A stretch of 64,000 nt of DNA from Porphyridium purpureum (taxonomy: Eukaryota; Rhodophyta; Bangiophyceae; Porphyridiales; Porphyridiaceae). The number at the start of each line of letters is the position of its first letter. Position 1 is the first letter of the stretch. Under the pieces are notes generated by a model, which was given only the letters and a program-made list of their open reading frames with translations, had not been told where the DNA came from and searched no databases. Shown here one piece after another: positions 1-64,000 of this stretch. Where the stretch lies: positions 682,001 through 746,000 of the forward strand of contig VRMN01000004.1 of NCBI GenBank assembly GCA_008690995.1. The letters run 5' to 3'. The position numbers and the translations under genes were made by a program.

Positions 1-266
1 TCCCTGAACCGTCACTACTCGTAGAACCGCCTCCCTCATCCATCCACGCGGCGTGACGTTCCGTCTGTTGCGCAGGCACTTGCGGCGCGGCGCCCCGCAC
101 AGCCGTGGGTCTCGCGGCGCTCTGAGCCACCGCACTTGACCCAGACTTTCGCGGGCGGTCTCGCGGGTGCTTCCGCGGCCGCCCACGGGATGACGGGGCC
201 CCCAACCCGATTCGATCGTCTCTCTCCATACTCCTTGGCCCTGCTCCCTCTACCCCTCCTCAGTTC
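1..266. other. Unassigned flank of the copia element
   Basis: GC-rich sequence with no frame that I recognise. A 74-codon open frame on the + strand (136-360) runs into the LTR of the next element and has no known motif. It may be the edge of a host gene lying outside the window, or plain intergenic DNA. Confidence 0.4.
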
Positions 267-270
267 CGAC

Positions 271-705
271 TGTGTGAACTTCGTGCAAATGGGTCGAGCC
301 GAACGCACGCGAATGAACCTGCTGATGAGGAACAGGGCGCGCCAGAGCTTGCTGACGTGAAAGAGGGCGCACAGTAGTGTCGTGGCCCACAATGATTCGG
401 TTGTGCGACCGTCCAGGGGGTCGTGACGGGAACGGACGCAGAGTTTTTTGCGCCTGAGGGGGCGTTTTCTCGAGCGGACCGTTTTGGACAGAAAGGTATA
501 TAAAGTACGTTCGACAGGTGTTAGATTAGAGTGAGCCAAAATAAAGAGGGCACCGTTGACGAAGAAATAAGAGCCTACAAGGTGTTGAGAAGCTGCACAA
601 CGGTCCTTTGGCAGCAAAGAAGAACAGGAGGTGAGCACCGTGTGTGTACAGTCGACGGACTGTGACACGCGGTGCACACAGAGTGGGAAGGCGTTTCCTA
701 CAACA
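271..705 (+). repeat. 5' LTR of copia element
   Basis: Direct repeat of 5037-5471, offset by 4766 bp, beginning TGTGTGAACT and ending CTACAACA (TG...CA). It contains a TATA box, TATATAAA, at 497-504 and an AATAAA poly(A) signal near 539, the expected order for an LTR promoter followed by an RNA end signal. Confidence 0.92.
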
Positions 706-733
706 ATCGCGATTTAAAGGGAAACGGAAGGAC

Positions 734-3700
734 ATGACGCAGACGCGCGGTGCTTTGCAACGTCGGAGGGATCAGCCGAGACAGAGCGGAATGCCAGATA
801 CGTCGTCGTCCGAGGAAGCAGAAGCAATGGGGTCGGGAACAGGAAGCCCACCAGGGTCTGTGGCGCAAGACGCTGGTGCGAGTGGTGCTGCAAGCATTGG
901 ACTTGCCTCGCAGACCGCCACACCAAGTGACGAGCACGCGCTTGCGGAATGGGAAGAACTGAAACGGTCGGTACTGGACTTGATGAGCGGACCAAGCTTG
1001 CTGGATGAATTTGCGTTGTCGGCGTCAAGGAAAATGATTGATGGCCTTTCGTGTGCAAAGCAGCGTGAAGTCGCTCTCTTCCTGAAACGTCAGGGAGGCT
1101 TGGACTTCGACAGCAACGAGCGGTACATTAACGTCTTGAAAAGAATGATACCTGATGATGACAGTGTGGCAAGTGGACGACTGGTTCGTGGGGTAGACCG
1201 TGGAGCGGCAACATTGGCGCGGTATCTGGAGAAAGCAACAAAGTTTGATGGGTCTGAGCACTGTGACATTCAGCTGTGTGAGCAAGACTTTCGAATGAAT
1301 TGCGACCTGGCGGGTGTGAATGCAGCGACCGCTTTGAGCGCGGTGCACATGGTCCTGGGAGGTGCCGCGCGCCAGTTATTTATAAAGGAGAGGAATCAGT
1401 TTGCGAGCATTGGCGACGTGTGGAAAAGGTTGCGTGAACGTTTTGTGGGTGAGGATCAGAAGGACAGTCTGGAGACTGCGTGGACAAACCTTTCGTTGGA
1501 CTCCTTCCGACGTGAGCACCCCGACGAGCCCGATACCAAGCTGCTGGAACGACTGATGGCCACCGCTACGACATTGCAGAATCAGCTGGACCGTGATTTG
1601 CAGAGCGATAAGAATCTGTTGATAACGTTGAAGCGGGCGGTCAAAGGAGAAAGCTTCAGCAGAGCGCTATGGTATAATCCGCCCAAGACAAGTCAGGAAG
1701 CGATCACGCGTCTCAAATTGGCGGCATCGGCGGAGCGGGTCGATAAAAGTGACACCTTCTGGACGGCGAATCGTTACGAGCGGAAGAAAAATCGGACAGG
1801 GCGAGACGGTAAGACCCTGAAATGCAACATTTGCTCGTCGGAGTGGCATCTCATGAGGGCGTGCCCGAAGGCCACAGTGGAGGACGATGTGAGACTGGCG
1901 GAGCTCTTGCGCGATACCACAGTAGACGAGGCCGAGAATGACGAGATGAGCGCGGACGCATCGGAGCGTGAAAAGGAGGCCAAAGCCTTTGACACTCATT
2001 TCGTGGATTCAGAGGATGAGGACGAAGTTGAGGTATTCTTCGCTACGAGCCGTGGTGCCAAGTTGAGTCGACAGACAATGTCGCTTTGTGTCGACACTGG
2101 AGCTCCACGCTCAGTGGTGGGCTTGCGGAGTTTGGAAGCCTACAAGAGGCGAAATCCAGTGCATATCAGAAAAGGCGAGCCGGTCAGCTTTCGCTTCGGC
2201 CAAACCGTGCTTGACTCGATCGGAGTCGTGCGGGTGCGGGTGCCAACAGATGACGCGGCTGGTATGGTGGAATTTGACTCGCATGTGGTGAATGACAAGA
2301 AGACGGACAAGGCGTTGCCATTCTTGATGGGTATGGATGCGCTGGAGGGCGTCACGCTCAGTGTAGGTGAGAAACCGACGCTGAAGTATCCGAATGGAGA
2401 CACTGTGACATTGACAAGGAAAAATGGACACCTAGTGTCACTCAATGACATTGAGTCATTCTATACCATGGTTGAGGCTACCAAGCTGCATCGACGCTTT
2501 GGTCATCTGACCGGAACGCGCGTCTTGGAGTTAGTCAAGAAAGCAGACCCGACGATGAACGAAGATGAACTGCGAGAGCTAGCCGAGAAATTGGGGCGGG
2601 CGAGAACGGAATGTCGAGTCTGTGAAGAGCAAGAGCAAAAGCCATTGCGCCCAGCAGTAGCCGCAAGATGGCCGGACGAGATTAGATTTAACCATACTGT
2701 AATAATGGATGTCATGTTCTCTGAGCGACCGAGTGACAAAGCAATCCTGCAAATGATATGCAAGGACACAGGATACACCCTCGCATGCTACGTTAATAGC
2801 AAGTCAGCCAAGGACGTGACTGCTGCGTTCCTCAAAGAATGGGTGACACACACGAGTGGATTGCCAGAGGTTGTGAAAGTAGATATGGGTACCGAGTTTG
2901 TGAACATGCATTTTGTGGCTATGATGAATTCTATGGGGGTGTGTGTGGAGACGGCCGGGATCGAAGGTGCGTGGCAGATGGGGCGTGGTGAGCAAGCGCA
3001 CGGGCCGCTGAAACAGATTCTCAACAAATTGAAGTCGGAGCGGAGCAGTAGTGGTCTTGGTGACGACGATGTACTTGGACTCGCAACCAAAGCCATGAAC
3101 GATTCAATGAACGCAGACGGTCTCGTACCGACTTTACTGGTGTTTGGATGCACGCCGCGTACGCCGATTGGTTCCAACATTATGGGATGCCCGGATCAGC
3201 GCGCGAGAATGGAAGTGATGCGGTTTGCAAGAACTGAGTACGAGGTCTTGATTGCGCGGCGTCGCCTGAGTATGGCTCTGTCCTCAAGGTACCCTGCCGA
3301 GCGAGTGATGAAGCCTGGTGATCGTGTCAAGGTCTACAGATTCCGCAGGCGCTTGTGGGAAGGACCCTATGCCCTGAAAGAGATTGACTACACATCGAAC
3401 GTGGCCGTGGTGGATGATAATGGAAAGAACCTCAAATTCTCCGTCGCTGTTGTTCGGCCATACCGAGAACCGGCGCACGGGTTTGATCGACCGGAGTCTG
3501 TGTATCTGGAACAGGGGCAGCCAGAGAAAGATGACGAAAGATGGGACGACGCGAAGCGCATTGAGCTAGAAGGCCTCGAACGCAGGCATGTGTGGGACCT
3601 GGTCCCCGCTGAGCAGGTGCCGCACGGAAGTGTAATCTTGCGCACGAAGTGGGTGTTGAAGGTGAAGCCAGACCGCATGAAAGCGCGCCTCACCGTACTT

Positions 3701-5143
3701 GGCAACATGGACAAGGATAAGGAACTCTTTGTGTCAAACGCACCTACTCTGAGAACGAGCTCTGTACGCATGATCTTAATGAGCAAAGCGGAGCGGAAAG
3801 ACTGGGACCTGTGGGTCGAAGACGCCGACCAGGCGTTTCTGCAATCCCTGTGGGAGCTGAATAGGGACATTTATGTAGTGCCGCCTCGAGAGTGGACTGC
3901 AGTAAATGCTTCTGGCGTTATGTGGAAACTGCGGTTACCTCTCTATGGATTGGTGGATGCGCCAACTTATTGGTCGAAAAGCATCTTGTCGATCCTGACG
4001 CAGACTGGTTTCTCCGTCAGTACTGATCCGTGTTTGTTCACTTGTGCGAAAGACGAAAAGGAGAGCGGTTTTGTTGGTGTGTACGTTGATGACCTGCTCT
4101 TGTGCGGAGACGAAGCACTGAAGCAGAAAGCCGCCCTTTTGGAAACACGAGTAGAGATGAAGCAGAGAATTTTCCTGCGTAGAGACAACGCCATCTCATT
4201 CGCTGGAATGCAAGTGCGCGAGGTCGAAGACGGTCTGACCATCAAACAAACGCCAATCGACGTTCTTGAAGCTCACGATTTCTCATCCTTAAGGTCACTA
4301 CGTGGTAAGTTGAGCTGGTTAGTGAATGGCACCAGAGCGGATCTAAACTACCTCTGCGCGCAATTGATGCAAGTAACAGACGTGACTTACGATCAGACGA
4401 GAGTAGACGAGCTACTCAAGAGGGTAAAAAAGGCGATGAGACATTGGGACGGATCCGTTCTAATACGAGGTCTTCGCGGCGAGGATACAACGGATCGGGC
4501 ACTGCGAATCGAAGTGTTTGCGGATGCCGCATTCGCAAATAACCAAGATCTTTCGAGTCAGCTGGGATACATTGTGTGCGTGGTCAACGACAACGGTCAT
4601 GCTGTACCCTTGCTGTGGGGATCCAAGAAGGCGAGAAGAATTACCCGCTCCGTCCTGGGTGCGGAAATCCTTGCCTTAGCTGAGGGTTTCGACGCTGGGA
4701 TCTTTATTCAAACAACGCTGCGAAGTATCGGGATGGACTTACCCCTGGGCCTGGTGACCGACAGCAGGTCCATATTCGATGCAATATCAACAGACAGACT
4801 TCCGGCGGAGAAAAGGCTTGCGCTGGATATTTCTGTCTTAAGAGAGGCTTTCAAGAATGAGGAAGTTGTGAGTATTAAGTGGGTGAGGTCGGAAGGAAAT
4901 CCAGCCGACGGACTTACAAAAGCGGAACCAAACAAGGCGCTACTTCGACTTCTGAAGGACGGTACAATTAACTTGGTGATCGAGCAGCAAATTAAGCAAT
5001 CAACCAGCGTTCGGCTCGCACAGAAAGAAGAGCGACTGTGTGAACTTCGTGCAAATGGGTCGAGCCGAACGCACGCGAATGAACCTGCTGATGAGGAACA
5101 GGGCGCGCCAGAGCTTGCTGACGTGAAAGAGGGCGCACAGTAG
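734..5143 (+). CDS. Ty1/copia Gag-Pol polyprotein
   Basis: One frame of 1469 residues from the first in-frame ATG (734). The frame is open further upstream into the LTR but has no ATG there. Visible parts in order: a gag region; a zinc knuckle of form CX2CX4HX4C (CNICSSEWHLMRAC, about residue 363); an aspartic protease with DTGA (about residue 454); a GAG-pre-integrase HHCC zinc-binding segment (from about nt 2485); an integrase core (about nt 2690-3180); a copia-type reverse transcriptase with YVDD (nt 4082-4093); and RNase H (about nt 4500-4930). The stop lies inside the 3' LTR. Gag and Pol are fused in one frame, as in many Ty1/copia elements. The protein copies and integrates the element. 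It looks whole. Confidence 0.93.
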   Translation: MTQTRGALQRRRDQPRQSGMPDTSSSEEAEAMGSGTGSPPGSVAQDAGASGAASIGLASQTATPSDEHALAEWEELKRSVLDLMSGPSLLDEFALSASRKMIDGLSCAKQREVALFLKRQGGLDFDSNERYINVLKRMIPDDDSVASGRLVRGVDRGAATLARYLEKATKFDGSEHCDIQLCEQDFRMNCDLAGVNAATALSAVHMVLGGAARQLFIKERNQFASIGDVWKRLRERFVGEDQKDSLETAWTNLSLDSFRREHPDEPDTKLLERLMATATTLQNQLDRDLQSDKNLLITLKRAVKGESFSRALWYNPPKTSQEAITRLKLAASAERVDKSDTFWTANRYERKKNRTGRDGKTLKCNICSSEWHLMRACPKATVEDDVRLAELLRDTTVDEAENDEMSADASEREKEAKAFDTHFVDSEDEDEVEVFFATSRGAKLSRQTMSLCVDTGAPRSVVGLRSLEAYKRRNPVHIRKGEPVSFRFGQTVLDSIGVVRVRVPTDDAAGMVEFDSHVVNDKKTDKALPFLMGMDALEGVTLSVGEKPTLKYPNGDTVTLTRKNGHLVSLNDIESFYTMVEATKLHRRFGHLTGTRVLELVKKADPTMNEDELRELAEKLGRARTECRVCEEQEQKPLRPAVAARWPDEIRFNHTVIMDVMFSERPSDKAILQMICKDTGYTLACYVNSKSAKDVTAAFLKEWVTHTSGLPEVVKVDMGTEFVNMHFVAMMNSMGVCVETAGIEGAWQMGRGEQAHGPLKQILNKLKSERSSSGLGDDDVLGLATKAMNDSMNADGLVPTLLVFGCTPRTPIGSNIMGCPDQRARMEVMRFARTEYEVLIARRRLSMALSSRYPAERVMKPGDRVKVYRFRRRLWEGPYALKEIDYTSNVAVVDDNGKNLKFSVAVVRPYREPAHGFDRPESVYLEQGQPEKDDERWDDAKRIELEGLERRHVWDLVPAEQVPHGSVILRTKWVLKVKPDRMKARLTVLGNMDKDKELFVSNAPTLRTSSVRMILMSKAERKDWDLWVEDADQAFLQSLWELNRDIYVVPPREWTAVNASGVMWKLRLPLYGLVDAPTYWSKSILSILTQTGFSVSTDPCLFTCAKDEKESGFVGVYVDDLLLCGDEALKQKAALLETRVEMKQRIFLRRDNAISFAGMQVREVEDGLTIKQTPIDVLEAHDFSSLRSLRGKLSWLVNGTRADLNYLCAQLMQVTDVTYDQTRVDELLKRVKKAMRHWDGSVLIRGLRGEDTTDRALRIEVFADAAFANNQDLSSQLGYIVCVVNDNGHAVPLLWGSKKARRITRSVLGAEILALAEGFDAGIFIQTTLRSIGMDLPLGLVTDSRSIFDAISTDRLPAEKRLALDISVLREAFKNEEVVSIKWVRSEGNPADGLTKAEPNKALLRLLKDGTINLVIEQQIKQSTSVRLAQKEERLCELRANGSSRTHANEPADEEQGAPELADVKEGAQ

Positions 5144-5471
5144 TGTCGTGGCCCACAATAATTCGGTTGTGCGACCGTCCAGGGGGTCGTGACGGGAACG
5201 GACGCAGAGTTTTTTGCGCCTGAGGGGGCGTTTTCTCGAGCGGACCGTTTTGGACAGAAAGGTATATAAAGTACGTTCGACAGGTGTTAGATTAGAGTGA
5301 GCCAAAATAAAGAGGGCACCGTTGACGAAGAAATAAGAGCCTACAAGGTGTTGAGAAGCTGCACAACGGTCCTTTGGCAGCAAAGAAGAACAGGAGGTGA
5401 GCACCGTGTGTGTACAGTCGACGGACTGTGACACGCGGTGCACACAGAGTGGGAAGGCGTTTCCTACAACA
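5037..5471 (+). repeat. 3' LTR of copia element
   Basis: Near-perfect copy of 271-705. TATA box at 5263-5270. A purine-rich tract (AGAAAGAAGAG) just before it is a plausible polypurine tract. The end of the polyprotein frame (to 5143) overlaps its start. Confidence 0.92.
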
Positions 5472-5540
5472 CGACTGTGCCATCGAGTGCACACAAACAA
5501 CTGTACTCAGGGATGTGAGGGTGTACACTTAATAGCAGTA

Positions 5541-5638
5541 AAGTGCGTCTCAAACAAATAGGACACTGCAAAATTTGTCTATTTTCATAGTAAATTATGA
5601 AATTTTACTGTGAAGACGTGTTTCGGAGGGGGAAACAG
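5541..5638 (+). repeat. Left terminal inverted repeat, outer part
   Basis: Matches the reverse complement of the right end (19597 downward), including the outer direct repeat CTCAAACAAATAGGACACT. It holds an internal hairpin at 5584-5614: TTCATAGTAAA and TTTACTGTGAA, one mismatch, 9-nt spacer. The repeat is cut at 5638 by the gypsy insertion and resumes at 12877. Confidence 0.9.
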
Positions 5639-6695
5639 TGTCACGAACCGTGCTGGCCCAGGACACAGCGGCACACCCAACAGCAAGCCAAGCGGCACAC
5701 GCACGCACACAAGCTGGACAATCCACGCAACCAAGAGGAAACACAAGACACCCGCAGCCAACTGGACCTGCGGCAGGCAGGAAACCCGGAACCAACGACG
5801 CTCACGCACGCTGTTCACACGCAAACAGCCAAGAGCACCCACACACGGGACCGACAGAACCAACCAAGAGCAGACACACGGGAAAGACACAGCCAACCAA
5901 GAGCACACGCACGGAGCAGGCACAGCCAACCAAAAGCACACACACGGAAGACGCGCGTAACGGGGGAACCAGGCGTCCGCTGCCCAACCGGGATCCCGTT
6001 CGGCCACACCTTACGGTGATCCGGGACCCGGGGAGGCGTTGTGGGCAGCCGGGGTTAGCCGGAGGAGGTTGCCTCACCTTTCGGCTTCAAACGGCCTATC
6101 ACTCCTTTATCCGCCCCCGCCCACGTACCACCCCCGGATCCACTTCCGAACAAGGACCGTCTAATGACGCCTTACCCCAGGGCATCCGCGAACCTTCCCC
6201 GTTAAACCCCCCGCTCGCTCGCTCGCGCTGTACTCCCGCCGTACCCCCGCCGTACCCCCGCTGTACTCCCGCTGTACCCCCCCTGTACCCCCCCTCCCTC
6301 AACAGGTACCCAAGGCCCGAACACGCTTCCTTGAATACACCTGTTTTTACTTAGATCCACCTTCACCCTTCTGTCTCCCGACCCCCCTCTCCCCTCCTTG
6401 GTTGCCGACCCGCGCGTCTTTTTATACCCATCGCGACCACTGTACCCCCGAGGTACAGTGCCTTGCTGTCGCTGAGTCTAGAACCTTCCAGAAGGTTCCA
6501 GCCACCGCCTGGCTGTACACCCATTCCATACTGGGTGGTCATCGCGCGTCTGGTCCCTAAGGGAAGGGGCCTTCAGGCCTACCACGCGCCCCCTTGTACA
6601 CCTACAGTACAGTGGGTCCGGCGCGACCAGGTATCCGGCCACGGACTATGGCTATTTTTAATCATTTCCTTAACACACGGGCTACTCCCGTGACA
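5639..6695 (-). repeat. 3' LTR of chromovirus element
   Basis: 1057 bp. It holds a tandem array of roughly 35-nt units (about 5830-5950, units containing CCAACCAAGAGCACAC) and a minisatellite of CTGTACYCCCG-like units (6228-6295). It also holds an inverted repeat CACTGTACC/GGTACAGTG (6438-6460) next to a minus-strand TATAAAAAG (about 6418-6426). A purine tract on the minus strand (6696-6715) fits a polypurine tract. Confidence 0.9.
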
Positions 6696-6934
6696 TCCCA
6701 CCCTCTCCGCTTCCCAATGTCAGGTATCACATGGTCCGAAGCTTCCGGAGAGTCACTTCATACTTACAGCACATGCCAATGCTTGACGCGTCCGGCATCC
6801 ACGTCTCAAGCTCGATGTCGCCCGTGCACTGGCCATCGGCTTCGTGTGCCCGTCTTGGCATCGTAAGTACTCGAAGAGGACGTCCGTCCACGTGGCCCTC
6901 CACCCGGCCGGTGTGTCCGAGGTTCCGCCACTGG

Positions 6935-9900
6935 TCACGCGTCACGGTAGGCAGCCACCATCATTGGTGGCAATGCGAGCTCAGGTTCCCACGTATCCCC
7001 ACGTTTACCGAGTCCTCGCCATCTAACTCTGTACTCTCGGCGTCCGCCCACAACCCGATCCCCGGCTATAGCCTCTATAGCCCAGCTGCCGTCTTCTCCT
7101 TGCAAGACTTGGGATCCACTTGCCTCAAGGAGGTCCTTGTGGGCCCGAGCAAGCCGGTTCACGTGGACCAACTTCCCGTCAGGATGGCCTTCACTGCACA
7201 GTACTGCATGAACCCCGACCATTCTCAGGATGGATAGTGGTCCTACCCACGGCTTTTTCAGCTTGCGCCCTTCTCCTGAAGGCGGCGCCCAAACGTACAC
7301 CACGTCGCCCGGCTTGAAGTCATGTTCCCTGACTCGGCGATCATAGTTCTTCGTGTACCGATCCTGTGCGATCTTCGCATTCTTATTGGCAATGGCGTGA
7401 CATGCAGCAAGCTTCTTCGCGAGGTCATCTGCTTGTTCAACAGCTCTGGGTCCCGCCATACTTGCCCAGTCCCGCGCCGGCTCACCATACAACAGTTCAA
7501 ACGGAGACATCTTCGTGGATGCATGCCGGGCTGTATTATACGCATACACCATTACCGGCAACCAGCGATCCCAGTCTTTTCCGTTCGCACACACGTATGC
7601 CGACAACATTTGACACACTGTCTGGTTAAAGCGCTCCACAACCCCGTTCGTCTGCGGATGGTATGCTGTCGTAAGCATACGTCCTACACCCAGATTTTCA
7701 CACATTTTTGAAAGGATGTCGGCTACAAAGCCCGGTCCCCGGTCGGACAGCAGAGACTCTGGCGGTCCAAAATCGCACACCCAACCGTCTAGGAAAACAC
7801 GTGCCAGTGTAGCCGCAGTCTCATCCTTGACTGCATGGGCACGAACCCACTTTGTGAAGGCGTCCACCATGATTACCACTTTGCTGTGCCCGCGAGTTGT
7901 TGTCGGTGTGATACTCAGAACATCTATCGAGACAATCTCGAAACGTCTCACCGCGCGATAGACTTGCATGCGAGCCCTTCTCGGGGGCGCCTTTGTTTTC
8001 CTTGAAAAGCACTCATGGCAACAAAGAACAAACTGACGAACATCTTCCGTCCAACCGGTCCACCAGTATCGTGCATCCGAGACCCGCTTTGCAGTCTTTC
8101 CTATTCCAAGGTGCCCTGAAAGTGGCGTGCTGTGATACACATGCAGGACGCGCTGCACCAGAGCGTTTGGTATCACGACCCTGGACTCATCGCGAAGCAT
8201 AGCCCAGATGACTCCATCCTCATCAACGGTGTACTCCGGGTACGTGTATTCGGGCTTGTCTGCTTTCAGATTCTTCAACTGTTCCTGAATGTCCGTGTCG
8301 TCTGCGTATGCAGCCACGATCTCTTCCATCGAAGGTGGTGTGTACGCATCGTTCGCTCCTGTATGCTCGCCAGTATGAAGCAGCAGCTCTCGCACTCCGG
8401 CCGATGTGACAGGGACCATACCCCCATCGGCCCCCGAAGCTGGACCCTGAATCTCTTCCTGCAGCATTTCAGCCAACCGAACTACCCGCTTCACTTCCTC
8501 ATCCTCAACAGCATTCAGTCCAATGAGCTCGATTTCGCTCGTGTTGTTGAGAGTCTCAGACTTATTGCTCTCGCTCGCCACCCGAGCCTCTTCCTCATTC
8601 ATACGTACAGCTGGACGCGAAAGCGCATCTGCCACTGTATTCGCCTTGCCTGGATGATGCTGAACCTGGAAGTCGAAGTCCTGTACCTTGAGAATCCATC
8701 GCGCAATCCGACCTTGAGGCTCCTTTTGCCTCATGAGCCAGCTCAATGCGCTGTGGTCAGTCATGAGCACGAATCGTTTGCCGTACAAGTAATGCCTGAA
8801 GTGCTCCATGGCTGCAATGGCGGCCAAGCACTCCTTCTCCGTCACGGTATAGTTCTGCTCGGCCGGTCTCAGAAGCCTCGAGTAAAATGCCACTGGACGA
8901 TCGCCAGTGCCCTCCCTCTGCGTCAACATTGCTCCCAAGCCAGTGCTAGAAGCGTCTGTCCACAGCGTATGCTCTGCTTCTGGGTCGTATGCAGCCAAAA
9001 CCTTTCGATCTCCAGTTTCTGGATCACTGAGTGCTTCCCGAAGCGACAGAAGCGCCTGACTCTGAGGCTCACCAAATCGTGCCTGCCAATCCGCCGAGTT
9101 CATAGGGTATTTCTTCCACTTGCTTCCTTTGGCGTTGATTTGAAGGCCCTTCATAGCATCCCTAAGAGGCCTGCAGACTTCCTCAAATCCCTCGATAAAA
9201 TTGCGGAACCACCCCACGAGCCCAATGAACTGCTGCAGTTCCTTTGCATTCCTCGGCTCCTGCCATGCTCGCACAGCCTCCGTCTTCCTCTGGCTCGGCC
9301 TTATACCGTCCAGGCCGATATCATGTCCAAGAAACTCGACCCTTAAAGCCCCAAATCTGCACTTCGACAATGAGAACACCAAGCCCGCAGCGCAGAATTG
9401 CTCCAGCACCCGCTGCAGCGCTTGCAAGTGCTCTTCAAACGTCTTTGTCCCGATTGCCAAATCATCAATGTAAACCAATGCATTCAGGTACCTGAGCGGG
9501 CCCAGGACCGTATTTGTCAATCGCTGGAAGGTACTTGGGCTATTACAGCAACCCTGAGGTAATCGGCAGTATTGAAACAGCCCGTCCGGAGTGATAATCG
9601 CTGTCAATGGTCGGCTCTCGGGGGCCAGAGGGACCTGGAAGAAGCCATCCTTCAGATCCAGGATACTCTTGAACTTCCACGATGCAAACCAGTCGATCAT
9701 CTCTCCCACGTCCGGAATGGGATATCGATCTTTAACAGTCGCATCATTAAGCGTTCGGAAGTCTGTCGTCAGACGCCAGCCGCCATTCGGCTTCTTGACC
9801 ATGACATTCTGGCTCGACACATCTGACAAACTCGGCTCCAGCACTCCTCGGGCGACCAGCCCTTGCACCATCTCGCGCTCAGCCTGCGTCACCGCAGGAG

Positions 9901-10672
9901 CCCTGCGACGTAACCTTGCCCTGGGGAGATCCTCCAAACGCTCTGGCTTGATGCGAATCGTATGCTCGACGAGGTCTGTCTTACCCAGCTCCGGCCGGAA
10001 GAGAACCCAAAACTTCTTCAAGAGCCCTTTCATCTCCCTGCTTTGCGCTTCATCCAAATGCTCAAAGATCTTGGCTTCAATGGTAGAACAAACAGCCTCG
10101 TTGTGACCTGCATACTTTTCTTCGAGGGCCTGGATTCGCTTCTTCACTTCTGCTCCATCAGCAATATAGTGCACCGCCTCCAACTGCACCGTGGGTTTGG
10201 CTTCCTCATACATCGATCCCAGGATCCTGTGTCTTTCCAGGCATGTATGACACACGGCTTCCTGTGCACTGGAAACGTCTCGGTTGACAAAAGTAATCCA
10301 TCCGCCCGAGCGTAGGCCCAGACCCTTTCCCGGGATCAAGCAACTGACATGCTTGGCAAGAAAACGCATTCCCAGTATGAGATCAGGTCCGAGGTTCCTC
10401 ATAATCCGGACGCTTTCCTCCGACTGAATTCCCTCACCAACCCAAATTGTGGCAACGCTCTCCTCGGCCTCCCCCAACACCTCATTGGTTGGGCCCAATG
10501 CCTGTGTGTGGGTCTTTCTGCGAAGAAGCCCAAGACGGTCAGCCAAATCGTCGTTCATCCACGTGGATAAAGCCCCCGTATCAACCAGCGCAGTAGTCCG
10601 AACCTTCAGACCTCCCCATTCAGCCTGTACGTGTATCCATGGATACGAGCCCAGTGGGACTGCCTCCGACAA
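6935..10672 (-). CDS. Gypsy Pol polyprotein with C-terminal chromodomain
   Basis: 1245-codon frame whose first codon is not ATG. Pol here follows gag in another frame, as many Ty3/gypsy elements do through recoding. Order seen: aspartic protease DTGA (ALVDTGALSTW, near nt 10575); reverse transcriptase with YIDD (about nt 9465); RNase H (LWTDASSTGLGAML); integrase zinc finger (HX~30HCHEC-like, about nt 8000-8110); integrase core with the PPESLLSDRGPGF and HPQTNGVVERFNQ segments; and a C-terminal chromodomain (EYRVRWRGLGKRGDTWEPE, about nt 6960-7090). The chromodomain places it in the chromoviruses, which are known to be steered to chromatin by this module. Confidence 0.92.
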   Translation of the reverse strand: MSEAVPLGSYPWIHVQAEWGGLKVRTTALVDTGALSTWMNDDLADRLGLLRRKTHTQALGPTNEVLGEAEESVATIWVGEGIQSEESVRIMRNLGPDLILGMRFLAKHVSCLIPGKGLGLRSGGWITFVNRDVSSAQEAVCHTCLERHRILGSMYEEAKPTVQLEAVHYIADGAEVKKRIQALEEKYAGHNEAVCSTIEAKIFEHLDEAQSREMKGLLKKFWVLFRPELGKTDLVEHTIRIKPERLEDLPRARLRRRAPAVTQAEREMVQGLVARGVLEPSLSDVSSQNVMVKKPNGGWRLTTDFRTLNDATVKDRYPIPDVGEMIDWFASWKFKSILDLKDGFFQVPLAPESRPLTAIITPDGLFQYCRLPQGCCNSPSTFQRLTNTVLGPLRYLNALVYIDDLAIGTKTFEEHLQALQRVLEQFCAAGLVFSLSKCRFGALRVEFLGHDIGLDGIRPSQRKTEAVRAWQEPRNAKELQQFIGLVGWFRNFIEGFEEVCRPLRDAMKGLQINAKGSKWKKYPMNSADWQARFGEPQSQALLSLREALSDPETGDRKVLAAYDPEAEHTLWTDASSTGLGAMLTQREGTGDRPVAFYSRLLRPAEQNYTVTEKECLAAIAAMEHFRHYLYGKRFVLMTDHSALSWLMRQKEPQGRIARWILKVQDFDFQVQHHPGKANTVADALSRPAVRMNEEEARVASESNKSETLNNTSEIELIGLNAVEDEEVKRVVRLAEMLQEEIQGPASGADGGMVPVTSAGVRELLLHTGEHTGANDAYTPPSMEEIVAAYADDTDIQEQLKNLKADKPEYTYPEYTVDEDGVIWAMLRDESRVVIPNALVQRVLHVYHSTPLSGHLGIGKTAKRVSDARYWWTGWTEDVRQFVLCCHECFSRKTKAPPRRARMQVYRAVRRFEIVSIDVLSITPTTTRGHSKVVIMVDAFTKWVRAHAVKDETAATLARVFLDGWVCDFGPPESLLSDRGPGFVADILSKMCENLGVGRMLTTAYHPQTNGVVERFNQTVCQMLSAYVCANGKDWDRWLPVMVYAYNTARHASTKMSPFELLYGEPARDWASMAGPRAVEQADDLAKKLAACHAIANKNAKIAQDRYTKNYDRRVREHDFKPGDVVYVWAPPSGEGRKLKKPWVGPLSILRMVGVHAVLCSEGHPDGKLVHVNRLARAHKDLLEASGSQVLQGEDGSWAIEAIAGDRVVGGRREYRVRWRGLGKRGDTWEPELALPPMMVAAYRDA

Positions 10673-10707
10673 TTCTTCAGATTCCGGGGGGCCTTCGCAT
10701 CCCCCCG

Positions 10708-11649
10708 CTACTCGTTTTTTGTCTGGCGTTCTTCGGTCCTCTGCCTCTTATTTTTCTCCCACTTTGGGCACTCCATGCGAACGTGGCCCCGCTCCTGGCA
10801 CTCCCAGCACTTGACCAGTCGCTTGCGAGGATTCAACCCAGGGAGCCCAGCTTCATCAAAGTTACCCAAATGGTGCACGCGCTCGGGCTTCCTCACTGCC
10901 CTTACACCGTACTGCGAGCCAAGCGCACCAAAGGTTCCATACTGACCAGCCTCCTCCAACAGAGCAGTCTTCATCAAGGTCCAGTTCCCCTGTATGCCGT
11001 ACGTCCTGGCCTGACGACGCAGCTCGGAGTTTTTCGGAAGCGCCAACGTAAGTGCCTCAATCTTGCGAGTGTCAGATTCTCCCAGAGCCGTGCAGCGATC
11101 CTCCAGGACCTCCACGAATTTCTTTAGGTCCTGGCCAATAACATACTCAACATCGTGATGCTCTGCACGAAGGGCGCGCTCGTGCTCCTTGTTGTAGAAG
11201 TAAGCAGCCACAGCCGCCCATGCCTCTTGTGCTGTTGCACCGTGCAACTCCGACAGGACCTCGTAGCATTTCCTCAGCCCCACCCCGCGGAAAACTGCAT
11301 CAATCGAGGATACATGTTGGTCTGGATCCTCTCCCATGTCACGCAGGCGATTGAACCAGACCATCTTGGCGGTCAGAAAAAGTGGATCACCGGCCTTCTC
11401 AATCTGCACGCCCGCGTCACAAATAGCCTGGCCCAGTTGAGAACGAATCTTGCCGCGCACAATGGCGGGGACACCCTCTTCCTTCTGCTGAACACTCACA
11501 ACCCCATGACTTCCTATCTCGTCACCACGAGCCGTGGGCATTGTCGGCTCTGGTGCCAGCGCGCCAGCCTGTGCACGTTCCAGCTCGCTCGAGGACGCGT
11601 GCTCTCGCGCATCGTCTGAGCCCATCGTCGTCTTCCTGCCACGCACCAT
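10708..11649 (-). CDS. Gypsy Gag with one zinc knuckle
   Basis: 313 residues from the ATG at 11649 (MVRGRKTTMGSDD); the open frame continues upstream without an ATG. The C-terminal part has a CX2CX4HX4C zinc knuckle (CWECQERGHVRMEC) that would bind the element's RNA. The region before it resembles a retrotransposon gag capsid domain only in length and position. Pol begins about 35 bp downstream in a different frame. Confidence 0.85.
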   Translation of the reverse strand: MVRGRKTTMGSDDAREHASSSELERAQAGALAPEPTMPTARGDEIGSHGVVSVQQKEEGVPAIVRGKIRSQLGQAICDAGVQIEKAGDPLFLTAKMVWFNRLRDMGEDPDQHVSSIDAVFRGVGLRKCYEVLSELHGATAQEAWAAVAAYFYNKEHERALRAEHHDVEYVIGQDLKKFVEVLEDRCTALGESDTRKIEALTLALPKNSELRRQARTYGIQGNWTLMKTALLEEAGQYGTFGALGSQYGVRAVRKPERVHHLGNFDEAGLPGLNPRKRLVKCWECQERGHVRMECPKWEKNKRQRTEERQTKNE

Positions 11650-11811
11650 CTTTGCGACTTCGTTCCTGCTCTGAATCCTCTCTCGCAATCCTTCACTCGG
11701 TGACCGTACGTATCAGAATGTGGACACAAGTTTGTCCAAGATCAAGACCGATCTCACGTCCACACCCCACCCTCTCTCGCACCAACGTCAGATGCCACGC
11801 AATCCTGGAAG

Positions 11812-11829
11812 ATAATTTCCGGAAATTAT
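11812..11829. other. Perfect 18-nt palindrome at the primer-binding position
   Basis: ATAATTTCCGGAAATTAT is perfectly self-complementary and touches the inner edge of the 5' LTR of the minus-strand chromovirus. A tRNA primer site beginning TGG would be expected here, and I do not see one. Confidence 0.75.
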
Positions 11830-12872
11830 GTCACGAACCGTGCTGGCCCAGGACACAGCGGCACACCCAACAGCAAGCCAAGCGGCACACGCACGCACAC
11901 AAGCTGGACAATCCACGCAACCAAGAGGAAACACAAGACACCCGCAGCCAACTGGACCTGCGGCAGGCAGGAAACCCGGAACCAACGACGCTCACGCACG
12001 CTGTTCACACGCAAACAGCCAAGAGCACCCACACACGGGACCGACAGAACCAACCAAGAGCAGACACACGGGAAAGACACAGCCAACCAAGAGCACACGC
12101 ACGGAGCAGGCACAGCCAACCAAAAGCACACACACGGAAGACGCGCGTAACGGGGGAACCAGGCGTCCGCTGCCCAACCGGGATCCCGTTCGGCCACACC
12201 TTACGGTGATCCGGGACCCGGGGAGGCGTTGTGGGCAGCCGGGGTTAGCCGGAGGAGGTTGCCTCACCTTTCGGCTTCAAACGGCCTATCACTCCTTTAT
12301 CCGCCCCCGCCCACGTACCACCCCCGGATCCACTTCCGAACAAGGACCGTCTAATGACGCCTTACCCCAGGGCATCCGCGAACCTTCCCCGTTAAACCCC
12401 CCGCTCGCTCGCTCGCGCTGTACTCCCGCCGTACCCCCGCCGTACCCCCGCTGTACTCCCGCTGTACCCCGCTCCTCAACAGGTACCCAAGGCCCGAACA
12501 CGCTTCCTTGAATACACCTGTTTTTACTTAGATCCACCTTACTCCTTCTGTCTCCCGGCCCCCCTCTCCCCCCCTTGGTTGCCGACCCGCGCGTCTTTTT
12601 ATACCCATCGCGACCACTGTACCCCCGAGGTACAGTGCCTTGCTGTCGCTGAGTCTAGAACCTTCCAGAAGGTTCCAGCCACCTCCTGGCTGTACACCCA
12701 TTCCATACTGGGTGGTCATCGCGCGTCTGGTCCCTAAGGGAAGGGGCCTTCAGGCCTACCACGCGCCCCCTTGTACACCTACAGTACAGTGGGTCCGGCG
12801 CGACCAGGTATCCGGCCACGGACTATGGCTATTTTTAATCATTTCCTTAACACACGGGCTACTCCCGTGACA
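11829..12872 (-). repeat. 5' LTR of chromovirus element
   Basis: 1044 bp copy of 5639-6695. It is 13 bp shorter, mainly in the CTGTAC minisatellite (12416-12475). It lies upstream of gag in the element's reading direction, so its minus-strand TATA box and the adjoining GTACAGTG inverted repeat are the likely promoter. Confidence 0.9.
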
Positions 12873-12876
12873 ACAG

Positions 12877-12898
12877 GATGCTCAAACAAATAGGACAC
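12877..12898 (+). repeat. Left terminal inverted repeat, inner part
   Basis: GATGCTCAAACAAATAGGACAC continues the left inverted repeat after the gypsy insertion. It matches the innermost part of the right repeat (from 19478) and contains the inner direct repeat. Confidence 0.88.
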
Positions 12899-12931
12899 TT
12901 GACAAAGAGAGACTATATGGAGCTCTAGGGA

Positions 12932-13789
12932 CTAAAAGTTCTGGACGTTTGCGCCCTCCTTGTTCACGCACCGGTGTAGACGTGCATTCCACCCCGTCAG
13001 AAGGCTCCGAACCTCTGCGTTCGTGATCGACGCCCAGACTTCTATGATTTCAGCCTCCAGCTCCGAGAGAGACTCATACTGCCTGTTTCCGGCGTACATT
13101 CGGCGCGACATTATGCTCCACACGTTCTCCACCGGATTCAGGTCTGGCGAGTACGCTGGCCAATCCATTACATGCCATCCTTCGCGCGCGAAGAAGGACT
13201 TTGTATTCCGCGCCACATGAGCAGGGGCATTGTCCTGCATGAATGTCCATCCTTCTGGATGGGTTTCACTGACGATGGTCGCCACTCGAGAGGACTCCAG
13301 CATGGCCACATAGTTTTCTGAAGTGATCCTTGCTGGGGTCTTCAGGAGCGCCATCTTCCCAGCGGAAGAAATTGCCATCCAAAACATCACACTTCCACCG
13401 CCCGTATGACGGCGGACTCGATCCGGGAACTCTCCTGTCCGGACCCACTGACCAGAATACCCATCAGGGCCATCTAAATTGAACTTCTTTTCATCCGTAA
13501 AGATGACTTTCCTATGCTCTTCAATTTTATTCAGATTTTGCATGGCAAATGCCACGCGACGCAGCCGATTCTCACGGGAAAGAGGCTGCCTGACGATGGC
13601 ACGCCGAAAGGACAGATCATCGGCCATATTGCGCCTCACTGTCTCACGGGTTACCGGCTTCCTTTGGGACCTGCCGGTATTGACCTGCATTGTGGGAGCC
13701 TTTAGAGGGCTCCTAGGAGCCGCTCTAAGTTTATTGAAAACACGCGTTTGAGCGGGTCCTGTGAATTTACGGGCATTCTGATTGCCGAC
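12932..13789 (-). pseudogene. Tc1-type transposase, C-terminal part (split by gypsy insertion)
   Basis: About 285 codons on the minus strand ending in TAG. The DDE catalytic core is visible: the first Asp in VIFTDEKKFNLDG, the second in FMQDNAPAHVA, and Glu in YSPDLNPVENVW. There are 34 residues between the second Asp and the Glu (DD34E, typical of Tc1). The upstream end is interrupted at 13789 by the LTR of the second gypsy element; the helix-turn-helix part lies beyond it at 19256-19416. The duplicated target CCGAC (13785-13789, 19256-19260) marks the break, and the coding phase agrees on the two sides. The gene was therefore probably whole when the retroelement landed. Confidence 0.92.
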
Positions 13790-14086
13790 TGTTACCAATG
13801 CTGTGCCTTTTACTCTGCTTCTTCTTTCTTGCCTCTCCTGTCTCCGAGCAAGACCTGACCGGCTAGTCCGGGCAGGCGCGTCGCCTTTTTATACCCTTAC
13901 TTCCGCCAGGGACAGCAAGGCGCCAAGAGAAATGACAATGCAAACCATTGGCATTTCTGCGCGCGTCTAGAAGGTTCTGGAACCTCTAGAAGGTTCTAGA
14001 AACGGTTAAACGGTCTACCGGCTTAGCGGCTTACCGGTTTCGGATTAACCGAACCGTTCTAGGTGACTGGGGTCGAACGGATAACA
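13790..14086 (-). repeat. 3' LTR of second gypsy element
   Basis: 297 bp, ends TG...CA. It carries GGTTAAACGG and related GGTTAA/CCGGTT repeats (about 14006-14064), which also occur in host intergenic regions of this window. The flanking minus-strand tract AAGAGGGGGGGAGA fits a polypurine tract. Confidence 0.92.
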
Positions 14087-14205
14087 TCTCCCCCCCTCTT
14101 GGCTCGACGTCTCGGCGAGACTCCAAACTAAGTTGCATTCTTGGCTCGAGGAACCCGCGCTCCGGGAGAAAACCTCTGCCTAGCAAACTTCTCACAATAC
14201 CCAAG

Positions 14206-17200
14206 TCATTCGGAGTCAGACTCCTCGATAATTTTCAACAAGTCTGGCTCAGAATCGGACGCCGGCATTTCGTCGGGTACTTCTTCATCATTTTCCCCTG
14301 CCATGTAGTCTTCGCGTCCATAGTATGGCTTCAGATGCTGGATCGGAAAAACATCATGACAAGCCACACCCTCAGGCAAAACCACTCGGTAAGCATGCGA
14401 GCTTACCTTCTCAATGACAGGCACCGGACCAAGAAACTTTGGTGCCTCCAAATCACTCTTGTTCGGCCGCAGTTGCGGCGCCGTGACCAACACTTGATCA
14501 CCAACTTGAAACTCCCGGGCATCCTTGCTTCGATCGAAGAACTTCTGCATTCTCCCCTGGGCTTCGATCAAATTGTCGCGGACTTCTTCATGGACTTTGC
14601 ACAGGCGAAACCAGTGCTCCGCCATGTCCTTCGTCTGTCCGTCGCGCGCAGGCCTCCACCCTTCGCTCGGTGGAAACCAAGGATCCCTTCCATATACCAC
14701 TTTGAACGGCGCGAATCCAGTGGCACTGCTTGGTGCAGAGTTGTACGCAAACTCGTACAACGGCAAGTCTCGCACCCAGCCACTATTCGTCGCCATCAAC
14801 TTGAGCATTTCCCGAATCACGCGGTTCACTCGCTCAGTTTGGCCATCTGTCTGCGGGTGGTTGGCAGTAGACATTGCCAACTTCATGCCCACCCGCTTGC
14901 TCAGCTGCTGCCAAAAGGTGGACGTGAACAGCGGATCTCGGTCAGATACAATTGACTTGGGGTATCCGAAACGGCTCACGACGTGCTTCACGAACAAGTC
15001 AGCACAACGCTTTGCTGTCAAGTCCTTGCGCGTCGGGATGAACAGCGCCATCTTCGAATAGCGATCCACCACAGTCATGATTGCATCACAGCTGCCTTCG
15101 CTCCGAGGCAGCTCTGTCACAAAGTCCATCGAGATGTCGACCCAAGGTCCTTCTGGGATCGACAAGGGCTTCAGCTTTCCAAACGACCGATTCTCTGACT
15201 TTGTCACTTGGCATGCGTGACAAGTCTTCACAAAACGGCTCACGTCTCGCTTCATCTTTGGCCAGTAGAAGCGAGTGATCAAAGATGCATACGTCGTGTC
15301 TGCCCCACGGTGTCCTGCTGTCGGGATATCGTGGTGGAGTTGCATGACACGCTCTCTGAACTTCCTCGGCACGCAAACGCGATTCCTCAAGTACAAGAGC
15401 CCAGCTTCGGTTCGAAAACCCTGGTGGGTCGGTAAGTCTTCCATCAAAGTACCCAAGTCTGGGTCACTCGAGTACGAACCCACGAATGCCTGGAAACCCG
15501 CACCAAATTCATCACACCGAACTTGGTACTCTAGCGCGTGCAACTCTGGCTTCCTCGACAAAGCATCGGCTACCACGTTCGACTTTCCCTTCACATAGTC
15601 GATCGTGATGTCAAACTCGGCTAAAAAGTCCAACCACCGTGCCTGCCGGCCATTCAGCTCCTTCTGCGTCATCAGATGTTTCAACGCCTCATGATCCGTA
15701 TGAAGCACAAACTTTGCCCCGTACAGATAAGGTCGAAACTCTCGCAGACAGTGAATGACGGCCATGAGCTCACCTTCGTAGCTGCTGTACCTGGTCTCTC
15801 GGTCCAGCAGCTTACTCGACGTAAACGCGACCGGTCTGCCTTCCTGTGCCAGCCATCCCCCCACCGCGACTTCAGAGCGGTCCGTGTACACCTCAAATGG
15901 CTTTTCAGGGTCTGGCAAGGCCAACACCGGCGCTTCCGTCAACATCCCGACAATCTTCTTGAAGGCCGACTTGCCTTCATCTCCCAGTTCGATCAGCTGC
16001 TTCTTCGACTTTGCGCTCTGCAACAGCGAAGTCAGCGGCGCCACGACGGTAGAGTATCCTTTGACAAACCTGCGAAACCAGTTTGTCATTCCCAAAAAGG
16101 ATCTCAACTCCGTCACCGTCTTTGGCACTGGCCAATCTCTCAAAGCTTCCACCTTCCGTGGATCCATCTTCACGCAACCGTTGCCGACAATGTTCCCCAG
16201 GTATTCGACTTCAGAAACGAAGAAGCTGCACTTCTTGCGCTTCAACCGATACCCCGCCCTTTGCAAGCGCGACAACACTTCCTTCAGGACCTCGCCGTGC
16301 GACTGCCGATCCTTGGTGAAGACCAAAATATCGTCCAAGTAGACAATGACGGTCTTGTCCAGCAGATCTGCAAACAGCTCGTTCATGGCCCTCTGAAAAG
16401 TTGCCGGCGCGTTGCAAAGACCAAACGGCATCACACGGAACTCGAACTGTCCGTACCTGGTCTGGAACGCGGTCTTCGGCACGTCCTCTCCCCGAACACG
16501 CAACTGGTGGTATCCCGATGCCAAATCCAACTTTGAAAAACAATGAGCTGCTCCCAGTCGATCCAGCAACTCATCCATGTTCGGCAAGGGATACCGGTCC
16601 TTCACGGTTGCGTCGTTCAACGCCCGATAATCCACGCACATCCTCATGCTGCCGTCTTTCTTCTTCACGAACAGCACGGGTGCTCCAAAGGGGCTCTGAC
16701 TCGGCTGGACGAATCCCTTGTCCAGCAAGTCATCCAAAGTCTCTCGGAGGACTTTCAACTCCGCAGGGCTCAGTCGGTAGACCCTGCCCACTCTCACAGG
16801 CTTCTCATCTTTCAGCCTAATCACATGCTCCACTGTTCGGCTCTCAGGCAGCCCACGTGGCTCCTCGAACAGATTTTCAAAATCATTGAGCATCTTCTTC
16901 ACAGAGTCATCTCCTTTGGGCTCCACTGAACAGGGCTCCTCCCTTCCTTTCAGCACGCCGAGGTAGCACTCTTCTACCTCCTGACTCTTCAACAGCCGAC
17001 GGAGCTCTTTCCGCGGCACCAGCATCTGCGTCATGCTCCAGGCCTTCTTCTCTCCGTAGGCCAACATGCCAGACTGCCAATCAATCACTGGGTTCTCCCG
17101 CTTCAGCCACTCCATGCCCAAGATTGCGTCTTGTCCCGCAATCCGGCAAATGGCAAAGTTAGCGGCCCCTGAGTACCCATCGCTCAGTTCAAACTTGACA

Positions 17201-17697
17201 TTGGAGACTTCTCCGGCTGTCTCCAATACAGACCCGTCTGCCAGGGTCACATGATCTCTCTTCCACGACGCCTTCCGCTTCAGGCCGTCGGATTTCTGCA
17301 CAAAGTCCACGCTCATAAAGTTGTCCGTCGCGCCACTGTCAATCAAAAACGTGGCCTCTCCGTCGGACTTGTGCACTTTTCCTCGAACTCGAAGAAGCAT
17401 GGCAGCTCCCATCCCTCCAAGTTCCTTGATCACGGGCTGATTTTCGCTCGAGTTTCGCCCACGAGGTTTCGGACAGCCAGACCTTGGCTTACCAAGGCCA
17501 CCACAGCGGTCTCCATTGCCGCCCCTAGAGGTCTCGTAACGTCTGCGAGCCTCCTTTCCCTCTGACTGTCCGAGGAACCTCTCTGCTCGAGCTCCTAGTT
17601 TTTTGACTCCAGCGAGTCTCCCTCCAGCTGCTGGATAGTCTTCCTTGCCTCGGGACACGTCCTGGCGATGTGCCCCGGCTTTCCACAATTCCAGCAC
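14206..17697 (-). CDS. Gypsy Pol polyprotein
   Basis: 1163-codon frame that overlaps the end of gag by about 100 bp in another frame, the usual arrangement when Pol is made by recoding. Order seen: aspartic protease with DSGA (FLIDSGATDNF); reverse transcriptase with YLDD (near nt 16335); RNase H (near nt 15890); integrase zinc finger (H..H..CHAC, about nt 15200-15350); integrase core with the SIVSDRDPLF and HPQTDGQTERVNR segments; and a C-terminal tail without a chromodomain (QHLKPYYG, acidic end). The absent chromodomain and the short LTRs separate it from the element at 5639-12872. Confidence 0.92.
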   Translation of the reverse strand: MLELWKAGAHRQDVSRGKEDYPAAGGRLAGVKKLGARAERFLGQSEGKEARRRYETSRGGNGDRCGGLGKPRSGCPKPRGRNSSENQPVIKELGGMGAAMLLRVRGKVHKSDGEATFLIDSGATDNFMSVDFVQKSDGLKRKASWKRDHVTLADGSVLETAGEVSNVKFELSDGYSGAANFAICRIAGQDAILGMEWLKRENPVIDWQSGMLAYGEKKAWSMTQMLVPRKELRRLLKSQEVEECYLGVLKGREEPCSVEPKGDDSVKKMLNDFENLFEEPRGLPESRTVEHVIRLKDEKPVRVGRVYRLSPAELKVLRETLDDLLDKGFVQPSQSPFGAPVLFVKKKDGSMRMCVDYRALNDATVKDRYPLPNMDELLDRLGAAHCFSKLDLASGYHQLRVRGEDVPKTAFQTRYGQFEFRVMPFGLCNAPATFQRAMNELFADLLDKTVIVYLDDILVFTKDRQSHGEVLKEVLSRLQRAGYRLKRKKCSFFVSEVEYLGNIVGNGCVKMDPRKVEALRDWPVPKTVTELRSFLGMTNWFRRFVKGYSTVVAPLTSLLQSAKSKKQLIELGDEGKSAFKKIVGMLTEAPVLALPDPEKPFEVYTDRSEVAVGGWLAQEGRPVAFTSSKLLDRETRYSSYEGELMAVIHCLREFRPYLYGAKFVLHTDHEALKHLMTQKELNGRQARWLDFLAEFDITIDYVKGKSNVVADALSRKPELHALEYQVRCDEFGAGFQAFVGSYSSDPDLGTLMEDLPTHQGFRTEAGLLYLRNRVCVPRKFRERVMQLHHDIPTAGHRGADTTYASLITRFYWPKMKRDVSRFVKTCHACQVTKSENRSFGKLKPLSIPEGPWVDISMDFVTELPRSEGSCDAIMTVVDRYSKMALFIPTRKDLTAKRCADLFVKHVVSRFGYPKSIVSDRDPLFTSTFWQQLSKRVGMKLAMSTANHPQTDGQTERVNRVIREMLKLMATNSGWVRDLPLYEFAYNSAPSSATGFAPFKVVYGRDPWFPPSEGWRPARDGQTKDMAEHWFRLCKVHEEVRDNLIEAQGRMQKFFDRSKDAREFQVGDQVLVTAPQLRPNKSDLEAPKFLGPVPVIEKVSSHAYRVVLPEGVACHDVFPIQHLKPYYGREDYMAGENDEEVPDEMPASDSEPDLLKIIEESDSE

Positions 17698-18389
17698 TTG
17701 ATCTCGGTACGAACACGCCTCTGACCCTGCACATGTCCCAGCTCCATCGGGACAGGTCCTTCCTGCGCTGCACGACCGAAAAATGGCGCCCTCACACTTG
17801 AATCACGCACGCCGCGGGTCGCATGAATGGCGTCGTCCACGACCACCGCCACCTGCGCAGCCTCCGCAAACGTGCTCACTCCTCGCTTGTACACTTCCAA
17901 GCGGACCTCGGGCTTCAGACCCCTCACAAAGCGGTCCATCATTTCTGCGTCCGACAAGTCCGGAATCACAAGTGCCGCGTCCTGAAAAGCCGCCACATAC
18001 GCATGGGCCGGGCCTTTCTGCGAAAGACGCGTCAACTTGTCCCTTGCACGCCTGATCGAATCCTGCGGCGTGAACCGAGCACTCACGAGGGCAGCAAAAT
18101 CATTCCACGTCGTGGGGATCTCCTGCGGGTAGTGTTCGCAGTTTAGAACCCACCAATGAAGCGCTTCTCCCTCGAAATAGTCTGATGCCAGGTCCACAGC
18201 ACGCCTCTCCGCAAGCAGACGTTTCTCCAAATCGTCCGGGTGGAAGCTCTCCAACAGCCGGCCCAAGATCTTCTTTCTCGCCTGGAACAACCACGTCTTC
18301 ACGACCAGAAGGTCCCTCTTCCCGTCGAACCTCATCAGACGGGCCTCCTTCGGGCCACGTGGTCCCAGCGTCTCCGAATCAATCTCCAT
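17595..18389 (-). CDS. Gypsy Gag with one zinc knuckle
   Basis: 264 residues from the ATG at 18389 (MEIDSETLGPRG). The middle resembles the retrotransposon gag domain (WNDFAALVSARFTP, LTRLSQKG). It ends with a CX2CX4HX4C zinc knuckle (CWNCGKPGHIARTC). The ATG was preferred over an upstream GTG in the same frame. Confidence 0.88.
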   Translation of the reverse strand: MEIDSETLGPRGPKEARLMRFDGKRDLLVVKTWLFQARKKILGRLLESFHPDDLEKRLLAERRAVDLASDYFEGEALHWWVLNCEHYPQEIPTTWNDFAALVSARFTPQDSIRRARDKLTRLSQKGPAHAYVAAFQDAALVIPDLSDAEMMDRFVRGLKPEVRLEVYKRGVSTFAEAAQVAVVVDDAIHATRGVRDSSVRAPFFGRAAQEGPVPMELGHVQGQRRVRTEIKCWNCGKPGHIARTCPEARKTIQQLEGDSLESKN

Positions 18390-18939
18390 GCTTTCTGGAC
18401 TAAAGCACACTCAACGATCACGACAACGACACAAACAGCAAGCCTCCGACGCTCACTTTCTCCAACAGCTGCGCGCACCACGAACGGGCTCGGTCGCCCT
18501 CACGAACACAAACCGACACACGAAGCTGTCCTCTCACGCACACACACGCACAGCAATCTTCTCACGTACACACGACAAAACACACAGCAATCCTCCTCTG
18601 TTGCGCTGGATGGGGAGCGGCCCGGGCCTTTGCACTGGGGCGGGGATTATAGATGCGATCTTATATGGAGGTGTTCGGCGCCTACCTTCGCAAAGGTGGT
18701 CGTGCGACACTAGGATGAATCCTAGTGAAGGCTGACCGTTACGGCTCTTGCCTACTAATACGTGCTAAGGCAGAGAGCGAGTCCGCCGTCAAGGCCTAGG
18801 CCTATCGTACAGCCAAGACTGAGACCCGCTTCCACCCGTCGCACCCTCCGGATCGACTTACTCGAACCCCCTCACCCGCAGACTCTCCCACCCAGGCAAC
18901 CCCAGAGAAACTCTAAGAGAACCTTAGAGCAACCCCAGG

Positions 18940-18957
18940 TAACCAGCGATGATACCA
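18940..18957 (-). other. Primer-binding site of second gypsy element
   Basis: Read on the minus strand, TGGTATCATCGCTGG starts two bases inside the 5' LTR edge. TGGTATCA is the usual start of a primer site matching the 3' end of a methionine tRNA, as in many plant LTR elements. The exact tRNA is not determined. Confidence 0.65.
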
Positions 18958-18959
18958 AA

Positions 18960-19255
18960 TGTTACCAATGCTGTGCCTTTTACTCTGCTTCTTCTTCTTG
19001 CCTCTCCTGTCTCCGAGCAAGACCTGACCGGCTAGTCCGGGCAGGCGCGTCGCCTTTTTATACCCTTACTTCCGCCAGGGACAGCAAGGCGCCAAGAGAA
19101 ATGACAATGCAAACCATTGGCATTTCTGCGCGCGTCTAGAAGGTTCTGGAACCTCTAGAAGGTTCTAGAAACGGTTAAACGGTCTACCGGCTTAGCGGCT
19201 TACCGGTTTCGGATTAACCGAACCGTTCTAGGTGACTGGGGTCGAACGGATAACA
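18960..19255 (-). repeat. 5' LTR of second gypsy element
   Basis: 296 bp copy of 13790-14086. A minus-strand TATA-like sequence (TATAAAAAGG, from CCTTTTTATA near 19053) is the likely promoter. Confidence 0.92.
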
Positions 19256-19416
19256 CCGACGTAGCCTGGGGTCGCGTCGGGCTGGTCCAGAAAGCGTTTT
19301 ACGGCATTTCTGGACCGATCCGCGCGCGTGGCTATATCGGACGATTTCAGCCCCTCCGCGCGCCATCCCCAGATGGCACGCTTCTCCGCCTCGGTCAACG
19401 CACCCGCGCGCCCCAT
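19256..19416 (-). pseudogene. Tc1-type transposase, N-terminal part (split)
   Basis: About 53 codons from the ATG at 19416 (MGRAGALTEAEKRAIWGW). The segment LTEAEKRAIWGWRAEG through SSDIATRADRSRNAVKRFL is a helix-turn-helix of the kind that binds the inverted repeats in Tc1 elements. It stops at the CCGAC target duplication, where the second gypsy element begins. A longer non-ATG extension (to 19470) is less likely. Confidence 0.85.
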
Positions 19417-19477
19417 TTCCCGCCCGAAATCGCCCTCTTCTTGTCGACTGGCCGCCGCCGGGTGCGCCAAAACGCTT

Positions 19478-19597
19478 GTGTCCTATTTGTTTGAGCATCC
19501 TGTTTCCCCCTCCGAAACACGTCTTCATAGTAAAATTTCATAATTTACTATGAAAATGGACAAATTTTGCAGTGTCCTATTTGTTTGAGACGCACTT
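19478..19597 (-). repeat. Right terminal inverted repeat with IR/DR layout
   Basis: 120 bp inverted copy of the left end. It has an outer direct repeat (near 19571-19590) and an inner one (19478-19495), both AGTGTCCTATTTGTTTGAG-like. Between them lies a perfect hairpin at 19524-19554 (TTCATAGTAAA / TTTACTATGAA, 9-nt spacer). Two transposase-binding direct repeats within each inverted repeat is the IR/DR structure known from Sleeping Beauty-type Tc1 elements. Confidence 0.88.
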
Positions 19598-19599
19598 TA

Positions 19600-20050
19600 C
19601 ATAAAAGGTACAGTGAGCGTTTCTCCAAGTGGCGCGATAATGGATTGTGCTGAGAACCGGACCAAAAAAAACGTTCGTGCTGTTTGTACTAAAGAGGCTG
19701 TGGTTTGTCATGGCCATGAACGGTTGACGCATTGGCCGCTTCGCGCAGTTCTGAACCGTTTCTTCGTGTGCCACACCATCTGGATGCACCCGCAACACGT
19801 CGCGAGCGTCGCTACGCGCCACGTTCCAAGCGCTTGACCTGGGCGCATCGGCCGCCTTGGTCTCCCGCTGCGCGCCAGCTTAGCGCTGCGCTTGTACTTG
19901 TCCTACGGACGGTCGATACCTGGCGCTCCGCGCGGAACGTCGTTCCTGGGAGTGGCAGGCTTCGTTCAATGGTGGCACGCATGACAAAGGTGGAATTCTC
20001 GTTAACTGTTTTACTAGTAAACTTGGGCGGATCACACTAACAACTACTAA
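19600..20050. other. Intergenic DNA right of the transposon
   Basis: No gene recognised. ATAAAAGGTACAGTGAGCG (GGTACAGT at 19607-19614) abuts the transposon edge and resembles other promoters in this window, so the transposon may have landed close to a host promoter. Nothing convincing is transcribed from it on the + strand. Confidence 0.4.
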
Positions 20051-22099
20051 CTACTGCGCAACGCCAATCCCTTCGAGCGTGTCCAAGGACGCTTTCCATT
20101 GCCGACCGCTGGCGGCGTCATCGGCGGCTATTTGCACGCCCTCCAGGTCGTACACAGGCTCCGACTGCGCGGCTAGCGAGGTTTGGTACATCATCTCGGC
20201 AGAACCAAACATGCTGAACACCCGCGCCTTGCGTGCGAACAGCGAGATCGTCGGAAACACTTCCAAGCAACCTACAAATGTGTATTCAACGTCCGACACC
20301 TTCTGCCCATCAATAAAAATGCCAATCTTGGCGTGTAAGTGCGACCATGACGCGCTCGGAGATCTACTAGACCCATCCGTTTCCCGCCCAGACCCTTCAG
20401 CCATGTGCCCTTCTCCGTTTTGTGTCAGGGATTCTGGAGATTCCTCTTGCACTTGCTGTTGTTCTTGATGCTCCTGTTTCACATGCCGCCCCGGGTTTTC
20501 CGCTGTCGGATCATGCTCACCAGCGTTGGCTTCTCTGTCTCCGCTGCTTGCAACCTCTGCCTCCCCATGGTCCCCTTCATGCTGTGCTTCCCCGACTTCA
20601 AAGGAATCGTTAGTGATGTTATCCTGTGCCTTGCTCTCTTCCGGTGTCCTAATTTCCACAAGCACACCGATGCAAAAATTCTTCAGCTGATCCATGAGGC
20701 CGTCACCAAACGTCGCCCACGATTCCTTGCCATCTATGGTCCGAATCAGGTTTCCAGAAGACGAAATTCCAATCGAATTCGGGCGTGTACCACACAGACA
20801 GCTCAATGGTAGCTCTCGTGTCGACAATCCAAAGCACAAGCCGCCACCCGCTGCGGGCTGGATTGCAAACATCTCAAAGTAGGTCCGTCGGCCAGGCAGA
20901 GCCGGAAGCATGGCGCGAACAGACTTGTAGAGCCCCCGTTCTTGCGTTCGGAATGCGCAGTGATTCGAGTCAGTGAGCATGATGCCTTCATGACATTCGT
21001 CTGGGTTGAAGCCGAGCCGTGGGGTCGACAGGCGCGAGCGCACGGAAAAGGCAAGCTCGACTGGATCACGAAGCGACGCCGCGCGGCTTGGCGCAGTGCG
21101 GGGCATCGACTCATCGTTCCCTTGGTTACGAAGCGCCGCGGCGTACGCGGCATCCTGGTAGAGCTGTAGCGCCGGGTCGAAGCGCATCGCCCTCTCCCGA
21201 AAATCCTCGACGGACGACACGCGTGAAATCATACCAGGCTCTTCGGGCTCGTTGGGCTTTAGCTGCATCTCGGCCAGCTTACTCACACTTACCACGGTCA
21301 CATCAAAGGGCCGATCGCTAATCGGGTTGTGCATGTACGCCTTTTGGAAATTTTGGCGCTGCGGCGAGCACCGCTCGACGTATTTGGTGGCCACACCCGT
21401 TGTCTTTTGAAAATTCTTGGTGGTGCCCGGTGTCATGAATCCGTGGAAAGACGAGGCTGACGCCCCGTTTGAACCGTCCGGCCCCGTTCCGCCCGTCCGG
21501 TCGTCCTTGTCGTTACTGTTATCGCCACTATATCGTTGCGACGGTTCGCGCTTCTGCTGGTCAATCTGCTCTTGCAAGCTCGCGCAGAAACATGTCGAGT
21601 CACCACACGACTCGAGTTGCACGAGCAGCGTGTTGTTGATGATACCGCGCTCGTCGTAGGTGACGGGTTGATCTGGTGCGTGTCGCCACACATTGTCTAT
21701 GATAAATTTGTACTGATACTCGCCTGGAGGTAATGACTTGACCGCAATCCACACCTCGTTGCCCTCCGTTGTGGTGGCGAGTGTGAGTGGAATCGTAACC
21801 TCCCACGAGTTGAACGTGCCAGTAACGAAGGCAGACGAGGCCTTTTGTGTCCAGCAAAACGTAACATCTGTGACAAGTGTTGCGGGAAAGTTCTGAACGG
21901 CATGGCCGACGCTTCGGCCGCCCTGGTCCTTTTGCTCCTCGGCCGACACAACGGAACCAATCCCGATGCCAATGTTTGCCGAAATGCGAGCGAAGGAGTC
22001 CAAGTTCTGATGCGAGACGGACCAAATCCCCGGCGTGGCCGGTGTCACACGTACATCCACCGTCGGCGTCGCCGCCGTGCCCGGCTCGGGCGGTGACAT
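20051..22099 (-). CDS. CBM48 (AMPK-beta-type glycogen-binding) + SPRY protein
   Basis: 682 residues from the ATG at 22099; an upstream TTG in the same frame was rejected. Residues about 77-162 form a CBM48/AMPK-beta glycogen-binding domain (VTFCWTQKASSAFVTGTFNSW, then GEYQYKFIIDNVWRH). The C-terminal half, about 385-655, resembles a SPRY domain: YFEMFAIQPAAGGGLCFGLS, SIGISSSGNLIR, IGIFIDGQKV, VFPTISLFARKA. A Gln/Glu-rich insert of about 100 residues splits it. The AMPK-beta C-terminal region that binds alpha and gamma subunits is not visible, so this is probably not a canonical AMPK beta subunit. In a red alga, whose starch is cytosolic, a role in bringing SPRY partners to starch is a reasonable inference. 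The middle linker looks disordered. Confidence 0.82.
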   Translation of the reverse strand: MSPPEPGTAATPTVDVRVTPATPGIWSVSHQNLDSFARISANIGIGIGSVVSAEEQKDQGGRSVGHAVQNFPATLVTDVTFCWTQKASSAFVTGTFNSWEVTIPLTLATTTEGNEVWIAVKSLPPGEYQYKFIIDNVWRHAPDQPVTYDERGIINNTLLVQLESCGDSTCFCASLQEQIDQQKREPSQRYSGDNSNDKDDRTGGTGPDGSNGASASSFHGFMTPGTTKNFQKTTGVATKYVERCSPQRQNFQKAYMHNPISDRPFDVTVVSVSKLAEMQLKPNEPEEPGMISRVSSVEDFRERAMRFDPALQLYQDAAYAAALRNQGNDESMPRTAPSRAASLRDPVELAFSVRSRLSTPRLGFNPDECHEGIMLTDSNHCAFRTQERGLYKSVRAMLPALPGRRTYFEMFAIQPAAGGGLCFGLSTRELPLSCLCGTRPNSIGISSSGNLIRTIDGKESWATFGDGLMDQLKNFCIGVLVEIRTPEESKAQDNITNDSFEVGEAQHEGDHGEAEVASSGDREANAGEHDPTAENPGRHVKQEHQEQQQVQEESPESLTQNGEGHMAEGSGRETDGSSRSPSASWSHLHAKIGIFIDGQKVSDVEYTFVGCLEVFPTISLFARKARVFSMFGSAEMMYQTSLAAQSEPVYDLEGVQIAADDAASGRQWKASLDTLEGIGVAQ

Positions 22100-23161
22100 C
22101 GTGATGACCCCACCAGCCAATTTTCCTCGTTTGCGTCCCTGGCTTCTTCTCCCCCTTCTTTCCTTTTCGTTCCCGTTGTTCTTTTGATACCTAGCCGACT
22201 AAACTTTCTCCGCCACCGCGAGCGCTCCTTCTGACGGTACCTATCCCCTCTTGGGTCCGAATCCACGCACGGCCCTGCTCGTCTTCTTCTTCTCACAACC
22301 GCCTCCGTCTCCGTCTTCACTTCCTTCTCCTCCCTCGCGCACAAAGAAACAAATCGCCTCTTCCACCGCACGGCCTCCGCCAGCACCAACAGCCACGTCC
22401 CAAAAATTGCTTCTTCCCAGTCACTCACCCACACACTCACCCACACACACACACACACACGTGCACACACGCGCACCAACTCGGGTCGCTTTGCTCAGCT
22501 CACAATACACACATGTCAACGCCACGTCCACGAACTTCTCTTGGCCCCTCTGTTCAAGTGCATGTGTGTTTCTCCGGAGACCCGGCTCTTGTCGCAGCAC
22601 GCGCGCTGCGTTCCCCTTTCGTCGCCGCTCCTCTGAGCGCAACACCACCACCACCACCGCCTACACCACCCCTTTCCTCCTCCCCCGCCCCCTCAGACAC
22701 ACACGTCAAACTTCTTTTTTATCGAAGCTTCTTTCCGCACGTAAAACTGAGCCGATTTCTCTTACAAAAACACGCCAACGCATAAAAGACCACAAAAAGG
22801 CGGAAAGTACAGTCGTTATTTTCGAAGCGGCCACAGTAGTGTTCAGTGCGTACAGCGCGAGAAGCACACGAAATCCAGCAAGGTACAGCGCAGTCACCGG
22901 GTTAAACCGGGCGATGCTGAACTTTGAACCGGTGAACCGGAAACGCGAAAAGCAAATGAACGAATGGAGAGCAGACAGAGAAAGAGAGTAGAGAGGGAGA
23001 GCGGCACAGCCGATGTGAGATGGTGGGCATTGTAATGGACACGTACCAATTAAAGTGTCTGGACGGATTCGTAGAAGAAGCCGGTGGAAAGGAAAAGCGC
23101 GGAGCGCGCTCCGTGGACGACATTGGATTGCGGGTCTTTTCTGACATGAGGCGCTGCTGCG
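22100..23161. promoter_or_regulatory. Intergenic region with promoter motifs upstream of the CBM48 gene
   Basis: About 1 kb without a believable gene. On the + strand it has a CA microsatellite (about 22437-22470) and pyrimidine-rich tracts. AGTACAGT is at 22806-22813, CGTACAGC near 22849 and GGTACAGC at 22882-22889. The near-palindrome CCGGGTTAAACCGGG is just after, near 22898. The GTACAG cluster is 700-790 bp from the ATG at 22099, farther than for other genes here, so a long leader or a missed gene is possible. Confidence 0.4.
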
Positions 23162-24148
23162 TTAGTCTGGGTCCGATGAGCTCGCCGCACGTTCTGTGGC
23201 CATCTGGCGGTTGCGCATCGCTTTTTCACTGAGTGCGCGGCGCCGCGTGGAGAGGAACGCGAGGTTGGAATCGGGCAGAAGCTTGCGCAGCCCGGCTTCA
23301 AGGTCAGCAGAGTTCGGGATGCCGTTGTAGAGCATGCCCTCGTCGCGGCAGAACGCGGCCAGATTCCAGAACGTGCGCGGAGACACAAACGCCATCAGCA
23401 TCGGTTTCACGTTTTCTCGAAAATCAGGGTCCTGCACGATGCTGGCCACAATGAGCCGCAAGAGCACGCTCGGGATCACCTGCACCTCTTCCACATGCCG
23501 CTCCGGACGCGGGTCACGCGCGGTGTACTCAACCTGCATGCTCGCTTGCCCGGCAACGCGTGATATGGTAAAAGTGCCGGCCAACGTGGCCTGGTAGCGA
23601 TGTGATGCCACGCGCTCCGCCACGCGCTTCTCCATCTCGCTTCGTGTCGCCGACACAAGCGCGGACGGAAGCTTGCCTCCTCGGCTCGCCGATGCCGACG
23701 AATCGAGCGCCGCCACAAGTTGGTCCCCCAAGGCATCCAAGGCTCGGTCAAATGGCGACCCTGCATGATCACCGGGAGGCCCGTCAATCACTTCGCGCGC
23801 CACCAGGTTCCCATATTTATCAGTCAGTTTGCGTGTGGGGGCGCTTGACTCGGCGCGCTTCCTCTTTTTCGCAAACGCTCCCTTTCCTTGCTTCACATCA
23901 AGGCTTGTTGCTTGCGCGTCCAGGAGGAGCGTCTCGTGATTCTTGACAAAGGTTTGCAGCGGGCGGCTTGCATCATCAGGACCGGTCGCGATGGGCTTGG
24001 GTGGAAATCCCATGCGAATTCGCTGCTGCGCCACCGACAGGTTGGTAATCTTTTCCACACGCTGCTGGAGCACCAGCAGCGAAGCATCCGGGTCGACTTC
24101 ATCCAATTGAAGGCTTCCACCCTGATATTGCACACGCAGGCTCCACAT
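23162..24148 (-). CDS. Ubiquitin-like-domain protein (OTU1/YOD1-type UBL) with unknown C-terminal domain
   Basis: 328 residues, ATG start. Residues 1-80 look like the UBX-like domain at the front of OTU1/YOD1 deubiquitinases (LRVQYQGGSLQL, LVLQQRVEKITNLS, QQRIRMGFPPKPI), which in those enzymes binds Cdc48/p97. No OTU Cys protease domain follows. A basic KKRKRAE stretch near residue 95 could be a nuclear signal. Residues about 175-310 form a folded domain I cannot name (FTISRVAGQASMQVEYTA, VSPRTFWNLAAFCRDEG, LPDSNLAFL). It may be a p97-linked adaptor, inferred only from the UBL. Confidence 0.78.
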   Translation of the reverse strand: MWSLRVQYQGGSLQLDEVDPDASLLVLQQRVEKITNLSVAQQRIRMGFPPKPIATGPDDASRPLQTFVKNHETLLLDAQATSLDVKQGKGAFAKKRKRAESSAPTRKLTDKYGNLVAREVIDGPPGDHAGSPFDRALDALGDQLVAALDSSASASRGGKLPSALVSATRSEMEKRVAERVASHRYQATLAGTFTISRVAGQASMQVEYTARDPRPERHVEEVQVIPSVLLRLIVASIVQDPDFRENVKPMLMAFVSPRTFWNLAAFCRDEGMLYNGIPNSADLEAGLRKLLPDSNLAFLSTRRRALSEKAMRNRQMATERAASSSDPD

Positions 24149-24862
24149 GGAGCTCGCTTGAGTTGGATTCTGGCGATCCGTATCAACTACTTCCGTGTGT
24201 CAGCGCACCGCACGCATGGGCAGCCGCTTCCGCGCAAGAGTTCCAAAGCGAACAAAAAGTTCAAAGTCAACCCTGACATTGTCCCGCCGAGCGCACACTC
24301 TGAGAGCCAGACGCCGAAAGTCGTAATGACCTAGGACACGACGTTTGGCTGCCAGTCAGACTTGAGTGGAACACTAGCGTCTCCTTTCGAAAACCCGCGT
24401 GATCTACAATGACGTTGTCTTCTTCCTTTGAGTTCCGAGGCCAGTCCACGTCTCCATTGGCGTTCCATCCGTTTGGACGTGTCTGTGCGAACAAATGAGC
24501 ACTAGTTGGCCGAGGATGGGATGAGTGCGCCTTTGAATGCAGCATGCGCGGGTAAGAAGGCCTTGCGAGATCTAGTACTCGAAAAAAAAACACAACTGCT
24601 AAAGGTGCAAGGGCAGATGGTGGATTCACATGTGGGAGCCTATCTAGTGATTTTGCCCCCTTTGACTTTTTGTACCTGACGTGAGGCAAACAAATTTCGG
24701 GTCCCGCTCCTTGCGCTCTCACTCGCCGTCGGCGGCCGCATGCCAACACACAGGAAAGTAAGAGCGATTTGGTGCGACCGCAAGCTCAAATGCGGTCATC
24801 GTGACTGTTAGTTTTATTCTCTCGTACGACGCGTGAAATCAAAATAATGGTACTTTGCTGAG
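24149..24862. other. Intergenic, no gene recognised
   Basis: About 710 bp between the ubiquitin-like gene's start and the kinase gene's end. A 160-codon minus-strand frame (24267-24749) has no ATG-supported start, an unlikely composition and no motif. I see nothing else. Confidence 0.5.
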
Positions 24863-26398
24863 TCACACCGTGTCCTCATGATTGTCATCATGCTCGCCAT
24901 TCATCTTGATGTCTGTGATTGACACCGAAGGTATGATCCGAGGTCCCGTTGAGAACCAAGGATGTGCGAGCGCGTCCTCTGCGCGATACCGCGCCTCTAC
25001 GTCGAGATTCATGAGGTTTGCCATCAGGTCCTTACATTCGGGTGTAATTTCGTCCCACGGAGAGCCGTCAAGTGAATACTTACCTCGCACAATGAGCGCA
25101 TACGTCAACACCTCGTTCGTGGCGTCAAACGGAAGCTTGTGCGTGAGCATGTAGTACAAGAGCACCCCAGCGCTCCACAGATCGACTTTGCGCCCGTACG
25201 TCTTGTTTTGGATAATCTCGGGCGCAACAAACCCGCCTGACCCTGCCGTGCTCTTACGCAACGCCAAACTTGCACCCACAAGCTCATTCTCGAGCGCGCG
25301 GGCTGAGCCAAAGTCGGTGATTTTGACCGAATTCAGACTGCTCATCACGATATTTTTGGGCTTGATGTCACGGTGCGTGATCCCAGCTTCATGCAGGTGC
25401 TGAATACCTCTTAGCACCTGCTCAAAAACAAACTTGGCGGTTTTTTCGTTCATTTTCCCCTTAATCTTCAAATAATGAAACAAATCGCAGTCGGCGAGCT
25501 CCATGACGAAGAAAATGCGGTCCGGCTCCTCGTACACGTCTCGGATTGTTACAATATTGGGATGCTCGTCGAGCAGCGCCAGCACGGATATTTCCCGTCG
25601 CATATATATGCGCGACTTTTCGTCGAGCCGGTCGACTTCGAGCACCTTGACAGCAAACTTTTCTCTCGTCTTGCGGTCGGTGGCAATGAAAACCTTGGCG
25701 AACGCGCCTTCGCCAATTCGCTTGACCACCTTGTAGTCTGCCTTGAAGTTACTGACGCTGGAACACGTGAGTGTCTTGGCCCACTCATCCAGCGTGGCCT
25801 GCTCGGTGCCACGAAGCACCATCGGGCTGAGAGTGAAGGACGCGTCCTCATCGAGCTGCACGACCACACCCCGCGCGCCCACGTCCACGTGGACGACGGC
25901 GCCTACCATGCTGACCCTTTTCAGCGGCTTCTTGGCATCCACGACACCGCGCGAGTCCTGCTTGGCCTTGCCACTGATGCTTAGCTCGGCCACGCCACCG
26001 TGTCCATGTATGCTTGGGTCATGCAGCGGGTAGAGATGGAGCGCCTGTCCGTCGACGAGCGCGTAACGCAAATCCATCGCTTCGCGCTCCAGGCTCGCCG
26101 CGCGGTCGATGTCGAGCTTCCGCCCGCGCCCGAAGCGCAACAATGCGGTTGGAATCAGCTTCTTCTTGCCCTTCTGCGAGCCTTCGTCCTTGTTATCGTG
26201 CATCTTCACGACGCCCTCGATGTGCACGGCGGCATTCTCGTGCACGTACGTGCGGCTCGCCTCTGCGGCCGCCTTCTCCTCGCGATGCGCCGCGGCGTCC
26301 TCCTTTCCGTACCGCAACTTGAGCACCTGCTCGTGCGCGACCTGCTCAAACTGCTCCCAGAACGCCGCGTCCTCTCCAGCCGCACCCAGCAGCTCCAT
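24863..26398 (-). CDS. PH-domain CAMK-family Ser/Thr protein kinase
   Basis: 511 residues from the ATG at 26398; the frame opens further upstream at a GTG. Residues about 108-212 resemble a PH domain (LRYALVDGQALHLYPL to a closing DEWAKTL helix). Residues about 222-490 are a protein kinase: glycine loop IGEGAFAKV, ATP lysine in FAVKVLEV (about K251), HRD in ITHRDIKPKN (342-344), DFG (362-364), APE (392-394). All key residues are present, so it should be active. The sequence is CAMK-like; no autoinhibitory or EF-hand segment is visible. PH plus CAMK recalls animal protein kinase D, but no C1 domains are seen. A TATAAGG-like box and GGTACAGT lie 120-145 bp upstream. Confidence 0.9.
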   Translation of the reverse strand: MELLGAAGEDAAFWEQFEQVAHEQVLKLRYGKEDAAAHREEKAAAEASRTYVHENAAVHIEGVVKMHDNKDEGSQKGKKKLIPTALLRFGRGRKLDIDRAASLEREAMDLRYALVDGQALHLYPLHDPSIHGHGGVAELSISGKAKQDSRGVVDAKKPLKRVSMVGAVVHVDVGARGVVVQLDEDASFTLSPMVLRGTEQATLDEWAKTLTCSSVSNFKADYKVVKRIGEGAFAKVFIATDRKTREKFAVKVLEVDRLDEKSRIYMRREISVLALLDEHPNIVTIRDVYEEPDRIFFVMELADCDLFHYLKIKGKMNEKTAKFVFEQVLRGIQHLHEAGITHRDIKPKNIVMSSLNSVKITDFGSARALENELVGASLALRKSTAGSGGFVAPEIIQNKTYGRKVDLWSAGVLLYYMLTHKLPFDATNEVLTYALIVRGKYSLDGSPWDEITPECKDLMANLMNLDVEARYRAEDALAHPWFSTGPRIIPSVSITDIKMNGEHDDNHEDTV

Positions 26399-26516
26399 TT
26401 CCCGCAAAATCACCGCGCACTGCCCCCGACTTCGCACGCGCCTCTCCCAGTCGCTGTCGTTACGCCCTCCCACCGCGCGCTCACCTCACCCCACCGCCGT
26501 TTTTCGCACAGATTCA

Positions 26517-26545
26517 ACTGTACCTCCCCTCCCAACCCTTATAGC
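26517..26545 (-). promoter_or_regulatory. Kinase promoter: TATA-like box and GGTACAGT
   Basis: Minus-strand CTATAAGG (about 26538-26545) is followed about 14 bp downstream by GGTACAGT (complement ACTGTACC at 26517-26524), 119 bp before the ATG. Confidence 0.5.
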
Positions 26546-27763
26546 GCAGCAAGTGTACCCCGCGCCAGATCGGTCCACGGCCCAGCGTGCTCCCCAATAA
26601 CGCTGACGCGCGGCTGACTGACGCATCCAACCCCCCCCGAGCTGACTTTGAACTTTGGCCAGAGGCACAAACCGCGGCCTGGGTCTGTTCAGCTCGGCGC
26701 CGAGTCTGCACAGCGGCCATCGCGTGTCCGTGCCTACCGCGTGCCAGCTGCCAAAAGCCTTCACACGCTCAACCGTCTTGTGCGTCCGCATATGTTCGCG
26801 TCGCGTCGCAGCACTCCGCTTCCCATCGGCCTACGCACAACGTGAGACTCTGCGAACGCAGACTGTACCCCCTCACCGTCTTCCTTCTTTCGCAACCGAA
26901 CAGAGCGAAGTGTACCTCTATTTCGTATATAAAATTTGGGTGTGGCGTGTGCGAATCGGCTTTCGCGCAAGACAGCCAGTCGAGTGCAGTGAAACCGTTT
27001 GCGGGGTGTGATGAAAGCGGCCTTTCTGTGACTGCTTGTCGCGCATGCTTGCGTGGATTACCGGCAGTGCACGTCAACGAGTTGTCGTGTTCGCGCAAGG
27101 GGGCGGGGGGCGGGGGACGGGAAGAGCGCGTCACACCACCAAACGGCTACAAGAACAGAGGCGGCTGAATGGGACGGCGCGGAAAAATCACGCGGATCGC
27201 ATCTGGAAAGGCGCAGAAGGAACGCGCAACGTGCTTGCGATTTTGTGTGGGTTCGTGTCGGTGTGGACTTGTGCTGAAGTCGGTGGGCGTGTTGGGTGGT
27301 GTGCGGGAGGGGGAGAGAGGGGAAGAGGGTGGAGGGAGGGGAAGGAAAGGTGCTTCGGACGGGGATAGTGTGGTGGAGAGGGTGGGGTGGATGGGTGGGG
27401 GAGGATGCTGGTGTCGCATGCGGCAGTGATGGCGACTGAGGGGAGTAGGGCGGGGATGTTGGCCGCCGACGACGCCGGCAGGCGGCACAGAGGCTGAGGA
27501 CGGGCGTGCGCGACGATCGCGAGCGGCAGCCAGGCGCCGCGTCTGCCGCAGGTCGCGCGAGAGGCGTCAAGTTTCAGGGACTCAGTCTCAAGAAGGCGCC
27601 GTCCAGAGGCGAAGGCTCAGACGGCGAGGCTGACACCTTCACGAGCGAGCAGTCAGCAGCGTCTGCGCAGCCAAACGGGAGCGTGTTCGATCACGTGCGC
27701 TCCAGGGACAGCGAGGCGTGGAGCAAGGCGTGGAGCGAGGCACAAAAACCCAGCTCACATTGG
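26546..27763. promoter_or_regulatory. Divergent intergenic region between kinase and LRR/B'' genes
   Basis: Contains ACTGTACC at 26862-26869 and a + strand TATA box TATATAAAA at 26926-26934. The TATA box is the best promoter candidate for the following + strand gene. The part from about 27290 to 27420 is a G-rich, purine-biased tract. From 27449 on the frame of the next gene is already open, but without an ATG until 27764. Confidence 0.45.
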
Positions 27764-30733
27764 ATGGCGCGCGAAGCGAGAAGAAGCGAGCGCGGAACGC
27801 CAGCGCTCGCGCACAACTTTTACGCCATGCGATCCGCCACAGGCACACGCGGGAAAAGGTTGCGCCACGCGTGCTCCGTGCCTGAGCTGCGCGCGTGGAG
27901 GAAAGTCGCCGCCATCGACGGTGAGAGTGAAAGCGAACATACATGCGACGACTCTGCGAGAAAAATGTCGACCAGCTCCGATACAATGGACGAAGACGAT
28001 GAATCCTTCGCGCATCAGGGTCTCGGCCCGGCTGCCGCACTATTGCGTATGCAACAACCGGAGGATCGCGGGATTTGTGCTGCGCACGGATCGGCATCGT
28101 CACTATCTTCATCTCCTTGTTCCACAATGACAATGCACAGCTCAACGCAGCCATCATCTCCGGTATTTGCCGTTCACTACACAGACAGTAGCACGGAGCC
28201 CGTGCGCCAGCGCACATTGTACGTACCGGTGGCCAACAAGACATTGAGACTTGACGGGTTGGGCTTGGGAAGCGTGAAGCTTGAATCTGTTCTTATGAGC
28301 GTGTACGGCAGAGAATTGGAGGAAGTTTCCTTGGCCGCGAACGCAATATCCGAGCTCTCGCTCGGTGCGTGCACATCTTGGCCACCCGCGCTCCGCTCAT
28401 TGCACTTGCACGGCAATGAGCTCCGTGCGATCGACTTGGCTCCGCTGTCAGGGTGTCTGGCACTTACAGCGCTGTGGCTTCAGAATAATAAGATCAGGGT
28501 TATTGACCTGGGCCCGCTTCGAAGCTGCTCAAAGCTGAGCTCGCTGTACCTGGACAACAATGGGATCGATGACCAGAGCATCGATCTTGCGCCCTTGCGC
28601 GGTCTGACCAAGCTGCGCTCCCTTCGGTTACAAGGCAACAGATTGGCGGGTGCCCTCGATATTTCGCCACTCCTTGACGTGCCCGCGCTTGTATCGCTCA
28701 CCGTTTCAGAAGCAGTAACCCTCTACGTTGTAGCGCCGGCAGATGATTTTAATCTCGGCTCGGCTTCACTAAGTCCAGCACTCGCGAAACTCAAAACTCG
28801 CATTCAAATCGTGTCCCATCCCGACGAGCTTGCAATGCCGAGCGGTACAACTGTGCGGAAATGGGGAAGCAAAAACCCGTCTGATGAAGCGCTCGTCGAG
28901 AACAAGCAAATTGAGCAGATCCCTGCAGGTGAAGACCAGCCTATGGCTAAAGCTTTGTTGCTGAATTTCAGTGTGCGTGATTACTATCTGACACGTGATA
29001 TGATGCACTTGCATGCTCATTTCGAGTGCACAGGCGTGTCGGATGTCCTTTACGATAGTGAAGGGTTGAATGACTATGATATCATGTTCATCGACGTAAG
29101 CAAAGACCTGGAACTGGCATACAAGACACTGAAGGAAATTCGCATGATCTGTCCGTACGTGCCGGTTGTCTGCATAGGTGCCGACCTCGATCCCTTGAGT
29201 CGGTCAAAGCTGACCAAGCTTGGCGTGGATAGGATATTTGAAGAGGCTCTGACTGTGCCAGAGTCTTTGCAGCTGCGCAAGCTGGCCGAGGAGCGCTGGA
29301 ACTTGCGACTTGCCGGGCAGCGCGCGCGCGCCGCTCTTAGATCTGCGGCGGCTGTTCAGACAAAGCGCTCAAACTTGTCTGTGTCACCTTCTGACCTGCT
29401 CCTGCATCGTTCCTCGGTGCCAGCTCCTGAGCTCACTTCAACCCGTCCAGATGATCCGTTTTGTCACATTCGGCAGGGTCAGCTGCCGCCCTTATCGAGC
29501 CTGCGCCGCTCGCAGACGCTGCCGCAAGAGGCCATTGGTGGCCTCGGGCGGCAGGAGCTTGAAGAGCAAGCGCTCGAAAAGCTCCTTGCGCGATACGAAG
29601 GACATGTGCGCTTGGATCAATTTTCGCCTGTGACCACACTGTGCGGGCTGCCATCATGTGCCTCGCCACTCTTATTCAACGCAATCTTGCTCAGTAGCGG
29701 TTCGGTCTCGCGGGATGTCGTGACGTCGAAAATCTGTATGCGCTTTTGGTCGGAACAGCTCCGCTTCCGCACACAAGACCAGCGTCTCTTTGTTATTTTG
29801 GAGACTCTCGTGAAGAAGGCTGACGCCGATGCCGGGAACGAAACGGCGAAGGTGCCTCAACATCGAGTCAAGACGCACGAGGATGCGTTTCTCGTACTCG
29901 CGCAAGGTTTGATTCGTGGGTTTCGGCGGCAGTTGGGACCAGAGATGGATATTCTTCGCACGGTCGCCGCACTGCTGATGTACATTTGCTCGGGCAATAT
30001 ATCGATCGTGTCCGGCCGCATCACTGAGCGCGGCCTCGTGCGCTCAAGGTTCTGTCAGGGCCTGATTGCGGCCGAGTCTTACTTTTTTGACGGACTTTTT
30101 GTTGTACTGGATTCTGCACGACTACTGGAGTGCCGCTCGACCTTTGAAGCACTGGGCGGACGCGTATCGGACGATCCGGAGCTTGCATGCGGCCTGTACA
30201 TTGACAAGGTCGTAGAGTATTGTACAAAACGAGGCACGGTGATTCCACGTGGAGTGGCTGCCGTGTTTAGCTCGCGGTTGGGCCGTGGCTGGATGAGTAG
30301 CAACAGCCTCAGCAGCGAAGGCGATGTTGCGGAAAGGGAAGCCAAGAAGGAGGTGACGATGTCGCTCCCTGACTTTGCTCTGTTTTGGGCATCGATGCAA
30401 GACGTCGCACAATTCCCGTCGTTTGAGTATTGGTTCAGCGTGCTCGATTGCGACATGGATGGTTTTGTCTCGCGGGAGGATGCTCATCACTTTTACGCGG
30501 AAAAGTGTCGCCTACACAGCGCTCGTGGCGTGTTTTTGGCGGACTTTTCTTACTTGTGGAGCAGCCTCACGGACCTTGCATGCCCAGAAACAGAGCACCG
30601 GGGCTTTTCGTTGAAGCAATTGCGGCGCCTTCCACGTAAGCACCGTGGGTTTGTCATCCAGGCCCTGCTCTGGTTTGACGACGGGAACGCTGTCGTGGAT
30701 GTCAAGCGGAGCGGTAATTCGTTTCTTACGTGA
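27764..30733 (+). CDS. LRR + receiver-like domain + PP2A B''-type regulatory protein
   Basis: 989 residues from the first in-frame ATG. The same frame is open from 27449, so an upstream exon or a non-ATG start is possible. Leucine-rich repeats lie at about nt 28220-28740 (LRSLHLHGNELRAIDL, LTALWLQNNKIRVIDL, LSSLYLDNNGIDDQSIDL). A receiver-like fold follows at 28940-29300: KALLLNF, YDIMFIDVSKD, VPVVCIG, LGVDRIF. It keeps one Asp but lacks the acidic pocket and the usual Thr/Lys. The last third (29540-30700) resembles PP2A B'' (PR72/TON2) subunits: ALEKLLARYEG, SLPDFALFWASM, FEYWFSVLDCDMDGF. The EF-hand in that segment (DCDMDGFVSRED) is typical. Likely role: a PP2A targeting subunit whose LRR selects partners. 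The combination is unusual. Confidence 0.82.
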   Translation: MAREARRSERGTPALAHNFYAMRSATGTRGKRLRHACSVPELRAWRKVAAIDGESESEHTCDDSARKMSTSSDTMDEDDESFAHQGLGPAAALLRMQQPEDRGICAAHGSASSLSSSPCSTMTMHSSTQPSSPVFAVHYTDSSTEPVRQRTLYVPVANKTLRLDGLGLGSVKLESVLMSVYGRELEEVSLAANAISELSLGACTSWPPALRSLHLHGNELRAIDLAPLSGCLALTALWLQNNKIRVIDLGPLRSCSKLSSLYLDNNGIDDQSIDLAPLRGLTKLRSLRLQGNRLAGALDISPLLDVPALVSLTVSEAVTLYVVAPADDFNLGSASLSPALAKLKTRIQIVSHPDELAMPSGTTVRKWGSKNPSDEALVENKQIEQIPAGEDQPMAKALLLNFSVRDYYLTRDMMHLHAHFECTGVSDVLYDSEGLNDYDIMFIDVSKDLELAYKTLKEIRMICPYVPVVCIGADLDPLSRSKLTKLGVDRIFEEALTVPESLQLRKLAEERWNLRLAGQRARAALRSAAAVQTKRSNLSVSPSDLLLHRSSVPAPELTSTRPDDPFCHIRQGQLPPLSSLRRSQTLPQEAIGGLGRQELEEQALEKLLARYEGHVRLDQFSPVTTLCGLPSCASPLLFNAILLSSGSVSRDVVTSKICMRFWSEQLRFRTQDQRLFVILETLVKKADADAGNETAKVPQHRVKTHEDAFLVLAQGLIRGFRRQLGPEMDILRTVAALLMYICSGNISIVSGRITERGLVRSRFCQGLIAAESYFFDGLFVVLDSARLLECRSTFEALGGRVSDDPELACGLYIDKVVEYCTKRGTVIPRGVAAVFSSRLGRGWMSSNSLSSEGDVAEREAKKEVTMSLPDFALFWASMQDVAQFPSFEYWFSVLDCDMDGFVSREDAHHFYAEKCRLHSARGVFLADFSYLWSSLTDLACPETEHRGFSLKQLRRLPRKHRGFVIQALLWFDDGNAVVDVKRSGNSFLT

Positions 30734-30936
30734 TTGAGGGAGAATGAGATGGCCATGGGTGAGGCCTTCGAAGTATTATGTGAAATATGTGTCTGTAGTA
30801 GTCTGTGAATCACGGACAGCAGGAGACTGTCCCTGTATAAAGTGTGAACGTGTGTATTTTGATCTCAACGGGTGACTGGTTAGGACAAACGCCAGCTTCA
30901 AAATCTTGACATAGAGCGGGGGTTGCCCTCGCCCGT

Positions 30937-31749
30937 CTAATCCAACTTGAGTTCAAACACTTCTTGTTCGACTCCAGTCTTCGATATCTTGGCGATCAAA
31001 ACCGAGTCACCAGTGTAAATGTCACGCTCCCCCGCCGATGAGAAGCAGTCTTTCACAAGCTCCACAGTCTGTTCAAGAGAGAGTTCTGCGACCGGTTGGC
31101 CGTCGTACATTTGCTTGCCGTCCACTTGGTTGTCCAAAACCGGTTGGATCAGGCTTTGCGACGACCCTGTACATACCACTTTAACCTTTTCATGCGAGCC
31201 AATTGCGTCGTAACCATAGCAAAACCCTTCTCCGTTCTCGTCTACGCCGCCCAACACGTTGAAGGTGTAGTACGGGAAGAAGCGCTTGTAGTACAATGTG
31301 TTGCTCAGCAGCTGCGATACGGCGCCAAGCGACATGTCCTTTCCGTGATTCTGGCGATACATATCCAGTCGGATGCGCAAGACCTTGTGCAAGGTGCAGG
31401 TATCGGCCTGCATGCCGGCAGTTGCAAGTACCACCTTGTCATTCAAGACGAGGTTCCTCGAGATCATGCGCGTGGGCACGGCAAAGCCCAACCCGAATCG
31501 GGTATCGCTGGCCACCACACAAAAGTCCTTGCCCGCGACGGCCACGACCGACCCACCATTATTCTGATACGGCTGGAACGACGCCTGCTTAGCCCCCGCG
31601 TGCGCGTCAAACGTCGGCAGCGCGTTGGTGCCCGTCGTCTCGACGCGGCCGCCCTGTCGCGAAAGACGATCAAACACGTCTGCATATCCCGGCCCCATCG
31701 CCGCCGGCAAGTGCGGCGCATTATGCCCTGGGCGTAGTAGCGGATCCAT
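30937..31749 (-). CDS. PSMB1: 20S proteasome subunit beta type-1 (beta-6)
   Basis: 270 residues from the ATG at 31749; an upstream in-frame GTG was rejected. The family core is clear: FQPYQNNGGSVVAVAGKDFC, VVASDTRFGLGFAVPTR, LSNTLYYKRFFPYYTFNVLGG, LLDNQV, LVKDCFSSAGERDIYTGD. Beta-6 is one of the non-catalytic beta subunits and lacks the active N-terminal Thr. The N-terminal leader before the core (about 65 residues) is longer than in animals and is probably a propeptide or extension. It lies head to head with APH-1, with 333 bp between start codons. Confidence 0.95.
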   Translation of the reverse strand: MDPLLRPGHNAPHLPAAMGPGYADVFDRLSRQGGRVETTGTNALPTFDAHAGAKQASFQPYQNNGGSVVAVAGKDFCVVASDTRFGLGFAVPTRMISRNLVLNDKVVLATAGMQADTCTLHKVLRIRLDMYRQNHGKDMSLGAVSQLLSNTLYYKRFFPYYTFNVLGGVDENGEGFCYGYDAIGSHEKVKVVCTGSSQSLIQPVLDNQVDGKQMYDGQPVAELSLEQTVELVKDCFSSAGERDIYTGDSVLIAKISKTGVEQEVFELKLD

Positions 31750-32082
31750 CCTTTCTCTTCCTCGTCGATCCACACAACAACACACCACTCACATCAACTC
31801 ACGCACGCTCCCCTTCCTTCCCTGCTTCCTCCTTCCTTCCCTCACCCACTCGCGCTCTGCCAGCGTTTCGGTCGCGGTTCAGTTCGAAACCGCATTACTG
31901 TACCTCCATCATTCAGAAACCACTGAACTTCACACTGTACTATAGGTTCAGTAAAGGTACAGTTATTGTGTGGCGTTGTTCCGAGTTCGGAGTGCAGAGC
32001 GGTGACAGCGAGCCAAGACGTGACGCATGTGTCTCTGTGGGAGTAGGGGTGGGACGCTGTCGTGAGCCGTTTGTGGTGAAGC
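31750..32082. promoter_or_regulatory. Divergent promoter for PSMB1 and APH-1
   Basis: Three GTAC-core motifs: ACTGTACC at 31897-31904 (148 bp before the PSMB1 start), ACTGTACT at 31934-31941, and GGTACAGT at 31956-31963 (120 bp before the APH-1 start). A CTATAGG between the last two may serve as a weak TATA box. Confidence 0.55.
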
Positions 32083-32826
32083 ATGGAGACCGAGCAGAAC
32101 AATCCGCTGCTGGTATCGGTCGGATGCCTGTTTCTCTCGCTCAGCGCGACGCTGATATGGGGTGGATACGTGATCATGCCACGGCCGCACCTATTTATTG
32201 TCGCAACCATGGCCGCGTTCTTCTACTGTCTTGGTCAGATGCTGGCCGCCGGCTGGTGGTTTGCCATTCCGCCGCTCAAGCAGGAGTTTGCGTGGGTGCT
32301 CTTTAGTACGGTGACCATCCAAGAGGGTATTCGATGGGCTATGTTTGCGCTTTTCAATTGGATGAAGGGTTATGGCGAAGGGGTCAAGGCGTTTCTTCGT
32401 GTGGGCGCTGTGAATGGCTTGCTCACTGGTTTTGCCGTGGGTGCCGGATATGGCCTCATGAGCGTCTTGCTGAGCTATACTTCTATTGTTGGCGACAATT
32501 ACTGGTTCGACCAGTCCATCTACATGCCCAACTGCCCGGAAATCAACTTTTTCGTGGCCGGCGCCGCCTTTGCGCTCGCCTATTCCATAATGCACATGGC
32601 TCTAGGCGTGCTGGCGTGGTCTATGTATGATACCAAAAACTATGTCGGTATCTTTTTCACGTATGCGTGGCACCTGGGTATCTCGATGGCGTCGATCGGC
32701 AACACCAATCGAGGAGGCTGCGTATACACACTCGGAATCGTTTATGGGTTGGTAGTATTGCTATCGCTGTGTGCTCTAGCATTCTCCATTCGGTTTGTGA
32801 AAATGAGTAAGCAAGTCGATGCCTAG
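32083..32826 (+). CDS. APH1: Gamma-secretase subunit APH-1
   Basis: 247 residues, about the usual APH-1 length, with seven hydrophobic segments. Conserved features: QEGIRWAMFALFNWM (family QExxR motif); a glycine-rich fourth membrane segment (NGLLTGFAVGAGYGLMS, the GxxxG packing motif); CPEINFF; and one conserved His in each of two later helices (IMHMALG, YAWHLGIS). APH-1 scaffolds the presenilin/nicastrin/PEN-2 intramembrane protease in endomembranes. Its presence implies a gamma-secretase complex in this organism; the other subunits are not in the window. Confidence 0.93.
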   Translation: METEQNNPLLVSVGCLFLSLSATLIWGGYVIMPRPHLFIVATMAAFFYCLGQMLAAGWWFAIPPLKQEFAWVLFSTVTIQEGIRWAMFALFNWMKGYGEGVKAFLRVGAVNGLLTGFAVGAGYGLMSVLLSYTSIVGDNYWFDQSIYMPNCPEINFFVAGAAFALAYSIMHMALGVLAWSMYDTKNYVGIFFTYAWHLGISMASIGNTNRGGCVYTLGIVYGLVVLLSLCALAFSIRFVKMSKQVDA

Positions 32827-33280
32827 GAATCATCAGCCACACTAACACTGCGAGGCGCCTCCTCTTGCGCCGGAATGGGCTCAGACCCAATTCCCACATG
32901 GTCTTGATCTTCAGACAGCTCACTTCTACGAGGACATGTAAAGTTTGTGAGACGCGGTTCAAAAACAAAATGGTCAGTCACCTCCGCGCAATCCCGTAAG
33001 AGGAAGGTTGCTACATCGTCGCAACTCGTACGTGGACCGAATCAGACCCAAAAAGCAGATACAATTTCGTCCTATCCCTTAGGTCCGATGAAGGAGAAGT
33101 CGTTTTTGTGTTCCACCTGCGTTCATCATCTCGATCCAGACGTGTTGCGAAGCGACCCCTTCCCTTGCTACCCCCAAAACAAGAACCAAAAAAGGAAGGA
33201 TAAAAGAAAAACAAACAGATCCCAAACCTTCTACGTACCATAAGGCGTGCACGGTAGCTCCGTTAAAGCCACCAACACAC
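32827..33280. other. Tail-to-tail spacer
   Basis: 450 bp between the ends of convergent genes APH-1 and RNase III. No gene seen; an A-rich tract on the + strand near 33180-33220. Confidence 0.5.
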
Positions 33281-34540
33281 TCAGCTCCCTTCCCCTGCAG
33301 CGACTGTGGAGATAATCCACTGTTCACCGTGCTCAGCTATATGCATAACAACAATACAGGCTGCTTGCTCCTTCGCGAGCTTCTTGGTTGTTCCCGCCGC
33401 ACGTGCCAATTCAACTCCATTGAAAATCATGCTCATGACAAATGTTGGACGATGAGTCTGACCGTCTTGCGAAATCATTTCGAACTCTGGAATTCTACCA
33501 AGAAGCTTTCTGGTGATCTCGTTAACGTATGCGAGCGGGTGTCTGCCTTTGCACACGCTGGCAACAACTGCTTCGTTAACCGCCATCTCCTTCGGCTCGG
33601 ATGCTTTCATAGGGAGATTTCCCGCTTCGAGGCCCTGCATATACTCTGTCGCGGCAGCGTCGATGGCCTGCCGCTTGGTCGACCCCATGGCCGTGGCGAG
33701 TACTTGACCATCAATCACCAATTTGGCACAAAAGGTTGGGCTGTGGGCCGGGCCACCAATCTGCTGCGTTTCCCACTCGAGACAGACACGCGAACGGCTA
33801 AACATTTCCTGTACACGGCTTCTGGCATCGCACTGCAGATCACGCAACGGTAGGGCGTCAACGCGTGTCTTCAACCATCCGCTCACGGTTTGCTTCGTTT
33901 TCTCAAAGCCCTGATCAAAGTACATGCAACCAATGATCGCCTCAAGCACGTCGCCCATGATAGCGTTTCGCGCTCTCACCAGCTGATTGTCGCTGTCGTG
34001 ATTATTCATAAAGTCTTCCCCGGCCATAATGCCACCGGAGATCTCTAATTCGAGTGCCAAGTCAGTGAGGGCCTCGGCGCGACACAGTTTCGCAAGGCCT
34101 AAAGTGAGCCATCGCTCATTGAAGTGATGCCAATCGTCTTCTGGGCCAGAATTCCGTGATAAGCATTGATGGGCATGTCTTGTCAACTCATCCAAGATCA
34201 CCGTGCGTAGCACTGCGTCCCCCATACACTCGAGATTTACATAACATTGCCTCTCGCGAGGTATCACGTCGATCCAAACCGGGTGTGTCCAAGCGGACGA
34301 GTGCGTGAAGGCTTGTAGCAACAGTTCACGCTTCTCGAAGCAAAAATGAGGCGCCAGCCTGGCTTCAAACCGTGCGATACACTCCCCTTCGCGCGGGAAG
34401 TCAGCCATGATGACGGCCCAGTCTCGGGGTATTGATCCCGGCGGGACTCGCCTCTCAGTTTCGGACACCAAGGTGTAGCTGCCTCTTTCACATCTTGGAC
34501 GCAGCGCACCCGACGGGTTGCCAGCTCCACTATTCTCCAT
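33281..34540 (-). CDS. Ribonuclease III with two dsRNA-binding domains
   Basis: 419 residues, ATG start. The RNase III domain spans about 54-225: signature NLECMGDAVL with metal ligands E104 and D108, and GDVLEAIIGCMYFDQGF with D197 and E200. All four catalytic acids are therefore present. Two double-stranded-RNA-binding domains follow: about 238-304 (PTFCAKLVIDGQVLATAMGS, TKRQAIDAAATEYM) and 335-402 (HPLAYVNEI, TKKLAKEQAACIVV). A single RNase III domain with two dsRBDs differs from Dicer (two RNase III domains plus PAZ) and resembles plant RTL enzymes. rRNA or snoRNA processing, or small-RNA work, are possible roles. No transit peptide is obvious. Confidence 0.9.
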   Translation of the reverse strand: MENSGAGNPSGALRPRCERGSYTLVSETERRVPPGSIPRDWAVIMADFPREGECIARFEARLAPHFCFEKRELLLQAFTHSSAWTHPVWIDVIPRERQCYVNLECMGDAVLRTVILDELTRHAHQCLSRNSGPEDDWHHFNERWLTLGLAKLCRAEALTDLALELEISGGIMAGEDFMNNHDSDNQLVRARNAIMGDVLEAIIGCMYFDQGFEKTKQTVSGWLKTRVDALPLRDLQCDARSRVQEMFSRSRVCLEWETQQIGGPAHSPTFCAKLVIDGQVLATAMGSTKRQAIDAAATEYMQGLEAGNLPMKASEPKEMAVNEAVVASVCKGRHPLAYVNEITRKLLGRIPEFEMISQDGQTHRPTFVMSMIFNGVELARAAGTTKKLAKEQAACIVVMHIAEHGEQWIISTVAAGEGS

Positions 34541-34991
34541 TGCGATGCCCCCTTGCGCAAAACTTTTCGGGCCGGGAATGTCCTCCCCGCACCATGCTCA
34601 CCAATATCAAGAACGGATCTGGTACTCACATATCCTTTCGTCGTCGACTTCTACGACCGTCTCGCTTCACGACGACGAATAAACTTGTCGAGGAGAAAGG
34701 GGAAGGTAACTAATTTCGAAAGACGGGACAAAGCTACCGGCAGTTTGGTGCCAATCTACATGCTCTAGGGTGCTCAGACAAGAAGGAAAGCCAGGCGTGC
34801 CTGTGTCCGATGTGAAACGCGGAGCTGCATCTCCTGGTGATAGGCTAGTAGAATATCAAGTTATCGTCTTCGTTTAAGTCAGAGAATCACGTCAAAAAAT
34901 GGTAGAGATTTGGTCATCACGTACAACCATGCTGCTTCGGCGTCATCATTTTGTTTTGCTCGTGTACCACACGACCAGGCGCACTTGCTGC
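34541..34991. other. Intergenic, upstream of RNase III
   Basis: 450 bp. I see no GTACAG motif and no TATA box. It contains the end of the membrane-protein gene's transcription unit and the RNase III promoter, which is not recognisable. Confidence 0.4.
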
Positions 34992-36038
34992 CTAGTCGTA
35001 AGGAGCCACCGCGCAACACGATTGATACACGTGTGTGAAGATACCCAACTGGCCCTTCAGGAACGTCGTGCACAATGGATGGCACACCGCTGGCTCCGCC
35101 CAAGCGGGGTCTATCGTGGCCTTCAGGTCCTCTACGCCCTTAAACGAACGCGTCTTGGCGAGCGGGAGCTTACGGTCAAACTCTAGACCAAACATCATGC
35201 CCAAGTCTGACTGAAATTCCTTGTCAAGGCGGACGTAGTCCTGTCCACCTACATTGATGTCGCATGACATGCAACTGATCAAATCAGCCATTTTGGACGC
35301 GGTGCTAGCGTCCATGTTCACCTTCGCCATGGCCTTGCCAATCAGACGGCGTGCAAATTTTGACTTGGTCTTCTTGGAGCACGTGCTTGAGTCGTAAACG
35401 ACGCCTGCGCAGTTCAGCGCAATTGAACACTGTGGTTCCGCAAGCGCAGTCCACACCTGTTTGTAGTCTTCCAGAGCATTCAAGTCTGATGGCTTGAACT
35501 CAGACGCAGCCGTGAGGACATCCAGAATATTGTTCTCTTCCGCCTCGCCGCACAGTTCGAGATACGGGCATCCGCCGGGCATGCCGTCGTAGCAAGACTG
35601 AAGAATGAGGTCCTTGCATGCCCATGAGTATCCTTCGAGCTTCGGCGCAAGCGCAAGAAACGTCGAAGGGGTGCTCAGATCTTCCGCAATCTTTGTAAAT
35701 TCGCATTTGCTCAGCACTTGCGCGTCCAGAGTCCTCATCACCGCAAGACCCGTTGTCGTTGTTTCGCACTGTGCACCCGCCGTGCTGCAGTAGCTTGTCG
35801 TATCGCAGTCATAGTAGATATCAGCACGTAGTATACCATTGTTTGGAAGCATTTTGCCGTACACATTGACGTTGGGTTGCCTTGTCGTTGTCGCCGAAGA
35901 CATGAACACAACGACACCTAGCATGGCGCAAGCCAGCAGCGAAGTCGCCACGGCCCATTTGATCTTGCGATCAGGAGCGTCTGCAGTGTTCAGCTCCAGG
36001 TCCGATGCCACCACCTGGAATTCTTGCTTTGATGTCAT
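34992..36038 (-). CDS. Cys-rich type II membrane protein, unknown function
   Basis: 348 residues, ATG start. A short cytosolic tail (1-27, ending in Lys/Arg) precedes one membrane helix at about 28-47 (WAVATSLLACAMLGVVVFMS). The remaining 300 residues face the lumen or outside. That part carries about 17 cysteines, several in pairs (CDTTSYC, CPYLELC, CMSC, SCC), which suggests a disulphide-bonded fold. No enzyme motif is recognised. The signal-anchor topology fits a Golgi or cell-surface protein. A minus-strand TATATA at 36168-36173 lies about 130 bp before the ATG. Confidence 0.8.
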   Translation of the reverse strand: MTSKQEFQVVASDLELNTADAPDRKIKWAVATSLLACAMLGVVVFMSSATTTRQPNVNVYGKMLPNNGILRADIYYDCDTTSYCSTAGAQCETTTTGLAVMRTLDAQVLSKCEFTKIAEDLSTPSTFLALAPKLEGYSWACKDLILQSCYDGMPGGCPYLELCGEAEENNILDVLTAASEFKPSDLNALEDYKQVWTALAEPQCSIALNCAGVVYDSSTCSKKTKSKFARRLIGKAMAKVNMDASTASKMADLISCMSCDINVGGQDYVRLDKEFQSDLGMMFGLEFDRKLPLAKTRSFKGVEDLKATIDPAWAEPAVCHPLCTTFLKGQLGIFTHVYQSCCAVAPYD

Positions 36039-36889
36039 CTTGCCTGTACTGGCCGACTCCTCTGATCAAGAGTTCAGTCCAGTATCAAGCAAGCGTTCCC
36101 TGCGCTCCAACTCTCTCGATTCATTGTCGAGTTTTATGTGTGGGTTATCGGGTTGGGCTGGCGCAATTATATACCCCGTCCGACCTAGTCTCGTACTCGG
36201 GCGGGCGCAACCGCAGAATTCGGCCAAAGCCACATCGCTGAATTCCGCGCAGCTACGAGACGTCGTGTCCGAATGGTGTCTTGCCAGAAACATGCCCACT
36301 CGAAACGTCCGCGGTATGCACGAGATTCATACCACCGACCTTTAGAGTTCGCGTCGTTTGTGTCCCCACTTTTCTTTGCAACGATCCTACCCACCAAACC
36401 AGGGCGAACCCAACTCATTCAGCTGACCAGATGACCATCATCAGAAACCAGACGACGACACGCGCTCCTACCGCGTCCTCCAGCGAGGCCGAGCTGCGTG
36501 GACGCGCTGTCATCAGAATTCGACAGGAGAAGCATTCACGTGGTGACCGGTATGCGCTTCTCCATCTTGTGTATCTGCCCACTTGTGCGCGCTGCTCTGC
36601 TTTCTTCTGCTCGCGGTGTCACGCAAGGCGCCCTAAATTCGAGCTCGCGCTTTTTAACCCTCGACCCGCCACAAACCGCGCGCTAGTTTTGAAGCGCGTG
36701 TAAATAGCGGACGCTGTACATCCAAGTACAGTATTTTCGATTAACGGTTAAAGTTCCGGATGTTATTTTTAACCGATAGGGTGTTCAGTGGTGTACCTAT
36801 GTTCAGTTGGATCCGGTGGCACGAGGCGCGAACAGTTGAGGGGGCCAGGGCAGAAAGGTTGTGTGCAAGGTCGCGGTTGTTCGTTGATC
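36039..36889. promoter_or_regulatory. Divergent promoter region
   Basis: 850 bp between the membrane-protein gene and the DUF3598 gene. Minus-strand TATA box at 36168-36173. On the + side, TAAATAG (near 36701) and AGTACAGT (36725-36732) lie 158 bp before the ATG at 36890, with GCTGTACA just upstream and GGTTAAAG near 36746. A GTG-initiated extension of the next gene (36788) overlaps this region but is not needed. Confidence 0.5.
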
Positions 36890-38140
36890 ATGTTGGGCTT
36901 CCTTGCCGGAAAGGCAGCTGGCGTGGTCCCGCCGCGTGTGGCGCGGCGCGGAGAAGTGTGCAGTGGAGGTGGACGTGCTCCGCTGGATGTTGTGCACTGC
37001 GTGAGAAAACATCGGTGCGACGTGCGCGCGCTCGATGCAGAGACGTATGAGCTGGTGCTCCCGCCGGCGGTCGGGCTTGCCCTGCAGAAGTTCACGGCAA
37101 AGGAAGGGGTGACAGAGCGGCAGGAGCGGTTGAACGCGCTCGCCGCGTTCCTGCTGGATAATGGCGCGGAGCATAAGCAGTACCCACTCGCTACTTACAT
37201 CGCTCAGTCAGCCTCTGCAGGCGCCTCACAGGTCCAGCCTGTCGCGCTGGAGAATGGCGGCTCGCGGTTCGATCCCATTGTTGCAGCGCATGCAGCAAGT
37301 GTCAACCTGTTTGCTGCAAGCTATCGAGGCGAGTGGGCTGGGTACGAGTGCGTATTCGGCAAAAAGACGGGTGAGATCCAGGTGCTCGAAGAGTACGAAT
37401 TGCCAGATGGATTTAGGGAGCTCGGCGTCATTCCTGTTGGGTTCGAGTCGTCAAATTCATGCACCGTGCGTGGGTCGATGCTGTACCGCAAGCATTTTCG
37501 CATTTTGCCCTCCTTGTGTACGTTTGGCGACCATATCGATATCGAGGAAGACTTGTACGCCGCGGACCTTTCCGAGCCCCACTGCGTGGCCTTTTTGGAT
37601 GGATCGTACTCGCTCGGGCACGCCAAGCATGACCCAGAAGCACCCACGTACGTGAGCCCGAAGAAAATCGAGTTTGGGCTCATGTATCCAGGGGAAAGTC
37701 AGACCCGCCAACGGATCACTGTCCGGTTTGGCATTCATGCAGGAGTCGGTAAGATTGTCTCGGACCCGCAAGTTTTCCTGGAGCATTTCGAAATGGACTA
37801 TTGCGGCGGCCAGGTTATTCAGGGTGGCTCTGGCTTTACTCAAGGGTGGGGCAGCGAACCGCTACGAGACATGAGCATTCTGGATGGAACTTGGAAGAGC
37901 CTGAAAGACGGGACGCTGGTCGAGCGAAAAGCTCCGATCTTGGATCCGCAGGCAACGCTTGTCATGCCTCATGGCATTACAATTTCGATCGAAAAACCGC
38001 CTGGGTCAGAGGCGTACCACGTGCAGGTAGGCTGGCTGCCTGATGGACAGGGTACCCATCGCTCACTAATAACGCAGAAGATCGACTCGAAGACCGGCGA
38101 ATTTATGGCCGCCGTGTATGATATTGAGGTCAAGGTGTGA
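36890..38140 (+). CDS. DUF3598 family protein, probably plastid-targeted
   Basis: 416 residues from the ATG at 36890; an in-frame GTG upstream was rejected. The C-terminal end (ISIEKPPGSEAYHVQVGWLP, then RSLITQKIDSKTGEFMAAV) and the centre (FLDGSYSLG, PKKIEFGLMYPGESQTRQRI, SFRGEW-like YRGEWAG) match the DUF3598 beta-barrel found in cyanobacteria and plastid-bearing eukaryotes. The first 35 residues are Arg-, Gly- and Val-rich with few acids (FLAGKAAGVVPPRVARRGEV), as in a transit peptide. The family's function is not established; barrels of this type often bind pigments or lipids, which is only a suggestion here. Confidence 0.8.
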   Translation: MLGFLAGKAAGVVPPRVARRGEVCSGGGRAPLDVVHCVRKHRCDVRALDAETYELVLPPAVGLALQKFTAKEGVTERQERLNALAAFLLDNGAEHKQYPLATYIAQSASAGASQVQPVALENGGSRFDPIVAAHAASVNLFAASYRGEWAGYECVFGKKTGEIQVLEEYELPDGFRELGVIPVGFESSNSCTVRGSMLYRKHFRILPSLCTFGDHIDIEEDLYAADLSEPHCVAFLDGSYSLGHAKHDPEAPTYVSPKKIEFGLMYPGESQTRQRITVRFGIHAGVGKIVSDPQVFLEHFEMDYCGGQVIQGGSGFTQGWGSEPLRDMSILDGTWKSLKDGTLVERKAPILDPQATLVMPHGITISIEKPPGSEAYHVQVGWLPDGQGTHRSLITQKIDSKTGEFMAAVYDIEVKV

Positions 38141-38220
38141 TGACCAGGTGCTCTAGCGGGACCGACCTCTCGCTTGTGTTTGTCCGAGGATAGGATGCCA
38201 TGCAAGCATTCTTTGCGCAG

Positions 38221-38844
38221 CTACATGACAATTTCTGGCTGAGTAGCATCCATATCCAAAACGTAAACGTCTTCCTCCTGCACCTGAATCGAATTGGCGT
38301 GGATTTGCTCCAGAATGTTGAATCCATCGGGTTGATCCGAGTCCTCCCATAAAATCAAGTTTGGGTCCTGGTGCGATTCAGGGATTGCGGAAGAACCAGT
38401 ATAATGTGCTCTGCTTGAGCTTTTGCCCTTGCTGCTGGATCTTTGGCGCGGCTTTTCACCATTGGAATCTGAGAGTTTGGTCGGGTCGTCTCCCCCAGCA
38501 GCTTTTGCAGCCTTGACGCCCGCCTCTTCCATGACTCCGCTCTGCGCGGCCACCTTCACACCTGTACGGTCCACAGCAGCTCCATTTGTCTCCTCCGTCT
38601 TTGAACGCACGTTGTGAAGAGTAGACTCACCCGAGTTCGACTTATTCTCCTGGGCCGACGTTGTTGCAGGCACGGCAGCGGAGTGCTTCCTGTTTGCTTT
38701 CTCAGACGCTTCGATTTTTTCCGTGCTGTGTGCAGTTTCCGAGACGCTCGATGGCTCGCTAGACGTCAGGACGACCTGGGTCTCTTCGACGGCTTTGTAC
38801 TTTTGCTGATTGGCGCTCTTACCCAACGATAGACACGCACCCAT
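38221..38844 (-). CDS. Putative N-myristoylated/palmitoylated disordered protein
   Basis: 207 residues, ATG start. It begins MGACLSLG: Gly2 with Ser6 fits N-myristoylation and Cys4 fits palmitoylation, so membrane attachment is likely. The body (about 15-160) is Ser/Glu/Lys/Thr-rich and looks disordered. The last 50 residues are acidic and probably folded or partner-binding (LILWEDSDQPDGFNILEQI, DVYVLDMDATQPE). The layout recalls small lipid-anchored scaffolds such as LAMTOR1 but no homology is claimed. The gene is convergent with DUF3598, 80 bp apart. Confidence 0.72.
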   Translation of the reverse strand: MGACLSLGKSANQQKYKAVEETQVVLTSSEPSSVSETAHSTEKIEASEKANRKHSAAVPATTSAQENKSNSGESTLHNVRSKTEETNGAAVDRTGVKVAAQSGVMEEAGVKAAKAAGGDDPTKLSDSNGEKPRQRSSSKGKSSSRAHYTGSSAIPESHQDPNLILWEDSDQPDGFNILEQIHANSIQVQEEDVYVLDMDATQPEIVM

Positions 38845-39532
38845 ACTGTCTCTCCTCGATGTTTATCACACCGCCCAACGCACACAAAATCCCGCGGCGC
38901 TCTCTCGACACCGCGCCAACAGCGCAAACCGAAACTCACAGCATCACCCCAACAACACACCTGTCTCTCTGCCTTGCCCGCACATCTTGGGATCGGTTGC
39001 CTCAAAAATACGTGGCCAGAGCCGCCAATTCAAATTTTCAAACGGAGCGGTACAGCGTGTGACAGACAGAACCCACTGTACTCTAAGCGTTAAATAAGGT
39101 ACAGCGCGACGTTTCGAAGTACAGTCAGCCGGGTCGTGTGTAGACTCAACGGATCGAAGCGCCACAGGCTTGAAAATCACAAAACAGGCCAATGCTGTGA
39201 TGTTTGAGTGGAACAAAGTCGAGTTGGTGATGATAGCGGGTGCATGAAAGGGTGGCGGGGAGGTTGAGAGAAAGAGAGAGAGGGCGTGCGGAAGCGAGCG
39301 AAAGGAAGTTGGCTCGGAGGAGAGCTCGTGATTCCCCTCCCTTTCCCCCTCCCCATCGTTTGGCGAGTGTGGAGTGGGAGGTACTTTGCGTGCATTAGGC
39401 CCGATCGGTTGTGTGTGTGCGGCCGAAGCGGAAAGCCGGAGCGATCGTGTGCGTTTGCGTGTGCGTGTGTATGTGCGTGTGCGTGTGTATGTGTGTGTGT
39501 ATGAGTGTTTGTAAGGGACAAGCGTCGTCGCG
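38845..39532. promoter_or_regulatory. Divergent promoter with four GTAC motifs
   Basis: 690 bp between the lipidated-protein gene and V-ATPase a. Motifs: GGTACAGC 39048-39055, ACTGTACT 39074-39081, GGTACAGC 39097-39104 (directly after TTAAATAA), AGTACAGT 39117-39124. A GT-rich microsatellite (about 39440-39515) sits in the V-ATPase leader just before its ATG. Confidence 0.55.
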
Positions 39533-42157
39533 ATGGGCTCGTTGACCCGCTCGGAGGATATGGTGCTGCTGCGGCTGTACTTCCCCAAGACCGCCGCGCA
39601 CGCGACGATGGATGAGCTGGGCAAGTTGGGCGTGTTTCAGATTGAGGATCTGAACACCGAAACCTCGATGTTTCAACGCGCGTTTTCTGATGAAGTCAAG
39701 CTGTGTGACGAGATGCTTCGCAAATTACGCTTCTTGTGCAAGGAAATTGAGCTCGATCCGGCGCTCAAGCGCGTGCTGAGCAACGAAATGGAGCCGGCTT
39801 ATTCTGCACAGGCCGCCCATACGGGACCGCTCGAGTCAAAGGATCTCATAGCATTGGACCAGAAGCTCTCGCAGCATGAGCAGACCGTCCGAGAGATTCA
39901 GACAAACAAGCAGGTGCTTACGTTTCAGCAGGCGTCAATGAAGGAGCTCAAGGCCGTTCTTGAGGTTGCCTCCGGCATCATCAGCAATGCACCAGTGCTC
40001 GAGACGGTCTCTGCGTATGGAGCTTTGCGAACAGAAAGCAGCGGCACCGATGAAGGCGGTTTGTATGCATCCGAAGCGCCGCAGCGTCAAGTCACGGAGC
40101 GCCTGCTGCGCCCAGGCTCCATCCAGGGCCAAATCGGGCCAGGACCGGCGCCTGTGCTTCTTGACTACTACACCGGCGTCATTGAAACCGCCAAGGTACC
40201 TGCCTTCCAGCGAATCTTGTTTCGATCCACGCGCGGAAATTTTCATGGCCGCTTTGTCGAAATTGAAGAGCCTCTTACGGATCCAGAAACCGGGATTGCG
40301 AAGCAAAAGTCTGTGTTTGTGATCTTTTTGACAGGCGCACAGATCAAGGATAAGGTGTCACGCATATGCTCAGCATTCAATGCCACCAAGTATCCGGTGT
40401 CGAACGACCCAGAACTACAGAAGCAGGCGTATGCCGAGTGCAGCAGCCGTATTGACGACCTGCAGATTGTCCTGGATCAAACGGATCGCAACACGGATGA
40501 CCTGCTGCGTTTTCTGGCACGCAAAATGCCGGCATGGACCCAGGCTGTGCTCCGAGAGAAGGCTGTGCACCACAACTTAAACATGCTTAACCTTGACACG
40601 AGCCAAAAGCTTCTGATCGCGGAAGGCTGGTGCCCGGCTGCAGACGTGGAGAAAGTGAACGACGCGCTGGAAATAGGAAGGCAGCGATCTCGTGTGGATG
40701 TTTCGTCCGTGCTTGAGTACCGGGCGATGTCTGGTCACGTTCACCCGCCTACATACTTTAAGCTCAACAAGTTTACGCGCGTCTTCCAAGGCATTGTCGA
40801 GTCGTACGGTGTGGCATCGTACAAAGAGATGAATCCCGCGATTTTTGCGACAATCACGTTTCCGTTCCTTTTCGCGGTCATGTTTGGTGACATCGGCCAC
40901 GGATCCATCATGGCCCTCGTCGCGTACATGCTCGTTCGCATGGAGCCCAAAATGATGGGCAAAAAGTTGGACGAAATGACGGAGATGATTTTTGACGGCC
41001 GATACATTATTCTCTTGATGGGTATCTTTTCAATTTTCACGGGAGCCATTTACAATGAGTTTTTCGCCATCCCGCTCGACATTTTCGGATCTCGATGGAA
41101 GTACACGTCCTTGAGCACCATGGCGTGCGGTATAGACAACTGCGCTCACCCTGCGGCGGTTTTGCCGCCGCTGAAGCCGTATCCGTTCGGCTTCGACCCG
41201 ATCTGGAAGTCGTCGCAGACCGCGCTGCTGTTCTTCAATTCGTACAAGATGAAGCTGTCGATTGTGTTGGGCGTGTCGCAGATGGTGATGGGTATTACTT
41301 GCTCGTACTTGAACGCTGCGCACATGAAAGAACCGCTGGACATCTACTATGTCTTCATTCCGCAGATGATTTTTATGAATGCTACATTTGGGTACTTGGT
41401 GGTGCTCATTTTTCTCAAATGGAGCATCGACTGGAACGCTCCTGGCGCGGGCCCGGCACCGGATCTGAAGGGTATTCTTATCGGAATGTTCATGTCACCT
41501 GGCAATGTGCCACCAGAACTGCAGCTGTACCCAGGACAGGCCATCGTTCAGGTCGTGCTGCTGATTCTTGCGCTTGTTGCGGTTCCCTGGATGCTCTTGC
41601 CGAAGCCCTTGTTGCTGAAGAGACGTCATGAGCAGCACAGTGCGAAGAAGTACAAATTGGTTTCGGACAACGGATTCAGTGAAGAGTCGGCACTTCTTGG
41701 AGGAAAGAACGGCGCGTCTGGGTCTGCAGGCTCGGCGAAAGAGACATCGGCGCTCGCTGCGGCACCCGAGGAACATGAGGAAGAGTTTGATTTCAGTGAG
41801 ATTTTTGTTGGACAGATGATCCACACGATTGAGTTTGTGTTGGGCGCCGTGAGTAACACGGCGAGCTACCTGCGTCTATGGGCGTTGTCCCTGGCTCATG
41901 CTGAGCTGAGCGACGTGTTTTTGGAGAAGCTCTTGTTCATGACCATCGGCACTGGGAGCGTGGTCGCAATCATCATTGGGTTTTTCTTGTGGCTCGGGTC
42001 GACTATTGGGGTGCTGATGCTCATGGAGTCGCTCTCGGCGTTTTTGCACACGTTGCGTTTGCACTGGGTCGAGTTCCAGAACAAGTTTTATAACTTGCAC
42101 GATTCGGGTTCAAAGTTCTCGCCCTTTACGTACGAAACGCTGGAGTTTTCGACGTGA
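39533..42157 (+). CDS. V-type proton ATPase subunit a (Vo 100-116 kDa)
   Basis: 874 residues, ATG start. The N-terminal half is the cytosolic stator-contact arm (LLRLYFPKTAAHATMDELG, KLGVFQIEDLN, coiled segments). The C-terminal half has about eight membrane helices. The proton-path signature SYLRLWALSLAHAELSDVF is present, with the essential Arg at residue 781. Other family landmarks: FAVMFGDIGHG, PFGFDPIW, FLNSYKMKLSI-like FFNSYKMKLSI. It forms the half-channels for protons beside the c-ring in vacuolar or endosomal membranes. An acidic linker at about 710-755 differs in length between species. An AATAA-like A-rich signal (TTTATAAAATAAG near 42279) follows the stop. Confidence 0.97.
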   Translation: MGSLTRSEDMVLLRLYFPKTAAHATMDELGKLGVFQIEDLNTETSMFQRAFSDEVKLCDEMLRKLRFLCKEIELDPALKRVLSNEMEPAYSAQAAHTGPLESKDLIALDQKLSQHEQTVREIQTNKQVLTFQQASMKELKAVLEVASGIISNAPVLETVSAYGALRTESSGTDEGGLYASEAPQRQVTERLLRPGSIQGQIGPGPAPVLLDYYTGVIETAKVPAFQRILFRSTRGNFHGRFVEIEEPLTDPETGIAKQKSVFVIFLTGAQIKDKVSRICSAFNATKYPVSNDPELQKQAYAECSSRIDDLQIVLDQTDRNTDDLLRFLARKMPAWTQAVLREKAVHHNLNMLNLDTSQKLLIAEGWCPAADVEKVNDALEIGRQRSRVDVSSVLEYRAMSGHVHPPTYFKLNKFTRVFQGIVESYGVASYKEMNPAIFATITFPFLFAVMFGDIGHGSIMALVAYMLVRMEPKMMGKKLDEMTEMIFDGRYIILLMGIFSIFTGAIYNEFFAIPLDIFGSRWKYTSLSTMACGIDNCAHPAAVLPPLKPYPFGFDPIWKSSQTALLFFNSYKMKLSIVLGVSQMVMGITCSYLNAAHMKEPLDIYYVFIPQMIFMNATFGYLVVLIFLKWSIDWNAPGAGPAPDLKGILIGMFMSPGNVPPELQLYPGQAIVQVVLLILALVAVPWMLLPKPLLLKRRHEQHSAKKYKLVSDNGFSEESALLGGKNGASGSAGSAKETSALAAAPEEHEEEFDFSEIFVGQMIHTIEFVLGAVSNTASYLRLWALSLAHAELSDVFLEKLLFMTIGTGSVVAIIIGFFLWLGSTIGVLMLMESLSAFLHTLRLHWVEFQNKFYNLHDSGSKFSPFTYETLEFST

Positions 42158-42481
42158 GCATAGGAGAGCGGTAGAAGGCTTGAGCTGTGAGTCCCGAAAA
42201 GGAACCTTTTGGACGACCGTTGCGCTTGTGTGCTTCTCGTGTCAGACGCAGGGGGTTTTCTTTTCTTTTCCTCTTTCTTTATAAAATAAGAACAAACAAA
42301 AGAATCAAAGCAAACGTCCGTTTCTTAGATTCAGGCACGACCAGGACCAGGACCAGTACCATCCTTGCTCACGCAGTGGCTCATAAAACACGAACTGGCC
42401 GACCGATGACAACACGTCGATCAACTCGGGCGGGTATCCGTAACATCCTCGTCCTGTACCGCGACACCCACACTGCTGTCT
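42158..42481. other. 3' flank, no gene seen
   Basis: About 320 bp between convergent genes. It holds a likely poly(A) region (42279-42290) and CCTGTACC at 42453-42460. No coding frame is convincing. Confidence 0.45.
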
Positions 42482-42787
42482 TCAACGGCGCAACTCATTC
42501 GGATCTTCCACGGGAAACACAGGAAGCGACTTGGTGACGCGCTTGTGAAGCCGTTCCATCTCAGTGTACCCGCCGACGTTTATTCGGTCCGACACGATCA
42601 TGCTACGGCCTTTCGCCGTCGCGGTCGGGTAGCCCAAATTCGCCGCATAGTCCGGCTGCTTCAACAATTTAAACTCCAACCTCTTTCCATAGTCTACCTT
42701 CCTTTGGCCAGCGCGGTGCAGATACTCAGCGGCCTCCTTTTTGATCTCGGCCTCGGTCTGCACCAAACCGCGCAAATACCACGACAT
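42482..42787 (-). CDS. Small conserved-looking hydrophilic protein, unknown
   Basis: 101 residues, ATG start (MSWYLRGLVQTEAEIKKEAA). Low Cys, balanced charge, an amphipathic first helix and a few aromatic residues give it the look of a real small subunit rather than a chance frame. It has no signal peptide or membrane segment. I do not recognise the family; a small subunit of an organellar complex is possible but unproven. No promoter motif is clear upstream. Confidence 0.55.
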   Translation of the reverse strand: MSWYLRGLVQTEAEIKKEAAEYLHRAGQRKVDYGKRLEFKLLKQPDYAANLGYPTATAKGRSMIVSDRINVGGYTEMERLHKRVTKSLPVFPVEDPNELRR

Positions 42788-43488
42788 CTTTGGAGCACTT
42801 TCTCGCTCGACGCAATCTGGCGCCTCCTTCCCTACAGCGGGACTGATGGGTATGTCTCTCTATCCGCGGCGCAAAGGCACGTCCGCAGACAAGCACGCTC
42901 TCCTACCGCAAGGAACGACGACCACCCAATGTCTCCCGCGTCTCCAGCGTCCTGCCTCCTTTGAGTTTCCGCTCCGCCAGCAGCTCTGCGACACCCGGCC
43001 TCACCTTTACGGTTTATTGGCTTCTCTAGCAAATGCGCCGGTAAGCCGATATGATCGACGTTCCAGTTGGAAGTGGCGAGGACGAGGAGTGCACGTGTTC
43101 CCGATGGGGAATGCGTGTCCAGGACGTGCGATGGCTTCGGCCACATTGTGCCATGGCGCTCCATGGTGCCCGAGCAATATCCGAAATTCAAATGGTTAGA
43201 AAGTTGTCATTTAGTTCAGAGCGCAAAACTGGAAAATGAGGGGGCAAAGAAAAACTATTCACGCAAGCGATGGGCCTCGAAGGATGATCGCGAGCAATCG
43301 GAACGCACAGCGCAGCTCGAGGCCAGAGCGCCAATTCACGTTTGTGCAAAGTGAGCGACGGAAGGTTCAAATCTCTCCCGTGTCGCGACCGCTCCGAGAC
43401 GTCCGAGGGACGCGCACGCATGCGAGGACGCCGAAACGAAATAGGCATCCACACAACATCGTGTTATCGAGCGGCTCTTCAACGAAGT
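42788..43488. other. Intergenic, no gene recognised
   Basis: 700 bp. Several open frames overlap on both strands, none with a recognisable motif or both a good start and a good composition. Confidence 0.4.
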
Positions 43489-43785
43489 TCAAGCTTGTTT
43501 TGAGGCATCCAAGTCGAACGCCTGCTTCATGCCAATGTACAAGCATCCGCTGCCGAGCAAAATCGGCGCCAGGACGCACAGGAAGATCTGCGGGTTACGC
43601 AACGCCACGGCGCTGGCGAGCGCCACGAGCCCGCTGACCCTGCCCGGCTTTGAGACTGTCGAGACCATGGCCAGAGAGTTGCGCTTCATCGACCTCTCCA
43701 TGCGCGTGCGGCAGACGGACGCCCCGACCACACGCACGCCGTGTGGCGCGACGTGCGGCTGCATCACGATCATTGACTGCGCCAT
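43489..43785 (-). CDS. Small single-span membrane protein, possibly organelle-targeted
   Basis: 98 residues from the ATG at 43785; a GTG upstream was rejected. The first 50 residues are rich in Arg, Ser, Val and Met with no acid except one Glu (VVGASVCRTRMERSMKRNS), like a transit peptide. One hydrophobic helix (IFLCVLAPILLGSGCLYIGM) precedes a short acidic/Lys tail. This layout fits a small nuclear-encoded thylakoid or mitochondrial membrane subunit, but I cannot name it. A minus-strand TATA box ATATAAAA is at 43973-43980, about 190 bp upstream, which supports it as a real gene. Confidence 0.6.
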   Translation of the reverse strand: MAQSMIVMQPHVAPHGVRVVGASVCRTRMERSMKRNSLAMVSTVSKPGRVSGLVALASAVALRNPQIFLCVLAPILLGSGCLYIGMKQAFDLDASKQA

Positions 43786-44696
43786 CTTGGTTCTCCCTCT
43801 TGCCTCACACCGCAACACTACACTCCTTCTCCCTTATCACCCTTGTCGCTCTTCTCGCCGCGTCCCTTCTCGTCCCTTCTCATCCCTCTCTCTCTCTCTC
43901 TCGCTCTTCATATGTATTAAGCATCCGTCGAGTTTCCCTTGACCAACCGCTCACGTCGCCCCTTTTATATGACGGCGCGCCAGCCATGTCACGCCAGCCC
44001 ACACTCCCACATCAAAACACTGCTTACATTTCCCGCTCCTCTTTTCGCTTCGACGAAATCCACACACGCACACACGCCACTAATTCAGTCCATGCCGGCC
44101 CAAATCGTCCATCACCGCATCGCCGCGTCATCCAAATCGCATCGAAGGATTCATTTCCTTTCCACGATTCGACTGCTGCGGAACGAGGCCCCTCACCCCC
44201 GCCCCAAAAATAAACAGACACGCGGCCCGCAACTGCGCACACACGCACGCACAGCACATAGACACGCCGAGCCGAGGAAGGGCTTTTTCCTGATTCGGGT
44301 GGTTTCGAGTGCTTTCCAGCCGCAGTCGATGCGGAGAAGGCGGTTTGTTTTGTAGTGATGGTGGCCGTAAGGAGTGGGTTAGGTCGTGTGCGTGCGCCGT
44401 GGCCACAAAACGGGCTCATTTGAGTAGACGCGCCCACCCGTTGGCAGTTGGGCGCTCGCGCGTGCCTGCTTGCGTGCGTGCGTGCTTGGATAAGGGGTGT
44501 AAGCGCGCCATACACAGGAGACACGCCGTCACGCAGCCGTTGAACTGTACCGCGTAGCTGGACACCCGCGCCGGAACGCGCGCGCGTGCGTTGCGGTCGG
44601 TGGTCATGCGCGTGGCGCAGGTTGTTGTGCGTGCAAGGTGGCGGTGTCAATGTTACGCAGCATTCCTTTTAATCCGGGTTCGCTCGCATTCGAGGG
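43786..44696. promoter_or_regulatory. Promoter of the small membrane protein and 3' flank of SRP54
   Basis: TATA box ATATAAAA (minus) at 43973-43980; a CT microsatellite about 43886-43903; ACTGTACC at 44544-44551. The rest is GC-rich low-complexity sequence. A 208-codon minus-strand frame (44024-44650) has no motif and looks spurious. Confidence 0.45.
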
Positions 44697-46364
44697 CTAC
44701 GGCCTGCCAAAGCCCTTGCCTGTGGGCTTGCTGGCTTGCTTCTTCTTGCCCTCCTTCCGCCGCGCACTGCGGTTCGTGCCGCCGGCCATGCCGGGCATGC
44801 CACCCATGCCGGCGGGGGCTGCGGCACCAGGGCCGCCATCCATCATGGTCTTGCCCATGCGAGCCATCATGGTCCGCATCCGCTGGAAGTCGCTGATCAG
44901 CTGCGACGCATCCTTCGAAGAACGCCCAGAACCGGCCGCAATGCGCTGCAGCCGCGAGCGCGCCGTGCGGTCCTTAATCAGCAGGTCGGGGTTTCTTCGC
45001 TCGGAGCGCGTCATCGAGTTGATCAGCGAGCGCGCCAGCTTGAGCTGCCGCTCGGCCGCTGTGAGCTGCGCATCCGAAATGCCGGCCATACCCGGAATCA
45101 TCTTCATCATCCCACCGAGTGAGCCCATCTTGGTGATCATTTCGGTCTGCTTCACAAAGTCTTCAAAGTCGAACTTTGCCTCCACCATTTTCTGAGTCAA
45201 GCGGCGTGCCTCTGCTTCATCCATCTGCTCCTGCGCCTTCTCCACAAACGAGAGCACATCACCCATACCTAAAATGCGGCTCGCCATGCGTTCTGGATAG
45301 AAAGGCTCCAGCTTTTCGACCTTCTCGCCAACACCCACAAACTTGATGGGCCGCCCGGACACCTGCTTTACTGACAGCGCCGCACCACCACGGGTGTCGC
45401 CGTCTAACTTGGTCAGAATAGCACCCGTGATCCCGACCGCGTCGTTGAACGCCCGAGTCAAGTTGGCTGCCTCCTGGCCTGTCATGGCGTCCACGACCAG
45501 CAGAATCTCATCGGGCGTCACGCTATTCTTCACGCGCTTGAGCTCGGCCATCAGTTTTGTGTCAATCACCTGTCGGCCCGCGGTATCCACAATGACTGTG
45601 TCAAACTTGTTTTTCTTCGCATACGAAATGGCCTCACGCGCAATGCGTTCGGGCTCCACGTCCGTACCCATAGCGAAAACCTCCGTATCAATAGAGGCAC
45701 CGAGTGTCTTGAGCTGTTCAATGGCCGCAGGCCGATAGACATCGCAAGCGCAAAGCAGCACGCGCCGCGGCTTCGCTTCGCTCTTACAATAAAGCGCCAA
45801 TTTGGCCGCCGCGGTGGTCTTACCCGCACCTTGCAGACCCGCGAGCAGAATCACGGTAGGCGACTCAGCAGATGCATCCTTCCGCGCAAGAGGTGTGGCT
45901 TCCGAGCCCATGATGCGGGCCAACTCGTCGTAAATGATCTTGATAAATTGCTGGCCTGGCTTGACGCCTTCCAACACCTTCTCGCCGAGCGCGCGTGCCT
46001 TGACGTCCTTGATCAGGCTGTTCACGACTTTCAGATTCACGTCTGCATCTAGCAAGGCGCGCCGAACCTCCTTAACACTACTTTCCACGTTCTTTTCCGT
46101 CAACTTGTCCGAGCCTTGCAGCTTACGCATCGTTTCGCTCATCTGCCCCGCGAGTGAGTCAAACAACATGGTCATTCCGCCTGCATCGGCTACGCGTGAC
46201 CTCGCGGCACCACGTGCTCGCGGACACCTGGTCACGCGCAACGCATTCTGTCTGCGCCCATTTGACGGGCCGAGGCCGAGTCCCAAGAATCCATCTACGC
46301 ATCCGGCGCCGGACCGTGACACACTGCCCGCACCAACGCCGCACACAAATCCAGTCACGACCAT
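44697..46364 (-). CDS. Signal recognition particle 54 kDa protein, plastid type
   Basis: 555 residues from the ATG at 46364. An N-terminal presequence of about 60 residues, rich in Gly, Arg, Ser and Val with almost no acids, suggests plastid import. It is followed by the SRP54 N domain (MTMLFDSLAGQMSETMRKL), G domain with P-loop GLQGAGKTT (176-184), CDVYRPAAIEQL, DTAGR, TKLDGDTRGGAAL, and the Met-rich M domain (GGMMKMIPGM, QRMRTMMARMGKTM). The bacterial-type sequence and the presequence together point to cpSRP54, which delivers thylakoid proteins. The C-terminal tail (GAAAPAGMGGMPGMAGG, KKKQASK) is low complexity. It shares a 436-bp divergent promoter with the giant gene. Confidence 0.93.
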   Translation of the reverse strand: MVVTGFVCGVGAGSVSRSGAGCVDGFLGLGLGPSNGRRQNALRVTRCPRARGAARSRVADAGGMTMLFDSLAGQMSETMRKLQGSDKLTEKNVESSVKEVRRALLDADVNLKVVNSLIKDVKARALGEKVLEGVKPGQQFIKIIYDELARIMGSEATPLARKDASAESPTVILLAGLQGAGKTTAAAKLALYCKSEAKPRRVLLCACDVYRPAAIEQLKTLGASIDTEVFAMGTDVEPERIAREAISYAKKNKFDTVIVDTAGRQVIDTKLMAELKRVKNSVTPDEILLVVDAMTGQEAANLTRAFNDAVGITGAILTKLDGDTRGGAALSVKQVSGRPIKFVGVGEKVEKLEPFYPERMASRILGMGDVLSFVEKAQEQMDEAEARRLTQKMVEAKFDFEDFVKQTEMITKMGSLGGMMKMIPGMAGISDAQLTAAERQLKLARSLINSMTRSERRNPDLLIKDRTARSRLQRIAAGSGRSSKDASQLISDFQRMRTMMARMGKTMMDGGPGAAAPAGMGGMPGMAGGTNRSARRKEGKKKQASKPTGKGFGRP

Positions 46365-46800
46365 CCTACCCCGTCTGCGTCTCGTTTTCTTTTTTGTGTC
46401 GCACCTCACGCCGTTCGAGGCCTAGCCCAGCTCGCGCACGCCTCAGCCTTCCGCCTTCAGCGTCGTTACGGCACGTCGACTTGCCTCCTTATCCTCCGCC
46501 GCTGCACATGTCGCAATCTCGCGCGTGGAGAATGAACGCGAAATGTAATGTGGCATTGTAAACCAATGCGTCATTAATACGCAATGCGTCATTACAGTGC
46601 AATAAGCATGACGAAGCCAGCAGAGCGTGCAGGAGAGAAGAGGAGAGAGAGCGAGGGAGCAATGAGTTGATGCAAAGCGCAAATGCGCGCATAGCGAGGG
46701 AATACAGAGTCGAAAAGGGCATGCTCAAGGTAGCTCTCGGCCACATTGCATAGTCTCCCTGCTCCTACGTGGCGGAGGCCAATTATCTCGAGTTGACGAG
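46365..46800. promoter_or_regulatory. Divergent promoter of SRP54 and the giant gene with a repeated site
   Basis: A 13-nt sequence CAATGCGTCATTA occurs twice as direct repeats (46564-46576 and 46582-46594), 18 bp apart start to start. Its core TGACGCATT resembles a bZIP (CRE/AP-1-like) site. ATTACAGTGC follows. CCAAT appears at 46563-46567 and GGCCAAT near 46778. No TATA box stands out. Confidence 0.5.
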
Positions 46801-49800
46801 ATGGCAGGCGATTCTCGGTCGCGCGCGCTCAGTACGGGCTCCGACGATCAGTCCTTTTTTTCGATGCGCTCGTCCATGGGGAGCAGGCGCAGGAGTATAG
46901 GCACGCCCAGGGCGCAGCAGCAGGACTCGCAGCATTCCACAGCGCCGGTTCATCAGCCCGTGGTACATACTTCTCAGACAGGGCTCGGACCTCCTTCGGA
47001 AATGCAATCGGACGCGCATTCACCGCTGTTTCGCGTACACTCGCCAAGAAGGGAATGGAAAATGATGAGGAGTCTCCAATCCAGTCAGAAGCGAAGCATG
47101 CCGCACGCAGATGAATCGATGAACCACCGCGAGCAGGGAGCGCGACAGCAGTCCGTCCCGCAGGCGCAAGGCTCGCCTCGAAAGGGGGGGTCTAAAGGCT
47201 TTACGAACCTGATCCCCAAGTCATCTTTTGGATGGACTTCCAGAGAAAAGCAATCACACCAGCACCAGACAACATCGCCAGGTGTTGGTGCAGCAGAGGC
47301 CTCATTTGCATCGCGCGGCGGTCTGCTGGACCGAAGCGGCCGCGGTAATGTTCACGCAGCTAGCGTTGCGCCACTGGAAGCAGCACTCGACTCATCTGAC
47401 TCAGAAAACGAAATTCTACCGTTCGGGCCGGCGCGTTCACTGTCACCACCTGGCGCGGGACTTGCGAGAATGCGGTCGACCGAAACGACATCTGACGAAG
47501 ACAACGATGACGACGAATTTCTAGATTCATACCGGGATGCGCAGAACGAAACCCAAGTCATCGGTGTGCTTGCGGATCCAGATGCGGTCAAAGAGGAGTG
47601 GGGCGATGACTTTGTGCTCGAGTCCGATACTCTGCTGGACGGAAACGCCCTCTCGGTTACACACGCTCCCAGCAGCACGACTGGTCACGCCGGCTCAGCT
47701 TCGTTACCATTGGCCAGGCAAAGTGGTAAGAGACATGATGTGACGTCATTGAGCGCCACAACGAGCACAAGTAGCTTGGAAGCGTTGATCCATCCCGTCT
47801 CGAAGTCATTAGCGTCTTCGGATCCGCATTCCACAGACTCTCTGCAGGATGTCGCGCGCAAGATCCTGGAATGCTTGAAATCATCCAAGCCAAGTGAATC
47901 TCTGCCATCACCGCGGTCGTCACAGTTGGATAAGATTTCCTTGGCTCCCACAGACCAAGACGAATCGCGGCTGTCAAGTTTGCCATTTTCGCATCCAGTC
48001 CAGGAGGCGGCTCCGGAGGAAGCGTACTCAGTACGTGAATCATCCTCCGTGTCACCAGAGGACGCTGCGACTAGGAATTTTGGTCTTGTGCGGGCGTTTA
48101 GTGACATTGGCGACGAAGTGAAACGATTCGTGAGCATGACGCTGACACGCGGAAGTACGGCCTTGACGGGCGCGCATTTAGGCAATGACAGTAGTGCCCG
48201 CATTGCGCACGGTGCTCTAGATACTGCGCTTATTGGACCAGAGCCCTACGGTGACGCACGCGTGTTTGAATCCTTGGATATTGCAGCGGCTGGTATTGGG
48301 CTTGATATGTTTGGCGACATGGCTGTTGAGTCACTGTGCTCCTTCGTTTCAAAGCACAGAATCCGCTTGGTGTCTCCATCCGAGTTTTGCAGCCCTGCCG
48401 TATACGGCCACGCATGCAGTGTGCACAAGCCATTCCTTTTGGAAGCACTTGCAAATCACGCCACCACTGCTGGCGAAAGCACACGTTCCGAGCAAGATTG
48501 GAACGCGGAGCGCACCTTTTCGAACCTCATCGAGAACGAGTGCGTTGAGCGCACGCACTTTCTGTGCGAGCTGGAGCATGACGATTCAATTCAGTGTTCG
48601 TCACTTGATAATATGCTCACAATTTTCTCTTGGGAAATCTGCGCTGCCAGGAATCTGGTGCTCCGGGACAAGTGCCCGCGTGCCGCCAGAAGTACGGAGA
48701 CTGGTATGAGTGCCGCGGTTTCCGCATTCGGACATGGCCGCGGGCTTGCGGCGGCGCATTTACTGTCAGAAAGTCTGACCTTAAAGCAAAGCGGGCTGGT
48801 GGACAAGGCGCGAGTTGTTATGGTGCGCGCTTTGCTCGAAATTGCGCCATCCGTTCCTTGCCTAGGAGTGACGGACGTCAGCACTAAGGGTGAGAGTAAG
48901 GCACAATGCGTGTTCCAACCCATTGAACGTGAATTAATGAGCAGAATCGACTACAAGGACGTGCTCACCGCGGTTATGCTTCTGTGGGAGTTTGGGCTTT
49001 TGGAGCGGGAAAGCAGTACGGATCGTGTTTCACAGGCAGTATTATACTGGCGCGTTGGCCTTGCGCTGTGCTCAGAATGTTGGCCACAATCATCATTGGA
49101 GCGCTCACGAGACGCTCGCAGTACCATATGCCAGCTCGACGTAGAAGCACACAAAATTTGGAGCGTCGCTCTTTCTCGCGAGTCCGAATTTCAGACAAGG
49201 AAGGATGACACCTTTGTGTGGCCCAAGTTTTGGAGCCTTAATTTTAGTCTTGCGCTGATAAGCACGGTCATGGACGCGGGTCAGGGTGAAGGCGCAGGTT
49301 TGGGTTCGAGCTTGGGCATGAGTCCAATTCCAAGTCCAAGTCCAAGTCGAGATGCGGCCAGTGTCCCGTTGCAGTTCGAAACTGCGTTTAAGCTCGGTGT
49401 AAGTGCTCTGCATTTAATATTTGGAAATCTCATGATCGGCATGACCGAATACGGGTCGGACGCGGCGGTGAGTGTCTCCCATGTAGCGCCGTATCCAATC
49501 TCGAAAACGATTGCGCTGCTGTCGAAGATGACCGAAGCGGCACTTCAAGTCGGGGCGTTGCACTTTGGGACGCGATGCTCCCGTTGGCTTTTTGAGCTGG
49601 GCACGGCTCTTTTAAATGCCCCACTGCAAATTGCTGCCGCGAAGACTATGGATATGTTTGCCGCTGTCATGGTGTTGCAGCGTGGTTTGCCGTCCGAGGA
49701 GAGTTGTTCTCATTCGCCGGTCATGCTTGTCGAGCGCTTACGCGCCGCCCGGATCCGAATGTCGCGTGGCCGCGACATGAATGACGCTGGAAATGATGAG

Positions 49801-52800
49801 GATGACGAGGACGAGGATTGGGATGCTGAAATTGAAGGTGAGCTCAACGTGCGAATTTCACGCTATGTCGATGACTTGAATCTTGACTTTTCCTTCGCCG
49901 CGGAAAACACGACTGGCGGATCTCATGAGCTCCTTTCCAAGACAATGGGTACCCGTGCCATGACAGGGACCGATGCCCTGGTTCAGAATGTAGGAGTTTT
50001 GAAGTTGAGGCCTTTGGAGTTCGAGTCACGCGCCGCAATTCGACGCCGTTTGCAGAATAAGAAGAGCAGAAGTTTGGGAGGGGGAGTGATTCAGGGAACC
50101 CAGACAGGAGGAGATGTCAAGCAGACACTGGTGAGTGGATTTATGATTCGGGACACTTTCTCAGCGAGCGCGTTTTCCCACATGCTCAATACGTTCGTGT
50201 TGAGTCGCGGTGATCGCCACACTGCGGGGATCAGTGATCGGTCGGCGATGCGTCACAGTCGAGCTGAAGTTCATGCTGAACGGATTATGCACGGTGGTGC
50301 GGGCCTTTCGTCTAGTTCAGGAGCACATGATGAGGCACGTGCCGTGCCAGAAGAGTCGGTGGTGGATGACTCGCCCAAGTTGCGGAACCAGATTCAGAGC
50401 GTGCGTCCAAAAGATATTCTGAGCGAATTTCTGGAGAAATCGAAAAGCGTCTCTCGCCCTTCATTGGAGTGGAGTGCTCTGCTGCTCGATACGATCCATC
50501 GCATTGTGTACGTACCCAAGGTGTCCGACCTTGAGCTCTCACAGATGGAGACTATCATGCTCTCATTTTTTGAGACCACCAAGCGATACGCACGCACAGT
50601 GCCTATTCTTGACGAAAACAGTCTGCGAAACCGCCAGCTTTTGCTTGCAATGAGTACCCTCATCCTGTGGGTGGCGCGCGGCTTTGCACTGCGCGACGCG
50701 CGGCAGTACCCAGCGTTTCGTCACATGACAGACCTGCATGCACAGTGCTGCTCCTCTTACGTCTATGCACGGTGGCTCGAGTCGGTGCTCATAAGCACGA
50801 CACCAAGCAAATCATCGCATAGGATCAGCCTGGACACAACTGGGCCCCGTGATTTCCGCGTTTGTCTCGAGCCAGAATGCAGTGTCCGGGACAGAAGTGA
50901 CAGCAGAGTAGGCTTCAAGAGTCCGGCCCGTCGTCGGGCAGAACGCATCTCGATCTGCTGGGAAGATACTTTCCAGTTGGTTCATGTCTTGAATTTACTG
51001 GAGTGCGAATTTTCTGTTGGTCAGTCGGCATGCAAGCCGATTAAGTGGGACTTTTACTTCGTCGACCGTATCGTGTCGAGTCTGACGAGCCTTTCCGTCA
51101 TTCCACGCACTGCCACAGGCGATTTGGTGTCCCCGCGGGCAGCACCGAGTTCTTTTGCGGCAAGAGCGATCCACGCGGAGAACGAAAAGAGAAACAGCAT
51201 TCGCGAGTCGCTTTTGCAGATTTCCCATGCAGAGCAGAGTACGTTTGTGCGCCTGATTCATGCGTGCGCGTACGCGCGCATAAATTTGGAGCGTTTTATC
51301 GCTGAGTGCAAAGGTGAGGTAGATGATTTCAGCGGCGGTCCTCAGCTCGCACAGCATGCAGATACGTTCGCTGAATACATGAAACGAATGCACGATGAAG
51401 AGCAGAGACGTTGCGGCATGCGGTTATCACAAGAAACTAGCATGTTTGAAGACTTCTGGGCCGGATTACGCCGGCCTGTCGCTGGGCTGGATCAGACAGT
51501 TACGGAGACGCCCGTGTGGAATGCGCTGAGCGGACTACCTGTAATTCATCAGCCGCTTGGAGTATACACACTTATATTGACTACGCTCTACTTAGCTAGC
51601 GTCAATGTGGACCCTTCTTGGCTCAAAACCATGGACCTGGAAAAGGCTGAGATTGACTTCATCGATGGAAAGAAGAAGGAGCTTTTCGGACGCGTCAAGG
51701 ACCACCTCGAAACCAATCTTCAGTCCAGGCATTGGCCAGACCGAAACCGCTCGACCAATCCCAGTGCGGTGACCGGAAGCACGTTTGCTGGCTCGCCTGA
51801 TGATTCTTCCACGATTTCACGCAAGCCATCAAGGTCTCGATGGGACCGAACTTCGTCCTTTGGTCGCAGCTTTGACGCTGGGAATGAGAATGGGAACAAA
51901 AACGCGAACGAAGATGATATGTCTGGTCCCGCTTTATCGGGCTCGTTGGGATCTGCCCCGTCTGCTTCTTTCTCTTCGAGCAATGAGGATGCTCTGGCGT
52001 CTTTTCTGCCAAACCTTTTTAGTCGAAAGAAGAGCAAAAGGAGCAAGAAGCTTGACGATGCCGATCCTCAAAGAGACTTGAGCGGCCCAGCTGCAGTCGC
52101 TGACGGAGTCGCGCAGGCGGGCATGCACATGATATCTCCGCCACGCGCTGGGTCTACTGGGGATCGTGCTTTTCGAGCGGAGTATGACGAAGTGCGCCGC
52201 ACGCTAGGCTGGTTCGAGACAGTGTTGGATGAGGTGGCCGAGCGCGATATGTTCGTCATCAAGCAGGTGATTTCGGAGATTGACTTTAGCGCAATCATTT
52301 TCCAGCTCGGCAAGCTATATCCGTATATTTCGGGAGGTCACCTACCACACGCACGCGTCGCAATTGCGCTGGCACATTACGAACTTAATGTGCTGAAGCG
52401 CTACGCCATGGCGGAAAAGATGCTTTTTGATGCTGTGCTGATTCAGATGTGGCTGAATGGCGCGTTTTCCGAGGCGAATTATTTTTCCAAATCACCATAC
52501 GTTGACAATCCTCTTCTGAAGAAGAGCATTATGACAGCCAATCACACACTGGAAGGCACGCCTACCATCCTGCGCCTCTTTGGCGAAGTTGCGCTGGAGA
52601 ACGGCAAATACGAGCACGCCATGGCTGCGCTCTCCGCTTCGCTCTCACGGTACGAGGCACTCACAAACAGAAATGACGAGTATCTTGAGCAGCTTTTGCA
52701 CCTTGTTTGGATCGCGAATTCCAAGTCAGACTGGCGCCGGGCACTGCTTATGCTATCCACTATTGCAAAGCATGCGAAGCCGAAAGAAGGTAAGCGAAAC

Positions 52801-55800
52801 AGTTTCATGCAGTACTGCTTTGCCGTCTTCTCCACATGTGTGAATGCGGGTTGCTTTTTGGCCGCTGAAACGCCTGTAATGGCGCTCCGTTCACTGCTCT
52901 TGGAAGAATCAAAGGGCACTGCAGGCTTAAATTTCCCGCAGGTGTCGGTTGGTTCCAGCGCCAGTCCCGGGGATAGCGCCTTCGATGCGAGTGCAGCGAT
53001 ACCCATGAAGGGATACGGCTTGTATTTTGATCTGCATGGCAAAGGCAAAAAAATGACGAGTCTCACTGGGAGCGGTCCTTCGGATGTGGGGGTCAACGTT
53101 GAGGACGCTGAGCGTTCAGGCTCGAATGGGGAATCCGAGACATACAGTGTAGACCGAACGCTTGTGGATTTGTTTGAAGCGCACTTGATGCTAAAATCCG
53201 GAAAACTGTTTGACTGTCAGAAGCTGCTGCGGCATCTGCTTGAGCACAAGTTGCCGTATGGCTTGCGCCTGCGCGCGCTCGAGTCGTACGCGCGCGTGGC
53301 GTATGCCATGGGCCAGTTTCATTGCTGTACGGATCTATGTGAGGAGGTGCAAAAAGAAAGTCTCACACTCCGCTCGTTTTACGCGAACCGAAGCCAGAAC
53401 AATTACGATACGGACGGCCGTTACCTAGATCGGAAGGGTGTCGCTTTTGGCAACCGCGCGACTTCTGGCTTCGGAGCGATGGAAAATGGCATGGACGGCA
53501 GGACTGGAAATGATGACGCTGAAAGAAGGTTAAGCATGGACGCGTTCAAACAGCTTCAGAACACTTTGATCGAGCTGAGAAAGCGTAAGAGCCAACTCAG
53601 TCAGTTCTTTGGTGGTACCGCGTCCTTCTCGGGCCCGGTACGACGACATCGCCAGTCGCAGGCTCGAATGTCGACATCAGAGACCAGCCCCGGCAACTCG
53701 ACTTCGGCGTCATTTTCCGCATCCTTTTTCTTGCGTAGTGATGATGACGATGATGACGATGATGACGATGATGGCGATGATGGGAATGCCAGTAATGAGG
53801 GTTCTTTGAAAAGATCCACGTCGATGTCAGCGTTCAACTTTAGCCGTTGGAATTCTAGAAGCTCGAAAGGTCCACGATCGCATCGAGAGAGCGGTACTTT
53901 TCGACGTCACGCAAGCCGGGCGCTTTCTGAGAAATCAAATGAAGGAGCGACTGCCGTTGGGCCGACGCGCACGGTGTCATCGCGTAGCTCGTTCGACCTT
54001 GACGGAGAACAGCATCACTCGCATCAGGATGCATGTCACGTAGATGGCGTAGGCGACGGGGCAGAAATCGCTGACAGTCTGATGGATGAAGGCGGCGCGG
54101 CGGCCCTTGAGTCGCTGCTGATTCCTGAGATTGAGTTCTTGCGCATCAAGTCTTTAATCAAGAGCGAGAAATACTGTCCGGCGGCGCAGGCGTTGTCTGA
54201 TTTTGTGGAGTGCCTGGACGAGTCCAACCTACAATATCAGGCTCGATGTTCATTTCTGCGCGGCCGTATTTTATTCGAACTCTCGCGTTCCAGTAATCCG
54301 CAGTCCTCTTTCCGCGGCGGCGGCACATGCATTCACGGCGTGTCCGATTGCCCGTTTACACTGCACTCGGAAAAGGAAAGCGAAAGTCCGGTTGATAACG
54401 TAGGTTTTTTGGTGGCTCGATCGCTCCGCGCTTTTGAAGAGGCCGAACGACTTTACAATACTGTAGGTGATGAAGCGCACGCCCGCAAAGCGCGCTCGTA
54501 TTGGCTCAAGATGGCACTTGATTGGCTGTTCTCGCAGTGTGTGCTACGTCTCCGCGTGCCAAGCGCAAATTTTGGTGCAACAGAATCGGGTTCGGCACAG
54601 CAGGAGAGTCGTCGAGGCGGTTTGGCGGTCAACGGTAAGGACCATTATGATCAGGGCCAAACTACGGGTCAAAAGAAAGCGGGCGTTTTTGCCGGGTCAG
54701 GACATTTTACTGATGGAAATGACCATAATTATCGAGAGCCTCTTGGACCCGGTCATGCGGGCGAGGAATTCATGTCGCTGGAAGAAGCAAGGGTGCTCGT
54801 GGACTCGGCGAGCCGAATTCGGCGCGTGGGGCTTGATCTTGAATACGACTCGCATTCAGCCCCGTCCCCGTCGGCGGCGCGTGACCCTTTTCGTATTGAC
54901 CTCGCAGTACTCGACAGCACATGTGTGCAGTTGCTAAATTGGTACAGCGTCACGGACTGTGACCCTTTGAACGTCATTGACGCGTTGACCAGCATGAGCG
55001 AGTTTCGTTTTCTGAAGAGCCTGGAGCAGGAGCGCATGCAAGCTAAAGCCGACCAGGCCGACAGGGCGGCGTCGTGCGTGCAGAAAGGATACGATCCAAA
55101 TGTGTCCCATTCACAGTCACCATCTCAGGTAGAATCGGTGGAAAGCTCGGTTCCGAGAGGGCAAAATCTGTCGACGTCGTCCAGAGGGGGAAAAAAGAGT
55201 AGGGAAAACAAACATTCCGTTACGACACCAACAAAGCGGGCACCGACGCAGGCGTGGAAAGAATGGTTGCTCATTGCATGGGACCACTTCAAGCGGATGT
55301 ATGTTAAGCTACCATCGCTGCGTGTGCTTATCGTGCCGTGCGCGCCGTTGGGCAAATTGCAGCGTTTGAAGCGTTTGCTGGGTCGAATGGTTCGTTTGCT
55401 ACTTTTTGATCAGTACGCGACAGACGGTGGACCGAACGGCAAAAGCATGGAAGTGCACCTGCAAGCACTCGAAGTGTATACGACATTACAAGTGGATCTG
55501 TGGCGCCGCATGAATCTAGCACAAGAGTTTGACCGCAACCCGTCTCTCCATGTTGCAGCGGGTGATGACGACTTACGCGATATGCTGAATTTGCTTGCCT
55601 CGCGTAACCGTGCAGCTTCTTCTAACAGTGCATCGCACCCCGACTATGGTGCGAGCCGTGTGGGCTGGTTGCACCGCATTCGAGTAGCAGTGTCCGGGGA
55701 TTACGAGATGGCGCATGGATTGAATATTCCCGTGGAATCCGACCGAGCACCCCGAAAACAGCCGTCTGGAGGGGCGGGCGCTGTGGTGAACTTCATTGGA

Positions 55801-58764
55801 CAAGAAAGCATCGAGCTAACCAAGACAGGCTTTCGTATGCTTGTTTTAGACTCGCAGAAGGTGCTGACATCGAATATTCGCACGCACCTGGCACTGCTCA
55901 TGGCCGATAACCCGATTGAGTTCAATATTGTTCTCCGTCGTTCCCGCGACAGTGACGATAGCGGCGCGCGGCGAAAGGAAGACACTTTTGGTGCCACAGC
56001 AATGTCGCTCATGACGGATCCGCGCACTGGTCTTGGCTTCCTGCTTGCAAGACTGAGAGAGCACGAGAAGGAAAGCGAAGAAGACCGCGTGGTTGAAAAG
56101 GCATTCATGCCATTAGAACACGTTGTATGGTCATACGTCGCTCGACTCAAAGTGGAGCGCGAACGTTTTGCTTGGGGCCAGCTCTCATTGGAGGAGTTTC
56201 GCCAACGCTCGAACGCCATTGTGTCGCTATGGGCACGGTCAGTGGGCGAGGCACTGTCGAGCGACCTGTTGATTCCGCGCATCCAGGCGCTTCATGAAGA
56301 AGAGCAACGGCAGCATCATGCCGAACTCGGGAAGAGTGCATCTGGGGGCCGGGCAGACGAAAGCAGTGGTGCATCTCGGGGCGATGCGCACGCGCCGACT
56401 CCTTTCGTATCGCAGGAACCCACTGCTAGTAGCGTATGTCTACCAATATGGGTGTCTGACGGAGGGGCAGACGACCAGGCAAAAAAGCGTCACTCAGGGG
56501 GCGGCAAAAAATCAATTTCCATCTCTGCTTCACGGCCTTCTTCGGCTCGGGAAAAGGACGAGAGACATTCAGCGGGGATGTATTCTCCCGTTGAGGCAGA
56601 CGCACATGTGCAGGAGATTGATACTAATATAGCTGAGATTCGGGGAGAGGCGGCAAAGTATTCGCGCTCCTGGTACGTGCCAAAAAAGGTGCGGGAACAA
56701 TTGGTGTTTGTCGTGCACGCAGAGGGGATGCTTGGGTACTTTGCCGTGCATCTGGGCGGCTGCTTCCGTAAGTTTGCTTTCTCAGGGAAAAACACGGTGC
56801 TTCGCCCGCACGAGTTGATTGCAGTGTATACCCAGGGCAACAAGGCAAAGCCAGCGATGAACTTGGACGCTAACAATAATGTAATTGGGGTGACGGCGCC
56901 GGCCAAAGTGGTCCTACCCGCACCCTCTTCGGCAGCCGCCGCCGCGAGCTCGAACAGCAGTTATGACGACACATTTGCATTTCGCAAGCTTCAACGCGCC
57001 GAGCTGGAGTATCTGTACTCTTTGGTCAACGAGAACGGCATTCATCGACGTGTACTCCAACGTGGTGGTGCATCTGCCGCGGCGTTTGAGTTGGACTTGA
57101 ATCTAGACGTATTTCTTGCGAACCCATATGATGAAGATGAACAGGATGAACTATCGTTCGAGAAAAAGGGCGGCGATTTGGAGAAGGGTCGCATTTCGCT
57201 CGTGGCTCAACCACAAAGCACTACTGACGCCGGCTGGCCCGATGCAGGTGGTGAAATGCTAGATGGAGATGTCCGCATGGTTTCTCGAATGAGTTCCAAA
57301 CACAGCGACTTAACATCGATGGCACAAACGGCGGAGAAACCTTCCTCAAGGGCCTCAAATTTGCGCAAGACGGTGTCTATCGGAGCCAGTAGGAATGTCT
57401 CGACCGCTCCCAAATCCGCAGGCGTGCCCCTAAGTGGGGCTGTCGATCGCCTAGAGTCAAGGATCAAAATCCTACGAATGCTCGGAAATCACTTTTTGAT
57501 GGTTCCTCGGAATTTGCAGCAGATGCGCAAGATTGGCGAAGAGGCAGTCGCCGGCTCAAACTTGCCGCGCAAGGAGGCTAGTGCAGCGTACAAGAGCGAC
57601 CGCATGTACTTTGTTATTGACGCTGGACTCCACGCGCTGCCGTGGGAGCTGCTGGTGAACCACACTGTCATTCGATCTTTAACGCTTGAGGACGCGTGCC
57701 GTGCAAAGCGCGTCGACATGAGCACCGCACCACAAGCTAGCGGCGACGCGTCCATTACAAGAAAAAACACGACGATCAACCTAGCCGGAAGCAAGCTCAA
57801 CGAAACGCCCCAAGCCCGCTCGTACTCTAAACATTCGGGAGGAGCGCATCGCGACCATGTTCAAGTCCAGTCAACAGTGGCGCTGCGAAGGGACGCGGAC
57901 GTGTTTGGGATTATTTGCTTCGGAGAAGCGCCGCGCGATGACTACGAATCAGATATGCGTCTAGAGCTGCTGGCTGAACACTCGATTGCAAACGTGAGCG
58001 GTGAGGAGCCAGTTGACCTGACCCGCAAGCTGGGCACGTACGGCTCAGCCTTTTCATTCTACCCGTATAGCCAGCAGTCGCAGCAGCGGCACATTGGACC
58101 GGTTACTTCGCCACTGTTCCTTTCTCGGCGCGAAAAGCGCGAGCCCAAATCCTTGGGCGTGACACTGCGTGACGGTAAGGGAGCTATTTCTGGCATGTTC
58201 GCGTTTGTCCGCAAGTCGCCAGGTGGTGCGGGCATTGGCGGCGGCGGTGGTGGCGGGATGAGCCTAAGCGACGGCATGCCAGGCCTACGCAAAGCGATTA
58301 AGTCGAAATATGACGCGGGCGTGAGTTACGTTGGCAAACTTGCTGAGGTTGGGCGCCTGGGCACACATCACGCAGTGGTCCACCGGCTGGCGGTCTCTGG
58401 TCTGGACGTCGCAACATGTAGCCAGCTCACGGAGGCCATCAACTCGCGTGGGAGCTTGGTGAGAGACTTCCGTTCTTTTGTGATTCTATTCACCTTTGCC
58501 GACCTGCTTGAGCTGTCGCCCTCAGTATTTGACCTTTTGAAGCGCGAGTATATGGGGTCTGTGGTGCTTGTTTTTGCACCAGCCTCACAGGTCGCCATCG
58601 TGTCAAAAATTTTGCAGGATTGGGAAATGATCGAGAATGTCGGCGCAGAATTTGTCAAACACGGCACCCTCAAGCGAGCGGTGCGCACCATGGTTACTGA
58701 CCTGTCGAAGATCTGCCGCGACAAGCTCATTCCTGCTGCCTTTTTCTTGGGCGACGATGTGTAA
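46801..58764 (+). CDS. Giant TPR-rich protein with C-terminal CHAT-like domain
   Basis: 3987 residues in one intronless frame with an ATG start. The N-terminal about 420 residues are Ser-rich and disordered. A helical-repeat (TPR-like) region is clearest at about residues 1790-2190: ARVAIALAHYELNVLKRYAM, LFGEVALENGKYEHAMAALS, LRALESYARVAYAMGQFHCC. A poly-Asp tract lies near 53740-53775. The last 700 residues resemble a CHAT (caspase-like) fold: LVFVVHAEGMLGYFAVHLGG, MYFVIDAGLHALPWELLVNH (about 3603), SFVILFTFADLLELSP. The usual catalytic HG(H) and Cys of CHAT proteases are not seen, so it may be a non-catalytic scaffold. TTC28-type animal proteins share the order TPR then CHAT. AATAAA at 58988-58993 is a likely poly(A) signal. 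Confidence 0.8.
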   Translation: MAGDSRSRALSTGSDDQSFFSMRSSMGSRRRSIGTPRAQQQDSQHSTAPVHQPVVHTSQTGLGPPSEMQSDAHSPLFRVHSPRREWKMMRSLQSSQKRSMPHADESMNHREQGARQQSVPQAQGSPRKGGSKGFTNLIPKSSFGWTSREKQSHQHQTTSPGVGAAEASFASRGGLLDRSGRGNVHAASVAPLEAALDSSDSENEILPFGPARSLSPPGAGLARMRSTETTSDEDNDDDEFLDSYRDAQNETQVIGVLADPDAVKEEWGDDFVLESDTLLDGNALSVTHAPSSTTGHAGSASLPLARQSGKRHDVTSLSATTSTSSLEALIHPVSKSLASSDPHSTDSLQDVARKILECLKSSKPSESLPSPRSSQLDKISLAPTDQDESRLSSLPFSHPVQEAAPEEAYSVRESSSVSPEDAATRNFGLVRAFSDIGDEVKRFVSMTLTRGSTALTGAHLGNDSSARIAHGALDTALIGPEPYGDARVFESLDIAAAGIGLDMFGDMAVESLCSFVSKHRIRLVSPSEFCSPAVYGHACSVHKPFLLEALANHATTAGESTRSEQDWNAERTFSNLIENECVERTHFLCELEHDDSIQCSSLDNMLTIFSWEICAARNLVLRDKCPRAARSTETGMSAAVSAFGHGRGLAAAHLLSESLTLKQSGLVDKARVVMVRALLEIAPSVPCLGVTDVSTKGESKAQCVFQPIERELMSRIDYKDVLTAVMLLWEFGLLERESSTDRVSQAVLYWRVGLALCSECWPQSSLERSRDARSTICQLDVEAHKIWSVALSRESEFQTRKDDTFVWPKFWSLNFSLALISTVMDAGQGEGAGLGSSLGMSPIPSPSPSRDAASVPLQFETAFKLGVSALHLIFGNLMIGMTEYGSDAAVSVSHVAPYPISKTIALLSKMTEAALQVGALHFGTRCSRWLFELGTALLNAPLQIAAAKTMDMFAAVMVLQRGLPSEESCSHSPVMLVERLRAARIRMSRGRDMNDAGNDEDDEDEDWDAEIEGELNVRISRYVDDLNLDFSFAAENTTGGSHELLSKTMGTRAMTGTDALVQNVGVLKLRPLEFESRAAIRRRLQNKKSRSLGGGVIQGTQTGGDVKQTLVSGFMIRDTFSASAFSHMLNTFVLSRGDRHTAGISDRSAMRHSRAEVHAERIMHGGAGLSSSSGAHDEARAVPEESVVDDSPKLRNQIQSVRPKDILSEFLEKSKSVSRPSLEWSALLLDTIHRIVYVPKVSDLELSQMETIMLSFFETTKRYARTVPILDENSLRNRQLLLAMSTLILWVARGFALRDARQYPAFRHMTDLHAQCCSSYVYARWLESVLISTTPSKSSHRISLDTTGPRDFRVCLEPECSVRDRSDSRVGFKSPARRRAERISICWEDTFQLVHVLNLLECEFSVGQSACKPIKWDFYFVDRIVSSLTSLSVIPRTATGDLVSPRAAPSSFAARAIHAENEKRNSIRESLLQISHAEQSTFVRLIHACAYARINLERFIAECKGEVDDFSGGPQLAQHADTFAEYMKRMHDEEQRRCGMRLSQETSMFEDFWAGLRRPVAGLDQTVTETPVWNALSGLPVIHQPLGVYTLILTTLYLASVNVDPSWLKTMDLEKAEIDFIDGKKKELFGRVKDHLETNLQSRHWPDRNRSTNPSAVTGSTFAGSPDDSSTISRKPSRSRWDRTSSFGRSFDAGNENGNKNANEDDMSGPALSGSLGSAPSASFSSSNEDALASFLPNLFSRKKSKRSKKLDDADPQRDLSGPAAVADGVAQAGMHMISPPRAGSTGDRAFRAEYDEVRRTLGWFETVLDEVAERDMFVIKQVISEIDFSAIIFQLGKLYPYISGGHLPHARVAIALAHYELNVLKRYAMAEKMLFDAVLIQMWLNGAFSEANYFSKSPYVDNPLLKKSIMTANHTLEGTPTILRLFGEVALENGKYEHAMAALSASLSRYEALTNRNDEYLEQLLHLVWIANSKSDWRRALLMLSTIAKHAKPKEGKRNSFMQYCFAVFSTCVNAGCFLAAETPVMALRSLLLEESKGTAGLNFPQVSVGSSASPGDSAFDASAAIPMKGYGLYFDLHGKGKKMTSLTGSGPSDVGVNVEDAERSGSNGESETYSVDRTLVDLFEAHLMLKSGKLFDCQKLLRHLLEHKLPYGLRLRALESYARVAYAMGQFHCCTDLCEEVQKESLTLRSFYANRSQNNYDTDGRYLDRKGVAFGNRATSGFGAMENGMDGRTGNDDAERRLSMDAFKQLQNTLIELRKRKSQLSQFFGGTASFSGPVRRHRQSQARMSTSETSPGNSTSASFSASFFLRSDDDDDDDDDDDGDDGNASNEGSLKRSTSMSAFNFSRWNSRSSKGPRSHRESGTFRRHASRALSEKSNEGATAVGPTRTVSSRSSFDLDGEQHHSHQDACHVDGVGDGAEIADSLMDEGGAAALESLLIPEIEFLRIKSLIKSEKYCPAAQALSDFVECLDESNLQYQARCSFLRGRILFELSRSSNPQSSFRGGGTCIHGVSDCPFTLHSEKESESPVDNVGFLVARSLRAFEEAERLYNTVGDEAHARKARSYWLKMALDWLFSQCVLRLRVPSANFGATESGSAQQESRRGGLAVNGKDHYDQGQTTGQKKAGVFAGSGHFTDGNDHNYREPLGPGHAGEEFMSLEEARVLVDSASRIRRVGLDLEYDSHSAPSPSAARDPFRIDLAVLDSTCVQLLNWYSVTDCDPLNVIDALTSMSEFRFLKSLEQERMQAKADQADRAASCVQKGYDPNVSHSQSPSQVESVESSVPRGQNLSTSSRGGKKSRENKHSVTTPTKRAPTQAWKEWLLIAWDHFKRMYVKLPSLRVLIVPCAPLGKLQRLKRLLGRMVRLLLFDQYATDGGPNGKSMEVHLQALEVYTTLQVDLWRRMNLAQEFDRNPSLHVAAGDDDLRDMLNLLASRNRAASSNSASHPDYGASRVGWLHRIRVAVSGDYEMAHGLNIPVESDRAPRKQPSGGAGAVVNFIGQESIELTKTGFRMLVLDSQKVLTSNIRTHLALLMADNPIEFNIVLRRSRDSDDSGARRKEDTFGATAMSLMTDPRTGLGFLLARLREHEKESEEDRVVEKAFMPLEHVVWSYVARLKVERERFAWGQLSLEEFRQRSNAIVSLWARSVGEALSSDLLIPRIQALHEEEQRQHHAELGKSASGGRADESSGASRGDAHAPTPFVSQEPTASSVCLPIWVSDGGADDQAKKRHSGGGKKSISISASRPSSAREKDERHSAGMYSPVEADAHVQEIDTNIAEIRGEAAKYSRSWYVPKKVREQLVFVVHAEGMLGYFAVHLGGCFRKFAFSGKNTVLRPHELIAVYTQGNKAKPAMNLDANNNVIGVTAPAKVVLPAPSSAAAAASSNSSYDDTFAFRKLQRAELEYLYSLVNENGIHRRVLQRGGASAAAFELDLNLDVFLANPYDEDEQDELSFEKKGGDLEKGRISLVAQPQSTTDAGWPDAGGEMLDGDVRMVSRMSSKHSDLTSMAQTAEKPSSRASNLRKTVSIGASRNVSTAPKSAGVPLSGAVDRLESRIKILRMLGNHFLMVPRNLQQMRKIGEEAVAGSNLPRKEASAAYKSDRMYFVIDAGLHALPWELLVNHTVIRSLTLEDACRAKRVDMSTAPQASGDASITRKNTTINLAGSKLNETPQARSYSKHSGGAHRDHVQVQSTVALRRDADVFGIICFGEAPRDDYESDMRLELLAEHSIANVSGEEPVDLTRKLGTYGSAFSFYPYSQQSQQRHIGPVTSPLFLSRREKREPKSLGVTLRDGKGAISGMFAFVRKSPGGAGIGGGGGGGMSLSDGMPGLRKAIKSKYDAGVSYVGKLAEVGRLGTHHAVVHRLAVSGLDVATCSQLTEAINSRGSLVRDFRSFVILFTFADLLELSPSVFDLLKREYMGSVVLVFAPASQVAIVSKILQDWEMIENVGAEFVKHGTLKRAVRTMVTDLSKICRDKLIPAAFFLGDDV

Positions 58765-59921
58765 TGGTAGTGACAAAGATCGCTGAGAAGGAGTACGTAC
58801 AAGGATTACAGACACATACACACATTATCCGTGGACTGGCTCTGCAAAAGCGTCAAAAACGTTCAGCGAAGCGGTTGTTCACCAGCCGCCACGTGCCTAG
58901 TTCGGTCTACACCACTTCAATGATGCCTAGGTCTGACGATAGCAGCACGTGGCGAGGAATTCTAGCCTGCAGTAGCACAGAATCGCCAATAAAATGACGT
59001 CTTTGTATTTCGCGAAAGTGTTTGTAGTTATTCCATATCTAGGCGACGCCAATCATGCCTTCGCTGGCTGCTAACGAACGCATTATTCGGACCCGGATGA
59101 AACGAAAAATTCAAAATCTCTCTAGGAGCGTCACATAGAAGACATGTGTGGCGCCTATGCAGAGCTCGCCACGTGTCCCTTTGTTGAATCATCGCTTGAG
59201 GCATGCAGAGCAATGCGTTGTTCTGTACTGCCGGAGAACGCGTGAAATATCAGCCAAAGGCGTGGCAAAGTCGTTGATCCACGCTAAGCGCGCGCCCGCG
59301 TCGACAAACTATTCGCCGAATGGACAATTGTGCTTGATCAGCGTGGAAAACAGGCTAGTTTCTGTGCTGTTGTATTGTCCACTTGTGACGCACTGCAATA
59401 TTTTGTCATGCAGATGCGCCGAATGATCAAGTAGCAGCGGGTGAGACATCACAAAAGGCCGCCGGATGCGGTGCGGCAGCAATGCACGCGTGCTAATCAG
59501 GCTTTCGCCCATCCGCAGACCACGAGAATGGTCTGACTCACGAGCATGCTGGATCTCGGCCAGCTCGTCCAGATCGCTTTACAAGTCTGGCAAGCTCATG
59601 TACATCAATAACACAAGAAATACAAAGGCTACGCCGGTCGCAGTCACCACGAGCCGCCAGATCCTGGCAATGCACCTGCTCTATTCGGGCACGACGCATG
59701 CGCGCCACCGCCTCTTTGCTTGAGAGCGTCCTTGTCCATTCCAACCACCTCTCGCGTCGTCCTTCGAGATTCCCCCAATCGCATGCGCCGCAGCTCCTCA
59801 TCACCAAACGGTTTAGCGGTTAATCCCGAGAGCTGCAGCTCGCTGCTCCGTTAACGCCAAGTTCGTTTTCTTTGATTCTTTTTCGGTCTGTGTTCCTAGT
59901 TTGTTGTCACGTGTACTCTTG
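58765..59921. other. Tail-to-tail intergenic region
   Basis: About 1.16 kb between the ends of two convergent genes, unusually long for a shared 3' flank here. It has AATAAA at 58988-58993 and GGTTAATCCC near 59817. A few 60-90-codon frames lack ATG starts or recognisable motifs. A small RNA gene cannot be excluded, but I see no tRNA T-loop signature. Confidence 0.45.
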
Positions 59922-62900
59922 TCACTTGGCTGACGTGCGGATGTAAAAACTCATTGCGACCGACGTGCGATCTCTTTGCGCGCCGTCAGGCCGTGTCGTT
60001 GCCACCACGTCTGCTTGTTGTGGCGCGCCCATTTTGCCAGCGCCCGCTTGCAGCGGCGCACGTTTCGTGCCTTGTGTGTACGCTTCAATGGCTCGAGTCA
60101 GAACTATGTTGGGTTCTTCGATGCAGAAGCCGTGCACCATCTGAATCAGCTCCGCGCCGCGACGGCACAGTCGTGCGGGAGATAAGTTCTTGGCCGCAGG
60201 CCCGACCGGTTTCTCCCCTAGGTAGCAGCACAACGCAGCAAGCATGATCTCGAGCTTGTGTTTGGTCTCGCGCACGCGCTGCAGCTCACCTTCCCACGCG
60301 GCGAGTTCGGACGACAAATCGACTTCGCCTGACGAGTAGAGCGCCTTGAATGTTTTCAATGATGCATCGAGTTCGGAGCACACGCGCAGCATGGTTTCCA
60401 TATCTTTTGCCGCTGCGTCGCTGACCGTTGGCAACTCTACGCTCAGTGGGACTGATTCAAATCTGGTGTTACCGCGTGCGCTACGCTGCGCGACACGAAC
60501 TACATACTCAAAGAGCGAAATTGCTTTGAGCGGACTCTTCGTGCGCAGCAGACCGGCCATCGATTCGATTTTGAATCCAAGAGCGCTGCCCTTGTTCCCG
60601 TGATTTTGATTCAGGAAATTGCCGACCTGCAGCACGACCGCCAGAAATCGCTTCAGACGCTGGCTGCGCACAATTTCTTCGCACGCGCGGAACATGATAT
60701 TCATGTCGTTCACCACCAGCCGCGCATTACTCTGGAACCCCTGCATAACCAAGATTGCCTCGAGCTTAGGCTTCATCATGGCAGCATGCGGCGACTGGCT
60801 CAAGTCGCGCACATACTGTTCGGTAGCGTCGAGCTGCTCGCGTGGCACTTGAAGCAATGCCGCAATTTCATGCTCTTCGGGCGCTAATTGTGCAAGAGCA
60901 GACACAGTAGTCTCCTCGGCGGCAAGCCCGAGCCGTGGGTCCAGGAACATTGCGATCGCTTGCTCTGGCGTAGGTTGTATTGTTGCCACCAAAATCGCAA
61001 CCATGTACTTTCTTCGAGCGTCCAGCACTTCGCGAATACCGGCGGCGGCTGACGAAGAGACGCTCCCAACAGCCAAAGGCACGCTTGCCGCGGTGCTCTT
61101 TCCAAAGTAGAATGCCAGCACGCGTGGGTCAAACAGGTCGCTTCCGATGTTTGCCCCGCTATGAGATCTTTGCCATATCGCTTCAGGCGTCATCAGCTTG
61201 TCACCGATTTTGGTCCAGTGCACGTTCCGCAGCGGTACAGAGGAACAGTCGCCGTCTGCAGATACTTGTGCCAGGGCGTCCGGTGACAACTCCCCCAGGC
61301 GAATTTGGTTGGCGCGGCGCCACGCTGCCCGCTCCTGGTATGTCATCAGGGCATCGCCTATGTCAACTAGAGCTTGAAAGACGTCGGTCTGCCGCGAAAC
61401 CGACTTGGGGGCTTTCTCGCAGAACAGGACCATCACCTTTTCGAGCCGCTCGTTCATTTTTGCGTGCATCTTAGTGGCGAGCTCGGCCTTCTTCCCTCCA
61501 GACGAACTCTCCAGAAATTTGTTAAGCCGTGCGATTATACCAGGGTACCCGGATCTAAGCTCAGCAGTGGAGAGCTGCCTGACAATGTTTACGACAAGTT
61601 CCTTTGACATGAGAAACTGATCGTACTGGTCTTTGAGCGAGTCAATACCAAGGCGGTCCACATTACCGTACAGAACTTTCATCTCGGTCTTAATCGACAC
61701 TAATTCCGGAAATTTCACGAGCAGCACTTCCACCAGCACATCAAACGCCGTAAGATCACCGCGACTGCTGCGAGCCTGCGCAAGATGCATGACCTGGTCG
61801 ATCCTCACAGCCTTCGCGTTCTGTAGTGTCTTGGAATCGCGGTTAAGCGTATTGCCCAGCGCTAACATAATCTGCAGCAGCAGCCCGAGACGCGTCGACT
61901 CAAGCACCTCCTTGCATGCATCTGCCACCACTTTCATTCGCATCACGAGTGCGTCATAGTTCGATGCAAACGTGATACACTGCAGCGCAGCGGTCACGCA
62001 CTCACGAAGCATCGGTTCGCGCGCTAGCTCAAGCATAAATGCATCGGTCTCATCCACACGGTCCACGAGGTACTGCTTCGCTTGCAAATCGCCGAGCTCC
62101 GTGTCTGTGGGTGTCAGAGAAAGCAGGGCCGTGCAGGTTTCCTCAGTCATGTTCATGCAGCTACCAGAGCGGGCCGCCTCCAGAATTTCTGGGGGCTCCA
62201 TGTTCAAGGTGCTACGAACGATACTGATACCCAGCCGTCGCTGAAAGGGCAGGATCTCGGTCGCTTGCTCCGACTCTTGCGCAATGTCAGACCTTTTGAC
62301 CACCACGCTAAACAATTTTTCAATTTCCCTTGCGTCCAGCTGGACAAACGACACATCCAGTCGATCCCAAATAGAGCCAGGAACGACCTCTGCGCGGACC
62401 TTCGTCCAGTGTAAGGTGACCAGCGTGGCACTTGACATGGGAACTGGAGGGGCCTGAAGCTTTGCATGCGCTGGTGGCGCAGTTGCCGCCGACGCTTCAA
62501 GCATCTGCGGGGGCACCGGCCCCGCGACACCCGCGTCTGTATGCCCCTGCCGCTGAAGCTCCGCCTCATCCTGCTCGACATCATACGTATCCAGCTCGGC
62601 GAGCGCAAGCAGTTTTCGTTGGCGGGCTTCATCCAGAGCCTGCTGGCTGTTACTGAACACATTCTCGCGGCTGGCGTCATAGGGTAGCTGCTGTTGCTCG
62701 TTGGCCGTTGACTTGTCATTGGCTACATCCGCGCCCGCTTTGGCCTTTGGCACATAGCGAAACGATGTAATCTTGAGCAGGTCGTCATTGTTCAGCGCGG
62801 GAATGCCGGTCTTCCTTCCAAACCGCGCGGCGTCCGCGGTGTACGCAAAGTTTCCCGCGTCATCGAAAAACACCAAGTCCTTTGTCTCATTTGTTCGCTC

Positions 62901-63134
62901 GTACAACTTGTAACCCTGATACTGTCCCACGAGCGTGCGCGTGGAGAATGCCGGCGCCGCGGCGGCGCTGGCAGCCGCCGTGGTAGCTCCGCGCGCGCGA
63001 TCGCCACGCACGCGGTCTTTGGACAGCTCGGCGTCATTCTCGGTCGGGTCTGCCGCCGCCGCCGCGGTGGCGCCCAGCTTGACCTTCTCCCTCGCGTCGC
63101 GCGCGCCGTTCAGCACCCGGTCCACCAGCTTCAT
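59922..63134 (-). CDS. Formin with two tandem FH2 domains
   Basis: 1070 residues, ATG start. FH2 domain 1 spans about 238-600: lasso LHWTKV and IWDRL, knob region LGISIVRSTLNMEPPEI, post motif IMLALGNTLN, then a coiled end. FH2 domain 2 spans about 635-1010: VHWTKIGDKL, IW, MVAILVATIQPTPEQ, VVLQVGNFLNQNHGNKGSALGFK. Each keeps the GNxLN signature. FH2 domains nucleate and track actin filament ends as dimers; two in one chain could form an internal pseudo-dimer. No profilin-binding FH1 polyproline run is present, only a short PP-containing linker at 205-235. No GBD/FH3 is visible. The N-terminal 200 residues include a folded-looking segment (YQGYKLYERTNETKDLVFFD) of unknown kind. Confidence 0.9.
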   Translation of the reverse strand: MKLVDRVLNGARDAREKVKLGATAAAAADPTENDAELSKDRVRGDRARGATTAAASAAAAPAFSTRTLVGQYQGYKLYERTNETKDLVFFDDAGNFAYTADAARFGRKTGIPALNNDDLLKITSFRYVPKAKAGADVANDKSTANEQQQLPYDASRENVFSNSQQALDEARQRKLLALAELDTYDVEQDEAELQRQGHTDAGVAGPVPPQMLEASAATAPPAHAKLQAPPVPMSSATLVTLHWTKVRAEVVPGSIWDRLDVSFVQLDAREIEKLFSVVVKRSDIAQESEQATEILPFQRRLGISIVRSTLNMEPPEILEAARSGSCMNMTEETCTALLSLTPTDTELGDLQAKQYLVDRVDETDAFMLELAREPMLRECVTAALQCITFASNYDALVMRMKVVADACKEVLESTRLGLLLQIMLALGNTLNRDSKTLQNAKAVRIDQVMHLAQARSSRGDLTAFDVLVEVLLVKFPELVSIKTEMKVLYGNVDRLGIDSLKDQYDQFLMSKELVVNIVRQLSTAELRSGYPGIIARLNKFLESSSGGKKAELATKMHAKMNERLEKVMVLFCEKAPKSVSRQTDVFQALVDIGDALMTYQERAAWRRANQIRLGELSPDALAQVSADGDCSSVPLRNVHWTKIGDKLMTPEAIWQRSHSGANIGSDLFDPRVLAFYFGKSTAASVPLAVGSVSSSAAAGIREVLDARRKYMVAILVATIQPTPEQAIAMFLDPRLGLAAEETTVSALAQLAPEEHEIAALLQVPREQLDATEQYVRDLSQSPHAAMMKPKLEAILVMQGFQSNARLVVNDMNIMFRACEEIVRSQRLKRFLAVVLQVGNFLNQNHGNKGSALGFKIESMAGLLRTKSPLKAISLFEYVVRVAQRSARGNTRFESVPLSVELPTVSDAAAKDMETMLRVCSELDASLKTFKALYSSGEVDLSSELAAWEGELQRVRETKHKLEIMLAALCCYLGEKPVGPAAKNLSPARLCRRGAELIQMVHGFCIEEPNIVLTRAIEAYTQGTKRAPLQAGAGKMGAPQQADVVATTRPDGAQRDRTSVAMSFYIRTSAK

Positions 63135-64000
63135 GGCTCTGCCTCAAGGCCCTACTGCATCACATGCACAAAACCCCCCCTTTCCCTGTCCATACACGCT
63201 CTGCCGCTCTCTCTCTCTCTCTCTTCTCCCAACTCGACCTTTTTTGCTGCTGCTTAATAAAGTGCGATAAAAATAGGCCGCGACGCACGTTCTACCAAGC
63301 ACGCTTGAATTCAGTAGGGTACAGTGCGCGACTTTACACGAACAGAACGTCACGCGGCACAAGGCGAGGGAAAGGTGTCAAGTCGACACGCTGGTCGATT
63401 GGATGGCTGGTTGGTTGGTGTTTGAGTGCCGCTCATGAAGGACGGGGGAGAGACCGTGCAGTGACAGCGTCAACTCAAAATGTACGGGCCGCTCGCATGT
63501 TTGCGCGCAGCGCTACTGCGATGTGGCCTGCGCGGAAGAACGCTCAGATAAGTTCGCTTCACGCATTCAAATCTGGCGCGTCCCGCGTGGTTGCTGGCAC
63601 AGACCAGAACCCATGGCGTTTCGGAATTTGGGTTTAAAGTCGTCCTTTTGTCGCCCAGCATTACGAGAGGGCGCAGTCGCAAGCCAAGTGGCTTCATGCG
63701 GCCTTCGGCACGAACAAAAACCTTGTCGGCGGCGCTAATGCGTCCGGAGCGTCCTTCTCCATTCTCGAAATGACACACTCTCCACAAGGCCGAGAAACTT
63801 GCGTGAACGCCAGGAAATTCGCGAGATGTTGCCGCTCGGCATGTAGAGACCAAGCGCTCCAAACGTAGCGCAGCCATTCGAGGCCTTGAGGATGTACACA
63901 TGCAGACCACCCTCAACCGATGCCCGCCCACGAATCTGTTCGCGGCCATTACCCGGCCGTTGCCGAGCGCTTAGCTTTTCTTGAAATTGTGTCGCCACGC
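63135..64000. promoter_or_regulatory. Formin promoter and window end
   Basis: GGTACAGT at 63318-63325, with GTAAAG just beyond it on the minus strand, lies about 185 bp before the formin ATG. A CT microsatellite (63207-63228) sits in the formin leader. From 63400 to the window end there are overlapping frames on both strands (for example minus 63470-63949), none with a recognised motif. A gene fragment running off the window is possible. Confidence 0.45.

Follow-up and report, generated by a model that had tools for sequence, protein, structure and literature searches.

Leucine-rich-repeat (LRR) domains serve protein phosphatases in SDS22, SHOC2 and PHLPP, a likeness to the protein described here. 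To our knowledge, these proteins either work with PP1 or have a PP2C-type domain attached, and they have neither a B'' nor a receiver part.

Among the B'' subunits of PP2A, PR70 is described as two calcineurin-B-like domains that bind calcium at EF5 and EF7 (PMC4090178). A short hydrophobic motif upstream of the core (residues 125-129) is reported to contact the A subunit, and the core without the hydrophobic patch to bind A weakly (PMC4090178). In algae, a B''-type subunit is known from Ectocarpus as BASELESS, for which the domains described are two EF-hands, alongside a disordered region, and no others (PMC10112911).

Receiver domains that have departed from phosphotransfer form another group. 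Pseudo-receivers are defined as receivers that lack any of the five pocket residues, and they are described as acting by being covalently modified, by forming multimers or by binding ligands (PMC12632262). According to the same source, known examples frequently use alpha4-beta5-alpha5 to dimerise, or else bind ligands (PMC12632262). Bacterial atypical response regulators and plant PRRs resemble the domain reported below in combining a CheY fold with lost phosphotransfer residues. In the descriptions available, however, pseudo-receivers occur in DNA-binding regulators, histidine kinases, clock proteins or a yeast kinase, and none with a PP2A subunit. Across the titles and abstract openings of the literature searched, no fusion of a PP2A subunit with a receiver or an LRR was found.

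Here we describe a gene of the red alga Porphyridium purpureum, contained in an analysed stretch of 64,000 nucleotides (the window), whose product joins an LRR domain, a receiver-like domain and a B''-like domain. The parts are of known kinds, while their combination appears to be new.

Gene structure and domain organization

The gene lies on contig C11 of the 22.2-Mb P. purpureum genome, and its features are collected in Table 1. From the first ATG of the main exon (27764) the frame runs for 989 residues to the stop codon at 30731-30733; in 200 mononucleotide shuffles of 27506-30733, stop-free runs reached at most 248 codons. The true start is putative because the first codon of the public model is a CTG in this sequence. 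Read from the ATG at 27764, the protein consists of a poorly conserved N-terminal part of 158 residues, the LRR domain, a linker, the receiver-like domain, a second linker and the B''-like domain. This agrees with the preliminary description, which had placed an LRR array, a receiver-like domain and a B''-like region on one chain; the LRR array is recognized by Pfam, and the order is the same in two paralogous groups.

The public record of the encoded protein reads 'Internalin-A [Porphyridium purpureum]', with 1124 residues and precomputed Pfam domains of the LRR kind only. True internalin identity was rejected (NCBIfam internalin_A, 33.7 bits vs a cut-off of 1600), and since this score is far below the cut-off, the name reflects generic LRR likeness.

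Table 1. Features of the fusion gene, in window coordinates.
Feature	Position	Strand	Evidence or remark
Annotated first coding exon, public model P0001	27165..27254	+	29 codons matched after CTG read as M
Implied intron (P0001)	27255..27448	+	Gap between two matching stretches; GT..AG ends
Main exon	27449..30733	+	Uninterrupted frame; 1094 P0001 codons matched, then TGA
Leucine-rich-repeat domain	28238..28705	+	Pfam LRR_8 E 2.4e-16, 59.7 bits vs cut-off 27
Pseudo-receiver (CheY fold)	28949..29311	+	Five-sequence profile and structure model
F-E-C-T-G, beta2 strand of receiver model	29021..29035	+	F, C and G invariant in 5/5
D444 codon, phospho-acceptor position	29093..29095	+	Alignment; Y, Q, Q, Q in relatives
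PP2A B''-like domain	29477..30730	+	phmmer vs PDB, hhalign, Foldseek
LPPLSSL, proposed counterpart of canonical IPPFYF hydrophobic motif	29483..29503	+	[IL]PPL in 5/5
First calcium site remnant (EF5 of PR70), non-competent	30143..30223	+	0/7 canonical-invariant columns common to five
Surviving EF-hand loop (EF7 of PR70), DCDMDGFVSRED	30446..30481	+	Asp at position 12

Other genes and mobile elements share the window. A protein kinase gene (24863-26473, minus strand; Pkinase E 8.7e-73) adjoins the fusion gene on the opposite strand. Further upstream, a frame of 689 aa (20051-22120, minus strand) carries an AMPK1_CBM glycogen-recognition domain and no further Pfam match at E 0.001. On the other side lie a proteasome subunit (30937-31788, minus strand) and, adjoining it, Aph-1, a gamma-secretase component (32083-32826, plus strand; E 1.3e-25). 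They are followed by a protein with an RNase III-like domain and dsRNA-binding motifs (33281-34540, minus strand; dsrm in two stretches, E 3.6e-18), an open frame of 3987 aa (46801-58764, plus strand) and an FH2 formin of 1070 aa (59922-63134, minus strand). Retroelement frames occupy 644-5143 (plus strand), 6935-10672 and 14206-17697 (both minus strand). One has RVT_2 and rve and is Ty1/copia-like; two are Ty3-like, with RVT_1, RNase H, integrase and protease, and one of these two includes a chromodomain.

Recurrence of the fusion

Five fused proteins were found, and all five have the three modules in the same order. A paralogue in the same genome, P0003 (G000:C1:2037116-2040724 including the stop, L010 617-4225; 1202 aa), is publicly named Internalin-A too. 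Two more, P0002 and P0004, come from the P. aerugineum MMETSP0313 set (taxid 2792), MMETSP being a transcriptome project, and P0005 is encoded by a metagenome contig of 4697 bases. LRR_8 exceeds its cut-off in all four relatives.

An uninterrupted frame, a paralogue on a different contig and an order repeated in both P. aerugineum proteins and the metagenome-contig protein make it extremely improbable that two or three adjacent genes have been read as one through an assembly or annotation error. Such an error would be in keeping with a public record that offers merely the name 'Internalin-A' and LRR domains, and with support that, in P. purpureum itself, comes from genomic sequence. The two-gene outcome that the preliminary description had allowed for is contradicted by the five same-order sequences.

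In a tree spanning the LRR to the C-terminus (912 columns), the window protein and P0002 are separated from P0003, P0004 and P0005 with 100/100 support. A tree of the B'' part alone, with the three unfused B'' proteins of the genome added, groups the five fused proteins together on a long branch (100/100). In the LRR-only tree the window branch is long (3.22) and the split of window protein and P0002 from the rest still receives 96/96, while by identity over the LRR alone the window protein is closest to P0003 (50%, vs 47% to P0002). We infer that the fusion is older than the duplication into two paralogous groups, and that this duplication preceded the divergence of P. purpureum and P. aerugineum.

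The window protein and its orthologue P0002 are 47% identical over 154 positions of the LRR, 50% over 121 of the receiver and 49% over 388 of the B'' part. Outside the modules, identity is 21% in the N-terminus (138 positions), 25% in the first linker (61) and 47% in the second (32). The corresponding values for P0003 and P0004 are 68, 51 and 56% in the three modules, 27% in the N-terminus and 31 and 40% in the linkers. The receiver is evidently constrained, since it is conserved like its neighbours in the first pair and somewhat less in the second.

A receiver fold without its phosphotransfer residues

Pfam Response_reg (PF00072) has no match in the window's own copy even at E 10. All four relatives do match, in every case below the cut-off of 30.2 bits (13 to 25.8 bits), with E values of 0.0034, 0.00082 and 1.3e-5 for segments of P0003, P0004 and P0005, and 0.12 for whole P0002. 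When a profile of the five receiver sequences was searched against the PDB, receiver domains ranked first (E 8.5e-6); the non-receiver entries among the best 60 of 143 matches (E <=10) were HisF (2.8e-4) and designed TIM barrels (from 4.4e-4). A structure model of the segment also adopts a CheY fold, and the earlier proposal of a receiver-like domain is borne out by these two results. Weak matches of receiver segments to other families were OKR_DC_1_N (E 0.0031 in P0004, 0.21 in P0005) and, in P0005, MCR_C (E 0.043) and FleQ (E 0.23). DNA polymerase IV (PRK01216; E 0.0061, 15.6 bits vs 339) and DNMK (E 0.18, far under its cut-off) were taken as chance matches.

With the CheY pocket positions placed by eye on the alignment, the DD, T and K residues of phosphotransfer are gone in all five proteins, and the domain is a pseudo-receiver by the definition cited above (PMC12632262). 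The preliminary description was right that most of the pocket is missing. Its single retained Asp is real in the window copy, D444, and is not general: the acceptor position holds Tyr in P0002 and Gln in the other three, so the retained residue says little on phosphorylation.

These same replacements, together with the loss of DD, T and K throughout, make it very unlikely that the Asp of the window copy accepts phosphate and thereby switches the subunit. Such a phosphorelay would draw on the Asp at the acceptor position and on reports that the chemistry can survive the loss of DD, T or K (PMC12632262). A kinase partner is conceivable as well, histidine kinases being possible in this genome because HATPase_c has 12 matches, 11 of them over the cut-off; HisKA has a single genome match, below its cut-off, which speaks against a relay. 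The strongest HATPase_c match (G000:C43:3272596-3272919, minus strand; E 4.0e-16) lies in a frame of 858 aa. A six-frame and exon-by-exon search of the genome found no ordinary receiver.

The only Cys invariant in all five receivers, C422 (29027-29029), lies in strand beta2, some 20 positions past the DD site. Three bacterial regulators are reported to have a redox-active Cys at DD+19 (PMC12632262). C422 is a possible redox or ligand site, which we offer as a lead only.

A divergent B''-like domain

Several comparisons relate the C-terminal module to B'' subunits. When PDB sequences were searched by phmmer with the last 418 residues as query, PR72 and PR70 were matched at E 1.3e-10 to 4.7e-10, and the best non-B'' protein at E 0.064. 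Alignment with the three unfused B'' proteins of the genome by hhalign gave 97.9% over 293 columns, and Foldseek placed PR70/PR72 at ranks 1-6. The structure models of this part are of low confidence (pLDDT 58-62); the best VIA Z was 10.9, with an rmsd of 13.6 A, which is little higher than the 8.3 of troponin C. The kinship with B'' that had been proposed for the C-terminus is upheld, as are the motif quoted for it, EYWFSVLDCDMDGF (30425-30466), and its EF-hand, the EF7 loop being kept.

Like PR70/PR72 (PPP2R3B/PPP2R3A), the fused protein has a tandem EF-hand core, aligned over its full length, a second calcium-binding EF-hand and, ahead of the core, a short I/L-P-P motif that is a candidate equivalent of theirs. 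In contrast to them, it is without one calcium site and many family-wide residues, and has gained the LRR and receiver. The three unfused proteins of the same genome, L001, L002 and L003, share a homologous core of about 290 columns. They differ in passing both EF-hand_13 and EF-hand_7; EF-hand_13 is unreported at E 10 in the window protein and in P0002-P0005. Neither an LRR nor a receiver was matched in the three at E 1 (in L002 over 910 residues, the sequence being truncated where the locus begins).

The extent of divergence was counted in an alignment of the five fused and three canonical B'' proteins, over eight marked segments, with invariance judged in the canonical three. Only 21 of 159 canonical-invariant columns are common to all five fused proteins. 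The first half of CBLD1 with the motif keeps 7/22, its second half 1/28 and the stretch to FW 0/23; towards the C-terminus, EF5 keeps 0/7, the stretch to EF7 3/24, EF7 7/15, EF8 3/25 and the tail 0/15. The segments from TPEFQ to YFSYEHFY..FW together with the C-terminal tail thus hold a single column of 66, and the WDRFA tail is lost in all five. EF7 retains its loop and EF5 is lost in every fused protein, which leaves one calcium site where B'' subunits have two. In simple sequence comparison, the strong likeness to B'' first described is confined to the surroundings of the last calcium-binding EF-hand, and the rest of the domain has diverged.

The canonical I[PA]PF position reads [IL]PPL in all five, 54-55 residues ahead of GLP (52, 159 and 70 in the canonical three). 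From its position, [IL]PPL is presumably the equivalent of the A-contacting motif at 125-129.

Because most canonical-invariant columns are gone (only 1/66 kept in the segments just named), contact with PP2A could be lost. The main alternative to a working subunit holds that the B''-descended region no longer binds PP2A and serves as an EF-hand scaffold linking partners of the LRR and the pseudo-receiver. It would account for the columns, EF5 site and WDRFA tail missing from all five and for the failure of all five to match EF-hand_13, and the three ordinary B'' proteins of the genome could then serve PP2A. It fits less well with a core that both the profile comparison and Foldseek match to PR70 from end to end, with a motif before CBLD1 that is partly kept in 5/5 and with the retention in EF7. 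We give this alternative a substantial probability, somewhat short of even. Judged from its residues, the protein is B''-derived and B''-like; full B'' membership is not claimed.

Possible function

At about even confidence, we favour a lineage-specific protein that descends from a PP2A regulatory subunit of the B'' type and has two extra N-terminal protein-binding modules. The B'' part would still sit on the PP2A scaffold roughly like PR70, and the LRR would pick a client or location. The pseudo-receiver could offer a docking or dimerisation surface for which phosphorylation is not needed, and the surviving EF-hand may tune stability or binding with Ca2+ or Mg2+. Candidates for the partners exist in the genome: a frame ending in SPDYFL for PP2A C, found by its tail and by eye, and a PR65-like A subunit (PPP2R1A-like_HEAT, 66.7 bits vs a cut-off of 27).

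This derivation from a B'' subunit appears consistent with the order in 5/5, the tree support, the conservation of the receiver, its CheY fold and the specific B'' match. In our assessment, the candidate A and C subunits, the [IL]PPL in all five and the precedent of dimerising or ligand-binding pseudo-receivers may be counted for it too. Counted against it are the unreported EF-hand_13, the 21/159 columns, the low-confidence B'' models and a receiver less conserved than the LRR between P0003 and P0004 (51% < 68%). As sequence evidence stands, it is plausible that fusion to an LRR and a receiver would provide a novel means of steering the phosphatase.

A bolder reading, which we consider speculative and rather unlikely, is a private Porphyridium class of PP2A holoenzyme. 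A receiver formerly of a two-component system, its phosphotransfer lost, would act as a direct sensor or docking switch, with the LRR choosing the substrate. Two-component machinery would thereby be connected straight to a eukaryotic Ser/Thr phosphatase. The switch might be driven by redox state or a ligand through the invariant Cys and the beta2 face, by analogy with CikA, KaiA and the Cys-regulated bacterial pseudo-receivers.

Implications

If PP2A is bound, the protein would show that folded input domains have been coupled in nature directly to a subunit of the PP2A type. It would also show a two-component module retained purely for binding, the genome search having found no ordinary receiver. 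If PP2A is not bound, a B'' scaffold has been put to another use, and its changes would reveal the B'' surfaces that PP2A requires. In both cases the fusion is masked by the public name 'Internalin-A'.
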